Below are positions 1 to 39,424 of a DNA stretch of 39,424 nt, piece by piece. The notes beneath the pieces were generated by a model. That model made no database searches, had not been told where the DNA came from, and saw only the letters and a program-made list of their open reading frames with translations. Both the position numbers and the translations under genes were made by a program. The first letter of the stretch is position 1; the number at the start of each line of letters is the position of its first letter. Origin of the DNA: Acidimicrobiales bacterium (lineage in GTDB: Bacteria > Actinomycetota > Acidimicrobiia > Acidimicrobiales > QHCF01); contig QHCF01000150.1 in the NCBI GenBank assembly GCA_003244275.1, forward strand, positions 1 through 39,424. The letters run 5' to 3'.

Positions 1-600
1 GGCCTGCTCCGGCGACAGGTAGGTGGCCGTCCCCATCACCGCACCGGTCTGGGTGAGGCTCTCGAGGGCGTCGCCGGCCCGGGCGATGCCGAAGTCGGCC
101 ACCTTCACCGATCCGTTCCCAGCGACCAGGATGTTGCCTGGCTTGATGTCTCGGTGGATGATGCCAGCGCCATGGGCCATGGACAGGGCAGCCAGCACCT
201 CGGCGCCCATGCGGGTGACCTGTACCTCTCCCAGCGGGCCGGTTCGGATGAGGTCGGCCAGGGTCTCTCCCGAGAGGCGCTCCATGACGATGTACGGACG
301 CCCACCGCTCTCCCCGGTGTCGAACACGCTCACCACGTTGGGATGGACCAGTCGGGCCGCCGAGCGGGCCTCCGCCTCGAAGCGGCTGCGCAGTCCCGGG
401 TCAGCCGCCAGATCCGCCCTCAGCACCTTGATGGCCACCTGTCGGTCAAGACGGTCGTCGACACCTTGGTAGACGACTGCCATCCCCCCTCGGCCCAGCA
501 CCGGTCCCAACTGGTAGCGATCGGCCAGAACCGGCCTGACCCCCATCTTGCCTGGCTCGCCCGGCTGTCCCGATCCCAGGTTCTCAGCCCCCCCGACCAC
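1..600 (-). CDS. Serine/threonine protein kinase, N-terminal part (runs off window)
   Basis: Hanks-type (PknB-like) kinase that would phosphorylate Ser/Thr on partner proteins at the cytoplasmic membrane. The 200 codons present hold the Gly-rich loop GRGGMAVVY, the VAIK lysine (about residue 58), catalytic HRDIKPGN (149-156), DFG (169-171) and the GTATYLSPEQA activation segment. The C-lobe and any transmembrane or PASTA part lie outside the window. The GTG at 598-600 is preferred because a TATTGT hexamer ends 7 bases upstream, as at several leaderless starts here; an internal ATG at 546 is the alternative. It is divergent from the MobA-FdhD gene with only 18 bases between start codons. The family is certain; the substrate is unknown. 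Confidence 0.93.
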   Translation of the reverse strand, partial: MVGGAENLGSGQPGEPGKMGVRPVLADRYQLGPVLGRGGMAVVYQGVDDRLDRQVAIKVLRADLAADPGLRSRFEAEARSAARLVHPNVVSVFDTGESGGRPYIVMERLSGETLADLIRTGPLGEVQVTRMGAEVLAALSMAHGAGIIHRDIKPGNILVAGNGSVKVADFGIARAGDALESLTQTGAVMGTATYLSPEQA

Positions 601-606
601 TCGCGA

Positions 607-613
607 CACAATA
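607..613. promoter_or_regulatory. Overlapping divergent -10 elements
   Basis: On the minus strand TATTGT (608-613) lies 7 bases before the kinase GTG. On the plus strand CACAAT (607-612) lies 6 bases before the MobA-FdhD GTG at 619. The two hexamers share five base pairs, so one promoter core could fire both ways and give two leaderless mRNAs. Inferred from spacing and sequence only. Confidence 0.4.
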
Positions 614-618
614 GGTGG

Positions 619-2082
619 GTGGCCGGCCAACCTCGCGTGGCCGGCCTGGCCGGCATCCTGCTCACCGGCGGGGCCAGCCGCCGCATGGGCACCGACAAGG
701 CGACAATGGTCATCGAGGGTGAGACCTGCGCTCGACGGGTCGGTCGGCTGCTGGCTCGGGTCGTCTCGGTGGCCCTGGAGGTCGGCCCTGGCCACTCCGG
801 ACTGCCGGTCGTGGTCGAGCCTCGGCCCGGGAACGGGCCCCTGGTGGCGCTGGCGGCGGCCGCCGATGAGTTGGGTCGAACCGGTCATCACGGCCCGGCC
901 CTGGTGCTGGCTTGTGACCTGCCCCTGCTGAGCGAAGGGCTCCTGCGGTTGCTGGCCACCTGGCCAGGAGACGGCACCGTCATACCAGTGGTGGCCGGCC
1001 GGGCTCAGTCCCTGTGCGCTCGCCTGTCCTCGACAGCTCTGGCCGACGCCCCAGTGGTGGCAGAGACCGGCCGATGTTCGCTGGCGGCTCTGCTGGAGCG
1101 TCACCCGGTGACCTGGCTGGGCAAGGATGCCTGGGGCCAGGTAGCCACCGAGGCAACCTTCGCCGACGTGGACACACCGGACGACCTGATCCGGCTGGGT
1201 CTGGCCATCCCGGAGCGTCCAATCAGCCGACTGGGCGGGGGATCACCGCGTTCAGGCGTCACCGCCGTGCGAGTCACCGCCCTGCGGGGTGACCGCCACC
1301 TCGAGTTGCCGGACCAGGTGGTGACCGAGGAGCCCATGGAGATTCGGGTGGCCGGTCCCGGCCAGCCTGGGTTGCCGGTCACCACGACCATGCGAACGCC
1401 GGGGCACGACTTCGAGCTGGCCGTCGGCTTCCTGGTCTCCGAAGGCATCGTCGGGGCTGGCCGCGAGGTGCTGGGCGTCGATTACTGCAACGATCTGGAA
1501 GACCCAGCCCAGCGATTCAACGTGGTCACGGTCAGGCTGACCCGAGCAGTGGACAACAGTGCCGTCCGGCGCAACTTCTCCATCACCGCCAGCTGCGGCA
1601 TCTGCGGAACGGCCACGCTCGAACAGCTCATGGTGCGCTGCCCGCCCCTGGCCACCGAAGCGGATACTGGCGTGCCAGCATCGGTGCTGCTCGGGCTGCC
1701 CGATTCCCTTCGAGAGGCCCAGCGCCTGTTCTCCCGGACGGGGGGGCTGCATGCTGCCGGGCTCTTCACCAGGGACGGGTCGCTGCTCTCGGTCCGAGAA
1801 GACGTCGGTCGCCACAACGCCCTCGACAAGCTGGTGGGTCAGGCCGTCCTGGCTGGTGAGCTGCCTCTGTCCGAGCGGGTGCTGGCCCTGTCCGGGCGGG
1901 TCAGCTTTGAGCTGGTACAAAAGGCAGCCGTGGCTGGCATACCCGTCCTGGTGGCCGTCTCTGCCCCCTCCAGCTTGGCGGTGGCGACTGCCGAACGCCT
2001 CGCTGTCACGCTGGTTGGCTTCGCACGAGGTGATCGTGCCAACATCTACAGCCATCCGACACGGGTGGCCCTCGACTGCTGA
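619..2082 (+). CDS. MobA-FdhD fusion: molybdenum cofactor nucleotidylation and formate dehydrogenase sulfuration
   Basis: Two-domain protein of 487 residues. Residues 1-200 are a MobA-type guanylyltransferase, which adds GMP to molybdopterin; it shows the GTP-binding loop LLTGGASRRMG (14-24) and LACDLPLL (98-105). After a short linker, residues 215-487 are FdhD, the sulfurtransferase that passes sulfur from a desulfurase to the cofactor of formate dehydrogenase. Its redox motif CGIC is at 326-329 and GRHNALDKL lies near the C-terminus. The fusion couples cofactor completion and sulfuration in one cytoplasmic enzyme. Start: GTG 619 follows CACAAT by 6 bases; GTG 637 is also possible. No molybdoenzyme gene is visible in the window. 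Confidence 0.92.
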   Translation: MAGQPRVAGLAGILLTGGASRRMGTDKATMVIEGETCARRVGRLLARVVSVALEVGPGHSGLPVVVEPRPGNGPLVALAAAADELGRTGHHGPALVLACDLPLLSEGLLRLLATWPGDGTVIPVVAGRAQSLCARLSSTALADAPVVAETGRCSLAALLERHPVTWLGKDAWGQVATEATFADVDTPDDLIRLGLAIPERPISRLGGGSPRSGVTAVRVTALRGDRHLELPDQVVTEEPMEIRVAGPGQPGLPVTTTMRTPGHDFELAVGFLVSEGIVGAGREVLGVDYCNDLEDPAQRFNVVTVRLTRAVDNSAVRRNFSITASCGICGTATLEQLMVRCPPLATEADTGVPASVLLGLPDSLREAQRLFSRTGGLHAAGLFTRDGSLLSVREDVGRHNALDKLVGQAVLAGELPLSERVLALSGRVSFELVQKAAVAGIPVLVAVSAPSSLAVATAERLAVTLVGFARGDRANIYSHPTRVALDC

Positions 2083-2109
2083 GGGGCTGCGGCTCAAGGT
2101 CTGATCGGC

Positions 2110-2115
2110 CACAAT
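2110..2115 (+). promoter_or_regulatory. Candidate -10 element of the acyl-CoA dehydrogenase-like gene
   Basis: CACAAT followed by 6 bases and the GTG at 2122 repeats the arrangement seen before the MobA-FdhD gene, suggesting a leaderless mRNA. No clear -35 element is seen. Confidence 0.3.
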
Positions 2116-2121
2116 GGCCCG

Positions 2122-3282
2122 GTGGAACACACCGACCCGGTGGCCGCGGCCCAACGAGTGGCCTACGAGCTGCTGATCCCTCGGGCCGAGGACACTGACC
2201 AGGCCGCCGTCGTGCCCAGGGGCAACCTGGAGGCACTGGCCCAGGCCGGACTCTACGGCCTGGCCTGCCCGGGACCGTCCCAGGCCTCCGGGCCAGCCAT
2301 GCGCCAGGTACAGGAGATCCTGGCCGGCGCGTGCGGGGCGACTTACTTCGTTTGGGCCCAGCACCACTCGCCGGTACGCCTGCTGGCCGCCACCGCCAAC
2401 GACGGGCTGCGCCGGCGTTGGCTGGAGCCACTCTGCAGTGGACAGGCCCTGGCCGGTGTGGCGTTCGCCTACCTGCGCCGGCCCGGGCCGGCGGCGGTGA
2501 CTGCGGAGCCGGTCGGCGGCGGCTGGCTGGTAAACGGGACGGCGCCGTTCGTGACCTCATGGGGATTGGCCGATCTCTTCGTCGTGGTGGCGGCGACGGG
2601 CGACGGGCAGCTGGTCTGGTTCTGCCTCCAAGGACGGGCCACCCCCGCGGTGAGTCCGTCGGCGCCGCTGGCCCTCGCCGTGCTCCAGGCCACCTCGACC
2701 GTTCAGCTGACCTTCGACGGGCTGTTGGTGGGCAACGACGACGTCTTGGGCGTGGAGCCGCTGGCCGCCTGGCGCGGGCGGGACCGCCTGGCCACGGCCC
2801 AGCCCAGCGCGGCGGCTTTCGGGTTAGCCGGCAGGGGCTGTGCCCTCCTGGCCGAGCGAGCCCAGGAAGCACCCCAGGTGGGCGAGGCGGCGGCCGCTCT
2901 GGCCCACGAGCTGGGGCGCTGTCGAGATCATGGCTACGGCCTGGCCGATGCCCTGGCGGGAGGAGTCATGCCGCTCCCGGTCGACGCCGCCGGCCCCGGG
3001 GAGACCGACCCCGGGGAGGCGGGTGACCGACTCGACGAGCACCTGGCGGCCATGGTGGCAGCGCGAGCGTGGGCCCTCGACCTGGCCCAGCGAGGCGCCC
3101 TGGCGCTGGTGGCTGCGGTCGGGGGCCGGGCCATGACCCGATCCCACCCGGCCCAGCGCCTGGTCCGAGAGGCCGCCTTCTACGCTGTCCAGGCCCAGAC
3201 CGGCGCCTTGCGGACCGCCACTCTGGGGCGCCTGTCGGCACCAGGCACTATTTGCGACGGTGGGCCCACGCCTCTGAGTTGA
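2122..3282 (+). CDS. Acyl-CoA dehydrogenase-like flavoprotein
   Basis: A 386-residue protein with the acyl-CoA dehydrogenase fold: an N-terminal helical domain (LAQAGLYGLACP), a middle beta domain (LAGVAFAYLRRPGP, then GGGWLVNGTAPFVTSWGLADLFVVVA) and a C-terminal helical bundle. The middle segment matches the part that packs on FAD in this family. It is about the usual family length. I cannot assign the catalytic base or a substrate; DszC- or HsaA-like flavin monooxygenases and true dehydrogenases share this layout. GTG start. It stands alone, 40 bases after MobA-FdhD and convergent with the hydrolase gene. Fold fairly sure, reaction unknown. Confidence 0.82.
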   Translation: MEHTDPVAAAQRVAYELLIPRAEDTDQAAVVPRGNLEALAQAGLYGLACPGPSQASGPAMRQVQEILAGACGATYFVWAQHHSPVRLLAATANDGLRRRWLEPLCSGQALAGVAFAYLRRPGPAAVTAEPVGGGWLVNGTAPFVTSWGLADLFVVVAATGDGQLVWFCLQGRATPAVSPSAPLALAVLQATSTVQLTFDGLLVGNDDVLGVEPLAAWRGRDRLATAQPSAAAFGLAGRGCALLAERAQEAPQVGEAAAALAHELGRCRDHGYGLADALAGGVMPLPVDAAGPGETDPGEAGDRLDEHLAAMVAARAWALDLAQRGALALVAAVGGRAMTRSHPAQRLVREAAFYAVQAQTGALRTATLGRLSAPGTICDGGPTPLS

Positions 3283-3311
3283 GGAGCTGCTCGGGCTGTT
3301 GGCCCGGAACT

Positions 3312-4112
3312 TCAAGGCCTGACGGTCTGGTGACGGACCACCTCGGCCAGCTGGTCGGGTGCCTCCAGGGGGAGAAAGTGTCCGACGCCGGGAACGACAT
3401 GAAACACGGCCGTCGGGATGGCTCGGGTCAGGTCTCTGGCCACCCCAACCGGGACTACCCGATCGCGACCGCCAGCCACCACCGTGGTCGGCGCTCGCAC
3501 CTTCCCCAGGCCAGCCTCCAGGGCCGGCACCTCGGCCAGCATGGTCCGTTGCTCGACGGCGAAGCTGCGCCAGGCCCGGCCCTGCTCACAGCGCAGCTGA
3601 TCGGCACCCAGCCAGGCGGCCGGCCAACCGGCCGCCCGGACTCCAAGGCGTCGCGGCAGACGGGTCGGCGTCCGGCGTTGCAGGTGGGGAACCAGGCGCC
3701 CGGCCAGGGCCAGGGCTGCGAAGGCCATGGCTTCGCCCACACCGGGCAGGGCCAGGAATCGATCGAGATTCCCCAGGCCGGCCACCGTGCCGATGGATGA
3801 CACCAGGACCAAGCCACTCACCCGCTCGGGGTGGCGTTGGGCCAGGGCCAGGGCCACGCCCCCGCCCAAGCTGTGCCCCACCACGGTGGCGGCCGAAAGG
3901 CCGACCTGATCGAGCAGTCCGACCAGGGCATCGGCGTTGGCCGCCAAGCCGAGGGCCGCTCCGCCGGTGGCCCCATAGCCCGGACGGTCGGGCGCCACCA
4001 CCCGGTGGGACGACTCCAACCGGGAGGACAGGGCCTCCCAGTCCCAGTGGCTGCCGGGTTGACCATGGACCAGGAGCACTGGCGGCCCACTGCCCCGGTC
4101 AGCCGTGTACAC
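3312..4112 (-). CDS. Alpha/beta-fold hydrolase
   Basis: A 266-residue single-domain hydrolase, probably cytoplasmic. Seen are the oxyanion segment VLLVHGQPGSHWDWE, the strand-turn APDRPGYGATGG, the nucleophile elbow GHSLGGG, an acid in VVAGGRDRVVP and the catalytic histidine in VPGVGHFLPLEAP. This is a complete Ser-Asp-His set typical of esterases, epoxide or haloalkane hydrolases and C-C hydrolases. The substrate cannot be read from sequence. The GTG start at 4112 follows a TAGGCT hexamer by 6 bases, suggesting its own leaderless promoter. The membrane-transporter gene upstream on the same strand ends 59 bases before. Confidence 0.9.
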   Translation of the reverse strand: MYTADRGSGPPVLLVHGQPGSHWDWEALSSRLESSHRVVAPDRPGYGATGGAALGLAANADALVGLLDQVGLSAATVVGHSLGGGVALALAQRHPERVSGLVLVSSIGTVAGLGNLDRFLALPGVGEAMAFAALALAGRLVPHLQRRTPTRLPRRLGVRAAGWPAAWLGADQLRCEQGRAWRSFAVEQRTMLAEVPALEAGLGKVRAPTTVVAGGRDRVVPVGVARDLTRAIPTAVFHVVPGVGHFLPLEAPDQLAEVVRHQTVRP

Positions 4113-4118
4113 GCTGGC

Positions 4119-4124
4119 AGCCTA
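4119..4124 (-). promoter_or_regulatory. Candidate -10 element (TAGGCT) of the hydrolase gene
   Basis: On the minus strand TAGGCT-N6-GTG places the expected transcription start at the start codon. Seen directly; the promoter role is inferred. Confidence 0.35.
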
Positions 4125-4171
4125 CGGGGCACGACCGGCGGTCCGGGGCGTGGGAGTCCGGCGGAGAGGCT

Positions 4172-5014
4172 CTATTCCGCGCCTACGACCAGTGGTGAGC
4201 GAGCCAGCAGGAAGGTGCCGATGCCCATGACGATAAGGCCCATCGCCTCCAGGACGGGCGCCCCCCCGGAGGTGGCAATGTGTTCCTGGAAGGCGAGGGC
4301 CCCGATGACGATGCTCACCACCGGGTCGACCACCGTCAGCATGGGCAGGGACAGGCGCAGTGGTCCGGCCTGGAAGGCACTCTGCCCCACCACCAGGCCA
4401 GTCACGCCACACGCCACCATCGCGTAAGGCTCCCAGCTGGTGAAGAGGTGGACCACGCCGTGCTGGAGCAGACGGGCGGTCACCTCGGTCAGGGCCGCAG
4501 TCAGCCCGTAGAGGACACCGGCGGCGGCGGCCAGCATGGTGGCTCGGCCCGCCCCTTGATGGGCGGGAGCAGCCAGCCCCAGCACGGCGGTGGGTATCAG
4601 GGTGGCCACCAGCGTCACCACCCAGGTAATGGCTCGGGGATGGTGCCCGGGACCGGGAGAGGCCACCACCAAGAAGCCGGCCAACCCGATGACCACGGCC
4701 GCCGACCCCAGCCACTCCAGGCGGGTCAGGCGCCGGTGCGAGAGGGCGGCCCCTACCGGCAGGGCGAACAGCAGGCCGCTCACCAGCAGGGGCTGGACAA
4801 GGACCAGTGAGCCGTGCCCGAGCGCGATGAACTGCAGGACGTATGCTGCCGCATCGCTCACGATGCCGACGACCCACAGCGGACGGGCCGCCAGGCCAAC
4901 GAGGAGCCCCACCCGCATCGAGCTGGAATGCGGCTCAGCCCTCGCCGTGTGGTGCTGGAGCACCGAAGCCACCGCGTAGAGCAGGGCCGAGCCAAGAGCG
5001 ACAACGATGATCAT
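4172..5014 (-). CDS. DMT/EamA-like multi-span membrane protein
   Basis: A 280-residue integral membrane protein with about nine or ten hydrophobic spans, starting directly with one (MIIVVALGSALLYAVAS). Internal pseudo-repeats, with paired glycine-rich spans such as GHGSLVLVQPLLVSGLLFALP and a second half ending in VDPVVSIVIGALAFQEHIATSG, are typical of the drug/metabolite transporter superfamily (EamA-like, DUF-type DMT proteins). Substrate unknown; export of a metabolite or glycan precursor is possible. ATG at 5014 chosen because the first span begins there; its start lies six bases from the start of the divergent glycosyltransferase gene. Confidence 0.82.
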   Translation of the reverse strand: MIIVVALGSALLYAVASVLQHHTARAEPHSSSMRVGLLVGLAARPLWVVGIVSDAAAYVLQFIALGHGSLVLVQPLLVSGLLFALPVGAALSHRRLTRLEWLGSAAVVIGLAGFLVVASPGPGHHPRAITWVVTLVATLIPTAVLGLAAPAHQGAGRATMLAAAAGVLYGLTAALTEVTARLLQHGVVHLFTSWEPYAMVACGVTGLVVGQSAFQAGPLRLSLPMLTVVDPVVSIVIGALAFQEHIATSGGAPVLEAMGLIVMGIGTFLLARSPLVVGAE

Positions 5015-5020
5015 CGTGCA

Positions 5021-6802
5021 GTGACGATAGGTTCTCCGGCCGCGGGCAGCGTCCTGGTCGTCTCGGCCAGCATGGGCGGGGGCCACGACGGGGCGGCCAG
5101 GGAGCTGTGCCGCCGGCTGGAGGAGCGGGGCTGGCATACCCGCATGGTCGACTTCCTGCGGGCTGCCCCGGTCATGGGACGGTTGCTGCGCTGGGGTTAC
5201 ACGGCCCAGCTCCGGGCGGCGCCGTGGACCTACGAGGCCACCTACCAGGTGTGGGCCCAGTCAGTGCTGGCCCGGCCGCTCGTGGTGGTTCTCGCCTTCG
5301 TCTTCGGTCGGCGGATGCGGCGCTGGGCGGTCCAGCTGGGGGCCGACGCGGTCGTGACCACCTATCCGCTGGCCTCGGTGGCTCTCGGACATGACCGCCG
5401 CCGGGGTCGCCTGGACGTGCCGGTGGTGACGTTCGTGACCGACTTCGCCGTGCATCCTCTGTGGGTCCATCCCGGCGTGGACCTGAACCTTTGCGTCCAC
5501 CAGCAGTCGGCCGACCAGGCGGCGGCGGCTACCGGTCGCCCCGCACGGGCGACGGGACCCATGGTGGCCGAGGCCTTTCGGCGGCCCGGTGGGTCCCGGT
5601 TGGAGGCCCGCGCTGCCCTTGGCCTGCCGGCTGAGGGAAGAGTGGTGCTGGTGGCGGCCGGCTCCTGGGGGGTGGGCGAGCTGGAGGAGACCTTCGACTC
5701 CATCCTGGCCTCCGGGCGGTACCTGCCGGTGGTGGTGTGCGGAGCCAATAAGCGGCTGCGCCGTCGCCTGGCCGCCCGCGCTGGGGGCGTGGCCATGGGG
5801 TGGACCGACCAGATGGCCACCCTCATGACCGCGGCTGACGTGCTGGTGGAGAACGCCGGCGGGCTCACCTCCATGGAGGCACTCTCGGTGGGCCTGCCGG
5901 TGGTTACCTTTCGGCCGATACCGGGACACGGCCGCCAGAACGCCCTGGAGATGGACAAGGCAGGGGTTACTGCCTACGTGTCAGATCCCGAGCAGCTGAT
6001 GGCGGCCCTCGACCGGGTCACCACCCTGGCCGGGCGGGGGATGGTGGCGGCCGGGAGGGCCATGTTCTGCGCTGACCCGACCGACGACATCCTGGAGCTG
6101 ATCGGCCAGTCAACACCGGTGCCCGGGGCGGCGGTGGATGACGTGCGTCGCCTCGGGCACCCGAGTCGGCCCCGGCGCCTGATGAAGGCCGGCGCGGCGG
6201 CGGCCATGGTCTACGCCGGTCTGAACCTGGCGGCCGACGCGGCCACTGCCCACGGGCTCGGGGTGGCGCACGCCCAGCCTCACGTCGCCGCCATCTACCT
6301 GGGCCTGATGATCGGGCCAGCCAACGCCAGCGGGCCCGTGGCGGCCCTATTGGCCAGGGACCATGTCACCGCCATAGTCAACGGGCGACTGGCCAGGGTG
6401 GACCCTGGCGCCGTTCGTCGCCTGATGGAGGCCGGCGACGAGGTGGCCAACGGGGGGTGGGGTGACCAGGACCGCCTGCACGTGCTCCAGATGGAGGACG
6501 GCGTGTCCCGTACCAACCGTGTGATCCACCTGGCCGGCTATCGGTGCTGTCGTGACTACGCCCCCCAGCAGGGCATCAATGGCTCCGACCTGGCCCTGGC
6601 CAGGATCGCCCACGAGCGCATCGTCCATCCCAGCGCAGTGGTGGGGATGGGTGCCCCACTTCCCCGTCTGTCGGCCGGTTGGATCTATGTCATAGACGCT
6701 CAGGGAGCCTCGACCACGCTGATCGAGCAGCGCCTGGACCACCTGATTGCGGCCGCCAACCAGCGGGGGCTCACCACCGCTTCATTCGCTTCGCTTCGTT
6801 GA
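5021..6802 (+). CDS. MGDG-synthase/MurG-like glycosyltransferase with C-terminal deacetylase-like domain
   Basis: A 593-residue protein. Residues 1-380 are a GT28-type GT-B fold: VVSASMGGGHDGAA is the glycine-rich acceptor-loop signature of monogalactosyldiacylglycerol synthases and MurG, and ENAGGLTSMEALSVGLPVV is the nucleotide-sugar binding region. Such enzymes transfer a sugar to a lipid at the inner membrane face. After a hydrophobic stretch (about 388-415), residues 420-593 resemble a polysaccharide-deacetylase fold but lack the TFDDG metal motif, so this part is probably non-catalytic. GTG 5021 is the only start that keeps the first strand without running into the divergent gene. The next gene is a complete deacetylase and overlaps the stop by four bases (TTGA). 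Confidence 0.85.
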   Translation: MTIGSPAAGSVLVVSASMGGGHDGAARELCRRLEERGWHTRMVDFLRAAPVMGRLLRWGYTAQLRAAPWTYEATYQVWAQSVLARPLVVVLAFVFGRRMRRWAVQLGADAVVTTYPLASVALGHDRRRGRLDVPVVTFVTDFAVHPLWVHPGVDLNLCVHQQSADQAAAATGRPARATGPMVAEAFRRPGGSRLEARAALGLPAEGRVVLVAAGSWGVGELEETFDSILASGRYLPVVVCGANKRLRRRLAARAGGVAMGWTDQMATLMTAADVLVENAGGLTSMEALSVGLPVVTFRPIPGHGRQNALEMDKAGVTAYVSDPEQLMAALDRVTTLAGRGMVAAGRAMFCADPTDDILELIGQSTPVPGAAVDDVRRLGHPSRPRRLMKAGAAAAMVYAGLNLAADAATAHGLGVAHAQPHVAAIYLGLMIGPANASGPVAALLARDHVTAIVNGRLARVDPGAVRRLMEAGDEVANGGWGDQDRLHVLQMEDGVSRTNRVIHLAGYRCCRDYAPQQGINGSDLALARIAHERIVHPSAVVGMGAPLPRLSAGWIYVIDAQGASTTLIEQRLDHLIAAANQRGLTTASFASLR

Positions 6803-7632
6803 CCGGAGCCGGTCATGGGCGCCCGCGCCGGTCTCCCGAGCGGCGCTGCCCGGCTGGTCGGGCCGGTGGTCTGGCGGCCGGTCGGGCCAGAGGCGTGGCG
6901 GCTGGTCGGGCCGGTGGCCTGGTGGGAGCCGCGGCCGGGGTCAGTCTGTTGGGCGCTGCCGTACTCCACGCCGGACCGGCCCTGAGCGCCGTCGGCCCCC
7001 TGCGCCGGCGCCTGCTCCCTGCACTGGCTGGACTGGGCGACGCCGCCCATGTGGCCCTCACGTTTGACGACGGCCCCGATCCTGCCTCCACGCCCATGTT
7101 CCTCGATGCCCTGGCTGACCTCCGCTGGCGAGCCACCTTCTTCATGCTTGGTGACATGGCCCGCCGCTGCCCGTCCCTGGCGGCCGAGGTGGCGGCCGCC
7201 GGTCACGAGGTAGCCCTGCACGGCGACGGCCACAGATCCCACCTGTGGCGCACTCCCCGAAGTGTGGCCGACGACGTCCGCCGGGGACTCGACTCCGTGG
7301 CCCAGGCGACCGGAGCCGTACCGGTGTGGTGGCGGCCCCCCTACGGCGTTATCACCAGCAGTGGCTTGCGGGCCAGCCACCAGGCCGGTCTTCGCCCGGT
7401 GCTGTGGACGACCTGGGGGCGGGACTGGCGGACCGAAGCTACCCCGGACACCGTGATGGCTGACGTGGAGACTGACCTGGTGCCGGGCGCCACCGTGCTG
7501 CTCCACGACTCCGACTGCACGTCGGCCCCGGGGGCATGGCGTGCTGGCCTGCTGGCTCTACCGCGGCTGGCCGAGTCCTTCAGCCGACTGGGTTGCGAGG
7601 TAGGCCCGCTGGCCGAGCACGGGCTCGACTGA
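6799..7632 (+). CDS. NodB-type polysaccharide deacetylase
   Basis: Carbohydrate esterase family 4 enzyme that removes acyl groups from N-acetylated sugars in envelope glycans. Motifs: LTFDDGPDP (metal-binding Asp), HGDGH, the WWRPPYG arginine motif and VLLHDSD near the end. A hydrophobic segment (GVSLLGAAVLHAGPAL) before the domain suggests membrane anchoring. Start is uncertain: TTG 6799 overlaps the preceding stop as TTGA, matching other junctions here, and includes a 24-base triple repeat in frame; GTG 6895 and GTG 6922 are alternatives giving 245 and 236 residues. Probably co-transcribed and co-functional with the glycosyltransferase before it. The catalytic domain is clear; the N-terminus is not. 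Confidence 0.88.
   Translation: MTGAGHGRPRRSPERRCPAGRAGGLAAGRARGVAAGRAGGLVGAAAGVSLLGAAVLHAGPALSAVGPLRRRLLPALAGLGDAAHVALTFDDGPDPASTPMFLDALADLRWRATFFMLGDMARRCPSLAAEVAAAGHEVALHGDGHRSHLWRTPRSVADDVRRGLDSVAQATGAVPVWWRPPYGVITSSGLRASHQAGLRPVLWTTWGRDWRTEATPDTVMADVETDLVPGATVLLHDSDCTSAPGAWRAGLLALPRLAESFSRLGCEVGPLAEHGLD
6852..6923 (+). repeat. 24-bp tandem repeat, three copies
   Basis: Units at 6852-6875, 6876-6899 and 6900-6923 share the core GGYYGGTCGGGCC. In the deacetylase frame they encode an 8-residue repeat of the type GRAGGLAA. The unit is a multiple of three, so copy-number change would keep the frame. Confidence 0.85.
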
Positions 7633-7776
7633 TCACCGGTGCCATGACGCGCTTGCTGGTTGAGCAGCTGACCGTGATCGACCCGCAGGCCCGGCTTGGA
7701 GAGTTCGCCGGCGGTTGGACAGCTCCGAGACCCAAGCCGTAGACACCGCTCTCCAGGTGGTTCTCGCACCTGCGTG

Positions 7777-7846
7777 TGGGCCTTCGAGAAGGCAGCCGCT
7801 CCCCACCACACCGCCCTGTTCTTCGACCCTCATGCGGGCCTTCCTG
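7777..7846 (+). repeat. Dispersed duplicate: 50 bp of ubiA joined to 20 bp of dprE1
   Basis: 7777-7826 equals 9682-9731 with no mismatch; 7827-7846 equals 10176-10195 with no mismatch. The first piece is out of its original frame relative to the remnant that follows; the second keeps its frame (LMRAFL). Both copies are in the same orientation as their sources. Confidence 0.85.
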
Positions 7847-7978
7847 GCCCGGCGGGACGACGGCAACTTGCACTTCACCACCGACTTTCGCTCCGTCTAC
7901 GCAACGGTGTTGGAACGGGTGGTCGGAGTCGATCCCAAGGTGTCGCTGGGCCGCAGCTTCCTACCTGGCCTTCGTGTG
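7832..7978 (+). pseudogene. Remnant of a DUF1501 protein C-terminus
   Basis: The frame starting at 7832 reads FTTDFRSVYATVLERVVG followed by VDPKVSLGRSFLPGL. This resembles the C-terminal end of DUF1501 (sulfatase-like secreted) proteins, which normally exceed 350 residues. Only about 50 residues remain, with no recognisable domain upstream, so this is a gene fragment. The frame runs on without a sensible end into the vapC 3' region. Family recognition is by pattern memory and moderate. Confidence 0.5.
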
Positions 7979-7983
7979 ATTGG

Positions 7984-8421
7984 TCAATCCAGGATCTCAA
8001 GGTCCACCTGCAGTGCCCGGTAGGTGTCGATGGCCCGGCGATCACGAGTCACCAGGCGTATCCCGTATGCAACTGCAGTGGCGCCGACCAGTGCGTCGTA
8101 GACGGCCCCGCCGGCAATGCCCAGGGTCGCCAAACGCCAGAGCAGTTGGCCGGCGGGCGCCTCCCCAAGAAACAGGGTCTCCGAAAAATTGCTGGAGATC
8201 AGCTGGTGAGCGGCGCTAGGGGTGCGCCGCAGCGGTGGGGGCAGTCTGGTCAGAACCGAGAAGGTCTCGAAAGCGGCATGACCAGCCAGGCCTAGGTGAC
8301 GGCCTCGCAGCGAACCCATAGTGACCTGGTGGTGCTCATGGTCGGACACGAGCAGCGCAACAGCGACACTCGTGTCTACCAGCGCGTCGGGCTCCGCCCC
8401 TCCCTCAGCGTTGTGCGGCAT
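7984..8421 (-). CDS. vapC: PIN-domain toxin ribonuclease (VapC family)
   Basis: A 145-residue PIN-domain protein, expected to be an Mg2+-dependent RNase that cuts tRNA or rRNA when freed from its antitoxin. The acidic set is complete: Asp16 in LVDTSVAVALL, Glu52 in AAFETFSVLTR, Asp109 in VYDALVGATA and Asp127 in VTRDRRA. ATG 8421 starts within the last 17 bases of the antitoxin gene, the usual translational coupling of vapBC operons. The pair sits between remnants of other genes, consistent with arrival by transfer. RNA target unknown. Confidence 0.92.
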   Translation of the reverse strand: MPHNAEGGAEPDALVDTSVAVALLVSDHEHHQVTMGSLRGRHLGLAGHAAFETFSVLTRLPPPLRRTPSAAHQLISSNFSETLFLGEAPAGQLLWRLATLGIAGGAVYDALVGATAVAYGIRLVTRDRRAIDTYRALQVDLEILD

Positions 8422-8638
8422 CGCGAAGGACCTGGACGATCTCGTCGTCGATGCGGCCTCCCGCTGGGGGGATGACCAGGCGCCCGTCCTCCTCTGAAAG
8501 CTCGTCCCCGGCAACAGGCTCCACTCGAAGGCCGGCGCCGTCCAGGGTCACCTCAACCTCTCCGGCAGGAATTCCGACTTGGTCCCGCAATGGCTTGGGA
8601 ATCACCAATCGTCCAGCCTTGTCAATGGTTGTGCGCAT
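8405..8638 (-). CDS. vapB: AbrB/SpoVT-type antitoxin (VapB family)
   Basis: A 77-residue antitoxin. The N-terminal half is a swapped-hairpin AbrB DNA-binding domain (MRTTIDKAGRLVIPKPLRD, then LDGAGLRVEPV); the acidic C-terminal half (GDELSEEDGRLVIPPAGG) is where VapC is normally bound. It should repress its own promoter and neutralise the downstream toxin, whose gene it overlaps by 17 bases. ATG 8638 is preceded by TAATAT at 7 bases, so the mRNA is probably leaderless and the AbrB dimer could bind across the start site. Confidence 0.9.
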   Translation of the reverse strand: MRTTIDKAGRLVIPKPLRDQVGIPAGEVEVTLDGAGLRVEPVAGDELSEEDGRLVIPPAGGRIDDEIVQVLRDAAQR

Positions 8639-8645
8639 ACCAGCG

Positions 8646-8651
8646 ATATTA
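8646..8651 (-). promoter_or_regulatory. -10 element (TAATAT) of vapBC
   Basis: On the minus strand TAATAT-N7-ATG. This is the closest match to the TATAAT consensus among the leaderless-type sites in the window. Confidence 0.5.
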
Positions 8652-8659
8652 CCATCAGC

Positions 8660-8809
8660 CAACTTCGACGGCGTGTGGAGGTCGATCGCTACCTTCGTGC
8701 ACCACTTCTGGCACCGGGGTCGGTCTACCTGGGCGAGAACCTTGCCCTGGTGAGTACCCGGTGGGGAGCCAAACTGGTCCTCGACACAAGGTTATCGAGA
8801 GCCGGTGAC
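8660..8809 (+). pseudogene. Possible remnant of an FkbM-type methyltransferase N-terminus
   Basis: The frame at 8660 reads VYLGENLALVSTRWGAKLVLD, resembling the segment that precedes the SAM-binding domain in actinobacterial FkbM-family methyltransferases. The SAM domain is absent; the frame ends without it before the ubiA-type gene. Together with the DUF1501 remnant it suggests older genes were broken where vapBC now sits. Recognition is from pattern memory. Confidence 0.4.
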
Positions 8810-8892
8810 CGGGAGCTGAACGCGGTCAGCTGGGGCGAGTGCCGCGTGGGCGCCCCAAGTAAGCTGGCGATGCCGACGCAGGCGAACACGGC

Positions 8893-8898
8893 GAGAGG
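8893..8898 (+). promoter_or_regulatory. Ribosome binding site deciding the TTG start of ubiA
   Basis: GAGAGG, 6 bases before TTG 8905. No ATG or GTG in this frame lies at a suitable distance. Confidence 0.6.
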
Positions 8899-8904
8899 TG
8901 AGAG

Positions 8905-9894
8905 TTGAGGGAGCAATCCAGCGGCGTCGGGACGCGGGTCGGTGCGCCAGGCAGGGCCGCCGGCGACCTCCGACCGGTCGAGTCCTCCGCTGGCTCTGGA
9001 CGTCGATCCCGGCGCACCGGCATCGTCCTTGGCTTGATCCGCACAGCCCGACCGCGCCAATGGGTGAAGAACGTGCTGGTGCTGGCGGCCCCCGGCGCGG
9101 CTGGGGTTCTCACTCACCTGCATCCCCTGCTGTTGGCGTTGGGAGCCTTCGGCATCTTCTGCCTCACCGCCAGTGGCACCTACCTGGTCAACGACTGCCT
9201 GGACCAGGCGGCGGATGCCCTGCACCCGACCAAGCGTCACCGACCGGTCGCATCGGGGGCGGTCCCAATGCGCCTGGCGGCCGCGGTGGGCGTGGCCATG
9301 ATGGCCCTCGGCATCGGACTGGCGGAGGCTCTGGCTGGCTGGCGTTTGGCCACCGTCATGGGCATCTATGTGGGCATCACCGTCGCCTACAGCCTGTGGC
9401 TCAAGGACGAGCCCGTCATCGACCTGGCCTCGGTGGCCTCCGGCTTCGTGCTACGGGCCATTGCCGGCGGGGTGGCGGTCGGCGTGGTGCTGTCCAACTG
9501 GTTTCTCATCGTGGCGTCCTTTGGGTCGTTGTTCATGGTGGCCGGCAAGCGCCACGCCGAGCACGTCGATCTTGGTCCCAGCCGAGCTGACCACCGGGTC
9601 ACCCTCGGCGCCTATTCCCTGGCTTTCCTGCGTTACATTCGCTCGGTGGCGTCGGCGGTGGCCATCACCGCCTACTGCGTCTGGGCCTTCGAGAAGGCAG
9701 CCGCTCCCCACCACACCGCCCTGTTCTTCGAGCTGTCGATCGTCCCCTTCGTGATTGCCGTCCTGCGCTACGCCCTGCTCCTCGACGCCGGCCAGGGCGG
9801 GGCGCCGGAGGAGATCGTCCTCAAGGAGCGCAGCCTTCAGGTCCTGGGCCTGGCTTGGGCGGTCCTTTTCGCCATGGGTCTTTATGGCGCCTGA
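8905..9894 (+). CDS. ubiA: Decaprenyl-phosphate phosphoribosyltransferase-like UbiA family enzyme
   Basis: A 329-residue polytopic prenyltransferase-fold enzyme; its mycobacterial homologue (Rv3806c) joins phosphoribose from PRPP to decaprenyl phosphate, the first committed step to decaprenyl-phosphoryl-arabinose. About nine spans follow a basic 40-residue N-terminus. The NDxxDxxxD metal motif is at 96-104, followed by HPTKRHRPVASG; the second loop has YSLWLKDEPVIDLASVASGFVLRAIAGG-type sequence with YSLWLKD and RAIAGG. TTG 8905 is the start: GAGAGG at 8893-8898 is a good ribosome site 6 bases upstream. Its end overlaps dprE1 by 11 bases, and dprE2 follows, which strongly supports the assignment. 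Confidence 0.9.
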   Translation: MREQSSGVGTRVGAPGRAAGDLRPVESSAGSGRRSRRTGIVLGLIRTARPRQWVKNVLVLAAPGAAGVLTHLHPLLLALGAFGIFCLTASGTYLVNDCLDQAADALHPTKRHRPVASGAVPMRLAAAVGVAMMALGIGLAEALAGWRLATVMGIYVGITVAYSLWLKDEPVIDLASVASGFVLRAIAGGVAVGVVLSNWFLIVASFGSLFMVAGKRHAEHVDLGPSRADHRVTLGAYSLAFLRYIRSVASAVAITAYCVWAFEKAAAPHHTALFFELSIVPFVIAVLRYALLLDAGQGGAPEEIVLKERSLQVLGLAWAVLFAMGLYGA

Positions 9895-11272
9895 GGCGGC
9901 CACCGCTTCAATGAAGCCTGAATGCCTGGCCGGCTGGGGGCGGACTGCTCCCAGTCGGGCCTACATAGCTCGCCCTCACCAACTGGGCCAGTTATCCGAC
10001 CTGATGGAGTCCCCGGCGCCGCGGGGGATCGTTGCCCGGGGGCTGGGCCGCAGCTACGGTGACGCAGCTCAGTGTGCGGGCGGCACGGTGGTGGACGTCA
10101 CCGGACTCGACCGGATCCGTCAGGCCGACCTCACCACCGGCCAGGTCCGGGTCGAGGCAGGTGTGAGCCTGGAGGCCCTCATGCGGGCCTTCCTGCCCAG
10201 GGGCTGGTTCATCCCGGTTTCCCCTGGGACCCGTCATGTCACGGTAGGAGGCGCTCTGGCCGCCGACATCCACGGCAAGAATCACCACCAAGACGGCTCC
10301 TTCGCCAATCACGTCAGTTCCCTCGACCTGATTAGCCCCACCGGACCCCGCTCCCTGACCCCCAGCGGCCCCGAGGCCGACCTGTACTGGGCCACCGCCG
10401 GTGGCCTGGGCCTGACCGGCATCATCACCGAGGCCACCGTGTCCCTCATGGCGGTAGAGACCAACCGTGTCCGGGTCGACACCGAGAGGCTGGCCAACCT
10501 CGACGAGCTCATGGCGGCCATGGAGGCGGGTGACGAGGCCTACAGGTACTCGGTGGCCTGGGTGGACTGCCTGGCCAAGGGACGTTCCCTCGGACGCGCT
10601 GTCCTCACTCGGGGAGACCACGCCACGCTGGCCGAGCTACCAGCCAAGCAGCGACCGGCAGCCCTGGCCTACGACCCACGGGTCCGCGTTCGGGTGCCGG
10701 CCGTGGTACCCGGCGGCCTGCTCAACCTGGCCACGGTGAGGGCCTTCAACGAGCTCTGGTACCGCAAGGCACCCCGACGAGAGCACGGCCGCCTCCACCC
10801 CTTGACCGGCTTCTTCCATCCGCTCGATGCCATTGGCTCATGGAACCGGCTCTACGGGTCACGCGGTTTTCTCCAGTACCAGCTGGTGGTGCCCTTCGGC
10901 GCCGAGGACACCCTCCGACTGTGTGTCGAACGCCTGAGCGACAGCGGCTGTGCCTCGTTCCTGGCCGTGCTCAAGCGGTTCGGTCCGGGCGATCCTGGGC
11001 CACTGTCGTTTCCCATGGCCGGCTGGACCCTGGCCCTGGACATTCCCGCTGGCGCCCCCCAGCTCTGGTCGCTGCTGGATGGCCTGGACGAGGAAGTCGC
11101 CGGCTGCGGCGGGCGGGTCTACCTGGCCAAGGACTCCCGGCTACGGCCCGAGCTGTTGCCCAACATGTATCCCCTGCTCGACAAGTGGAAGGCAGTGCGC
11201 GACCAGGTGGATCCAGACAGGGTGCTGAGCTCCGACCTGGCCCGGCGACTGGGCCTGGTGGAGGGGCCATGA
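9884..11272 (+). CDS. dprE1: Decaprenylphosphoryl-beta-D-ribose 2'-oxidase
   Basis: A 462-residue FAD enzyme of the VAO type that oxidises the ribose 2'-OH of decaprenyl-phosphoryl-ribose to the keto form. Seen: GWGRTAPS (18-24), FAD-binding ARGLGRSYGD (51-60), VGGALAADIHGKNHH (121-135) with the histidine matching His132 of the M. tuberculosis enzyme, and YLAKDSR with Lys416 matching catalytic Lys418. In the GWxxxxD segment (380-386) alanine 384 occupies the place of Cys387, the residue covalently hit by benzothiazinones. ATG 9884 overlaps the end of ubiA by 11 bases; ATG 9911 is an alternative. dprE2 follows 19 bases on, and the two normally act as a pair. Confidence 0.94.
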   Translation: MAPEAATASMKPECLAGWGRTAPSRAYIARPHQLGQLSDLMESPAPRGIVARGLGRSYGDAAQCAGGTVVDVTGLDRIRQADLTTGQVRVEAGVSLEALMRAFLPRGWFIPVSPGTRHVTVGGALAADIHGKNHHQDGSFANHVSSLDLISPTGPRSLTPSGPEADLYWATAGGLGLTGIITEATVSLMAVETNRVRVDTERLANLDELMAAMEAGDEAYRYSVAWVDCLAKGRSLGRAVLTRGDHATLAELPAKQRPAALAYDPRVRVRVPAVVPGGLLNLATVRAFNELWYRKAPRREHGRLHPLTGFFHPLDAIGSWNRLYGSRGFLQYQLVVPFGAEDTLRLCVERLSDSGCASFLAVLKRFGPGDPGPLSFPMAGWTLALDIPAGAPQLWSLLDGLDEEVAGCGGRVYLAKDSRLRPELLPNMYPLLDKWKAVRDQVDPDRVLSSDLARRLGLVEGP

Positions 11273-11291
11273 ACGCCGCAGGTCCGCCGCT

Positions 11292-12053
11292 ATGAACGAC
11301 AGCCTGGGGTCACCCCAATCCGTCCTGGTCCTGGGAGGCAGCTCGGAGATCGCCCGCGCCGTGGTGAGGGAGCTGGTGGCCCGGCGAGCCCAGCGGGTGG
11401 TCCTGGCCGGACGCCCCTCGGCTGAGCTGGAGGAGGCCGCCGACGAAGCCCGCTCGCTGGGCGCCACCGACGTGGCCACCGTGACCCTCGAGATTACCGA
11501 TATCGACACCATCCCAGCCTTGATCGACGGCGTCTTCCAAGCTCACGGCGACTTCGACCTGGTCCTGATGGCGGTGGGGATCCTGGGCGATCAGTCAACC
11601 GACGAGGCCGACCCGGTGGCCGCCGCCCGGGTGATCACCACCAACTTCACCGGCCCGGCGGCGGCCTGCCTGGCCGTGGCTGGGCGGCTTCGATCCCAGG
11701 GGCACGGCACCCTGGCGGTGCTGTCCACGGTGGCCGGCGAACGGGTGAGGAGGGCCAACTTCGTTTACGGCTCGTCCAAGGCCGGATTGGACGGCTTCTG
11801 CCAGGGCCTGGGGGACTCGTTGGTCGGCTCCGGGGCCCACCTCCTGATCGTCCGGCCCGGATTCGTCCACACCCGCATGACCACCGGGATGCCTGCCGCA
11901 CCCCTATCCACGACCGCCGACCAGGTGGCCAAGGTGGTGGTGAGCGGACTCGAGAAGAAGGCCGACGTGGTGTGGGCTCCCCCACCATTTCGCTGGCTGA
12001 TGGTGGTCATGCGCCACCTGCCCAGGGTCGTGTGGCGCCGCATCCCTCGCTGA
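11292..12053 (+). CDS. dprE2: Decaprenylphosphoryl-2-keto-ribose reductase (SDR family)
   Basis: A 253-residue short-chain dehydrogenase that reduces the DprE1 product to decaprenyl-phosphoryl-D-arabinose using a nicotinamide cofactor. The variant cofactor loop is LVLGGSSEIA (12-21), and the catalytic set is Ser145 (VLSTVAGE), Tyr159 and Lys163 (YGSSK). The C-terminal FRWLMVVMRHLPRVVWRRIP is a basic amphipathic end like that of mycobacterial DprE2, suited to membrane contact. It lies 19 bases after dprE1 and 15 bases before the membrane protein that may use the product. Confidence 0.93.
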   Translation: MNDSLGSPQSVLVLGGSSEIARAVVRELVARRAQRVVLAGRPSAELEEAADEARSLGATDVATVTLEITDIDTIPALIDGVFQAHGDFDLVLMAVGILGDQSTDEADPVAAARVITTNFTGPAAACLAVAGRLRSQGHGTLAVLSTVAGERVRRANFVYGSSKAGLDGFCQGLGDSLVGSGAHLLIVRPGFVHTRMTTGMPAAPLSTTADQVAKVVVSGLEKKADVVWAPPPFRWLMVVMRHLPRVVWRRIPR

Positions 12054-12068
12054 GCGATCGGTCGGTCA

Positions 12069-13790
12069 ATGGCGCAGTCGCGCCCTGACATCCTGGTGGG
12101 GCCGAGGTCCCCTACCCCGCCGAGAGCCGTAGGTACCCGCCGGCTCTGGCCGCCCTGGGTCCCAATGGCAATCGGGGCTGTGTGTCTGGCTGGTCTTTTC
12201 CTGATATGGCTGACAGTTCTCTACGGCGCCTCCTGGCACGTGTTCCTGGGTAACTCCGATGACGCCAATGCCGTCCTGGAGGGCCATTCCCTGGCCAACG
12301 GCAACCTCGTGCTCCACGGCTGGAGCCTGTCTGCTGACTCCTACTGGACCACCGACTTGCTCTTCTATGCCCTCTTCAGTGCGGTGGAAGGTGTCCGGCC
12401 GGCACTCATGCACCAGGTTCCCATGATACTGGCCATAGGTGTCGTTCTTTTGTCGGCAATCACTTCCAGTCTGGGTTTCTCACGAGTGGGGAAGTGGACG
12501 GGAGCATCCGCCACCTTTCTGATCCTGGGTGTTCCGGCCTGGTACCTGGTCTCGGTCTTCTACCAGGGCCCTCAGCACGTGGGAACTACCTTGTTCTGCC
12601 TGGCAGCCTTCCTGGCCCTGTCCCGCATGCGCCTTGGACGGGCATGGGCGCTGGGTACCTTGCTGATGACGGCGGCCCTGGTGGGCGATCCCTTCGCCTT
12701 GCCTATCGGAGTCATACCTCTGGGGCTGGTCGGTCTGGCCACGGCGGTAGCCCGGCGCCGATGGCAGTTGGCGGTGGCCCCTGTTGGCGCCGCCTTGGCG
12801 GCGGTGGGGTTGAGCGAGATCGCCTTCTCCCTCCTGCGCCACTTTGACGGCTACACGACCTACCCGGTGATACCCCTATCCCATCCCAGCCAGTGGCCGA
12901 CCAATCTCGGCAACGCGCTCATTCAACTGTGGGACCTGCTCGGGGGCCAGGTGACCTTCTCCACCCGCTGGGAGATCCTGGTGATGGCCGCCCACCTGCT
13001 GGGCATGGCGGCGATTGTCGCCGGGGTGGCAGTCGCCTCTGGTCGGCTAGTTCGAGACGTGATGCTCCGAACCCAACCCAGCAGGTACCGCCGCTCCGTC
13101 GGCTCGGTGCTCGAGAGGTTCTTGGTGGTCGCCGTCTGGGGGAATGTGGCCACCGTCCTCGTGCTCGGCGGGGTCGCCCGCTATCTGATCCCCGGACTGG
13201 CCTTCGGTGCCATCCTCGGTGGCAGGTTCGTCGGCGCGACAGCGGCCCACCTCCGGGCCCGCACAGCGGCCCACCTCCGGGCTCGAACAGCGGCCCACCT
13301 CCGGGCTCGCCCGTCAGGGGCCCATCGGGCTGCGGGCGGCACATATCCGGTTCTGGTGGTGCCCGGCCTGGTGGTGTTGGCGGCGATAGGCTATAGCGCC
13401 AGCCTGGCTTCGATCAGTCATCTGCCGACGCGCCAGGACCCAGCCCGGTCCCTGGTTACGTGGCTGAGTGCCAGCAGCCTCGACCACGGCATTGGCACTT
13501 ATTGGGATGGGTCGCTGATGACGGTGAACAGCGACGACCAAGTTGGCGTCCGTTCGGTCCTGTCCGTCCACGGTCGCCTGCTGAGATATCAGACCAACAG
13601 CTCGGCCAGCTGGTACCCGCCGGCGTCGTCACCGCTGGCGGCGCGATTCCTCGCCTACACGCCATCCCAGCCATGGGGAGGAGTCAACGCCACCAGCGCT
13701 ATCGCCACCTTCGGGCCGCCCTCCTCGAGCAGGCAGATCGGCCAGTACGAGGTTCTGATCTGGGACCATGGTCTGGCCACTTCGGGATAG
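12069..13790 (+). CDS. GT-C-like polytopic membrane protein, candidate arabinofuranosyltransferase
   Basis: A 573-residue protein with roughly ten hydrophobic spans and a C-terminal extracytoplasmic domain (about residues 450-573). The first large loop carries GNSDDANAVLEG (Asp64-Asp65), where GT-C glycosyltransferases keep the catalytic acid pair. It follows dprE1 and dprE2 by 15 bases, so I infer that it transfers arabinofuranose, or another sugar, from a polyprenyl-phosphate donor on the outer face of the membrane. No Emb, Aft or TfpW motif is recognised, so the sugar is uncertain. Residues 391-414 are three copies of TAAHLRAR in a basic loop. It converges on the polysaccharide operon with ten bases between stops. 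Confidence 0.75.
   Translation: MAQSRPDILVGPRSPTPPRAVGTRRLWPPWVPMAIGAVCLAGLFLIWLTVLYGASWHVFLGNSDDANAVLEGHSLANGNLVLHGWSLSADSYWTTDLLFYALFSAVEGVRPALMHQVPMILAIGVVLLSAITSSLGFSRVGKWTGASATFLILGVPAWYLVSVFYQGPQHVGTTLFCLAAFLALSRMRLGRAWALGTLLMTAALVGDPFALPIGVIPLGLVGLATAVARRRWQLAVAPVGAALAAVGLSEIAFSLLRHFDGYTTYPVIPLSHPSQWPTNLGNALIQLWDLLGGQVTFSTRWEILVMAAHLLGMAAIVAGVAVASGRLVRDVMLRTQPSRYRRSVGSVLERFLVVAVWGNVATVLVLGGVARYLIPGLAFGAILGGRFVGATAAHLRARTAAHLRARTAAHLRARPSGAHRAAGGTYPVLVVPGLVVLAAIGYSASLASISHLPTRQDPARSLVTWLSASSLDHGIGTYWDGSLMTVNSDDQVGVRSVLSVHGRLLRYQTNSSASWYPPASSPLAARFLAYTPSQPWGGVNATSAIATFGPPSSSRQIGQYEVLIWDHGLATSG
13239..13310 (+). repeat. 24-bp tandem repeat, three near-perfect copies
   Basis: Units at 13239-13262, 13263-13286 and 13287-13310 differ only in the last few bases of each unit. 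Each encodes TAAHLRAR in frame within the GT-C-like gene, adding a positively charged stretch between two spans. Confidence 0.95.
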
Positions 13791-13800
13791 GGATCTCGGC

Positions 13801-16800
13801 TCAGTGGATACTCGCCGTGCGCCTGGCATGATTCGCTCGAGCCGCGGCATAGATTTCACGGTGATCGCCCACCACCCGGCCCCAACGTGAATGGCGAGCG
13901 CTGGCCGCCGCTCGCCCGGCCAGGTCGCCCGCCAGCTCCGGATCAAATAGCACCCGACGAACCGCACCCTCCAGGGCCACCGGATCATCCGGTTCTACGA
14001 GGAACAACGCTTCCCGCGAGTCGGCAAAGATAGCCAGGTCGGTGGCAATGATCGGCCGCTCCAGCGGCAGGACGAAGCGTAGGGCGGCGCTGGACGACTC
14101 GTGAGTCTCCTGATACGGAAGCACGATGACGTCCACCCCCCGCAGCAGGGTGCGCGCCACCTGATCGGGTAGATAATTTGTCTCGAGGATAACGTTGTCC
14201 TCCAGCCCACGCCGCTCGATCTCGCCACGAACGGTGTCCTCATAGTCCGCTGATCGGACATCGGGGTGGCGGGCACACAAAGCAAGCAGGCAGAGCCCTG
14301 AGAACTCGGAGCGAAGCGCGTCCACCACCCCCAACAGCTCGAGCGTGCCCTTGTGGCCGAGGAGGAAGCCGAAGGTACCGATCACCGGTCGGTCTACGAG
14401 TCCCATGGCCTGGCGCGCCTGGGCCGGCGTGACAGGTGGGCAGGGTGCCGTGCCCAGTGGAACGACGCGGACATTGTCGATTATCCCCATTTCAATCAGG
14501 TTCATGGCGTCAGACCGCTGGTGGACGATCAGCTGATCCATTCGCGACAGTGTCGAGCGAATTTCCGACAGGCTTACCAGCTCACCGTCGATCTCTATGT
14601 CCTTGGTCCGGTGCAGTGACATCACCACAGCTCGCCGCGGGAGCTCGTCATTGATCAGCTGCGCGAGGTGTTGCAACTCGAAGAAGCCAAAGTTGAACTG
14701 AAAATGCACCACATCGGCGTCCGACAGCCGGAGCGCATCCCGTAGCTCATCAAGCTCAGGGCTCCACCGATCGGACCAGCACCTAGACACGCCAACCTCC
14801 GAGGCCACATCAAGGATCTCCACCCCATTGTTGGCCAGTACTTCAACATCAAGTGATCCCGAAGCCTGATCCAACAGGTAACGAGTGTTCTCAGCAATGC
14901 CACAACGAGAGTTCCATGTGGAGACCATGGCGACCTTGGGTACCTGGGCCCCGTACTCGAGCTCTTCGAGGAAGTCACGCCACCGCCCGACGGCAGCTTC
15001 CCAAGTAAAGCGCCTTCGTATGAGTTCAGCGGCGCGGTTGACCCGCTCAAGTACCCCCTCGGCGCCTGGGTCATCTACCAGACGCCGCATCTCCAATGCC
15101 AGATGCTCCTGGTCAGGCTCGGCCCATGTCGAACCGGCCAAATCGAAATGACTGGTCGCTTGCTCGAGCCGGTAGGGAATGGTGATGGCCGTCTCATCAG
15201 AGACAAAATCGGCCAGACCGGAATACTCGATACTGATAACCGGTATCTGCGCCGCCATGGCCTCCGCCACCGGGAGCCCGAAGCCCTCGCCCCGGGCGGG
15301 ATGGACATAGCAGCTGGCCAGGTTGTAAAGACCTTGGATGTCAGAGTCGTCCAAATCTCGGTCGATCCACCGCACATCAGGAGCATGAGGATGGCTGGCC
15401 CTGAGATGGCTCAGCAGCGTCGCCACCTCGTTGTGCGGATTGGGGAAGGTCTTGAGGATCAGAGAGACGTCGCTCGATCCATCGAACCCGGCGAAGTATG
15501 CCTTCAGGAGGACGTCAAGGCCCTTGCGGGGAAAGGCCGAGCCGATGTTCAAGAACCGGAAGGCCCGAAGGCCCTCCAGCTCCGCCAGGTTCACTCTTGC
15601 CCCCGGATCAGGTGGCATCACACCGTTTGCCACCACTCGGACGGGGATGTCGACTCCCGACTCACGCAGCACGTCTCGCACAAAGTGCGACATGACTCCG
15701 ACTCCATCGAGGTAGCGATTGAAGTCGTGTACCAGCTCGGGGGGAACCCGACTCTCCTCCCAACCGAAGTATTCGCAGGTAATGGCCCCCGGAGAATCGA
15801 TCACCCGGGGAGGATGCATCTGGCGGATCACCACGTGCGGATACGGCACCCCCTGAGAACGGCCGTAAAGTGCGGTGGCGGCGGGAATACTGGTCAGATC
15901 TTCGGTCCGGGGTGCATAGTCGCCTGGCCCCTCGGTGGCATATATCGACACGGCGTAGCCGGGATCCGCGGAGAGGCCCTCCGCCAGCTTGCGATTCGTC
16001 ATGGCCAGGCTGTAGCTGGTCTCGAATGGGCCCTGGACTTGGACCTCCAAGGGGCACGCCTGTCCCGACGCTCGAGCGATGATGTGGGCCAGCAGGCCTC
16101 GAGTGTCAAACGCCTGTACCTGGCGAACCCTTTGGAGTTGGCGGCAGGTCAACCGCTCGCGCAATGGTTGATCCTGCCGGATGGCCTCGACCGCGCAGGC
16201 CACTACTGCAGGCTCCTTGCTCCGCAGCAGAACACCGGCACCTCCCATCGTCTCGGGGATGGCAGCCGCGGCAAAGGCCAGCACCGGCACACCCGCTGCC
16301 ATCGCTTCGAGGATCGGAACGCCGAACCCCTCATGCTCGCTCAGCGAGACAAAGACCCCGGCTCCGGCAAACGCCGACTTGAGCTGCTGAGCCGAGAGCT
16401 TCCCGAGCAGCAGCACCCTGTCCGCTAGATCAAGCCGCGCTGCCTCCCTGCGAACCAGCCCGGTGTAGTCGTTGTCAGAGATATCGCCTACCAGTAGGAG
16501 GCGGGCATCCCCATCGAATTCCCTGCAGTAGATGGCGAAGGCCCGCACCAGGTCGTGCTGGCACTTGTTGGCGACCACCCGTCCAACGAAGAGCCAGTCA
16601 CTCGACCTCCAAACGCCGGAGGCTGCAGCGGAGGCGAACTCGGAGAAGTCCGTCCGCACCGGCAACACCTCAGGTCGCCGGAACCCGACGGCCAGCATCT
16701 CGCGTCGGTTGAAGTTGGAGACTGCCACACCAAGGCGAGCCCGCCGGGCCAGGATGGCCAACTGTTCCCGACCAAGTCGGAGCCAGCCCCGAACGATTTC

Positions 16801-17112
16801 GTCTTCGAAGTATTGCTCAGGTGTGATGTTATGGTATATGGCCACGATGTCGTTGGGTAAGTCAATCACTCGGTCAAATGCGGCATTGCCCATGGAGTGA
16901 TGGACCAGAAGCAGGTGATGCTCCGATCCCTGGTATCCGTGAATCGGGTGGATGCTCCGGACCAACTCCGGGGCAACATGCTCAGCAAAGACCTCAGAAA
17001 CCATTCCCATGGCGCGCAGGTGCTCTTGGAGACGCAGCATCTGCTGAGTGATGGCGTCACCCATGGCGGTCCCAGAGTGAACCTGGTGGACGGCTCCATA
17101 GTGGCGGTTCAC
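13801..17112 (-). CDS. Triple-domain GT4 glycosyltransferase (1103 residues)
   Basis: Three GT-B glycosyltransferase units in one cytoplasmic protein. Unit 1 (1-350) has YHNITP (93-98), FVGRVVANK and the EX7E acid pair Glu261/Glu269. Unit 2 (355-715) has NIGSAFPRKGLD and EX7E Glu609/Glu617. Unit 3 (724-1095) has TFGFLLGHKG but no EX7E pair (LPYQETHESSSAALRF), so it may be inactive or structural. GT4 enzymes are retaining transferases using NDP-sugars. Multi-unit proteins of this kind build the repeats of ABC-exported O-polysaccharides (WbdA type), which fits the Wzm/Wzt genes of the same operon. It is the last gene of the operon and overlaps the preceding methyltransferase by four bases. Confidence 0.9.
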   Translation of the reverse strand: MNRHYGAVHQVHSGTAMGDAITQQMLRLQEHLRAMGMVSEVFAEHVAPELVRSIHPIHGYQGSEHHLLLVHHSMGNAAFDRVIDLPNDIVAIYHNITPEQYFEDEIVRGWLRLGREQLAILARRARLGVAVSNFNRREMLAVGFRRPEVLPVRTDFSEFASAAASGVWRSSDWLFVGRVVANKCQHDLVRAFAIYCREFDGDARLLLVGDISDNDYTGLVRREAARLDLADRVLLLGKLSAQQLKSAFAGAGVFVSLSEHEGFGVPILEAMAAGVPVLAFAAAAIPETMGGAGVLLRSKEPAVVACAVEAIRQDQPLRERLTCRQLQRVRQVQAFDTRGLLAHIIARASGQACPLEVQVQGPFETSYSLAMTNRKLAEGLSADPGYAVSIYATEGPGDYAPRTEDLTSIPAATALYGRSQGVPYPHVVIRQMHPPRVIDSPGAITCEYFGWEESRVPPELVHDFNRYLDGVGVMSHFVRDVLRESGVDIPVRVVANGVMPPDPGARVNLAELEGLRAFRFLNIGSAFPRKGLDVLLKAYFAGFDGSSDVSLILKTFPNPHNEVATLLSHLRASHPHAPDVRWIDRDLDDSDIQGLYNLASCYVHPARGEGFGLPVAEAMAAQIPVISIEYSGLADFVSDETAITIPYRLEQATSHFDLAGSTWAEPDQEHLALEMRRLVDDPGAEGVLERVNRAAELIRRRFTWEAAVGRWRDFLEELEYGAQVPKVAMVSTWNSRCGIAENTRYLLDQASGSLDVEVLANNGVEILDVASEVGVSRCWSDRWSPELDELRDALRLSDADVVHFQFNFGFFELQHLAQLINDELPRRAVVMSLHRTKDIEIDGELVSLSEIRSTLSRMDQLIVHQRSDAMNLIEMGIIDNVRVVPLGTAPCPPVTPAQARQAMGLVDRPVIGTFGFLLGHKGTLELLGVVDALRSEFSGLCLLALCARHPDVRSADYEDTVRGEIERRGLEDNVILETNYLPDQVARTLLRGVDVIVLPYQETHESSSAALRFVLPLERPIIATDLAIFADSREALFLVEPDDPVALEGAVRRVLFDPELAGDLAGRAAASARHSRWGRVVGDHREIYAAARANHARRTASIH

Positions 17113-18359
17113 CTGGTAGCTGCGATCGCGTAGTCCTGGTAGCCGAAGACGCTCCGGACCAGCGCCTCGACCACCTCGCCAACCTTGTTCGCCGGGAGCT
17201 CTCCCACGGCCTCGAGCATTGGGTGAGGAGATCGCTCCTCAAGCTGGACCAAGGAGAATCCCACTTGTTCACAGATGAAACGCAAGGTCTCAGGATGGAC
17301 AGGCCTCACGTGGGAGGTATCCGCGAAGAAGTGATCACCCAAAGCAAACGAGCTACGGGGATTGATCGTCTCCATCACCAAGACGCCTTCCGGTCGGAGC
17401 TTGTCGCATGCGAGGCGGACAAATTGCTCCAGTTCGGAGGTGAGCAGGTGTTCCACCACCTGAGCACAGAAGATCCCCTTCAAAGAGCCGTCATCCATCT
17501 GCCCAAGGGTGTGTATGGCATCCCCTCGAACCACGGGGAGTCCCTTGTCGATGCAAACTCTGACCATGCCATCGTCAAGGTCGACACCCAGCACGTCGTG
17601 GCCTGCCTCTCGCAACAGCTCGAGCATCTCGCCGCGCCCACAGCCGACGTCCAGGATGGCCCCAGCAACGCCCGCCGGTGGGAACAGGGTCAGATAGCGG
17701 GCCTGAGCCTGGCGAAGTTGGTCCGTCGAACCTCGGAATCGATCTTCGAAGGCCACATAGTCGATATCGGCTCCGGCAACGGAGGCGGCGCCCAATCGAT
17801 CTAGCACGGCCGACACATCCCGGCGCAGAGACTGCACCTCGCCCATGGTGGCTGAGCTGGCCGCGAGCTGTTCGAGACGTCTGCGTAGCTCGCCCGCACG
17901 CTCCAGCGAGGACACCAACGCCAGCCGGGCGGCGACGTTCAGCCTGCGAATCGCCGCAAGCTCGAGATCCAGGCGTCGCCGGTCGGCGTGTAGGCTGCTC
18001 AGCTCCTGATCGACCTCGCACAACAGATCCATCACATTGGCGTCATAGTCCCGCTGAAGCTCGAAGCGCGGCTCGACATACCAGAGAATCAACTTGCGAA
18101 TCAGCCGCTTGACGAGCCACGCCGCTTGACGGCCGAGTCCCGCCCCCCTGGTTAGCAGTGGTGGCTGCATCCGGGCTCGCAGCTCGGCCAGCGTGCTCAG
18201 GCGGCCCTGCCTGGCCTGGGTACTCGTCTCCGGACCTGGAGACGATCGGACTGATCCCCTGTCACCCGGGTCCCGGGTGAGCCGAATCGACCCCAACAGC
18301 TGTTCGACCCGCGCGACCAGGTCTGCGGCAGAGATCACCTGTCCGTCCACGTCGAGCAT
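17109..18359 (-). CDS. SAM-dependent methyltransferase with N-terminal membrane-proximal helix and coiled coil
   Basis: A 416-residue protein. Residues 80-125 contain RKLILWY (88-94), an amphipathic block; 115-190 are predicted coiled coil; 200-416 are a class I methyltransferase with motif I LDVGCGRGE (236-244) and CAQVVEHL. It resembles the methyltransferase part of WbdD, which ends O-polysaccharide chains by methylating the terminal sugar, and it directly precedes the chain-building triple glycosyltransferase. I infer chain capping or sugar O-methylation. There is no WbdD-like kinase domain. The coiled coil could serve as a length ruler or scaffold, but that is speculative. Confidence 0.82.
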   Translation of the reverse strand: MLDVDGQVISAADLVARVEQLLGSIRLTRDPGDRGSVRSSPGPETSTQARQGRLSTLAELRARMQPPLLTRGAGLGRQAAWLVKRLIRKLILWYVEPRFELQRDYDANVMDLLCEVDQELSSLHADRRRLDLELAAIRRLNVAARLALVSSLERAGELRRRLEQLAASSATMGEVQSLRRDVSAVLDRLGAASVAGADIDYVAFEDRFRGSTDQLRQAQARYLTLFPPAGVAGAILDVGCGRGEMLELLREAGHDVLGVDLDDGMVRVCIDKGLPVVRGDAIHTLGQMDDGSLKGIFCAQVVEHLLTSELEQFVRLACDKLRPEGVLVMETINPRSSFALGDHFFADTSHVRPVHPETLRFICEQVGFSLVQLEERSPHPMLEAVGELPANKVGEVVEALVRSVFGYQDYAIAATR

Positions 18360-18378
18360 TGGTCAATCCCTCATTGAG

Positions 18379-19668
18379 TCAAGTGGCTGCCTGCACGTAG
18401 TACATGAAGCTGTGCCATTCGGTCACCCACTCGTCAGTCCCCAGCAGGATGGCCTGGTGATCGTTCAGGAGCGCCTCCACCTCGGGTCTTGGTATGGCAT
18501 TCATGGCAAATGGGGGCGCCTCGAACGAATCGTCACTGATGAGGTCACCGAAGACGCTGCTTGACGAGTATGCCGGTCGGGGCAGATGACTGACCACCTG
18601 AGGAACTCCTGCATCTTCTTCGACCTCGATCACGTCGATCGGCACTCGTGTCCCGGCATTGGCGATGCCGAACCAACTCACCGCCTCTTGGACCACGTCT
18701 ACCTGCACCTCGTAGCGCCCGGGGTCGACCGGAGCGCGGACTGCCAACTGAACCTTGGCGGTCTCGGTCGCCGGCAGCCGGCCCGGTAGGCGGCCACGGC
18801 CGTCGTCGTGAGTCAGCACTTCTCCGGTTCCCGGTTTGACCCAGTGGTTGCCGACATTCAAAGGGTGTTGCGCGCTCTGAGTCCAGGCTTCGCGGCTGCG
18901 ATTGGTGACCTCCACCTGCAGCTTGAACTGCTGGTCCGGTGCAACCTGGCGGGGAGTCTCGACTACCACGACCTGGCCTTGGCGAGCTGTCTCTGGAACT
19001 GGCGTATCGCTGCGATCCCTCGGCAGGTATTGCTCGGAGAAATGAGAGGGAAGCTGGAACACGATCGCCCCTCCGGGCTTCACTATTCTCAGGAACTCCC
19101 GCAGGTAGCCCTCAGCGGCCTCGGGGGGTAGATGCTGAAGCGTTATGTGGCTGAAGACCAGGCTGGCGGAGCGCGCCGGCAGGAACGCAAGGTGCGGCTG
19201 ACTGTTGAGGACATAATCAACACGCTGTCCACACTGGTTGAGCCGCTGGGCCAGTGCCACCATGGTTGGCGAGATGTCCACACCAACCACTCGATCGAAT
19301 CGACGTCCCAGCGGTTGGGTCAACCGGCCTACGCCACTACCGAAATCCACCGCCAAGTCGTGATCGGGAAGGTTGCCACCCAGGGCTGACCAGCGGGCCA
19401 TGGCCTTGGCCACTTCCTCCTCCCCGGTTGCCATGAAAGCCTCGACATCCCACTGGCGCCCGCGCTTGTCTGGCTCGCTGAGGACGGCCCACAACGGATC
19501 CGCCTGCGCCTGGGCTTCCCAGACGGACTGAACAGCGCTGAGGCCAACTCCACGATCAACGTTTTCCTGTCCGGTCAGCCTCGGGTGACGCCGACCACTG
19601 GTGAGCCGCTTGAAGTAGGGCCCCACATGCAACCTTCCTCGGTTGATCACTACCGCGTCCTCGGCCAC
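18379..19668 (-). CDS. SAM-dependent methyltransferase with beta-sandwich domain
   Basis: A 429-residue protein. The methyltransferase part (about 85-235) has motif I VDFGSGVGR (107-115), GVDISPTMV and FSHITLQHLPPE. Residues about 240-350 look like an immunoglobulin-like beta sandwich of the kind that contains NRSREAW, HPLNVGNHW and DPGRYEVQVDVVQE, with the tryptophan pattern seen in domains beside carbohydrate-active proteins. The C-terminus (HQAILLGTDEWVTEWHSF) returns to a helical segment. Role: probably modifies a sugar of the exported glycan, the sandwich binding the chain. It lies between two operon genes with 19- and 38-base gaps. Confidence 0.8.
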   Translation of the reverse strand: MAEDAVVINRGRLHVGPYFKRLTSGRRHPRLTGQENVDRGVGLSAVQSVWEAQAQADPLWAVLSEPDKRGRQWDVEAFMATGEEEVAKAMARWSALGGNLPDHDLAVDFGSGVGRLTQPLGRRFDRVVGVDISPTMVALAQRLNQCGQRVDYVLNSQPHLAFLPARSASLVFSHITLQHLPPEAAEGYLREFLRIVKPGGAIVFQLPSHFSEQYLPRDRSDTPVPETARQGQVVVVETPRQVAPDQQFKLQVEVTNRSREAWTQSAQHPLNVGNHWVKPGTGEVLTHDDGRGRLPGRLPATETAKVQLAVRAPVDPGRYEVQVDVVQEAVSWFGIANAGTRVPIDVIEVEEDAGVPQVVSHLPRPAYSSSSVFGDLISDDSFEAPPFAMNAIPRPEVEALLNDHQAILLGTDEWVTEWHSFMYYVQAAT

Positions 19669-19706
19669 TGGCTCATCATCGTTGCGCCCCGGATGGTTGC
19701 TCCATC

Positions 19707-20879
19707 CTAACTCGCCACCGCTTCGAGAAATCGACCGTAGCGCTCGATGATCTTAGGCCATCGGTAGTGGGCGTCGACGTAGTGTCTGCCGTGCTCGCCC
19801 AAGACCCGGCGCAGCGCGGCATCGGCCAGGAGCCGATCCACCGCGGCCTCAAAGCTGGCATAGCCGTCGAACCAGAGGCCACCGCCTGATGCCCGGCAAT
19901 GCTCAACCGTGGGTGGGCAGGCCGCGTTGACCAGGACCGGCCTATTTTCGCACCAAGCCTCCATGATCACAACTGAGAAGGACTCGTTGGCCGAAGGCGA
20001 GACAACGGCGGTCGATTGGCTGAGGATTGACCACTTGGTCGCCTCGTCCACCGGGCCGATGAGGAACACATCAGGGTGCGGGGGCGGTCGGGTGGCAATG
20101 GGACCGACCATTACCAGCGCCAGAGCACCGGGGCGACGTTGCTTGTAGACGGCGAAGAATTCGACCAGCAGGCGAGAGCCCTTGAGGTCGTCGACCCGGC
20201 CCAGGCAACACAGATAAGGTCGATCACCCACACCGTCGAAGTCAGCGGACGTATCGCAAGCCACGGGTCTCTCGTCCACCCCCAGACCGATGATGGCTTG
20301 GCGCCGTTCGGCCACCGAGAACCAGTGCTGGACCAGATGACGCTCGCTCGTGGTGTGATAGGCGAAGCCGGCAGCGGCAGCGAAGGTCGAACGGAAGATC
20401 GGCAACAACAGGGCGGGCTCGTCATGGGCTGCCGGATGCAGGACGGCCCGTTCGGAGACCAACCCTATGGCCCGCACGGTGGGGTAGTACAGGTAAGGGT
20501 AGAACACCACCAGGTCGGCATCGCTGGCCACCACGGCGTCCACCAGCTCGGGGCACACCGGGCCCTGGAGATCGACCCAGTGCTCGGCGTCTGCCTCCGA
20601 GGCCACTCTGGGCGCGGCTAAGACGCGATCCGAGAACGAGAAGAAGCCGGGATGTCGGCCCGCCACCGAGCGGTACCGATGCACCACCACGCCGTGATCC
20701 ACCGATTCGCCCGGATCGTCCTCGTCCTGCCACGTCAACAGGTCTCGGGCGCATGTAGTGAAAACCTCGGCGGTCCAACCCAGTTGGGAAACCAACCTCT
20801 CGGCGAGCATCCGAGCGCCCCCCTCCGCCCCGCCAATGACGTGAGGGCCGTAACGGGGCACCACGTAGGCAACCTTCAT
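19707..20879 (-). CDS. GT4 glycosyltransferase
   Basis: A 390-residue retaining glycosyltransferase. The N-terminal acceptor domain begins VAYVVPRYGPHVIGGAEGGAR, the GT4 glycine-rich loop; the donor domain has CLGRVDDLKGSRLL and the EX7E pair Glu299/Glu307 in ANESFSVVIMEAW. It differs from the two glycosyltransferases upstream, which lack the GGAE loop. Acts in the cytoplasm on lipid-linked chains; the sugar is unknown. ATG start overlaps the stop of the preceding gene by four bases, showing translational coupling. Confidence 0.9.
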   Translation of the reverse strand: MKVAYVVPRYGPHVIGGAEGGARMLAERLVSQLGWTAEVFTTCARDLLTWQDEDDPGESVDHGVVVHRYRSVAGRHPGFFSFSDRVLAAPRVASEADAEHWVDLQGPVCPELVDAVVASDADLVVFYPYLYYPTVRAIGLVSERAVLHPAAHDEPALLLPIFRSTFAAAAGFAYHTTSERHLVQHWFSVAERRQAIIGLGVDERPVACDTSADFDGVGDRPYLCCLGRVDDLKGSRLLVEFFAVYKQRRPGALALVMVGPIATRPPPHPDVFLIGPVDEATKWSILSQSTAVVSPSANESFSVVIMEAWCENRPVLVNAACPPTVEHCRASGGGLWFDGYASFEAAVDRLLADAALRRVLGEHGRHYVDAHYRWPKIIERYGRFLEAVAS

Positions 20880-22039
20880 CTGGGTCCCGCCCCGACACCG
20901 CTGGCGGCCGGTTGATCAGCCGAGCCGGGTGCGTCCGCCGTGCCAGAGCCACCGTCGCCCGGGAGGAATCGACCGAGTGCTTCGACCAGACGACCGCGAG
21001 TGCGCTCCGGGGAGAAGTCCGCCAGACGCCTGCGCCCGGCAGCCACCAGGCCGGACCGCAGCCGGGCGTCATGAATCACTCGGTCGATGGCTGCCGCCAC
21101 GACCAGCGGTGCTTTGCTGGCGAGCACGATGCCGCCCGGTCCCAGGGTCTCTGGAACCGCCGCCGCCCCGTAAGCCACCACCGGGACCCCCTGGTGCATG
21201 GCCTCCAACAACGGCACGCAGAACCCCTCGTGCTCCGAGCAGCTCACCAGCACATCGGCCGCCCGATAGTAGGCAGCCAGCTCTGCCTGGCTCACCCCCT
21301 CGGCCAGGTCCACCGAGTCGGAGAGTCCGAGGTCGCTGACGTAGCGGCGCAGGGCAGCAAGGTATACGGGCGACTGGGGTCGGCCGACCAGGTGCAGGCG
21401 GGCCGCCGAATCGTAGAGGCGTCGGTAGGCCAGCAGCGCCTTGACCAGGTCGTGTTGGGCCTTGTTGGGAGAGATCCGACCCACGAACAACAGATCCGCT
21501 CCCCCATCCGCCTTGGCCGCGGCCAGGCGGTCCAGAGCCTTCTCGTCCACCTTTGCGTCGAAGGCATCCAGGTCGATCAGTATGGGCACGACCACCGTGT
21601 CCTCATATCCCAGCTCCACCAGCTCGGCTTGGTTGAAGGCCGAGTCAGCCAGGGCCAGGACTGCCCGGTCTGCCAGTCGAGCGACCTGAGCCCTGCCCCA
21701 GACCTGGTACAGAGCCGCCCTCGGATCCCAACCCCGAAAGAACTGAGCCGGGGTGAGATTGTGATAGTCGATTACCAGCGGCTCGGGCCGGGTGTAGAGG
21801 AAGTCAGCCAGATGCGAAGCGACCGCCAAATGGTAAAGGAGGACATCGCCGTCGGCCCTGGTCTTTGGATAGTCGCTGAAATGACGGGCCTCCCGGGGGG
21901 CGAGTCCTAAGTCGATGGTTTCGACGTAGATGTCCGACTCAAGGCCAAAGCTTCTGACCAACTGGCGAATCTCAAGGACATGACCGCCCGTAGCATCCCC
22001 TTCCAGCAAGGCAGGCACGAACTGGTGAATGCCGCCCAT
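20876..22039 (-). CDS. GT4 glycosyltransferase, tandem paralogue A
   Basis: A 387-residue GT4 enzyme with DYHNLTPAQFF (91-101), FVGRISPNKAQHDLVK and EX7E Glu271/Glu279 (EGFCVPLLE). It matches the next gene upstream closely over its length, and unit 1 of the triple glycosyltransferase more distantly, so these arose by duplication. The shared HNxTP segment lies in the acceptor domain. Sugar unknown. The start codon is three bases after the stop of its paralogue. The C-terminal tail (GGSGTADAPGSADQPAASG) is low-complexity and probably disordered. Confidence 0.9.
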   Translation of the reverse strand: MGGIHQFVPALLEGDATGGHVLEIRQLVRSFGLESDIYVETIDLGLAPREARHFSDYPKTRADGDVLLYHLAVASHLADFLYTRPEPLVIDYHNLTPAQFFRGWDPRAALYQVWGRAQVARLADRAVLALADSAFNQAELVELGYEDTVVVPILIDLDAFDAKVDEKALDRLAAAKADGGADLLFVGRISPNKAQHDLVKALLAYRRLYDSAARLHLVGRPQSPVYLAALRRYVSDLGLSDSVDLAEGVSQAELAAYYRAADVLVSCSEHEGFCVPLLEAMHQGVPVVAYGAAAVPETLGPGGIVLASKAPLVVAAAIDRVIHDARLRSGLVAAGRRRLADFSPERTRGRLVEALGRFLPGDGGSGTADAPGSADQPAASGVGAGPR

Positions 22040-22042
22040 GGC

Positions 22043-23239
22043 TCAGACTCGGCCCGAGGTATGACGGACAACCCGGTGGCCCAGCCTGGGCTGGCCTACC
22101 GGGCTCTGGCCTACCGGAGGTTGGCCGGCGGGGCGACTGATGGCAGTCGTCACCGCCGCCGCAAACTGGGCTTTGGTGCGCTCCAGGCGGAAATCGGACA
22201 AGTGGGCCTGCCCGGTGACAATCAGGGCCTGCCGCAGGCCAGGGTCGCTCAACACCCGATGAACCGCCGCCGCCATCCGAGCTGGCTCCTTGGTTTCGAT
22301 CACCAAGCCCCCTCCACCCACGGTCTCGGGGACCGCGGCCGCTCCATAGGCCACAATGGGCAGACGGTGGTACATGGCCTCGAGTAAGGGAATGCAGAAC
22401 CCCTCATGGTCCGAACAGCAGACGAAGGCATCAGCCGCCTGGTAATAAGCAGCCAACTGACCCGGCGTTACCGATCCGGCCAGGTGGACGGCTCCTTCCA
22501 GGCCCAGGGAGTGGGCGAAGCTGAGCAGGGCCTCCCGATACGAGTCGGAAAACGATGCCCCCACCAGATGGAGCTGGGCGAGCGGGTCATATACCCGCCG
22601 GTAGGCAAACAGCATCTTGACCAGGTCGTGCTGGGCCTTGTTGGGAGAGATACGGCCAACGAAGAGCAGGGACCTGCCACCGCCAACCTTGGCATCCTCG
22701 AGGCGACGAAGAGTGGCCGCGTCGGCAGGCTGATCAAAAGCCTGCAGGTCGATGAGCGGGGGGGCCACGGCGACAGATCGGTAGCCGGCCAACACCAGCT
22801 CCATTCGATTGAAGCTGGACACGGCAATGGCGGCCGACACTCCGGGAGCCAGTAGCTCGAGCTGGCGCCTACCGTTGGTCACGGCCTCTCCGACATAGGG
22901 GTCCCACCCCTCAAGCAGGTGGGCAGGTGTGATGTTGTGATAATTGAGGATCTTGGGCTCTCGGCGCTCGGCCAGGAAACCGGCTATCGGACTGCCGATG
23001 GAGCTCTGATAGAGCAACCAGGTATCGGCACGGTAAGCCTGGCGCCGATAGCGGGCATAGGGCTGGGCCCGCCCGTCCAGCTCCAGCTTGATCTCGTCGG
23101 CAAAGATCTCAGACTCGAAACCCATCTCTCTCAGCAGCGTTTGGACGGCAAGGGTATGGGAGCCGATGGCGTCACGCGCAGCCAGCGAGGGAACGAACTG
23201 ATGGATGGCGCGAACGAGGCCTTGTCTTGCGTCGCTCAC
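22043..23239 (-). CDS. GT4 glycosyltransferase, tandem paralogue B
   Basis: A 398-residue GT4 enzyme with NYHNITPAHLLEGWDP (99-114), FVGRISPNKAQHDLVK (193-208) and EX7E Glu279/Glu287 (EGFCIPLLE). Paralogue of the following gene: the N-terminal AIHQFVPSLAARDAIG matches GIHQFVPALLEGDATG there. The tail contains imperfect 5-residue repeats (GQPPV, GQSPV, GQPRL) coded by a 15-base DNA repeat. Start at 23239 overlaps the stop of the methyltransferase-like gene by four bases. Donor and acceptor sugars are unknown. Confidence 0.9.
   Translation of the reverse strand: MSDARQGLVRAIHQFVPSLAARDAIGSHTLAVQTLLREMGFESEIFADEIKLELDGRAQPYARYRRQAYRADTWLLYQSSIGSPIAGFLAERREPKILNYHNITPAHLLEGWDPYVGEAVTNGRRQLELLAPGVSAAIAVSSFNRMELVLAGYRSVAVAPPLIDLQAFDQPADAATLRRLEDAKVGGGRSLLFVGRISPNKAQHDLVKMLFAYRRVYDPLAQLHLVGASFSDSYREALLSFAHSLGLEGAVHLAGSVTPGQLAAYYQAADAFVCCSDHEGFCIPLLEAMYHRLPIVAYGAAAVPETVGGGGLVIETKEPARMAAAVHRVLSDPGLRQALIVTGQAHLSDFRLERTKAQFAAAVTTAISRPAGQPPVGQSPVGQPRLGHRVVRHTSGRV
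22088..22132 (-). repeat. 15-bp tandem repeat, three copies, last degenerate
   Basis: Units 22088-22102, 22103-22117 and 22118-22132 share the core CTGGCCTACCGG on the plus strand. They encode the GQxPV-type repeats at the C-terminus of the glycosyltransferase. Confidence 0.7.
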
Positions 23240-24465
23240 GGACGGCGACGGACACCGACGACCGCAAAGCTGGCTGGGCCGAACAACACTCTGTCGATAA
23301 GGCCCAGATTGGCGTTGAGGACGCCAATCTCAGGTTCGGCGCCCTGGACGATGCCCAATCTTGGCTCTTCCGCGCCACGGTGAGCCTCGATATCATCAAA
23401 GCCTCGGCGCTCGAGCAGGTGACACCACGTCTCTGGATGCAGGGGTCGGCCCGGGGCCAGATCAACCTCTACTACCGCAGTCGAGTGGGCCCACGCATTG
23501 GGCATGATACCAATTATCACCACTAACCCCCCCGGAGCTAAGCGGTCGAAGGCCAGGTCGGCCAGGGCCCGCTGCTCGCGCACGGATAGGTAGTCGACAC
23601 AACCGGAGAGCACCAGGCCGGCCAGCGATCCAACGGCCACCGCTCTCAGATGCTCCAGGACGTCCTCCCGGCGGACGTCCAGCCCAAGGGCCGAGGGCAG
23701 GTCCAGCAACGCAGCTCTGGGATCCACTCCGTACGCATCGATGCCGTCGGCCGCCAGTGCCGCAACCAGGCCGCCGCTGGCACACTCGGCGTGCAGCACC
23801 CGCCCCCGGCTGGGCCCCAGCACCGTGCGAATCAGACTGGCCCACTCCCCCACCTCAGCCCCTGGATCGGGCGGCGACCATCCCGCCTGGGCGGGCAGTG
23901 GCTCCACTGCTGTGAAGAGCTCCTCGGGGGTCAGCCGATCATCCTCCCGGAGTGGATGAGGGCGACGGGCCCGGGCCTCCTCCTCCAGCTCGCCCAGCCG
24001 GTCGTCGAACATGTGCAGGACGCGCATGGTGGCCGAGCTGAATCGCACCAGCTGCTGGACGACGTAGTTCAAGTACCAGGCCATCAGCTTGCGCAGGGTG
24101 CGCTTCAACAAGGCGACTCCTGCGATGTTGGAACGCAGTGGCACGTCGATGTCCACATAGGCGGCGCGGTCGGCCAGGTTGAGGGCCTCCTCGAAGTAGC
24201 CCTCCTTGGTCCCTACCGGGGCGAAACGGGAGAACAGGAGATCGAGACGGCGCTCGAAGCTGGGCGGAAATTCGCCCGCCGCCCGCCGCCGCCGCACCTC
24301 CTGGTCGATCTCGGACATGATCCCGACCAAGAACCCAGGACTACTCGACTCCGGTAAGCCGCCCTGGGTCGGTCCCGACGTGGACGGAGAGCCAGTCGTA
24401 GCACCCCGGGGTACCCCCGGCGGGTCCCGAGGACCCGCGGTGCCCCCCGGCTCAGTGGTTGTCAA
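23236..24465 (-). CDS. Methyltransferase-like protein with degenerate SAM motif
   Basis: A 409-residue protein. Residues 1-48 are Pro/Gly/Ser/Thr-rich and probably disordered; 110-165 hold RKLMAWY (125-131) and a coiled coil, closely matching the N-terminal block of the 17109-18359 methyltransferase; 215-405 have a Rossmann methyltransferase outline. Motif I reads LHAECASGG (224-232) instead of DxGxGxG, followed by YGVDPR, so SAM binding may be altered or lost. The order within the domain (LSGCVDYL, APGGLVVIIG) is normal. TTG 24465 overlaps the wzt stop as TTGA. Role in the glycan operon is inferred only; it may be a scaffold. Confidence 0.75.
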   Translation of the reverse strand: MTTTEPGGTAGPRDPPGVPRGATTGSPSTSGPTQGGLPESSSPGFLVGIMSEIDQEVRRRRAAGEFPPSFERRLDLLFSRFAPVGTKEGYFEEALNLADRAAYVDIDVPLRSNIAGVALLKRTLRKLMAWYLNYVVQQLVRFSSATMRVLHMFDDRLGELEEEARARRPHPLREDDRLTPEELFTAVEPLPAQAGWSPPDPGAEVGEWASLIRTVLGPSRGRVLHAECASGGLVAALAADGIDAYGVDPRAALLDLPSALGLDVRREDVLEHLRAVAVGSLAGLVLSGCVDYLSVREQRALADLAFDRLAPGGLVVIIGIMPNAWAHSTAVVEVDLAPGRPLHPETWCHLLERRGFDDIEAHRGAEEPRLGIVQGAEPEIGVLNANLGLIDRVLFGPASFAVVGVRRRP

Positions 24466-25766
24466 CCCGCCACCCGCTCGTCACCCGACCGCCGGCTGAC
24501 GTCTATCCGCAGTGGTAAGGCCACCAGCCCAACGGTACGAGCCGGGTTCATCACCTCAAAACGATCCTGGTTTTCCCGCCAGTCATAGACAGGTCCGTCG
24601 GCATGACGATGGACACCGATGATGAGATCATATGTACCGTCCAGCAGGGGAATACTATCGAAGCAGAACGCCACCTCTCCTTTCCCGTCGATAACGCCCA
24701 GCGGCTTCTCTATCGTCTCGGTATTGGCACCAAAGACCAGGTCACCCTTGACATCGTGAACAGCGATCCCGAATACCACGTCATCAACCGCCTCGGTCGC
24801 CTCATAGCTAACCCGTACGGTCAGGGGCTCATTGGGCAACAGGTATGGGCGGGTTCCGGCCTCGGGATGCTCAATGCTCACCTCCGTGATGCTCACCAGT
24901 CGTTGGGGCGGCGCCGGGGCCGCATCGGGCAACGAAACCAACCCGGCAACATCGCTACCTTGCGTACCAAACTCGCCGGCGGCTGACCGGGGGACGGCGT
25001 CCGACGACGTCTCGTCATCGGGAACCTCCTCCCCCATCGCCTGCAGGTGCTCGCGGTAGGCCCGAATGGCCTCCCCCGGGGGCCCCTCAGCCACCAGATG
25101 ACCATGGTGCAACACGTACACTCGCTTGCAGATCTGTCGCACCAGATCCGGTGAATGGGAGACAAAGACGATGGTGCGACCCTCATCCTGGAACAACCTC
25201 ACCCGGTCGATGCACTTGCGCTGGAAGTTCTCGTCTCCCACGGCCAGCACCTCATCGACCAACAAGATGTCGGGCTCCATGTTCACTGCCACCGCGAAGC
25301 CCAGGCGGGTGTACATACCTGACGAGTAATATTTGACCTGATTGTCGATAAAGTGCTCGAGTTCGGCGAAAGCAACTATGGCGTCGAACCGCTTGTCGAT
25401 CTCCCGGCGGGCCATGCCCAGCAGTGAGGCATTGAGGTATATGTTGTCCCTGCCGCTGAGCTCGGGGTGGAAACCGGATCCCAGCTCAAGCATGGCTGCC
25501 AACTGTCCTCGCACCACAATGCGACCACTGGTCGGCTGGAGGATGGCGGCGACGCAGTTGAGCAGGGTGGACTTGCCGGAGCCATTGTGTCCCAGGAGAC
25601 CGACGGTCTCGCCCTCCCCAACCACCATCGAGATGTCACGCAGGGCCCAGAACTCCTCGTAGGGAGTGTGCCCGAAATGGATGGCGCGTTCCTTGAGTGA
25701 CGTGTACTTCTCGTGGTAAAGACGAAAACGCTTGGACACCTCCTCCACCTCGATGACCGGCGCCAA
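24462..25766 (-). CDS. wzt: Polysaccharide ABC exporter ATPase with carbohydrate-binding C-domain
   Basis: A 434-residue ATPase powering export of an undecaprenyl-linked polysaccharide through Wzm. Walker A GHNGSGKS (59-66), signature YSSGM (147-151), Walker B ILLVDE (167-172) and switch His in FVSHSPD. After a linker (about 242-285), residues 288-425 are a beta-sandwich like the Wzt C-domain of E. coli O9a, which recognises the modified chain end. With three methyltransferase-type genes in the operon, this fits a cap-and-export scheme. TTG 25766 chosen: GAGGAG (25778-25783) lies 11 bases upstream and VIEVEEVSKRF is the expected N-terminus. It begins five bases after the wzm stop. Confidence 0.93.
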   Translation of the reverse strand: MAPVIEVEEVSKRFRLYHEKYTSLKERAIHFGHTPYEEFWALRDISMVVGEGETVGLLGHNGSGKSTLLNCVAAILQPTSGRIVVRGQLAAMLELGSGFHPELSGRDNIYLNASLLGMARREIDKRFDAIVAFAELEHFIDNQVKYYSSGMYTRLGFAVAVNMEPDILLVDEVLAVGDENFQRKCIDRVRLFQDEGRTIVFVSHSPDLVRQICKRVYVLHHGHLVAEGPPGEAIRAYREHLQAMGEEVPDDETSSDAVPRSAAGEFGTQGSDVAGLVSLPDAAPAPPQRLVSITEVSIEHPEAGTRPYLLPNEPLTVRVSYEATEAVDDVVFGIAVHDVKGDLVFGANTETIEKPLGVIDGKGEVAFCFDSIPLLDGTYDLIIGVHRHADGPVYDWRENQDRFEVMNPARTVGLVALPLRIDVSRRSGDERVAG

Positions 25767-25771
25767 CTGAC

Positions 25772-26767
25772 TCAGAGCTCCTCGGCGAAGTTGCCCTCTA
25801 GGTGGCCGAAGACAACCAGCGCTCCTATGAATAGGGCACAGGACACGGCGATGACTCCGAGCAGGATGAACAGGTACCACTCCAGACCGTAGGTCGGCAG
25901 GATTTGTACAACCTGGCTGTGGCCGTGGACGGTGCTGACTGGGCTCACCTTTGCGTAGAGGGCCCGCTGGAAGGTCAGGACTATGGGCGTCACTGGGTTG
26001 AGGAAATAGACCCATAGCAGATGGTGCTGGCTCAGCCGACCGGCGATCAACTGGTAAGGATATACAATGGGATTGGCCCAGAACCACGCCACCATCACCA
26101 ACTCGATGAGGTGTTGGACATCGCGCAGGTACACGTTCACCGCCGAGAGAAAAACCCCGAGAGCGGAGGCCAGGATCACTACTGCCACCAGGGCGAGTAT
26201 CAGCAGCGGGAGGTAGCTGAGAGCTGGGGCCACGTGGAATGCAATGAGGGATATGACCAGCACGATACCCTGAAGAAAGAAGAACACCAGGGCTGCGCCG
26301 ACTGACGCCAATGCGAGTATTTCCCGCGGAAATGCGACCTTCTTGACGATGCTGGCATTGCCCACCACCGCCGTGGTGGCTGACGACACCGCCGTCTGGA
26401 ACATGTTCCAGACCAGCAGGCCACAGAGCAGATAAATCGCAAAGAGTGGGATTCCACTTCCCAGGACTATCTGGAAGACGAAGTAGTAAACCCCCAGGTA
26501 CATGGCCGGATTGAGCATCGACCACATAAAGCCCAGGATGCTGTTCTTGTACTTGACCTTGAGCTCTTTGCGAACCAAGCCGACAACCAGCTCGCGGTAA
26601 CGCCAGATGTCAAGGGTCCGCCGCCATACGCTGACGTCGGGGGTTATGACCCGCATCGGCGGAGTCTTGTGGCCGCGTTTGGCGGTTCGATCACCGACGT
26701 CGGATAACGATGCACCGGTCGCCTCGGTCGCCGTTACGGCCGAGGCGGTCTGGCGACCGCTCAGCAT
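25772..26767 (-). CDS. wzm: Polysaccharide ABC exporter permease
   Basis: A 331-residue ABC-2 type permease with six predicted spans after a cytoplasmic N-terminus of about 50 residues and an interface helix (WRYRELVVGLVRKELKVKY). KNSILGFMWSMLNPAMYLGVYY is the typical start of span 1 in Wzm, TagG and RfbA permeases. Partner of the downstream Wzt. The N-terminal 45 residues are longer than usual and polar. ATG 26767 has GGGAG five bases upstream. First gene of a nine-gene minus-strand operon; a TAGCAT hexamer about 35 bases upstream could be its -10. Confidence 0.93.
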   Translation of the reverse strand: MLSGRQTASAVTATEATGASLSDVGDRTAKRGHKTPPMRVITPDVSVWRRTLDIWRYRELVVGLVRKELKVKYKNSILGFMWSMLNPAMYLGVYYFVFQIVLGSGIPLFAIYLLCGLLVWNMFQTAVSSATTAVVGNASIVKKVAFPREILALASVGAALVFFFLQGIVLVISLIAFHVAPALSYLPLLILALVAVVILASALGVFLSAVNVYLRDVQHLIELVMVAWFWANPIVYPYQLIAGRLSQHHLLWVYFLNPVTPIVLTFQRALYAKVSPVSTVHGHSQVVQILPTYGLEWYLFILLGVIAVSCALFIGALVVFGHLEGNFAEEL

Positions 26768-26864
26768 GTCAACTCCCTAGCTCTGATTCGCACGTCCCGA
26801 CCATGCTAGCCCGACCCGGCTGTCGCTCCCGGGGTGAATCGGTAGCGCCCCTGTGGGCCGCCAG

Positions 26865-27479
26865 TCAGGTGTCGATGCTGGCCGCCGCCGAGCGGTCGAT
26901 GACCCGGTCGATGAAGCCGTATTCGCAGGCCTCCTCGGCGGTGAACCATCGGTCGCGGTCCGAGTCAGTCTCGATTCGCTCGACCGGTTGGCCGGTGTGG
27001 AAGGAGATCCGCTCGGCCATCATCCGCTTGAGGTACACGATCTGCTCCGCCTGGATGGCGATGTCTGACGCCATACCCTGCATCTGGCCCGATGGCTGGT
27101 GCATCAAGATGCGCGAGTGGGGCAGGGCATAGCGCTTGCCGGGGGCGCCGGCGCACAGGAGAAACTGGCCCATGGATGCGGCCAGGCCGACGCAGATGGT
27201 CCCCACGTCGCAGGTCACGTACTGCATGGTGTCGTAGATGGCCAGCCCGTCGGTCACCGAGCCACCCGGCGAGTTGATGTAGAGGGCGATGTCCCGTTCC
27301 CGGTCCTCGGCGTCGAGCAGCAGCAGCTGGGCGCAGATGAGGTTGGCCGATGTCTCGTCCACCTGCGTGCCGAGGAAGACGATGCGCTCTTTGAGCAGGC
27401 GCTGAAAGATGTCCTGGGTGCGGTCGGAGCCGCCAGACTGGTTCTGTCCGGAGATGTTGAGGGCTGGAGGGCTTTCCAT
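26865..27479 (-). CDS. clpP: ATP-dependent Clp protease proteolytic subunit
   Basis: A 204-residue serine peptidase that forms the ClpP barrel and degrades proteins fed by Clp ATPases. Triad: Ser102 ([11 protein letters not shown]), His127 (LMHQPSG) and Asp172 ([11 protein letters not shown]). YINSPGGSV and MQGMASDI are conserved family segments. ATG 27479 with TAGCCT 7 bases before it suggests a leaderless mRNA. Actinobacteria usually have two clpP genes beside clpX; here this copy stands alone beside tRNA-Leu and the glycan genes, so a second copy probably lies elsewhere. Confidence 0.95.
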
Positions 27480-27486
27480 ATGGGGA

Positions 27487-27492
27487 AGGCTA
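27487..27492 (-). promoter_or_regulatory. Candidate -10 element (TAGCCT) of clpP
   Basis: On the minus strand TAGCCT-N7-ATG, the same hexamer and spacing as before murI and the gene at 39332. The expected transcription start falls on the start codon. Confidence 0.4.
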
Positions 27493-27532
27493 GCGGTCGT
27501 TGACTGCCCGATAGTCTGAGCCGACACCCGTC

Positions 27533-27614
27533 GCGGGCGTGGCGGAAGCGGCAGACGCGCCGGGTTTAGGTCCCGGTCCCGAAAGGGATGGGAGTTCGAG
27601 TCTCCCCGCCCGCA
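27533..27614 (+). tRNA. tRNA-Leu (anticodon UAG)
   Basis: Acceptor GCGGGCG (27533-27539) pairs with CGCCCGC (27607-27613), with A as discriminator; CA follows, so part of CCA may not be encoded. Anticodon stem CCGGG/CCCGG encloses TTTAGGT, giving anticodon TAG (reads CUA). The long variable arm and T-arm GGGAG/CTCCC with loop TTCGAGT fit a class II leucine tRNA. No downstream copy of its 3' end is seen. Confidence 0.95.
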
Positions 27615-27713
27615 CAGGCCCTCTGACCTGCCAGTGGGCCCCGACGACCAGCGGCGCCAGAGGCGGCGGGAGGTCAGGTGGGCAGCCCGCGTCAACCATT
27701 GCGAGACGACAGG

Positions 27714-27719
27714 TACGCT
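27714..27719 (+). promoter_or_regulatory. Candidate -10 element (TACGCT) of the GT-C-like gene
   Basis: TACGCT-N6-GTG(27726). It competes with a reading from GTG 27678, which has GGGAGG four bases upstream. Confidence 0.3.
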
Positions 27720-27725
27720 GCGGCG

Positions 27726-29237
27726 GTGGACGCCACGGCTTGGCGGCGAGTCGCCGAGAGCCAGCGGCCTGCTGAAGAACCAGTTCCGCGGTTTTGGTAT
27801 TGGGTGTTGCTGGCCTGCGTTGCGTGCCTGGGTGTCTTCCTTGCCTTTTGGCACCTCGGGGTGGCGAGCTGGAACACCGACGAGCTGGTCTATGCCCGGG
27901 CTGGGCTGGCCTACGTACACGGTCACTTCGGTGCCAACCAGGAGCATCCCTTCTTGGCCAAGGACATCATGGGCCTTTCACAACTGGTCATGGGGGCTGG
28001 TCAGGTGGCTGCCCGCGTGCCCGCCGCCCTAGCGGGCCTGCTCACCGGAGTGGTGCTCTGGGACTTCACCCGACGGTTGAGCGGATGGTGGACCGCCCTG
28101 GTCGCCCTCGCCCTGTGGCTGCTCTTACCCCACGCGGCGTGGTTCGTCGGCTACCAGCTTGACGTTGCGGACCTCGCCCGCTACGGGATGCTCGACGTCA
28201 TCACCGCTCTGTTCATGATGACAGCAGTGGCGATGGGCTGGAAGTGGGCAGTCTCGGGAAGCTGGCGTTGGGCCCTGGGCACTGGCGCGGCAGTGGGTCT
28301 GGCTGCGGCCAGCAAGGCGCCCGGGGTGTTGGTCCTGCCGGTGGTCCTGGTGGCTGGAGTGGCTGGGATGGCCGCAACCGGACGCTGGCCCCGCGCAATT
28401 TTTCAGGGAGCCGCCACCTCCCTGGTGGCCACCGCCACCGTCTTGGCCACTTACCTTCCGGCCGGACCGGCCCAAGCGGCAGCAGCCATCAGCTACATGT
28501 GGCGCTTCCAGTCGGCCCACGGTGCCGCCGGACACCCGGTCATCGTGGCCAGCACCCTTTACCGCCACCCCCCTTGGTGGTCCCACCTTTACTGGCAGAC
28601 CCAAAATTACGGTGTTGCCGTCACAGCCATCGGTGCGTTGGCCATACTGGCCGCTGTGGTGTTGGGGCACCGCCCGATCCATTTCTATTTGCTGGCCGCG
28701 GCCGTCGTGCCCTGGGCTTATCTGTCATTCCTGGTGGGTTTCGCCCTTCCTCACTACTACTACCTCTACCAGGCCCCACTGGCCGTTCTGGTGGCCATGG
28801 GCCTGACTGAGCTGCTCCACCGCGCTCACGGCTTACGCACAGTTACGGGGAGAGGGGCGCTGACCGCCGTTGGCTTTGGGGGACTGACGCTCTTGGCTCT
28901 ACCCTTTGCCGCTCTGACCGAACGGTTCATCGCCACCGTGGCCACCCTGCAGCCGTCCGACTATGCAGCCGCGGCTCAGATCATAAGCAACCGCCCAGAG
29001 TCTGACGGGACTGTTGCCGTCGCCGGTTACTCCAACGTGGAGGCGGCCTACCTGCCGCGGCACTCGGTCATCGACGCCAGAGTGCTGACAGGCCCGGTTA
29101 CCGCCATCCTGGTCGACCCGCTCGTGACTCGGAGTCTGTTCCATTACGCCGGCCTTGACACCTACCTGGCCAGACACAGCTCGCAGATGACGACCCAACA
29201 CGTCGACCGCCTGACCCTTTACCTGACTCGTAGATGA
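27726..29237 (+). CDS. GT39/PMT-type membrane glycosyltransferase
   Basis: A 503-residue protein with about ten spans, the GT-C fold of ArnT and protein mannosyltransferase-like enzymes that use polyprenyl-phosphate sugars on the outer face of the membrane. The first loop carries [11 protein letters not shown] (acid pair Asp52-Glu53) followed by [11 protein letters not shown], both characteristic of the PMT_2 family. A short C-terminal extracytoplasmic part (about 410-503) follows. GTG 27726 is used because of the TACGCT-N6 spacing; GTG 27678 would add 16 residues. The next gene starts in its stop codon (ATGA), so the two membrane proteins are co-translated. Confidence 0.82.
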
Positions 29238-31078
29238 CGGGCACAGCCGAGACCACGCCCACCGAAGCAGCACCTGGCGGCTCGGCAGGTTTCACGGCCG
29301 GAGCCGACGCCAACAGCCCGAGTCAGCTCTCTCGGAGTCGCAGGGCCCGCTTGGTGGGTCTCCTCGCCTATCTGGGACTCGTCATGGCCGGAACCGTCGT
29401 CGTCATCAGGCCATCCTCTCTCGCCTGGTCAGGTGGGTTCATCGCCGGCCACTACGCCCAGGGCGCCCCCCCATACGGCGACCATCTCCAGACTTCGTAC
29501 TATCTGTGGTTGTGGGCCCATGCTCTTACCAGCCTGGCCCACGTCCCCTGGACTGACCCGTACCAGTTCATTGGTCTCGGCCACCAACTCCCGCAACCGT
29601 TTGGCTGGCCGCTGATCCTGGTCTCAGTACCAGTAGACCTCATAGCAGGACCGGTCGCCGCCTACAACGCCTTGGTCCTGTTGGCTTTCCCAGCCTGCGC
29701 GGCAGCAACCTACGCTCTGGCTCGCTCGCTGGGGCTGTCGCCTCCGGCCGGTGCGGTCGCCGGCTTTGCGTTTGCGTTTGAACCCTTTCGAGTCCTCCAG
29801 GGCACGGGCCACATCAATGCCCTGTTGGCTCCTCTGCTGCCTCTCCTGGTCCTCTGCGCCGAGCTCGCCCTGCGCCGTCAGGGCCGGCGGTCCCAGGTGG
29901 CGGCCTGGGGATGCGCAGTCACCTTCGTGTCGATCATGGCGTCCGCAGAGCTCCAGCTGGCCGTGTACGCCGCCTTCCTCCTTATCGGCTGGGTGATCCT
30001 GAGAGCCCCCGGACTGTCTCGTCAGCACCTTCGCACCTTGGTCTGGCCGTTGGCCGCCATGCTGATCGGCGCTCTGGCCGTGGCCGTGGTGGACGTCGTG
30101 TACGTCCTGGGGCCGAGCGCCACTGCCAACGGTCAGTCGGCCGCCATGGCCGCCGCTTACGCTCCCGGCGTGAGAAGCCTGCTGTCCGCCAAGGTGCCTC
30201 CCCAAGGGGAGCGCTACATCTATCCCGGCGTGGTCATCGCGTCGCTGGCCGGGGTGGGACTAGTTTGGTCTATATGCCGAGGCGGCAAGCGACTCCTGGC
30301 AGTGGGACTGCTGCTGGGCCTTGGGATCGTCGCCTTTGTGGCCATCGGGCCCAGTCTGACGAAGTACCCAGCCATCCAGCAGGCAGCACGGGCGATACCC
30401 CCACTGAGCTATATCCGGGTGCCGGGCCGAATCGACATTGCGGCCGGCGTCATCTTGGCCGTGCTGGCGGCCATGGGGATCCAGGCCTTCCGCCCGCCCA
30501 CCCTTCGGGTCCTGGTCGCCGTTGTCGCGCTGGTGGGCATCATCGCCGAGCTACCGGCCGGCTTCTACAGCTTCAACCCCGTGCCACCGCCTCTGGCGGG
30601 CGTACCGGCCCGGTCCGTAGTTCTCGACCTGCCCCCATTTGCTCCTACCGATGCGCGAGCCTCCAACTACGGCTACGAGGCAGTGGGCCACCCCATCCAA
30701 ATCGCCGGTGGCTACTCTCCCTTCGCAACGCCGGCCATCATCGCGGCCGTGAGCGACCTCACAGGAATAGCTGGCGTGCCGGTCGACTCCTGTCTGTGGG
30801 CCAGGCTCGTCTCCCGACACTCGATCGAGTACGTGGCTGTTCATACCGGTCTCTACGACATCTCCACGGACGTATGGCACACCACGGGGGAGGCGCTTGT
30901 GGCTGCCCTGGGCCAGATGGCTGGCTTCACCCGGGTTGGCCAGGCCGGACCGGGAGGCATCGTCACCTTCAGGGTGGACAGGGCGTCGCTGGCCTGCCCG
31001 GTCTCACCAGCCAACCTGGTCACCCAGGGTCACTCCGGCCGACTTCCTGTGCTGGCCCCACCCCGGGGGACTCCTTGA
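29234..31078 (+). CDS. Large polytopic membrane protein, GT-C-like
   Basis: A 614-residue protein with about twelve hydrophobic spans after a Thr/Ala/Gly-rich N-terminus of 45 residues. Segments GHYAQGAPPYGDHLQTSYYLW, then FIGLGHQLPQPFGWPL and FEPFRVLQGTGHINALLAPLLPL, match the layout of actinobacterial membrane proteins annotated as GT-C glycosyltransferases (YfhO-like). The minus-strand protein at 31523-33406 has the same features (a loop ending in a histidine-rich HINxL or HIHLTLVAFPPLL segment), so the two are distant paralogues. C-terminal 130 residues are extracytoplasmic. Starts in the ATGA of the preceding gene. Substrate unknown. Confidence 0.72.
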   Translation: MTGTAETTPTEAAPGGSAGFTAGADANSPSQLSRSRRARLVGLLAYLGLVMAGTVVVIRPSSLAWSGGFIAGHYAQGAPPYGDHLQTSYYLWLWAHALTSLAHVPWTDPYQFIGLGHQLPQPFGWPLILVSVPVDLIAGPVAAYNALVLLAFPACAAATYALARSLGLSPPAGAVAGFAFAFEPFRVLQGTGHINALLAPLLPLLVLCAELALRRQGRRSQVAAWGCAVTFVSIMASAELQLAVYAAFLLIGWVILRAPGLSRQHLRTLVWPLAAMLIGALAVAVVDVVYVLGPSATANGQSAAMAAAYAPGVRSLLSAKVPPQGERYIYPGVVIASLAGVGLVWSICRGGKRLLAVGLLLGLGIVAFVAIGPSLTKYPAIQQAARAIPPLSYIRVPGRIDIAAGVILAVLAAMGIQAFRPPTLRVLVAVVALVGIIAELPAGFYSFNPVPPPLAGVPARSVVLDLPPFAPTDARASNYGYEAVGHPIQIAGGYSPFATPAIIAAVSDLTGIAGVPVDSCLWARLVSRHSIEYVAVHTGLYDISTDVWHTTGEALVAALGQMAGFTRVGQAGPGGIVTFRVDRASLACPVSPANLVTQGHSGRLPVLAPPRGTP

Positions 31079-31093
31079 CGGGCTCAGCTCAAC

Positions 31094-31489
31094 TCAGTAG
31101 TCGTCCGCTCCGGTGCGGCGCTGGCGCTTGCGATCGCCCTGGCGACGCTTGGAGTCGAGGCGCCGGACCTGCGACCCACGGGTGGCCCTGGTGGGACGGC
31201 GCTCCCGCTTGACCTGCAACCCTACTGCCAAGCGATCGGCGAGTCGATCGAGGGCGATCTGGCGGTTGCGAGCCTGCGACCGCTCGTCGGAGGCAACCAC
31301 CCGCACCACCGGACCCAGTCGGTCCAACAGGCGCGCCTTCTGCCGGGGCCCGAGCGATGACGATGCAGCGACCTCGAAGCGGAGCTCGACGCGAGTGTTC
31401 GCCGTGTTGGCGTGCTGGCCACCCGGCCCTCCAGACCCCGTGAAACGCCACTCCAGCTCCGACAGGCTGATGGCACAGTGGCGGGCCAC
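31094..31489 (-). CDS. arfB: Alternative ribosome-rescue factor ArfB (YaeJ family)
   Basis: A 131-residue peptidyl-tRNA hydrolase that frees stalled ribosomes. The catalytic GGQ is at 23-25 in GSGGPGGQHANT, and the C-terminal 35 residues are strongly basic (KRERRPTRATRG, KRRQGDRKRQRR), the tail that enters the empty mRNA channel. The length is normal for the family. GTG 31489 is the conventional start; TAGCCTTGTCGG lies 24 bases further upstream. It sits 33 bases after the end of the membrane-protein gene on the same strand and converges on the gene at 29234. Confidence 0.92.
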   Translation of the reverse strand: MARHCAISLSELEWRFTGSGGPGGQHANTANTRVELRFEVAASSSLGPRQKARLLDRLGPVVRVVASDERSQARNRQIALDRLADRLAVGLQVKRERRPTRATRGSQVRRLDSKRRQGDRKRQRRTGADDY

Positions 31490-31522
31490 CTGCAGGAAAC
31501 CGGGACGGCCGATCCGACAAGG

Positions 31523-33406
31523 CTACCGTGCCCCGCCGATCCCAGGAGGGACCGAGCCGGGCCCTGTCAGATGCTCTCCGGGCGCGGCCGGGCAGTCGGT
31601 CCAGACGGCAACGCCGTCGTGCCAGGTCGGGGGCTCGCCGAGCACCCGGCGGAACAGTTCCACAGCCCTATTTGGCGCTGCTCCTTCACGTGCAACCACT
31701 ACTGCCCAGGTATTCCACCTCTCTAAGTCTGCTCTGGCCTGGGTAATAAGGCTGGCGGACAAGGCGGGGGGGGGTTCACCGGTGTAATAGTCGGTGAGCA
31801 AGGCCTGGAGGGTGGTGGGGTTGGGGAGGACCGTAACCCGTCCTCCGGGACCCGGCGTTTGGAAGTCACCATCCGGTATCCGGTAACGCAGGTTCGCCTG
31901 GGCCTGCCATAGTAGGGGACTGTACGGAGTGGGCCCGAACGGGTAAGTCACCACGACACTGCCGGCAGGAACTACGCGAACGTCGTTGGAGACAAACCAC
32001 CTCGGCACCTCCTCCCGTTGGGTTGAATAGGGCCACCTGGGAACGAGGGGAACCAAAGCTGCCATGCCGACAAGAGTGGCTACTGCTCCGGCCCTGAGCC
32101 CTCCCTTTAACGCCCCGAAACCTACAGACTGGATGCGGTCAATGCCAACGGCCAAGACGAGACCGATGAACAGGTCGACGTAGAGCATGAACCGTACCGC
32201 CAAGAGGCTCTGCAGCAATGGTAGATGCTGAAAGATGGTAAAGGGCAATCGAATCCCTGTCCTCCTTGTCCCAACGTCAAGCCGGGCACCGAGAGCTATC
32301 ACGAACGCAATAGCCGCCATCGCCAGTCCGAAGCAGACCAGTCGCTCTCGCCGGAACCGGAGACCCACCAAGGCGAGCACCATTAGAAGAGGAATACCAA
32401 GATACGTGCCGTTTTCAACGATGTCGGCGATTCCAAACCACTTGGCAGAAGTCATCGACGAACGAGCCGTGCTGAACACCATGGTTCCAGGCGCAACGAT
32501 TGGACCTCCCATGTTCGCCGAGTAGATGGCTCCATTCGGCTGTGCTGGCCCATTGATGTGCTGGGGCCCGGCCACCAGCACGTAAAGCGGGACGGCGAGT
32601 ATCACAACGGCCACCACTCCGGCTACCAACAGGGAGACGCTGGCGCGCCGCATACAGGAGCCACTTAAGCGACGAACGCCAAGGAGTATCACCACCCCGA
32701 TAGCAGCCATGATGGCGGTACTGGCCAGGACTTCAGTGGAGGTGAAGAACTGGGCGACAACCAATAGTCCCAGGATGATCCCACACGGGATAGGCGGTCT
32801 CCGTTGACGGACCAGCACCTCGTCCAGGACAAGCATTAACAGGGGAGGAAAGGCTACCAGCGTGAGATGGATATGGCCGAGACCCTGGTTCACCATGTAG
32901 GGCGAGAAGCCGTACAAAAGGCCGCCTACAAAGGCGGCCGGAGGCCAAGGGGCGTAACGGCGCAGGACGAAGAAGGCAGCGGTGGCCGATCCGGCGAAGG
33001 CCAGGGTGGCGAGAAGGTTGAAGCTAACCAGAGGACCAAGGGCCAGGGTGACGGGGGCTACCAGGAGGGCCGGCAGCATCATGCTGGCGTTGTCCATCAG
33101 GTTGACACCGTGTGGGTAATTGGCCCAGGTGCTTAGCAAAGGGTTGTGGCCGTGGAGGATTGCGAAGGGAGTCCAGGCCAGGAACCAGCTGTTGAGGGCG
33201 ATATCGCCGCACCCTCCGCACAACGATGTCCGCGCTGCTCCTCTGGACCACGACCCCCAGTAGGCAAAGACCGCCAGGGCGAGGTAGCAGGCGATTGCGC
33301 CGACCGCCCATTTAGCGGTCACGCGGCGGCGGTGTCGGTGCGCCGCCCTTTCCGAGTCCTGATCGGGGCCGACTGTGGTCATGCTGCTCATGGCGTTCCG
33401 AATCAC
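31523..33406 (-). CDS. Large polytopic membrane protein, GT-C-like
   Basis: A 627-residue protein with about twelve spans. Loop 1 reads CGGCGDIALNSWFLAWTPFA followed by NYPHGVNLMDNAS, and a later part GFSPYMVNQGLGHIHLTLVAF; this layout fits actinobacterial GT-C-type proteins and parallels the gene at 29234. The C-terminal 150 residues are extracytoplasmic and end Pro/Gly-rich. A paired CGGC in loop 1 is unusual and could form a disulfide. Starts possible at GTG 33406, ATG 33391 and ATG 33382. The 145 bases upstream hold no gene; three TACTGR words lie at 33410-33435. Function is inferred from layout only. Confidence 0.7.
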   Translation of the reverse strand: MIRNAMSSMTTVGPDQDSERAAHRHRRRVTAKWAVGAIACYLALAVFAYWGSWSRGAARTSLCGGCGDIALNSWFLAWTPFAILHGHNPLLSTWANYPHGVNLMDNASMMLPALLVAPVTLALGPLVSFNLLATLAFAGSATAAFFVLRRYAPWPPAAFVGGLLYGFSPYMVNQGLGHIHLTLVAFPPLLMLVLDEVLVRQRRPPIPCGIILGLLVVAQFFTSTEVLASTAIMAAIGVVILLGVRRLSGSCMRRASVSLLVAGVVAVVILAVPLYVLVAGPQHINGPAQPNGAIYSANMGGPIVAPGTMVFSTARSSMTSAKWFGIADIVENGTYLGIPLLMVLALVGLRFRRERLVCFGLAMAAIAFVIALGARLDVGTRRTGIRLPFTIFQHLPLLQSLLAVRFMLYVDLFIGLVLAVGIDRIQSVGFGALKGGLRAGAVATLVGMAALVPLVPRWPYSTQREEVPRWFVSNDVRVVPAGSVVVTYPFGPTPYSPLLWQAQANLRYRIPDGDFQTPGPGGRVTVLPNPTTLQALLTDYYTGEPPPALSASLITQARADLERWNTWAVVVAREGAAPNRAVELFRRVLGEPPTWHDGVAVWTDCPAAPGEHLTGPGSVPPGIGGAR

Positions 33407-33551
33407 TCAGTAGTTCAGTAACGCCAGTACCGCAGCTGGGGCCGCTGACTCACGGCCGCCCAAACTAACCCAACCTCATCACCACGGCACAGACGACCAA
33501 AATCCTTGCCTCATGCAGCTGGGATCTTGACCCACTTGGCGAGCGAAATGA

Positions 33552-34154
33552 TCAGCTGGTCGTGGAAGGCGCCGTCGTGGAAGCCGCCGGACTACTCGGT
33601 GCGGTCGTCGAAGGCGACGGGGATGACGGCCCGATGGCTCCCGGCGCCTTGTGCCCCGGCGCCTTGGCGTGAACGCCAGGAGTGCGGATGGCAGTGGCCT
33701 GACCGGCGCTGGAGATCACTACCACCTTGTCGCCCACCTTGAGCTGGGCCTCGGGCCGCCCCGGGAAGCGGGTGGTCGAGCCGATGGCCTCCGTCACGCT
33801 GACCTTGTCCGACCTGGACAGAGTGATGGAACCAGAGGAGATGGCCGTGATGGTCCCCCGGTCGATGTCAACCGTCTTGAAGGCACCCCCCTTGGCCTTG
33901 ACCACCAGATCGGCGTGGACCACCCGGCGAGTCAGGCCGAAGGCGCCGCGGTGGCCATGGACAGATGGATGAGCCTTGGCATGGGCAGCCTTGGCGCCAT
34001 TGGGCACGATGGAAGCCGGCGTGTTGGCCGAAGTGAGCATAATCGGTGCAGTGGTCGGCTGGGCCGAGCCGCCGCTGACCGCAGTGGCGGAGTAGGCCAG
34101 ACCACCCATGGTGAGGGCCGCCCCGGCCCCGAGGCTGGCGACAATACGACGCAT
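33552..34154 (-). CDS. Secreted DUF5666-type protein
   Basis: A 200-residue protein with a signal peptide (MRRIVASLGAGAALTMGGLAYSATAVSG contains a basic start and hydrophobic core of about 17 residues). After a His/Ala-rich stretch, residues 80-155 form a small beta domain (FKTVDIDRGTITAISSGSITL, then KVGDKVVVISSAG) like DUF5666, an OB-like module seen in secreted actinobacterial proteins. The tail is a Ser/Thr/Pro/Ala repeat, possibly a cell-wall spacer or glycosylation site. ATG 34154 has AGGGAG upstream. Single gene with its own promoter region carrying an 11-base-spaced direct repeat. Molecular role unknown. Confidence 0.8.
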   Translation of the reverse strand: MRRIVASLGAGAALTMGGLAYSATAVSGGSAQPTTAPIMLTSANTPASIVPNGAKAAHAKAHPSVHGHRGAFGLTRRVVHADLVVKAKGGAFKTVDIDRGTITAISSGSITLSRSDKVSVTEAIGSTTRFPGRPEAQLKVGDKVVVISSAGQATAIRTPGVHAKAPGHKAPGAIGPSSPSPSTTAPSSPAASTTAPSTTS

Positions 34155-34250
34155 CTGGATGTGTCTCCCTGTTCGATGTTGGCTTGTGGTATTCGGAGAT
34201 CAGGTATGGCACCCGACCGCCACCTCATATACAACCTGGGTGACATGAGG

Positions 34251-34268
34251 CAGAGGTCAGCCAGAGGT
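34251..34268 (-). promoter_or_regulatory. 11-bp-spaced direct repeat, candidate OmpR-family operator
   Basis: ACCTCTG occurs twice on the minus strand (34262-34268 and 34251-34257) with 11-base period, the spacing of PhoP/PhoB-type half sites. A TATAT stretch lies about 20 bases downstream, so the sites would sit near -35 of the DUF5666 gene promoter. They touch the rdgB stop codon. Regulator not identified. Confidence 0.45.
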
Positions 34269-34864
34269 TAGGGAAGTGTGAGGCCCTCTAGAGCGGCGGC
34301 CAGGGCGCCAAAGGCCCGCCCTCGGTGCGACAGCCCGTTCTTCTCGTCCCGCGTCATCTCGGCAAAGGTCCGCTCGCCACCCCCCTCGGGCACGAAGATT
34401 GGGTCGTAGCCGAAACCACCAGAGCCTCGGGGCATCGAGCTAATAGCACCCTCCACTAGACCTTCAGCGACTACCTGACGTCCGTCAGGAAAGGCCACCA
34501 GGGCCACGGTCCTGAATCGGGCGCTTCGGTCGCCGACTCCCTCCAGCGCGGAGAGCAGTTTGGCCACGTTGTCGGCGTAGGTAGCCCCAGGTCCGGCGAA
34601 GCGAGCCGACCAGACCCCCGGTTCTCCCCCCAGGGCCATCACCTCCAGGCCGGTGTCGTCGGCCAGCGCCGGCTCCCCGGTGGCCGTCACCAGGGCCAGC
34701 GCCTTGAGGGCGGCATTGGCCTCCAGGGTGGTCCCCGTCTCCTCCACCTCCGGGACCCACCGGGGTCGGGGCATCAACACCACTTCGGAGAGGATCTCGG
34801 CGATCTCGGCCGCCTTATGGGGGTTGGCCGTGGCCAGGACCAGGCGTAGCCTCTCAGCCGTCAA
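34268..34864 (-). CDS. rdgB: dITP/XTP pyrophosphatase (RdgB/HAM1)
   Basis: A 198-residue house-cleaning enzyme that hydrolyses dITP, ITP and XTP to monophosphates, keeping deaminated purines out of DNA. LVLATANPHKAAEI (8-21) is the nucleotide-binding start; ADDTGLEVMALGG and the C-terminal SHRGRAF are family signatures, with GFGYDPIFVPEG between. TTG 34864 is the start because the conserved LVLATxN begins seven codons later. It is 36 bases after rph, across a short degenerate tandem repeat. The order rph-rdgB matches Mycobacterium. Confidence 0.95.
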   Translation of the reverse strand: MTAERLRLVLATANPHKAAEIAEILSEVVLMPRPRWVPEVEETGTTLEANAALKALALVTATGEPALADDTGLEVMALGGEPGVWSARFAGPGATYADNVAKLLSALEGVGDRSARFRTVALVAFPDGRQVVAEGLVEGAISSMPRGSGGFGYDPIFVPEGGGERTFAEMTRDEKNGLSHRGRAFGALAAALEGLTLP

Positions 34865-34914
34865 GGGTCACAGCCGTAGGTAGCCCAGCCGTCCGGGGCC
34901 TCAGCCGTCAAGGG
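34853..34914 (-). repeat. About 16-bp degenerate tandem repeat over the rph-rdgB junction
   Basis: ACGGCTG recurs four times with spacings of 16, 15 and 16 bases. The outer two units are identical over 15 bases (34853-34867 and 34900-34914); one contains the rdgB TTG start and the other the rph stop codon. Confidence 0.7.
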
Positions 34915-35779
34915 GCAGGGACGGTCGTTCGGAGGATGCCGTCCACGGCTCCCGCCAGGCGGGAACGTCCGAGGCTGACTCGGCGGCGGGACCAGCCGGA
35001 GGTGGCCGAGGGTCGGGGGCCGGCTCAGGCGCCTTTTGGCCAGGAGCCAGCCGGGGGGGAGGATCGTCGGTAAGCACTTCGGCCTGGAGGTCGAGGAGCT
35101 GGGCGATGCCGTGCTCGGCCAGGTCGAGGAGCATGTCCAACTCGTCCCGGGCAAAGGGAGCCCCCTCCGCAGTACCCTGAACCTCCACAAAACGTCCAGA
35201 CTCCGTCATCACCACGTTCATGTCGACGTCGGCCCGCACATCCTCGGAGTAGTCCAGGTCCAGCAGGCAGACTCCTTCGACAACTCCCACCGAGACCGCC
35301 GCGCAGGCCTCGGACAGCGGCTGGGCATCCAGCTTGCCCTGCTGGACCAGACGGGCAAATGCGTCGTGCAGGGCCACGTAGGCCCCGCAGATGGCAGCCG
35401 TGCGGGTGCCACCATCGGCCTGGAGCACGTCGCAGTCCAGCACCACCTGCATCTCGCCCATGGCCTCCAGGTCGCACACCGAGCGCAAGGCCCGCCCGAT
35501 GAGGCGCTGGATCTCCTGGGTTCGTCCCGATTGGCGCCCTTTGACTGCTTCTCGACTGGCTCGCTCGGCAGTGGAGCCGGGCAGCATGGAGTACTCAGCG
35601 GTCACCCAACCCTTGCCGCCACCGCGCAGCCACGGCGGGACCCGATCCTCGATCGACGCAGTGCAAAGCACCTTGGTCCGTCCCATGGTCACCAGGACCG
35701 AGCCGGGGGCCAGCTCGGTGAAGTCTCGTTGGATCGACGCCGGCCGCAGGTCGATGACGTCTCGGCCGTCAGCTCTCAC
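34901..35779 (-). CDS. rph: Ribonuclease PH
   Basis: A 292-residue phosphorolytic 3'-5' exonuclease that trims tRNA 3' ends. N-terminal [11 protein letters not shown], the RNA-binding segment [38 protein letters not shown] and the acidic [17 protein letters not shown], which binds metal and phosphate, are all intact. The core ends near residue 246; a Pro/Ala-rich tail of about 45 residues ([17 protein letters not shown]) is extra compared with the usual 240-260. The start overlaps the stop of the beta-lactamase-fold gene by four bases. Confidence 0.95.
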
Positions 35780-36642
35780 AGCCGGCCGCCGATCGCCCGG
35801 CCGGTCGGGTCATCTCCGGTCGCCCGGACGATCATTGAGCCGGGTGGCGGCGGCGACCCGACGGGGCCGGGGGCCGGGGCTCCCACCTCCCATGTCGCCC
35901 CCATGCGGGCCTGGTCCACCGGACGACCCCAGGCTTCGCTGGCCTCTTCAAAGACCTCCTCGGCGGAGACCGTCGGCCATCGGTGGGTCACCACGAGGTG
36001 GCGGACCCCGGCCTCCACGGCCGAGGTGGCCGCCTGGCGAGCGCTCATGTGCTGGCTCCTTCCCTCGTCGCGGGCACAGTAGGTAGCTTCGCACAGAGCG
36101 AGGTCCAGGTCGGTCCCCAAGGCCTCCAGCGACCAGGCTGGCCCCGAATCGGCCGAGTAGCCCAGGCAGGCACCGTCGCCGTCGACCCGCACGGCCAGGG
36201 TGGGTGGCCCATGATCGGTGCGGGAAAAGACCAGATCCAGACCGCCCACCCTGATCCGGTCGCCCTCGGCCACCTCGTGCCAGGTCAGACCCGGGGACCC
36301 GTCGTGATACACCTGCCCGGCCAGGCCGGCCGGGGCGTAGACCGGGAGGCTGGGTCGCCCATCGACGGCAACACCACATGGCGCTGTCCCTGGCCGAGAT
36401 CCACCCAGGGACAGCGCCACCGCCAGGCCCTCCACGTCGCTGCGGTGATCGGGGTGCTCGTGGCTCAGCACCACCGCGTCCAGCTCGTCCAGGCTCACGT
36501 GGCGCTGCAGATTGGCCAGCGTCCCCGGGCCGGCGTCCAGCCACAGGGTCGTGCCGGCTCCTCGCACCAGGTAGCCGCTGGCCGCCCCGCCCGGCGCCGG
36601 GTAGCCGCCATCGCAACCCAGCACGGTGAGGGTCAACCCCAC
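35776..36642 (-). CDS. Metallo-beta-lactamase-fold phosphodiesterase-like protein
   Basis: A 288-residue MBL-fold hydrolase, homologous in place and sequence to Rv1339 of M. tuberculosis, a cyclic-nucleotide phosphodiesterase-like protein. Metal ligands: HEHPDH (61-66), a later His in [10 protein letters not shown], and [22 protein letters not shown] is the typical start. GTG 36642 has GGGAG eight bases upstream (36651-36655) and overlaps the murI stop by ten bases; TTG 36636 (TTGA overlap) and TTG 36657 are alternatives. The C-terminal 35 residues are Pro/Gly-rich. The substrate here is inferred. Confidence 0.9.
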
Positions 36643-37490
36643 GCGTTGCTCTCCCAACCTGACGGGGCGGCATCTCCGGCGGCCAGAGACCCCCAGCTGA
36701 CCTGCTCCACCTGGCCCAGCTCCAGGCCCAGCAACCGGGTGCCCATGTCCTCGAACCAGGCGATGTCACCCGACGAGATGAAGCGGTGAGACCCCTTGGC
36801 CCGGCTGCGCCGGCCCAGACCGGTCTCGTCCAGGATCGAGCGCACCTCAAAGGCCGTCTCCTCGGCCGAGGACACCAGCACCACCTCCCGCCCCATCACC
36901 GCGCCGATGGTGCGGGCCAGGAACGGGTAGTGGGTGCATCCCAACAACAAGGTGTCGACCCCCGCCTCCCTCAAGGGGGCCAGCAGCCGCTCGACCAGGT
37001 CGCGGGCCGCCTCGCTGTCCGTCTCTCCCTGCTCCACCAGCTCCACCAGCCCGGGGCAGGCCGCGCAGCACAGCTCGACCGGCACCCGCAGGGCCAGCAC
37101 GGCCCGCTGGTAGGCACCCGAGGCGATGGTTCCCTCGGTGGCGATGACGCCGACCCGGGAGTTGGCGGTGACCCGTACCGCCGCCCGCAGCCCAGGGTCG
37201 ATGACACCGAGCACCGGCACATCCAGCTCGAAGCGAAGCAGGTCGAGGGCGGCCGCCGATGCGTTGTTGCAGGCCACCACCACCATCTTGACGTCATGGA
37301 CCTCCGCCAGCCGCCGCGCTATCTGGCGGGAGAAGGCTCGCACCTCCTCCAGCGGACGCGGGCCATAGGGATAGCGGCCAGTGTCGCCCAGGTAGACCAG
37401 CTCCTCGGCCGGGAGAAGGTCGATCAACGCCCGGACAACCGTGAGGCCGCCAAAACCGCTGTCGAACACGCCGATTGGGCGGTCGTCCAT
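36633..37490 (-). CDS. murI: Glutamate racemase
   Basis: A 285-residue enzyme making D-glutamate for peptidoglycan. Signature GVFDSGFGGLTVVRAL (7-22) and the two catalytic cysteines, Cys74 in VVACNNASA and Cys185 in LLGCTHYPFL, are present, with YLGDTGRYPYG between. Length is normal, with a C-terminal extension of about 15 residues. ATG 37490 lies ten bases after the cysM stop; TAGCCT seven bases upstream, overlapping that stop codon, may give a leaderless internal promoter. The rhomboid gene found between cysM and murI in Mycobacterium is absent. Confidence 0.96.
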   Translation of the reverse strand: MDDRPIGVFDSGFGGLTVVRALIDLLPAEELVYLGDTGRYPYGPRPLEEVRAFSRQIARRLAEVHDVKMVVVACNNASAAALDLLRFELDVPVLGVIDPGLRAAVRVTANSRVGVIATEGTIASGAYQRAVLALRVPVELCCAACPGLVELVEQGETDSEAARDLVERLLAPLREAGVDTLLLGCTHYPFLARTIGAVMGREVVLVSSAEETAFEVRSILDETGLGRRSRAKGSHRFISSGDIAWFEDMGTRLLGLELGQVEQVSWGSLAAGDAAPSGWESNAWG

Positions 37491-37497
37491 ATCTGTG

Positions 37498-37503
37498 AGG
37501 CTA
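37498..37503 (-). promoter_or_regulatory. Candidate -10 element (TAGCCT) of murI
   Basis: On the minus strand TAGCCT-N7-ATG. Its first three bases are also the cysM stop codon, so the match could be partly fortuitous. Confidence 0.3.
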
Positions 37504-38448
37504 AAAGTAGATGGTGTGCCGGGCCCGCTCGGTTACGTCATCAAGGTCGCCGGTCCAGGCTCCACTCGAGAGATACTTCCACCCGCCGTCGGGGGCGACG
37601 CCCACTATCACGCCTTGCTTGACGCGCTGGGCGCAGCGAACCGCTCCGGCCATCACCGCGCCCGTGGAGATGCCGGCGAAGATGCCGACATCGATGAGTC
37701 GACGAGTCCACTCGATGGACTCCCTCGGACCGATGATGGTCTTGCGGTCCAGCAGGTCGGCGCCGTCGTTGTCGGAGAAGATGGGCGGGATGTAGCCGTC
37801 GTCCAGGCTGCGCAGACCGTCGACCGTCTCACCCGAGGGGGGCTCGATGGCCCACACCTGCACCGCCGGATTGCGCTCCTTCAAGAATCGGCCCACCCCC
37901 ATGAGGGTGCCGCTGGTGCCCAGGCCAGCCACGAAATGGGTCACCTCCGGGCAATCGCGCCAGATCTCTGGACCCGTCCCCTCATAGTGCACCCTCGGGT
38001 TGGCCGGGTTGGCGTACTGGTGGAGGAGGGCCCAGTCGGGATGCTGGCCAGCCAGCTCCTGGGCCAGGCGTACCGCCCCGTTCGATCCCTCGTCACCGGG
38101 GGAGTCGATGATCTCGGCCCCCCACACCTCGAGCAGCTGTCGGCGCTCGACCGAGACGTTGGTGGGCATGACGATCTTGAGCGGGTAGCCCTTGAGACGG
38201 CAAACCATGGCCAGCCCGATCCCGGTGTTGCCAGAAGAGGGCTCGATGAGGGTTTGGCCGGGAGCCAGGATCCCGTCCTTCTCGCCGGCTTCCACCATGG
38301 CCAGGGCGATCCGGTCCTTAACCGAGCCTGCCGGGTTGAGCCACTCCAGCTTGAGCAGGATGCGGACATCCGGCTCGGGGCTGAGAGAGCTGACCTCGAC
38401 CATGGGGGTATTGCCCACCAAATCGAGCACGCTGGCGTAGGAGGTCAC
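37501..38448 (-). CDS. cysM: CysO-dependent O-phosphoserine sulfhydrylase (CysM)
   Basis: A 315-residue PLP enzyme that makes cysteine from O-phosphoserine using the thiocarboxylate of CysO. Lys44 in NPAGSVKDRIA binds PLP; EPSSGNTGIGLAM is the substrate loop and GLGTSGTLMGVGRF the phosphate-binding loop. The neighbouring cysO and mec genes distinguish it from the O-acetylserine enzymes CysK. GTG 38448 start, 32 bases after cysO. The C-terminal end is like mycobacterial CysM, which closes over the active site. Confidence 0.94.
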   Translation of the reverse strand: MTSYASVLDLVGNTPMVEVSSLSPEPDVRILLKLEWLNPAGSVKDRIALAMVEAGEKDGILAPGQTLIEPSSGNTGIGLAMVCRLKGYPLKIVMPTNVSVERRQLLEVWGAEIIDSPGDEGSNGAVRLAQELAGQHPDWALLHQYANPANPRVHYEGTGPEIWRDCPEVTHFVAGLGTSGTLMGVGRFLKERNPAVQVWAIEPPSGETVDGLRSLDDGYIPPIFSDNDGADLLDRKTIIGPRESIEWTRRLIDVGIFAGISTGAVMAGAVRCAQRVKQGVIVGVAPDGGWKYLSSGAWTGDLDDVTERARHTIYF

Positions 38449-38480
38449 GGGCAGTCAGTCGGTCAAGGTTGGCCGGCCGG

Positions 38481-38765
38481 TCAGCCGGCGCCCCCAGCCA
38501 CCGCGGGGAGGATGGAGATGACGTCATGGTCGGCGACCTTGGTGTCGAGGCGCTCCAGGTAACGCACGTCGTCGTCGTTCAGGTACACGTTCACGAAGCG
38601 ATGCAACGTCCTGCCGTCTTCCCCCACCACCTGTCCGGACAGCCCGGGGTGGGCGCTGACGAGGCCTTCCAGCACTTCGCCGACAGTGGTCCCGTCCGCT
38701 CGGACCACTGACTGACCCCCGGCGTGCTGGCGAAGGACAGTGGGCAGTCGGACTTCAACGGTCAC
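38481..38765 (-). CDS. cysO: Sulfur carrier protein CysO with extended C-terminus
   Basis: A 94-residue ubiquitin-fold carrier of sulfide as a C-terminal thiocarboxylate. VRLPTVLRQHAGGQ and HRFVNVYLNDDDVRYLERLDT match CysO of M. tuberculosis. The end reads AVAGGAG: two residues (Ala-Gly) follow the Gly-Gly that is normally the C-terminus, so proteolytic trimming would be needed before activation. The JAMM gene beside it is the obvious candidate. GTG 38765 with AGGAGG four bases before (38770-38775) gives the length expected; ATG 38792 would add nine residues. Confidence 0.93.
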   Translation of the reverse strand: MTVEVRLPTVLRQHAGGQSVVRADGTTVGEVLEGLVSAHPGLSGQVVGEDGRTLHRFVNVYLNDDDVRYLERLDTKVADHDVISILPAVAGGAG

Positions 38766-38863
38766 GGCGCCTCCTGGGCTTGGCCTGTCCATGTAGTACA
38801 GCGAGATCGAGTAGGGGCGAGAATGTCGTGGTAGCGAGATTGTCGACTTACTTGATCACTATT

Positions 38864-39268
38864 CTACTCGGCCGACAGGGCGACCGACTCCTCGGTGATG
38901 TGGCCGTCGGTGATCCGGTACGAGCGGACGACCGGTTCGTCCTTCAGCGACACCAGGACGTAGTGCCAGCTCGGATCGGGTGCCTGGGCCACGTCGGTGG
39001 CCGAGGGGTAGGCATCGGTGTGGGTGTGGGAGTGGAAGACCCCGATGATCTCCAGCCCCCGAGACTCGGCATCCCTGTCCGCCTTGAGGTGGTCGAGGGG
39101 GTGGACCTCGTAGAGGCGGGCCGACGCCGCCTGGTTGCGGGTCGGGTAGCACCGGCTGGCATGATCGGTGACCGGGTCTCCCCCCAGCAGCCCACAGGCC
39201 TCGTCGGGCAGGCCGTCGAGGCAGTGTCCGACCAGGCGGGCGTGGGTACCGGGCGTGAGGGTGAGCAT
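38864..39268 (-). CDS. mec: JAMM/MPN+ metallopeptidase (Mec, CysO-cysteine hydrolase)
   Basis: A 134-residue zinc peptidase that releases cysteine from the CysO-cysteine adduct. The JAMM set is complete: Glu23 in PDEACGLLGG, then His79, His81, Ser89 and Asp92 in FHSHTHTDAYPSATD. First gene of the mec-cysO-cysM-murI-rph-rdgB cluster. It ends 98 bases before cysO; that gap is lower in GC than its surroundings and could hold a second promoter. ATG 39268 is preceded by TACGCT four bases away, divergent from the gene at 39332. With a CysO that ends in GGAG, it may also be the trimming protease. Confidence 0.94.
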   Translation of the reverse strand: MLTLTPGTHARLVGHCLDGLPDEACGLLGGDPVTDHASRCYPTRNQAASARLYEVHPLDHLKADRDAESRGLEIIGVFHSHTHTDAYPSATDVAQAPDPSWHYVLVSLKDEPVVRSYRITDGHITEESVALSAE

Positions 39269-39318
39269 GACCAGCGTAGGTTGCGTCGGCGGTCGGCGGT
39301 GGCTTCGACGCCACGACG

Positions 39319-39324
39319 TAGCCT
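39319..39324 (+). promoter_or_regulatory. Candidate -10 element (TAGCCT) of the right-end gene
   Basis: TAGCCT-N7-ATG(39332), identical in hexamer and spacing to the clpP and murI sites. Confidence 0.4.
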
Positions 39325-39331
39325 TGTCGGT

Positions 39332-39424
39332 ATGGCCGGCAAGGGCAAGTCCCGCTCCCGCTCGGCGTCAGGCAACCGCTCGGCGTCAGGCAACGGCGAG
39401 GTTGACCGTTACCGCCGCATCGCC
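39332..39424 (+). CDS. Start of an unidentified gene (truncated by window end)
   Basis: Thirty-one codons, beginning MAGKGKSRSRSASGN and ending DRYRRIA. The N-terminus is basic and Ser-rich, with RSASGN twice, coded by a perfect 18-base duplication; this part is likely disordered. Nothing diagnostic of a family is visible. It is divergent from mec with 63 bases between starts. The leaderless-type TAGCCT site supports the start. Confidence 0.6.
   Translation, partial: MAGKGKSRSRSASGNRSASGNGEVDRYRRIA
39359..39394 (+). repeat. 18-bp perfect tandem duplication
   Basis: 39359-39376 is identical to 39377-39394 and encodes RSASGN twice in frame. Confidence 0.95.

Follow-up and report, generated by a model that had tools for sequence, protein, structure and literature searches.

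Short copies of ubiA and dprE1 joined in series between two gene relics of an Acidimicrobiales genome: a possible repair scar

Introduction

Templated filler at end-joining junctions is best known from eukaryotic repair, and the bacterial record of filler as long as that considered here is poorer than the eukaryotic one. The locus analyzed in this study resembles such filler in that short pieces copied from nearby separate the joined ends and microhomology is limited to 0-3 bases. It differs in its bacterial host, which carries Ku and a LigD-type ligase, and in that the mechanism is deduced from sequence. Short-patch double illegitimate recombination, which Harms et al. reportedly described in 2016, is said to place intragenomic segments illegitimately elsewhere in a bacterial genome. 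The likeness to our locus is that short intragenomic segments come to lie in a new place in a bacterial genome. The events described there are reportedly substitutions in a naturally competent species, whereas the present scar consists of two abutting patches, in source order, within pseudogene debris.

Bacterial tandem duplications that later undergo deletion (PMC3411829) likewise explain why copied pieces keep their order and orientation, but nearly the entire second copy would need to vanish to leave the locus described here. The surrounding strip resembles pseudogene graveyards at synteny breakpoints, with frameshifted 3′ ends of mazF and a DUF1501 gene, a 5′ piece of fkbM, and an adjacent toxin-antitoxin module; unlike the usual graveyard, it holds a fresh, near-exact copy of neighboring housekeeping genes. 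Intragenomic short patches, templated filler, and duplication-deletion are all known kinds of event, of which the scar is a further instance, and its uncommon feature is that two patches stand in series.

The stretch of DNA analyzed here as a whole (the window; 39,424 nucleotides) is contig C203 of a 2.27-Mb metagenome-assembled genome in 247 contigs, which is 88% complete and 6.5% contaminated. Acidimicrobiales-like actinobacteria are its relatives, and the closest genomes compared share only the order with it.

Abutting copies of ubiA and dprE1 sequence

The original prediction described exact matches of 50 and 20 bases lying directly against each other, and both were recovered as described. 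Bases 7777-7826 are identical to 9682-9731 (50/50) and bases 7827-7846 to 10176-10195 (20/20), each a maximal exact match; the two abut with zero overlap and run in the same order and direction as their sources, with 444 source bases skipped. If a single mismatch is allowed (G at 7776, C at 9681), the first match begins at 7770, which gives a ubiA-derived patch at 7770-7826 on the forward strand (source 9675-9731; 56/57). The second would reach 24/26 if extended to 7852, but because the sequence from 7844 on belongs to a DUF1501 relic, its proper length is 20, and the dprE1-derived patch occupies 7827-7846 on the forward strand (20/20), its last 3 bases (CTG) being common to that relic. Both sources lie on the forward strand inside intact genes. 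The first is in ubiA (8905-9894; 1.7e-109 to profile NF008978), the product of which is decaprenyl-phosphate phosphoribosyltransferase by that profile, and the second is in dprE1 (NF053785, 9.6e-184).

Chance was estimated in 367 kb of sequence from the same genome by counting positions with an exact same-strand 20-mer copy 60-3000 bases away. Only 118 positions in the 367 kb had such a copy; 64 belonged to the scar or to its ubiA and dprE1 source segments, and an N-gap artefact accounted for part of the rest. The probability for a given 20-mer is thus about 1.5e-4 or less, and here the 20-mer also abuts a 50-mer in source order. No exact repeat in the window is longer than the 50-mer, and the 57-base pair was the strongest short near-exact repeat when the 367-kb sample was compared with itself. 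The insert matches its own genome far beyond chance, in agreement with the earlier expectation for two abutting matches. Within the same 367-kb sample, no genome-wide patchwork of gene fragments was seen.

The 77 copied bases differ from their sources once, by a GTC/GTG change that is synonymous when read in the ubiA frame. The ubiA genes of other families are only about 79-86% identical over the patch stretch, so the source was the genome's own ubiA or a very close gene. The ubiA|dprE1 junction is blunt, with 0 bases in common, and the dprE1|DUF1501 junction has 3 bases in common (CTG at 7844-7846); short or absent microhomology at these two junctions is what templated filler would show. Five unassigned bases, CGCAC (7765-7769), separate the ubiA patch from a mazF relic. 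The ends that bound the insert were not originally adjacent: the 3′ relic of mazF is on the left and a truncated 3′ relic of the DUF1501 gene is on the right.

As the window comes from a metagenome-assembled genome, an assembly or library chimera was weighed, and we consider it very unlikely. The genome is fragmented, its contamination has been given above, and at least one of its scaffold gaps has duplicated edges: at 3125-3256 of L081, an N-gap carries the same 22 bases (ATGGCGAAGGTGAGGACATGGC) on both edges as an artefact of scaffolding. An independent copy of the scar junction was also absent from the 394 other genomes of the class and the viral contigs searched. However, because both source genes are whole and unbroken, no exchange at the 50-base repeat could have produced the second copy, and assemblers work with overlaps far longer than the 0 and 3 bases seen at the junctions. 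There is no N in 7600-8000, and the flanking relics have indels of their own, which argues for real, old sequence.

Gene relics flanking the insert

To the left, a polysaccharide deacetylase gene (PDA; 6778-7632, forward strand, start approximate; PF01522, 3.5e-27) forms the right end of an MGDG-synthase/deacetylase block kept in relatives. Next comes the relic of a MazF/PemK toxin gene (7631-7764, forward strand), of which the 3′ end is left and in which a frameshift of 1 base has occurred. This relic was recognized by a DNA match of 77% over 135 bp to L087, an intact gene in a genome of another family (G163) that encodes a PemK/MazF toxin (PF02452, 4.9e-17). Amino-acid identity is 74% and 67% in the two frames, and the translation keeps EQLTVIDPQARLGEFAG and then, past the one-base frameshift, LDSSETQAVDTALQVVL. 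Bases 7681-7711 also match antisense rpsH of one relative (30/31), but this was put down to chance: the genome's own rpsH matches at only 20/22, and the stretch lies entirely within the mazF relic alignment.

To the right, the 3′ end of a DUF1501 gene occupies 7844-7979 (forward strand; translation DDGNLHFTTDFRSVYATVLERVVGVDPKVSLGRSF) and shares 87% identity with a second, likewise decayed copy on contig C235; the homologous open reading frame L029 belongs to PF07394 (1.4e-23). No intact DUF1501 gene was found in the window's own genome. The C235 copy is itself a remnant, upstream of which the translation reads, by inspection, as DUF1800 debris; frameshifted fragments at about 2580-3352 of L004 (C235) make up what is left of a DUF1800-DUF1501-like gene pair. 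This pair and the relic in the window suggest that DUF1501 genes were lost at least twice in the lineage. A 14-base sequence, GCTGGGCCGCAGCT, at 7945-7958 and 10042-10055 had been put forward as a possible third patch; it falls inside the DUF1501 alignment and is a coincidence of shared LGRS codons, so this patch was discarded.

Beyond the DUF1501 relic lies a toxin-antitoxin module on the reverse strand. The longest frame of its VapC-like PIN-domain toxin spans 7984-8514 (PF01850, 3.6e-11), with the true start probably nearer 8421, and the VapB-like antitoxin of the AbrB/MazE fold spans 8405-8662 (PF04014; TIGR01439, 3.1e-9). The 5′ part of an FkbM-family methyltransferase gene follows at 8687-8790 (forward strand), where the match to L094 is 75% in DNA over 68 bp and 56% in amino acids over 34 residues; the L094 frame belongs to PF05050 (8.4e-22). 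Bases 8791-8839 are 80% identical over 49 bases to a ribonucleotide-reductase-like frame (L096), a weak match (E 4e-4), and are possibly a further small relic in the strip. With the mazF, DUF1501, and FkbM relics and VapBC, the interval 7631-8904 is a small graveyard of gene ends with one toxin-antitoxin module.

The strip is placed where the MGDG-synthase/deacetylase block meets a ubiA-dprE1-SDR block. In several other families the deacetylase adjoins an MGDG-synthase-like gene, as it does in the window, and ubiA and dprE1 were neighbors in four of six relatives examined, with the SDR gene next in one. Within the flanks read, the deacetylase was near ubiA-dprE1 in none of the six. Because the blocks are not together in the relatives examined, the strip is a synteny breakpoint between two older blocks. 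The original prediction overlooked both this breakpoint and the identity of the flanks as mazF and DUF1501 pseudogene ends.

Possible origin of the insert

Both flanking relics have indels or frameshifts while the patch has only its one silent difference, so the patch looks younger than its flanks; by this comparison of sequences, it was probably put in place later than the relics. We favor, at roughly even odds (about 0.5), the reading that 7770-7846 is a nonfunctional scar in which a junction of pseudogene relics was filled with DNA copied from the nearby ubiA-dprE1 stretch, by template switching or as end-joining filler. A break or rearrangement would have joined the remains of mazF to those of the DUF1501 gene where two unrelated conserved blocks had met. 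During end joining, the ubiA-dprE1 stretch, which lies some 2 kb downstream, would have served as the template, with copying taking 57 bases in ubiA, skipping 444 bases forward, and taking 20 bases in dprE1, before a final join to DUF1501 at the 3-base CTG overlap. We infer that the copying was a single template-switching or filler event. The mosaic proposed originally is therefore real and template switching is its leading explanation, whereas gene conversion with a diverged copy, offered at the same time, does not fit a patch that is 98-100% identical to the genome's own ubiA and dprE1 when the ubiA genes of other families are so much more distant.

The main rival is a tandem duplication of a 2,352-base unit (DUF1501 at about 7844 to dprE1 at about 10195, with the CTG overlap) that then eroded. 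The 77 bases would be all that the left copy kept after one deletion had removed the sequence between mazF and ubiA 9675 and another had removed 444 bases (9732-10175). Such a history accounts for order, orientation, equal identity, and the 3-base junction by ordinary bacterial events, and bacteria often undergo duplication or deletion at short repeats (PMC3411829). We nevertheless regard it as possible but doubtful, since it takes three separate events and the coincidence that just two small pieces survived. Its 444-base deletion would also have occurred without microhomology, while the confirmed junctions in a Salmonella study had longer microhomology (PMC3411829). No other part of 8000-10195 recurs in 7633-7983, although such traces may have been deleted.

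A Ku gene adjoins an ATP-dependent ligase gene of the NHEJ type on contig C127, the ligase scoring above the curated cut-off of TIGR02779. This pair speaks for the filler reading. Like the 57- and 20-base patch lengths and the blunt ubiA|dprE1 junction, it would also suit the capture of short DNA fragments, whether the cell's own or those of lysed kin, through end joining or double illegitimate recombination as reported for Acinetobacter baylyi. Two independent fragments are not expected to arrive in source order and orientation, and we judge this origin unlikely. As for the copied filler that we prefer, a broader proposal would be that Ku and LigD-type end joining in this lineage serially copies several short nearby pieces into break junctions, yielding templated filler of several patches, as polymerase-theta repair does in eukaryotes; we hold this to be rather unlikely.

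The scar has no sign of function and on its own represents a single event, but it is a natural, readable record of the breakage and rejoining of one bacterial chromosome. Within a span of 1.3 kb, two conserved blocks occur together with three gene relics, a toxin-antitoxin module, and copied filler. Further scars of this type, should Ku-positive genomes prove to hold them, would reveal the way in which gaps are filled during end joining in bacteria.

Other observations

MazF/PemK-type loci occur at 10 places, which is many toxin-antitoxin modules for a genome of 2.27 Mb. Elsewhere in the window, a 24-base tandem repeat (ACAGCGGCCCACCTCCGGGCC...) is present at 13239-13309 within the open reading frame at 12069-13790.

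Follow-up and report, generated by a model that had tools for sequence, protein, structure and literature searches.

WbdA Polymerases and the Trimodular Protein

The closest described systems are the WbdA polymerases of E. coli O8 and O9/O9a, multi-module enzymes of ABC-transporter pathways. The O8 repeat includes a β-1,2-linked mannose. For the O8/O5 enzyme, the available text of PMC11231755 describes one glycosyltransferase (GT) module per linkage and equates Klebsiella pneumoniae O5 with E. coli O8, and the accessible part of PMC11048683 presents O5 as a tri-mannose chain whose anomeric configurations and linkages differ from those of O3b. In O3, the 1–2 linkage is attributed to WbdA-N and the 1–3 linkage to WbdA-C in the available text of PMC5529442.

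The window, that is, the whole 39,424-nt stretch of Acidimicrobiales DNA that was analysed, carries a trimodular GT gene, a single ORF with a GTG start (Table 1). The initial annotation had proposed that a three-unit enzyme could by itself set a multi-sugar repeat, as WbdA-like enzymes do, and this comparison is borne out by blastp, which aligns the protein with the polymerase of the E. coli O8 locus at 30% identity over 925 columns (E 8e-121), and by the tandem of units 2 and 3 present in both. The comparator is a 1213-aa gene annotated merely as 'glycosyltransferase' and called WbdA here through its O8-family wzm–wzt locus. Each of the two proteins has three GT-B modules, of which the second and third are homologous between them and identically ordered, and the unit 3 motif is of the same class (ESASGAVRY at 1116 in the third O8 module); the O8 locus likewise holds wzm, wzt, a methyltransferase and additional GTs. 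They differ in the first module, which is of the unit 1 type in the window and of the O8N type in O8, and in that the closest named relative of the window protein (L009, from an Acidimicrobiales MAG) is not enterobacterial. Unit 1 falls in a profile and clade of its own, apart from the first module of O8 and the N-terminal module of O9, and the protein is not an orthologue of WbdA(O8) proper. Judged by sequence, it belongs with the trimodular WbdA(O8)-type polymerases, taken broadly as the unit 2–unit 3 core plus other modules in an ABC-transporter locus, an assignment that follows from the recurrence of unit 3 as the C-terminal module of the O8 polymerase.

WbdA(O9/O9a) is a multi-module polymerase of the GT4 type as well, and it too works in a pathway with an ABC transporter, but it is bimodular, has no match to unit 3 and carries EX7E in both modules, at 317 and 750. 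Its second module (O9) matches the O8N profile (33 bits) and unit 2 (29 bits) similarly weakly. Membership of the WbdA(O9a) type was rejected, O9a consisting of two EX7E modules of which the first is of the O8N type.

Table 1. Features of the trimodular glycosyltransferase gene and its neighbourhood in the window.
Feature	Coordinates	Strand	Basis
Trimodular glycosyltransferase, 1103 aa	13801..17112	-	ORF and translation; Pfam GT4-type domains; full-length relatives
Unit 1 (aa 1–352), canonical EX7E GT4 module, exchangeable	16057..17112	-	Pfam, architecture
EX7E of unit 1 (E261–E269)	16306..16332	-	Motif in translation
Unit 2 (aa 353–722), canonical EX7E, start QxQGPFETSYSLA..TEGPGDY	14947..16056	-	Pfam, relatives, architecture
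EX7E of unit 2 (E609–E617)	15262..15288	-	Motif in translation; profile column
Unit 3 (aa 723–1103), predicted non-EX7E GT-B module, WbdA(O8) C-terminal type	13804..14946	-	AF2, VIA, tree
Unit 3 signature E1005-SSSAALR-F1013	14074..14100	-	Motif, model register, conservation, profile alignment
Methyltransferase, 416 aa, N-terminal extension before MT domain	17109..18359	-	Pfam Methyltransf_23/_11 at 216–373
Second methyltransferase, 429 aa	18379..19668	-	Pfam Methyltransf_11
GT4-type glycosyltransferase, 390 aa	19707..20879	-	Pfam Glycos_transf_1
Unit-1-like GT4, 387 aa	20876..22039	-	Pfam; 38% to unit 1
Unit-1-like GT4, 398 aa	22043..23239	-	Pfam; 37% to unit 1
Possible methyltransferase, 409 aa	23236..24465	-	Methyltransf_23 23.8 bits, below cut-off 27
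wzt-like ABC ATPase with Wzt_C	24462..25763	-	ABC_tran and Wzt_C; start approximate, by eye
wzm-like ABC permease, 331 aa	25772..26767	-	ABC2_membrane 63.7 bits

Modular Architecture and Relatives

The three GT units first recognized from the sequence are recovered by Pfam Glyco_trans_1_4, which exceeds its cut-off in every third of the protein (barely in unit 3, with 28.9 bits against 27), and by the profile architecture, in which unit 1 covers residues 7–351, unit 2 353–721 and unit 3 721–1098. Among the NCBIfam matches listed (best 25 of 31), all lie below their cut-offs. Unit 1 has two further relatives in the window, the unit-1-like GTs of Table 1, to which it is 37–38% identical at 20969–22039 and 22199–23209.

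Nineteen proteins were examined for their modules. The tandem of units 2 and 3 is found in all 18 that bear unit 3, the 19th being WbdA(O9), and their first module is of the unit 1 type in nine, of the O8N type in three, absent in three and matched by none of the profile models in three; the chromosomal O8 copy L099 was taken here instead of the plasmid copy L054. By this comparison, units 2 and 3 form the conserved core and the first module is exchangeable. The 18 units are fetched examples, excluding a truncated copy (L011), and the plasmid records among the matches (98 matched, 30 listed, 14 fetched) were chosen for wide cover or a different host, so that counts over the 18 describe examples rather than a census. 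Among 120 matching phage records, none had more than 80% of the query in one place, and a scan of viral contigs using the unit 3 alignment found no relative.

The EX7E Site of Unit 3

Units 1 and 2 keep both glutamates, E261/E269 in EHEGFGVPILEAM and E609/E617 in RGEGFGLPVAEAM, as had been described with the same numbering. Unit 3 had been said to lack the pair, which holds for the second glutamate only. In this unit, where LPYQETHESSSAALRF begins at residue 998, profile–profile alignment pairs E1005 with E261 and F1013 with E269. The full-length model (pTM 0.47) places strand 253–256, E261 and helix 264–272 in unit 1, strand 601–604, E609 and helix 612–620 in unit 2, and strand 995–998, E1005 and helix 1008–1017 in unit 3; as modelled, the order strand–Glu–helix is common to the three units, with pLDDT below 50 in loop 1005–1007. 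Since profile alignment and model register agree, the first Glu of unit 3 is retained (E1005) and the second is a Phe (F1013). Loss of the whole pair was rejected on these grounds, and by the canonical GT4 definition, with both Glu of EX7E, unit 3 falls outside. A direct profile comparison of units 3 and 2 aligned just 25 columns, in an overlapping tail.

The second Glu is missing from unit 3 in all 18 homologous proteins. Unit 2 of the same proteins has both Glu in 17 (L099 standing for L054); with a narrow EX7E pattern four unit 2 sequences went undetected, of which, by profile column, three have both Glu and one (L065) has neither. The equivalent site of unit 3 carries the motif E/D-S/T/A-x-S/T-G/A-A/S-x-R in 18/18 homologues, which in the window protein reads E1005-SSSAALR. 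Taken at the level of sequence, the loss of the second Glu in unit 3 is not due to chance.

The initial annotation had suggested that unit 3 either uses a different acid or acts as a chain-binding module. A different acid is unnecessary, because the first Glu persists in unit 3, and this is the weightier one according to the accessible part of PMC12856342, where loss of the first Glu of GnaT (E283) removes nearly all activity and loss of the second removes part of it. The second Glu contacts the ribose in a model of GumH, as given in the available text of PMC13104830.

Conservation, Fold and Phylogeny of Unit 3

Residues Q805, H834, H864, D868, K921, Y1000 and R1012 are identical in 18/18 unit 3 homologues from four phyla, and at position 1005, 17 of them have E and one has D. 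Unit 3 has a conserved set of its own, comprising C737-G-I/L-A, Q805, H834, H864, D868, Y1000, S/T1008 and R1012. This conservation bears directly on the proposal of a chain-binding module, in which unit 3 would be a catalytically dead GT-B module binding the growing chain or the donor. The second Glu is lost throughout the homologues, as a dead module would allow, and unit 3 is the fastest-evolving unit, being the least conserved (59% versus 67–68% to L009 and 31.5% versus 41–48% to L010) and having the highest dN/dS (0.18 versus 0.13–0.14, at a dS of 1.75–1.95, near saturation). However, a dN/dS of 0.18, the invariant donor-site Lys and other polar residues, and the near-invariant E1005 all speak against a dead module, as does the available text of PMC11231755, which gives the O8/O5 enzyme a separate GT module for each linkage. 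We consider this alternative very improbable, and a degenerate binding module was rejected on residue conservation. Unit 3 is most likely a catalytic transferase, and we infer such activity for the unit in the window protein.

The AF2 model of residues 720–1103 (pLDDT 83.2, pTM 0.81) predicts that unit 3 has a GT-B fold. In the VIA comparison of this model, 7qsg (Z 32.8, rmsd 2.7 over 339), 6kih (Z 32.1) and PimA with GDP-Man (2gej; Z 31.9, rmsd 2.8 over 339) were tied at the top, followed by MshA (3c4q; Z 31.6) and PimB' (3oka; Z 30.1). UDP-sugar enzymes thus tie with GDP-Man enzymes as the nearest folds, and retaining α-transferases are among them, so that the matches favour no donor and no stereochemistry. 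PimA, PimB' and the MMP mannosyltransferase (7qsg) resemble unit 3 in fold (Z 30–33), but they are single-domain, share less than 22% identity with it and carry the canonical EX7E. Searched against PDB sequences with phmmer, unit 3 matched a single chain weakly, and the best E of its profile was 2e-6.

In a tree of 69 rows, the 18 unit 3 rows form one clade (SH-aLRT 99), apart from the EX7E modules and sister (94) to a clade of Q-x-x-S-G GTs (99). The tree comes from a quick search with SH-aLRT only, a midpoint root and long-branch warnings; of the first set's 20 Q-x-x-S-G regions it leaves out 8, and it includes nine unit 2 and six unit 1 rows.

The Q-x-x-S-G Sister Clade and GH130

The sister clade consists of stand-alone 'CGIA' GTs of Actinomycetota, some of them fused to GH130. 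Its members share His834, Lys921, Tyr1000 and Ser1008 with unit 3 (in 28–29 of 29) as well as the CGIA start wherever this region aligned (14/29). They differ in having Gln at the position of E1005 (29/29), Ala or Ser at R1012 and either Gln or Glu at 805, and in having one GT domain, often with a GH130 alongside. Unit 3, with Glu at 1005, is placed beside this clade and not within it. Alignment of unit 3 with a conserved active family using another motif, which the initial annotation had set against its own reading, is largely what was found, the partners being the third module of WbdA(O8) and the presumably active GTs of the Q-x-x-S-G clade.

Of the 27 Q-x-x-S-G regions, 13 have a GH130 in or next to the GT, compared with none of 13 others (Fisher p 0.003); the p-value is optimistic, as close relatives were included (L101/L104; L110/L113) and contig ends truncate many of the regions. 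Pfam confirmed 12 of the 13 GH130 calls, and L103 was called by phmmer alone. The groups were defined after the motifs had been seen: a second set, of 20 regions, had been chosen as a control, and the seven of these with the Q-x-x-S-G motif were moved to the motif group afterwards. L140 was counted among the 13 motif-less regions (Lys for Gln), yet the tree places it in the clade of the GH130 set. The available text of PMC4264767 treats a GT4 beside two GH130 genes as a predicted α-mannosyltransferase, and the role of GH130 in the sister clade may be limited to the supply of Man-1-P. A GH130 link in the organism's own genome was rejected, none being found in the 88%-complete draft.

The Polysaccharide Locus

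The trimodular gene lies in one strand block of the window with wzm, wzt (Wzt_C) and methyltransferase genes, the same parts as in the O8 locus. The methyltransferase gene adjoining it (416 aa) is a candidate chain terminator, adjacent as a WbdD-like methyl terminator with a coiled coil would be; in L009, too, the relative overlaps at its start with a methyltransferase gene. A fused Wzm–Wzt protein at 24462–26525 was rejected, the first ~255 codons being out-of-frame wzm DNA; there is no TM-like segment, and the whole ORF has a GC3 of 60%, versus 71–86% in the other listed genes. The genome contains gmd, which is also found near the relatives in L012 and L055, and a weakly matched GMP_PMI.

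This setting is relevant to another alternative, according to which the protein would comprise three transferases for a fixed oligosaccharide (an adaptor or side chain) instead of polymerizing a repeat for export. Some relatives would fit such a role: three rhizobial ones consist of units 2 and 3 only, and for one of them (L067) the incomplete annotation shows no transporter gene closer than 5 kb; type I secretion genes occur close to the relatives in Pseudomonas, Roseomonas and Methylosinus, so that glycosylation of secreted proteins is possible in these organisms. The strand block in the window, with its O8 locus parts, argues against it for the protein studied here, and we consider it unlikely.

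Proposed Function and Stereochemistry

Homology, architecture, conservation, fold and locus form the computed basis of the polymerase reading. The protein is probably a WbdA(O8)-type polymerase coupled to an ABC export locus, with unit 3 as an active module of another class. Its three GT-B modules would each make one linkage of the repeat, within one chain, on a lipid-linked glycan that the neighbouring methyltransferase would cap and the adjacent Wzm/Wzt ABC transporter would export. Units 1 and 2 would act as ordinary retaining GT4 modules (EX7E), and unit 3 as a module of a separate class that keeps E1005 and the donor-site Lys K921 and has dispensed with the ribose-contacting second Glu. 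The donors would be GDP-D-Man and/or GDP-D-Rha.

Whether unit 3 makes a β-linkage is an evenly balanced question. The β-linkage falls to unit 3 by elimination in WbdA(O8), where three linkages are shared out among three modules, because module 1 of O8 is related to the α-1,2 module of O9 (37.5% identity with the WbdA(O9) N-terminal module) and module 2 has the retaining-type EX7E; the GH130 neighbours of the sister clade point the same way. The argument is not closed on the O9 side, since no clear score matched module 2 of O8 to the 1–3 module of O9. The statement in the available text of PMC11231755 that all GT4 enzymes are retaining counts against a β-forming unit of the GT4 clan.

In a competing view, unit 3 would belong to an active retaining (α) GT4 sub-class that uses the first Glu alone, and the polymer would be all α or receive its β-bond from another enzyme. 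The retained first Glu and donor Lys, the retaining enzymes among the nearest solved folds and the PY..SG motif found in many stand-alone GTs are consistent with this, as is the partial importance of the second Glu in GnaT (PMC12856342, available text). Set against it, modules 1 and 2 already bear the retaining-enzyme motif, and elimination leaves one WbdA(O8) module for the β-1,2 linkage. The premise of one module per linkage in this elimination is that of PMC11231755, in its available text. We regard the retaining sub-class as an appreciable possibility. Tentatively, and on balance doubtfully, unit 3 and the third module of WbdA(O8) may instead form a distinct, inverting class of GT4 fold with a single Glu and the signature E-S-x-S-x-A-x-R, making β-Man or β-D-rhamnose from α-GDP-sugars, in which case the GH130-linked sister GTs would be β-mannosyltransferases too.

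Significance

What appeared to be a broken motif becomes a class with a searchable signature, and unit 3 is a candidate module for the β-bond of O8-type glycans. Units 2 and 3, as the core of the O8-type polymerase, occur in at least four phyla, with the first module swapped. If unit 3 is retaining, it would be a sequence variant of an ordinary kind, and caution is needed in calling modules 'dead' on the basis of EX7E. If it is inverting, the retention rule of the GT4 group would gain an exception with a recognizable sequence, and retaining and inverting GT-B modules would stand side by side in one polypeptide.

Modules and glutamates of the trimodular protein

The initial annotation described one gene with three glycosyltransferase (GT) units, and this reading holds: Pfam places a GT4-type domain in each third of the encoded protein, which comprises consecutive GT-B modules (units 1, 2 and 3; residues 1–352, 353–722 and 723–1103). 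The window comes from a draft assembly (2.27 Mb, 247 contigs). The EX7E glutamate pair of canonical GT4 enzymes was also found in units 1 and 2, starting at E261 and E609. The proposed loss of this pair in unit 3 was only half borne out, with the first Glu present (E1005) and the second missing (F1013). When a ten-row unit-3 alignment was compared with unit 1 by hhalign, E1005 fell on E261 and F1013 on E269 (probability 95); LPYQETHESSSAALRF begins at residue 998. In the full-length AF2 model (pLDDT 69.9, pTM 0.47), all units show the same order of strand, Glu and helix (253–256/E261/264–272, 601–604/E609/612–620 and 995–998/E1005/1008–1017), the E1005 loop being of low confidence. The reported feature is genuine and was wrongly stated in one respect.

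The literature cited presents the first EX7E Glu as the sugar-proximal and more important one. E283 of GnaT (first Glu) matters more than E291 (PMC12856342), and a model of GumH places Glu279 close to C1 and Glu287 by the ribose (PMC13104830).

Features of the trimodular GT locus and other ORFs of the window
Feature	Coordinates	Strand	Remarks
Trimodular GT gene	13801–17112	minus	single ORF, GTG start, 1103 aa
wzm	25772–26767	minus	ORF
wzt with Wzt_C		minus	
Two methyltransferases		minus	above Pfam cut-off
Further GT4s		minus	
Two stand-alone GTs	20876–23239	minus	37–38% identical to unit 1
ClpP-domain ORF	26865–27947	minus	360 aa; ClpP domain only at residues 174–352; long N-terminal part outside any family; start may be wrong
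MobA–FdhD ORF	154–2082	plus	MobA-like NTP transferase and FdhD/NarQ domains in a single ORF

Conservation and fold of unit 3

Unit 3 was compared across 18 sequences, from the window, three homologous loci (L009, L010 and L012) and 14 plasmid-borne loci. Residues C737, G738, A740, Q805, H834, H864, D868, K921, Y1000 and R1012 are invariant, position 739 is I in 17/18, position 1005 is E in all but one unit, which has D, and S predominates at position 1008 (15 units, the other three having T). Position 1013 is variable (F, Y, W, M, T, I or V) and is Glu in 0/18. Both EX7E glutamates are kept by unit 2 in 17/18 such proteins, which sets units 2 and 3 more clearly apart, with one exception (L065). 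In this FkbM-fused protein of Azospirillum thermophilum, P and Q occupy the columns of the two unit-2 glutamates, and the unit-3 signature is retained.

The AF2 model of residues 720–1103 (pLDDT 83.2, pTM 0.81) matches GT-B enzymes over its full length: 7qsg (Z 32.8, rmsd 2.7 over 339), 6kih (Z 32.1), PimA with GDP-Man (2gej, Z 31.9), MshA (Z 31.6) and PimB' (3oka, Z 30.1). The leading matches score too alike for the fold to indicate the donor. Against the closest named relative protein (65%), from the Acidimicrobiales MAG L009, unit 3 has a dN/dS of 0.18, compared with 0.13–0.14 in units 1 and 2 (dS 1.75–1.95). Identity is lowest in unit 3 (59% versus 67–68%), which was counted against an active module. 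Judged on residue conservation and the predicted fold, unit 3 is probably a conserved, active module.

Relationship to WbdA(O8)

A tblastn search of plasmid records matched 98 records, eight of them covering 80% or more of the query at a single place, and some matches lie within E. coli O8-type loci annotated with 'O8 family' wzm/wzt and with wbdC. The 1213-aa protein annotated there only as 'glycosyltransferase' was taken as WbdA(O8), the trimodular O8 polymerase, by its locus, length and three modules. The window protein matches it at 30% over 925 columns (E 8e-121). WbdA(O8) has a third module with an ESASGAVRY motif. WbdA(O9), from another E. coli genome, has two EX7E modules. Profile comparison of WbdA(O9) gave no unit-3 match, and its second module scored 33 bits with the profile of the WbdA(O8)/(O9) first-module type and 29 bits with unit 2.

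According to profiles over 19 proteins, the unit 2–unit 3 tandem is present in 18/18 unit-3-bearing proteins, and their first module is of the window type in nine, of the O8/O9 N-terminal type in three (E. coli O8, Shinella and Paraburkholderia), absent in three (rhizobial proteins of 761–773 aa) and neither in three; these counts describe fetched examples found by a whole-protein query and are not a census. The constant tandem and the varying first module point to a core of units 2 and 3, with module 1 exchanged. On sequence grounds, the trimodular GT is assigned as a WbdA(O8)-type protein, new to that kind and otherwise of a known type.

An IncX5 conjugative plasmid (L054, NZ_CP026400.1) carries an O8-type O-antigen locus adjoining IS110-family elements. 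Its wbdB–wbdC stretch has a match in 846/5426 E. coli genomes, 661 of these over at least 80% of the stretch.

Distribution

Among 396 sampled genomes of the phylum, with no more than a few candidates scored per genome, a near full-strength unit-3 match was found solely in the own genome (E 6e-182), the next best being a stand-alone GT (E 5e-38). In 58 further genomes of this order, no match among those listed extends across all three units. Close full-length relatives (39–40%) occur in Roseburia, Eubacterium plexicaudatum (a broken copy) and another Clostridiales MAG; Wzm- and Wzt-like ORFs lie upstream of them, identified by Pfam in L012 and by eye in L010 and L011. Horizontal spread is likely.

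In the E. plexicaudatum locus (L011, about 6000–9106), the homologue has a break in its reading frame within unit 1 and stops prematurely in unit 3; transposase-like ORFs (by eye) follow downstream. Type I secretion genes lie near triple-GT genes on Pseudomonas, Roseomonas and Methylosinus plasmids (L055, L056, L057 and L066), as do DUF4214 proteins in L055, L056 and L066, and these triple-GTs may therefore glycosylate or assist a secreted protein. Of the 120 phage records that matched, 116 are Streptomyces phages; among the best 20 of the 120, the match covers unit 2 in 18/18 Streptomyces phage rows.

Proposed pathway

PMC11231755 describes O3 and O5 enzymes in which two or three GT modules depend on GDP-mannose, with one module per linkage type, and equates K. 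pneumoniae O5 with E. coli O8. The window locus has the same parts as these systems, so the trimodular GT would build a repeat polymer, which would be capped and then exported. An apparent fused Wzm–Wzt protein (within 24462–26767, minus strand) was rejected as a mimic, the long wzt ORF running ~255 codons through wzm out of frame.

The donor is probably a GDP-sugar. The own genome carries a gmd gene that scores above the family cut-off, and gmd also lies close to the relatives in L012 and L055, so D-rhamnose is possible besides mannose. Unit 1 may be derived from, or the source of, the neighbouring stand-alone GTs.

Unit 3 as a candidate β-linkage former

E. coli O8 contains β-1,2-mannose, and work from 2012 reportedly mapped the activities of the WbdA domains. 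Module 1 of WbdA(O8) shares 37.5% identity with the WbdA(O9) N-terminal module, module 2 retains EX7E, and module 3 is the odd one. In the O3 enzyme, the 1-2 linkage is made by the N-terminal module (PMC5529442).

A quick tree of 69 rows placed 18/18 unit-3 rows in a single clade (SH-aLRT 99), apart from the EX7E modules. Its sister (SH-aLRT 94) is a clade (99) formed by stand-alone GTs that carry Q-x-x-S-G, with Gln at the first-Glu position, where others have EX7E. GH130 is fused to the GT or within ~7 kb of it in 13/27 Q-x-x-S-G regions versus 0/13 regions with other GTs (Fisher p 0.003), for groups defined after the motifs were seen, with some regions nearly duplicates of each other or truncated at contig ends and one of the 13 others (L140) grouping inside the Q-x-x-S-G clade. 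Pfam confirms 12 of the 13 GH130 assignments.

GH130 is described as phosphorolysing β-mannosides with inversion (PMC4264767). The same paper reads GH130 as a supplier of Man-1-P for GDP-Man and predicts the adjacent GT4 to be an α-mannosyltransferase, and GH130 beside the Q-x-x-S-G GTs may likewise only feed Man-1-P into GDP-Man. Retaining enzymes among the closest solved folds of unit 3 are a further point against a β product. Within the best explanation, there is roughly an even chance that unit 3 would form a β-linkage.

In 7/7 regions (L122, L123, L126, L127, L128, L129 and L137), GTs of another stand-alone class, with the motif PY-D/G-S-x-x-Q-x-T-S-G-V-L, lie ~1 kb or less from a GH130 gene, the two forming a candidate β-mannoside gene pair.

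What is gained for the third module of these proteins is a sequence signature, together with a question of stereochemistry that can be put to the test.
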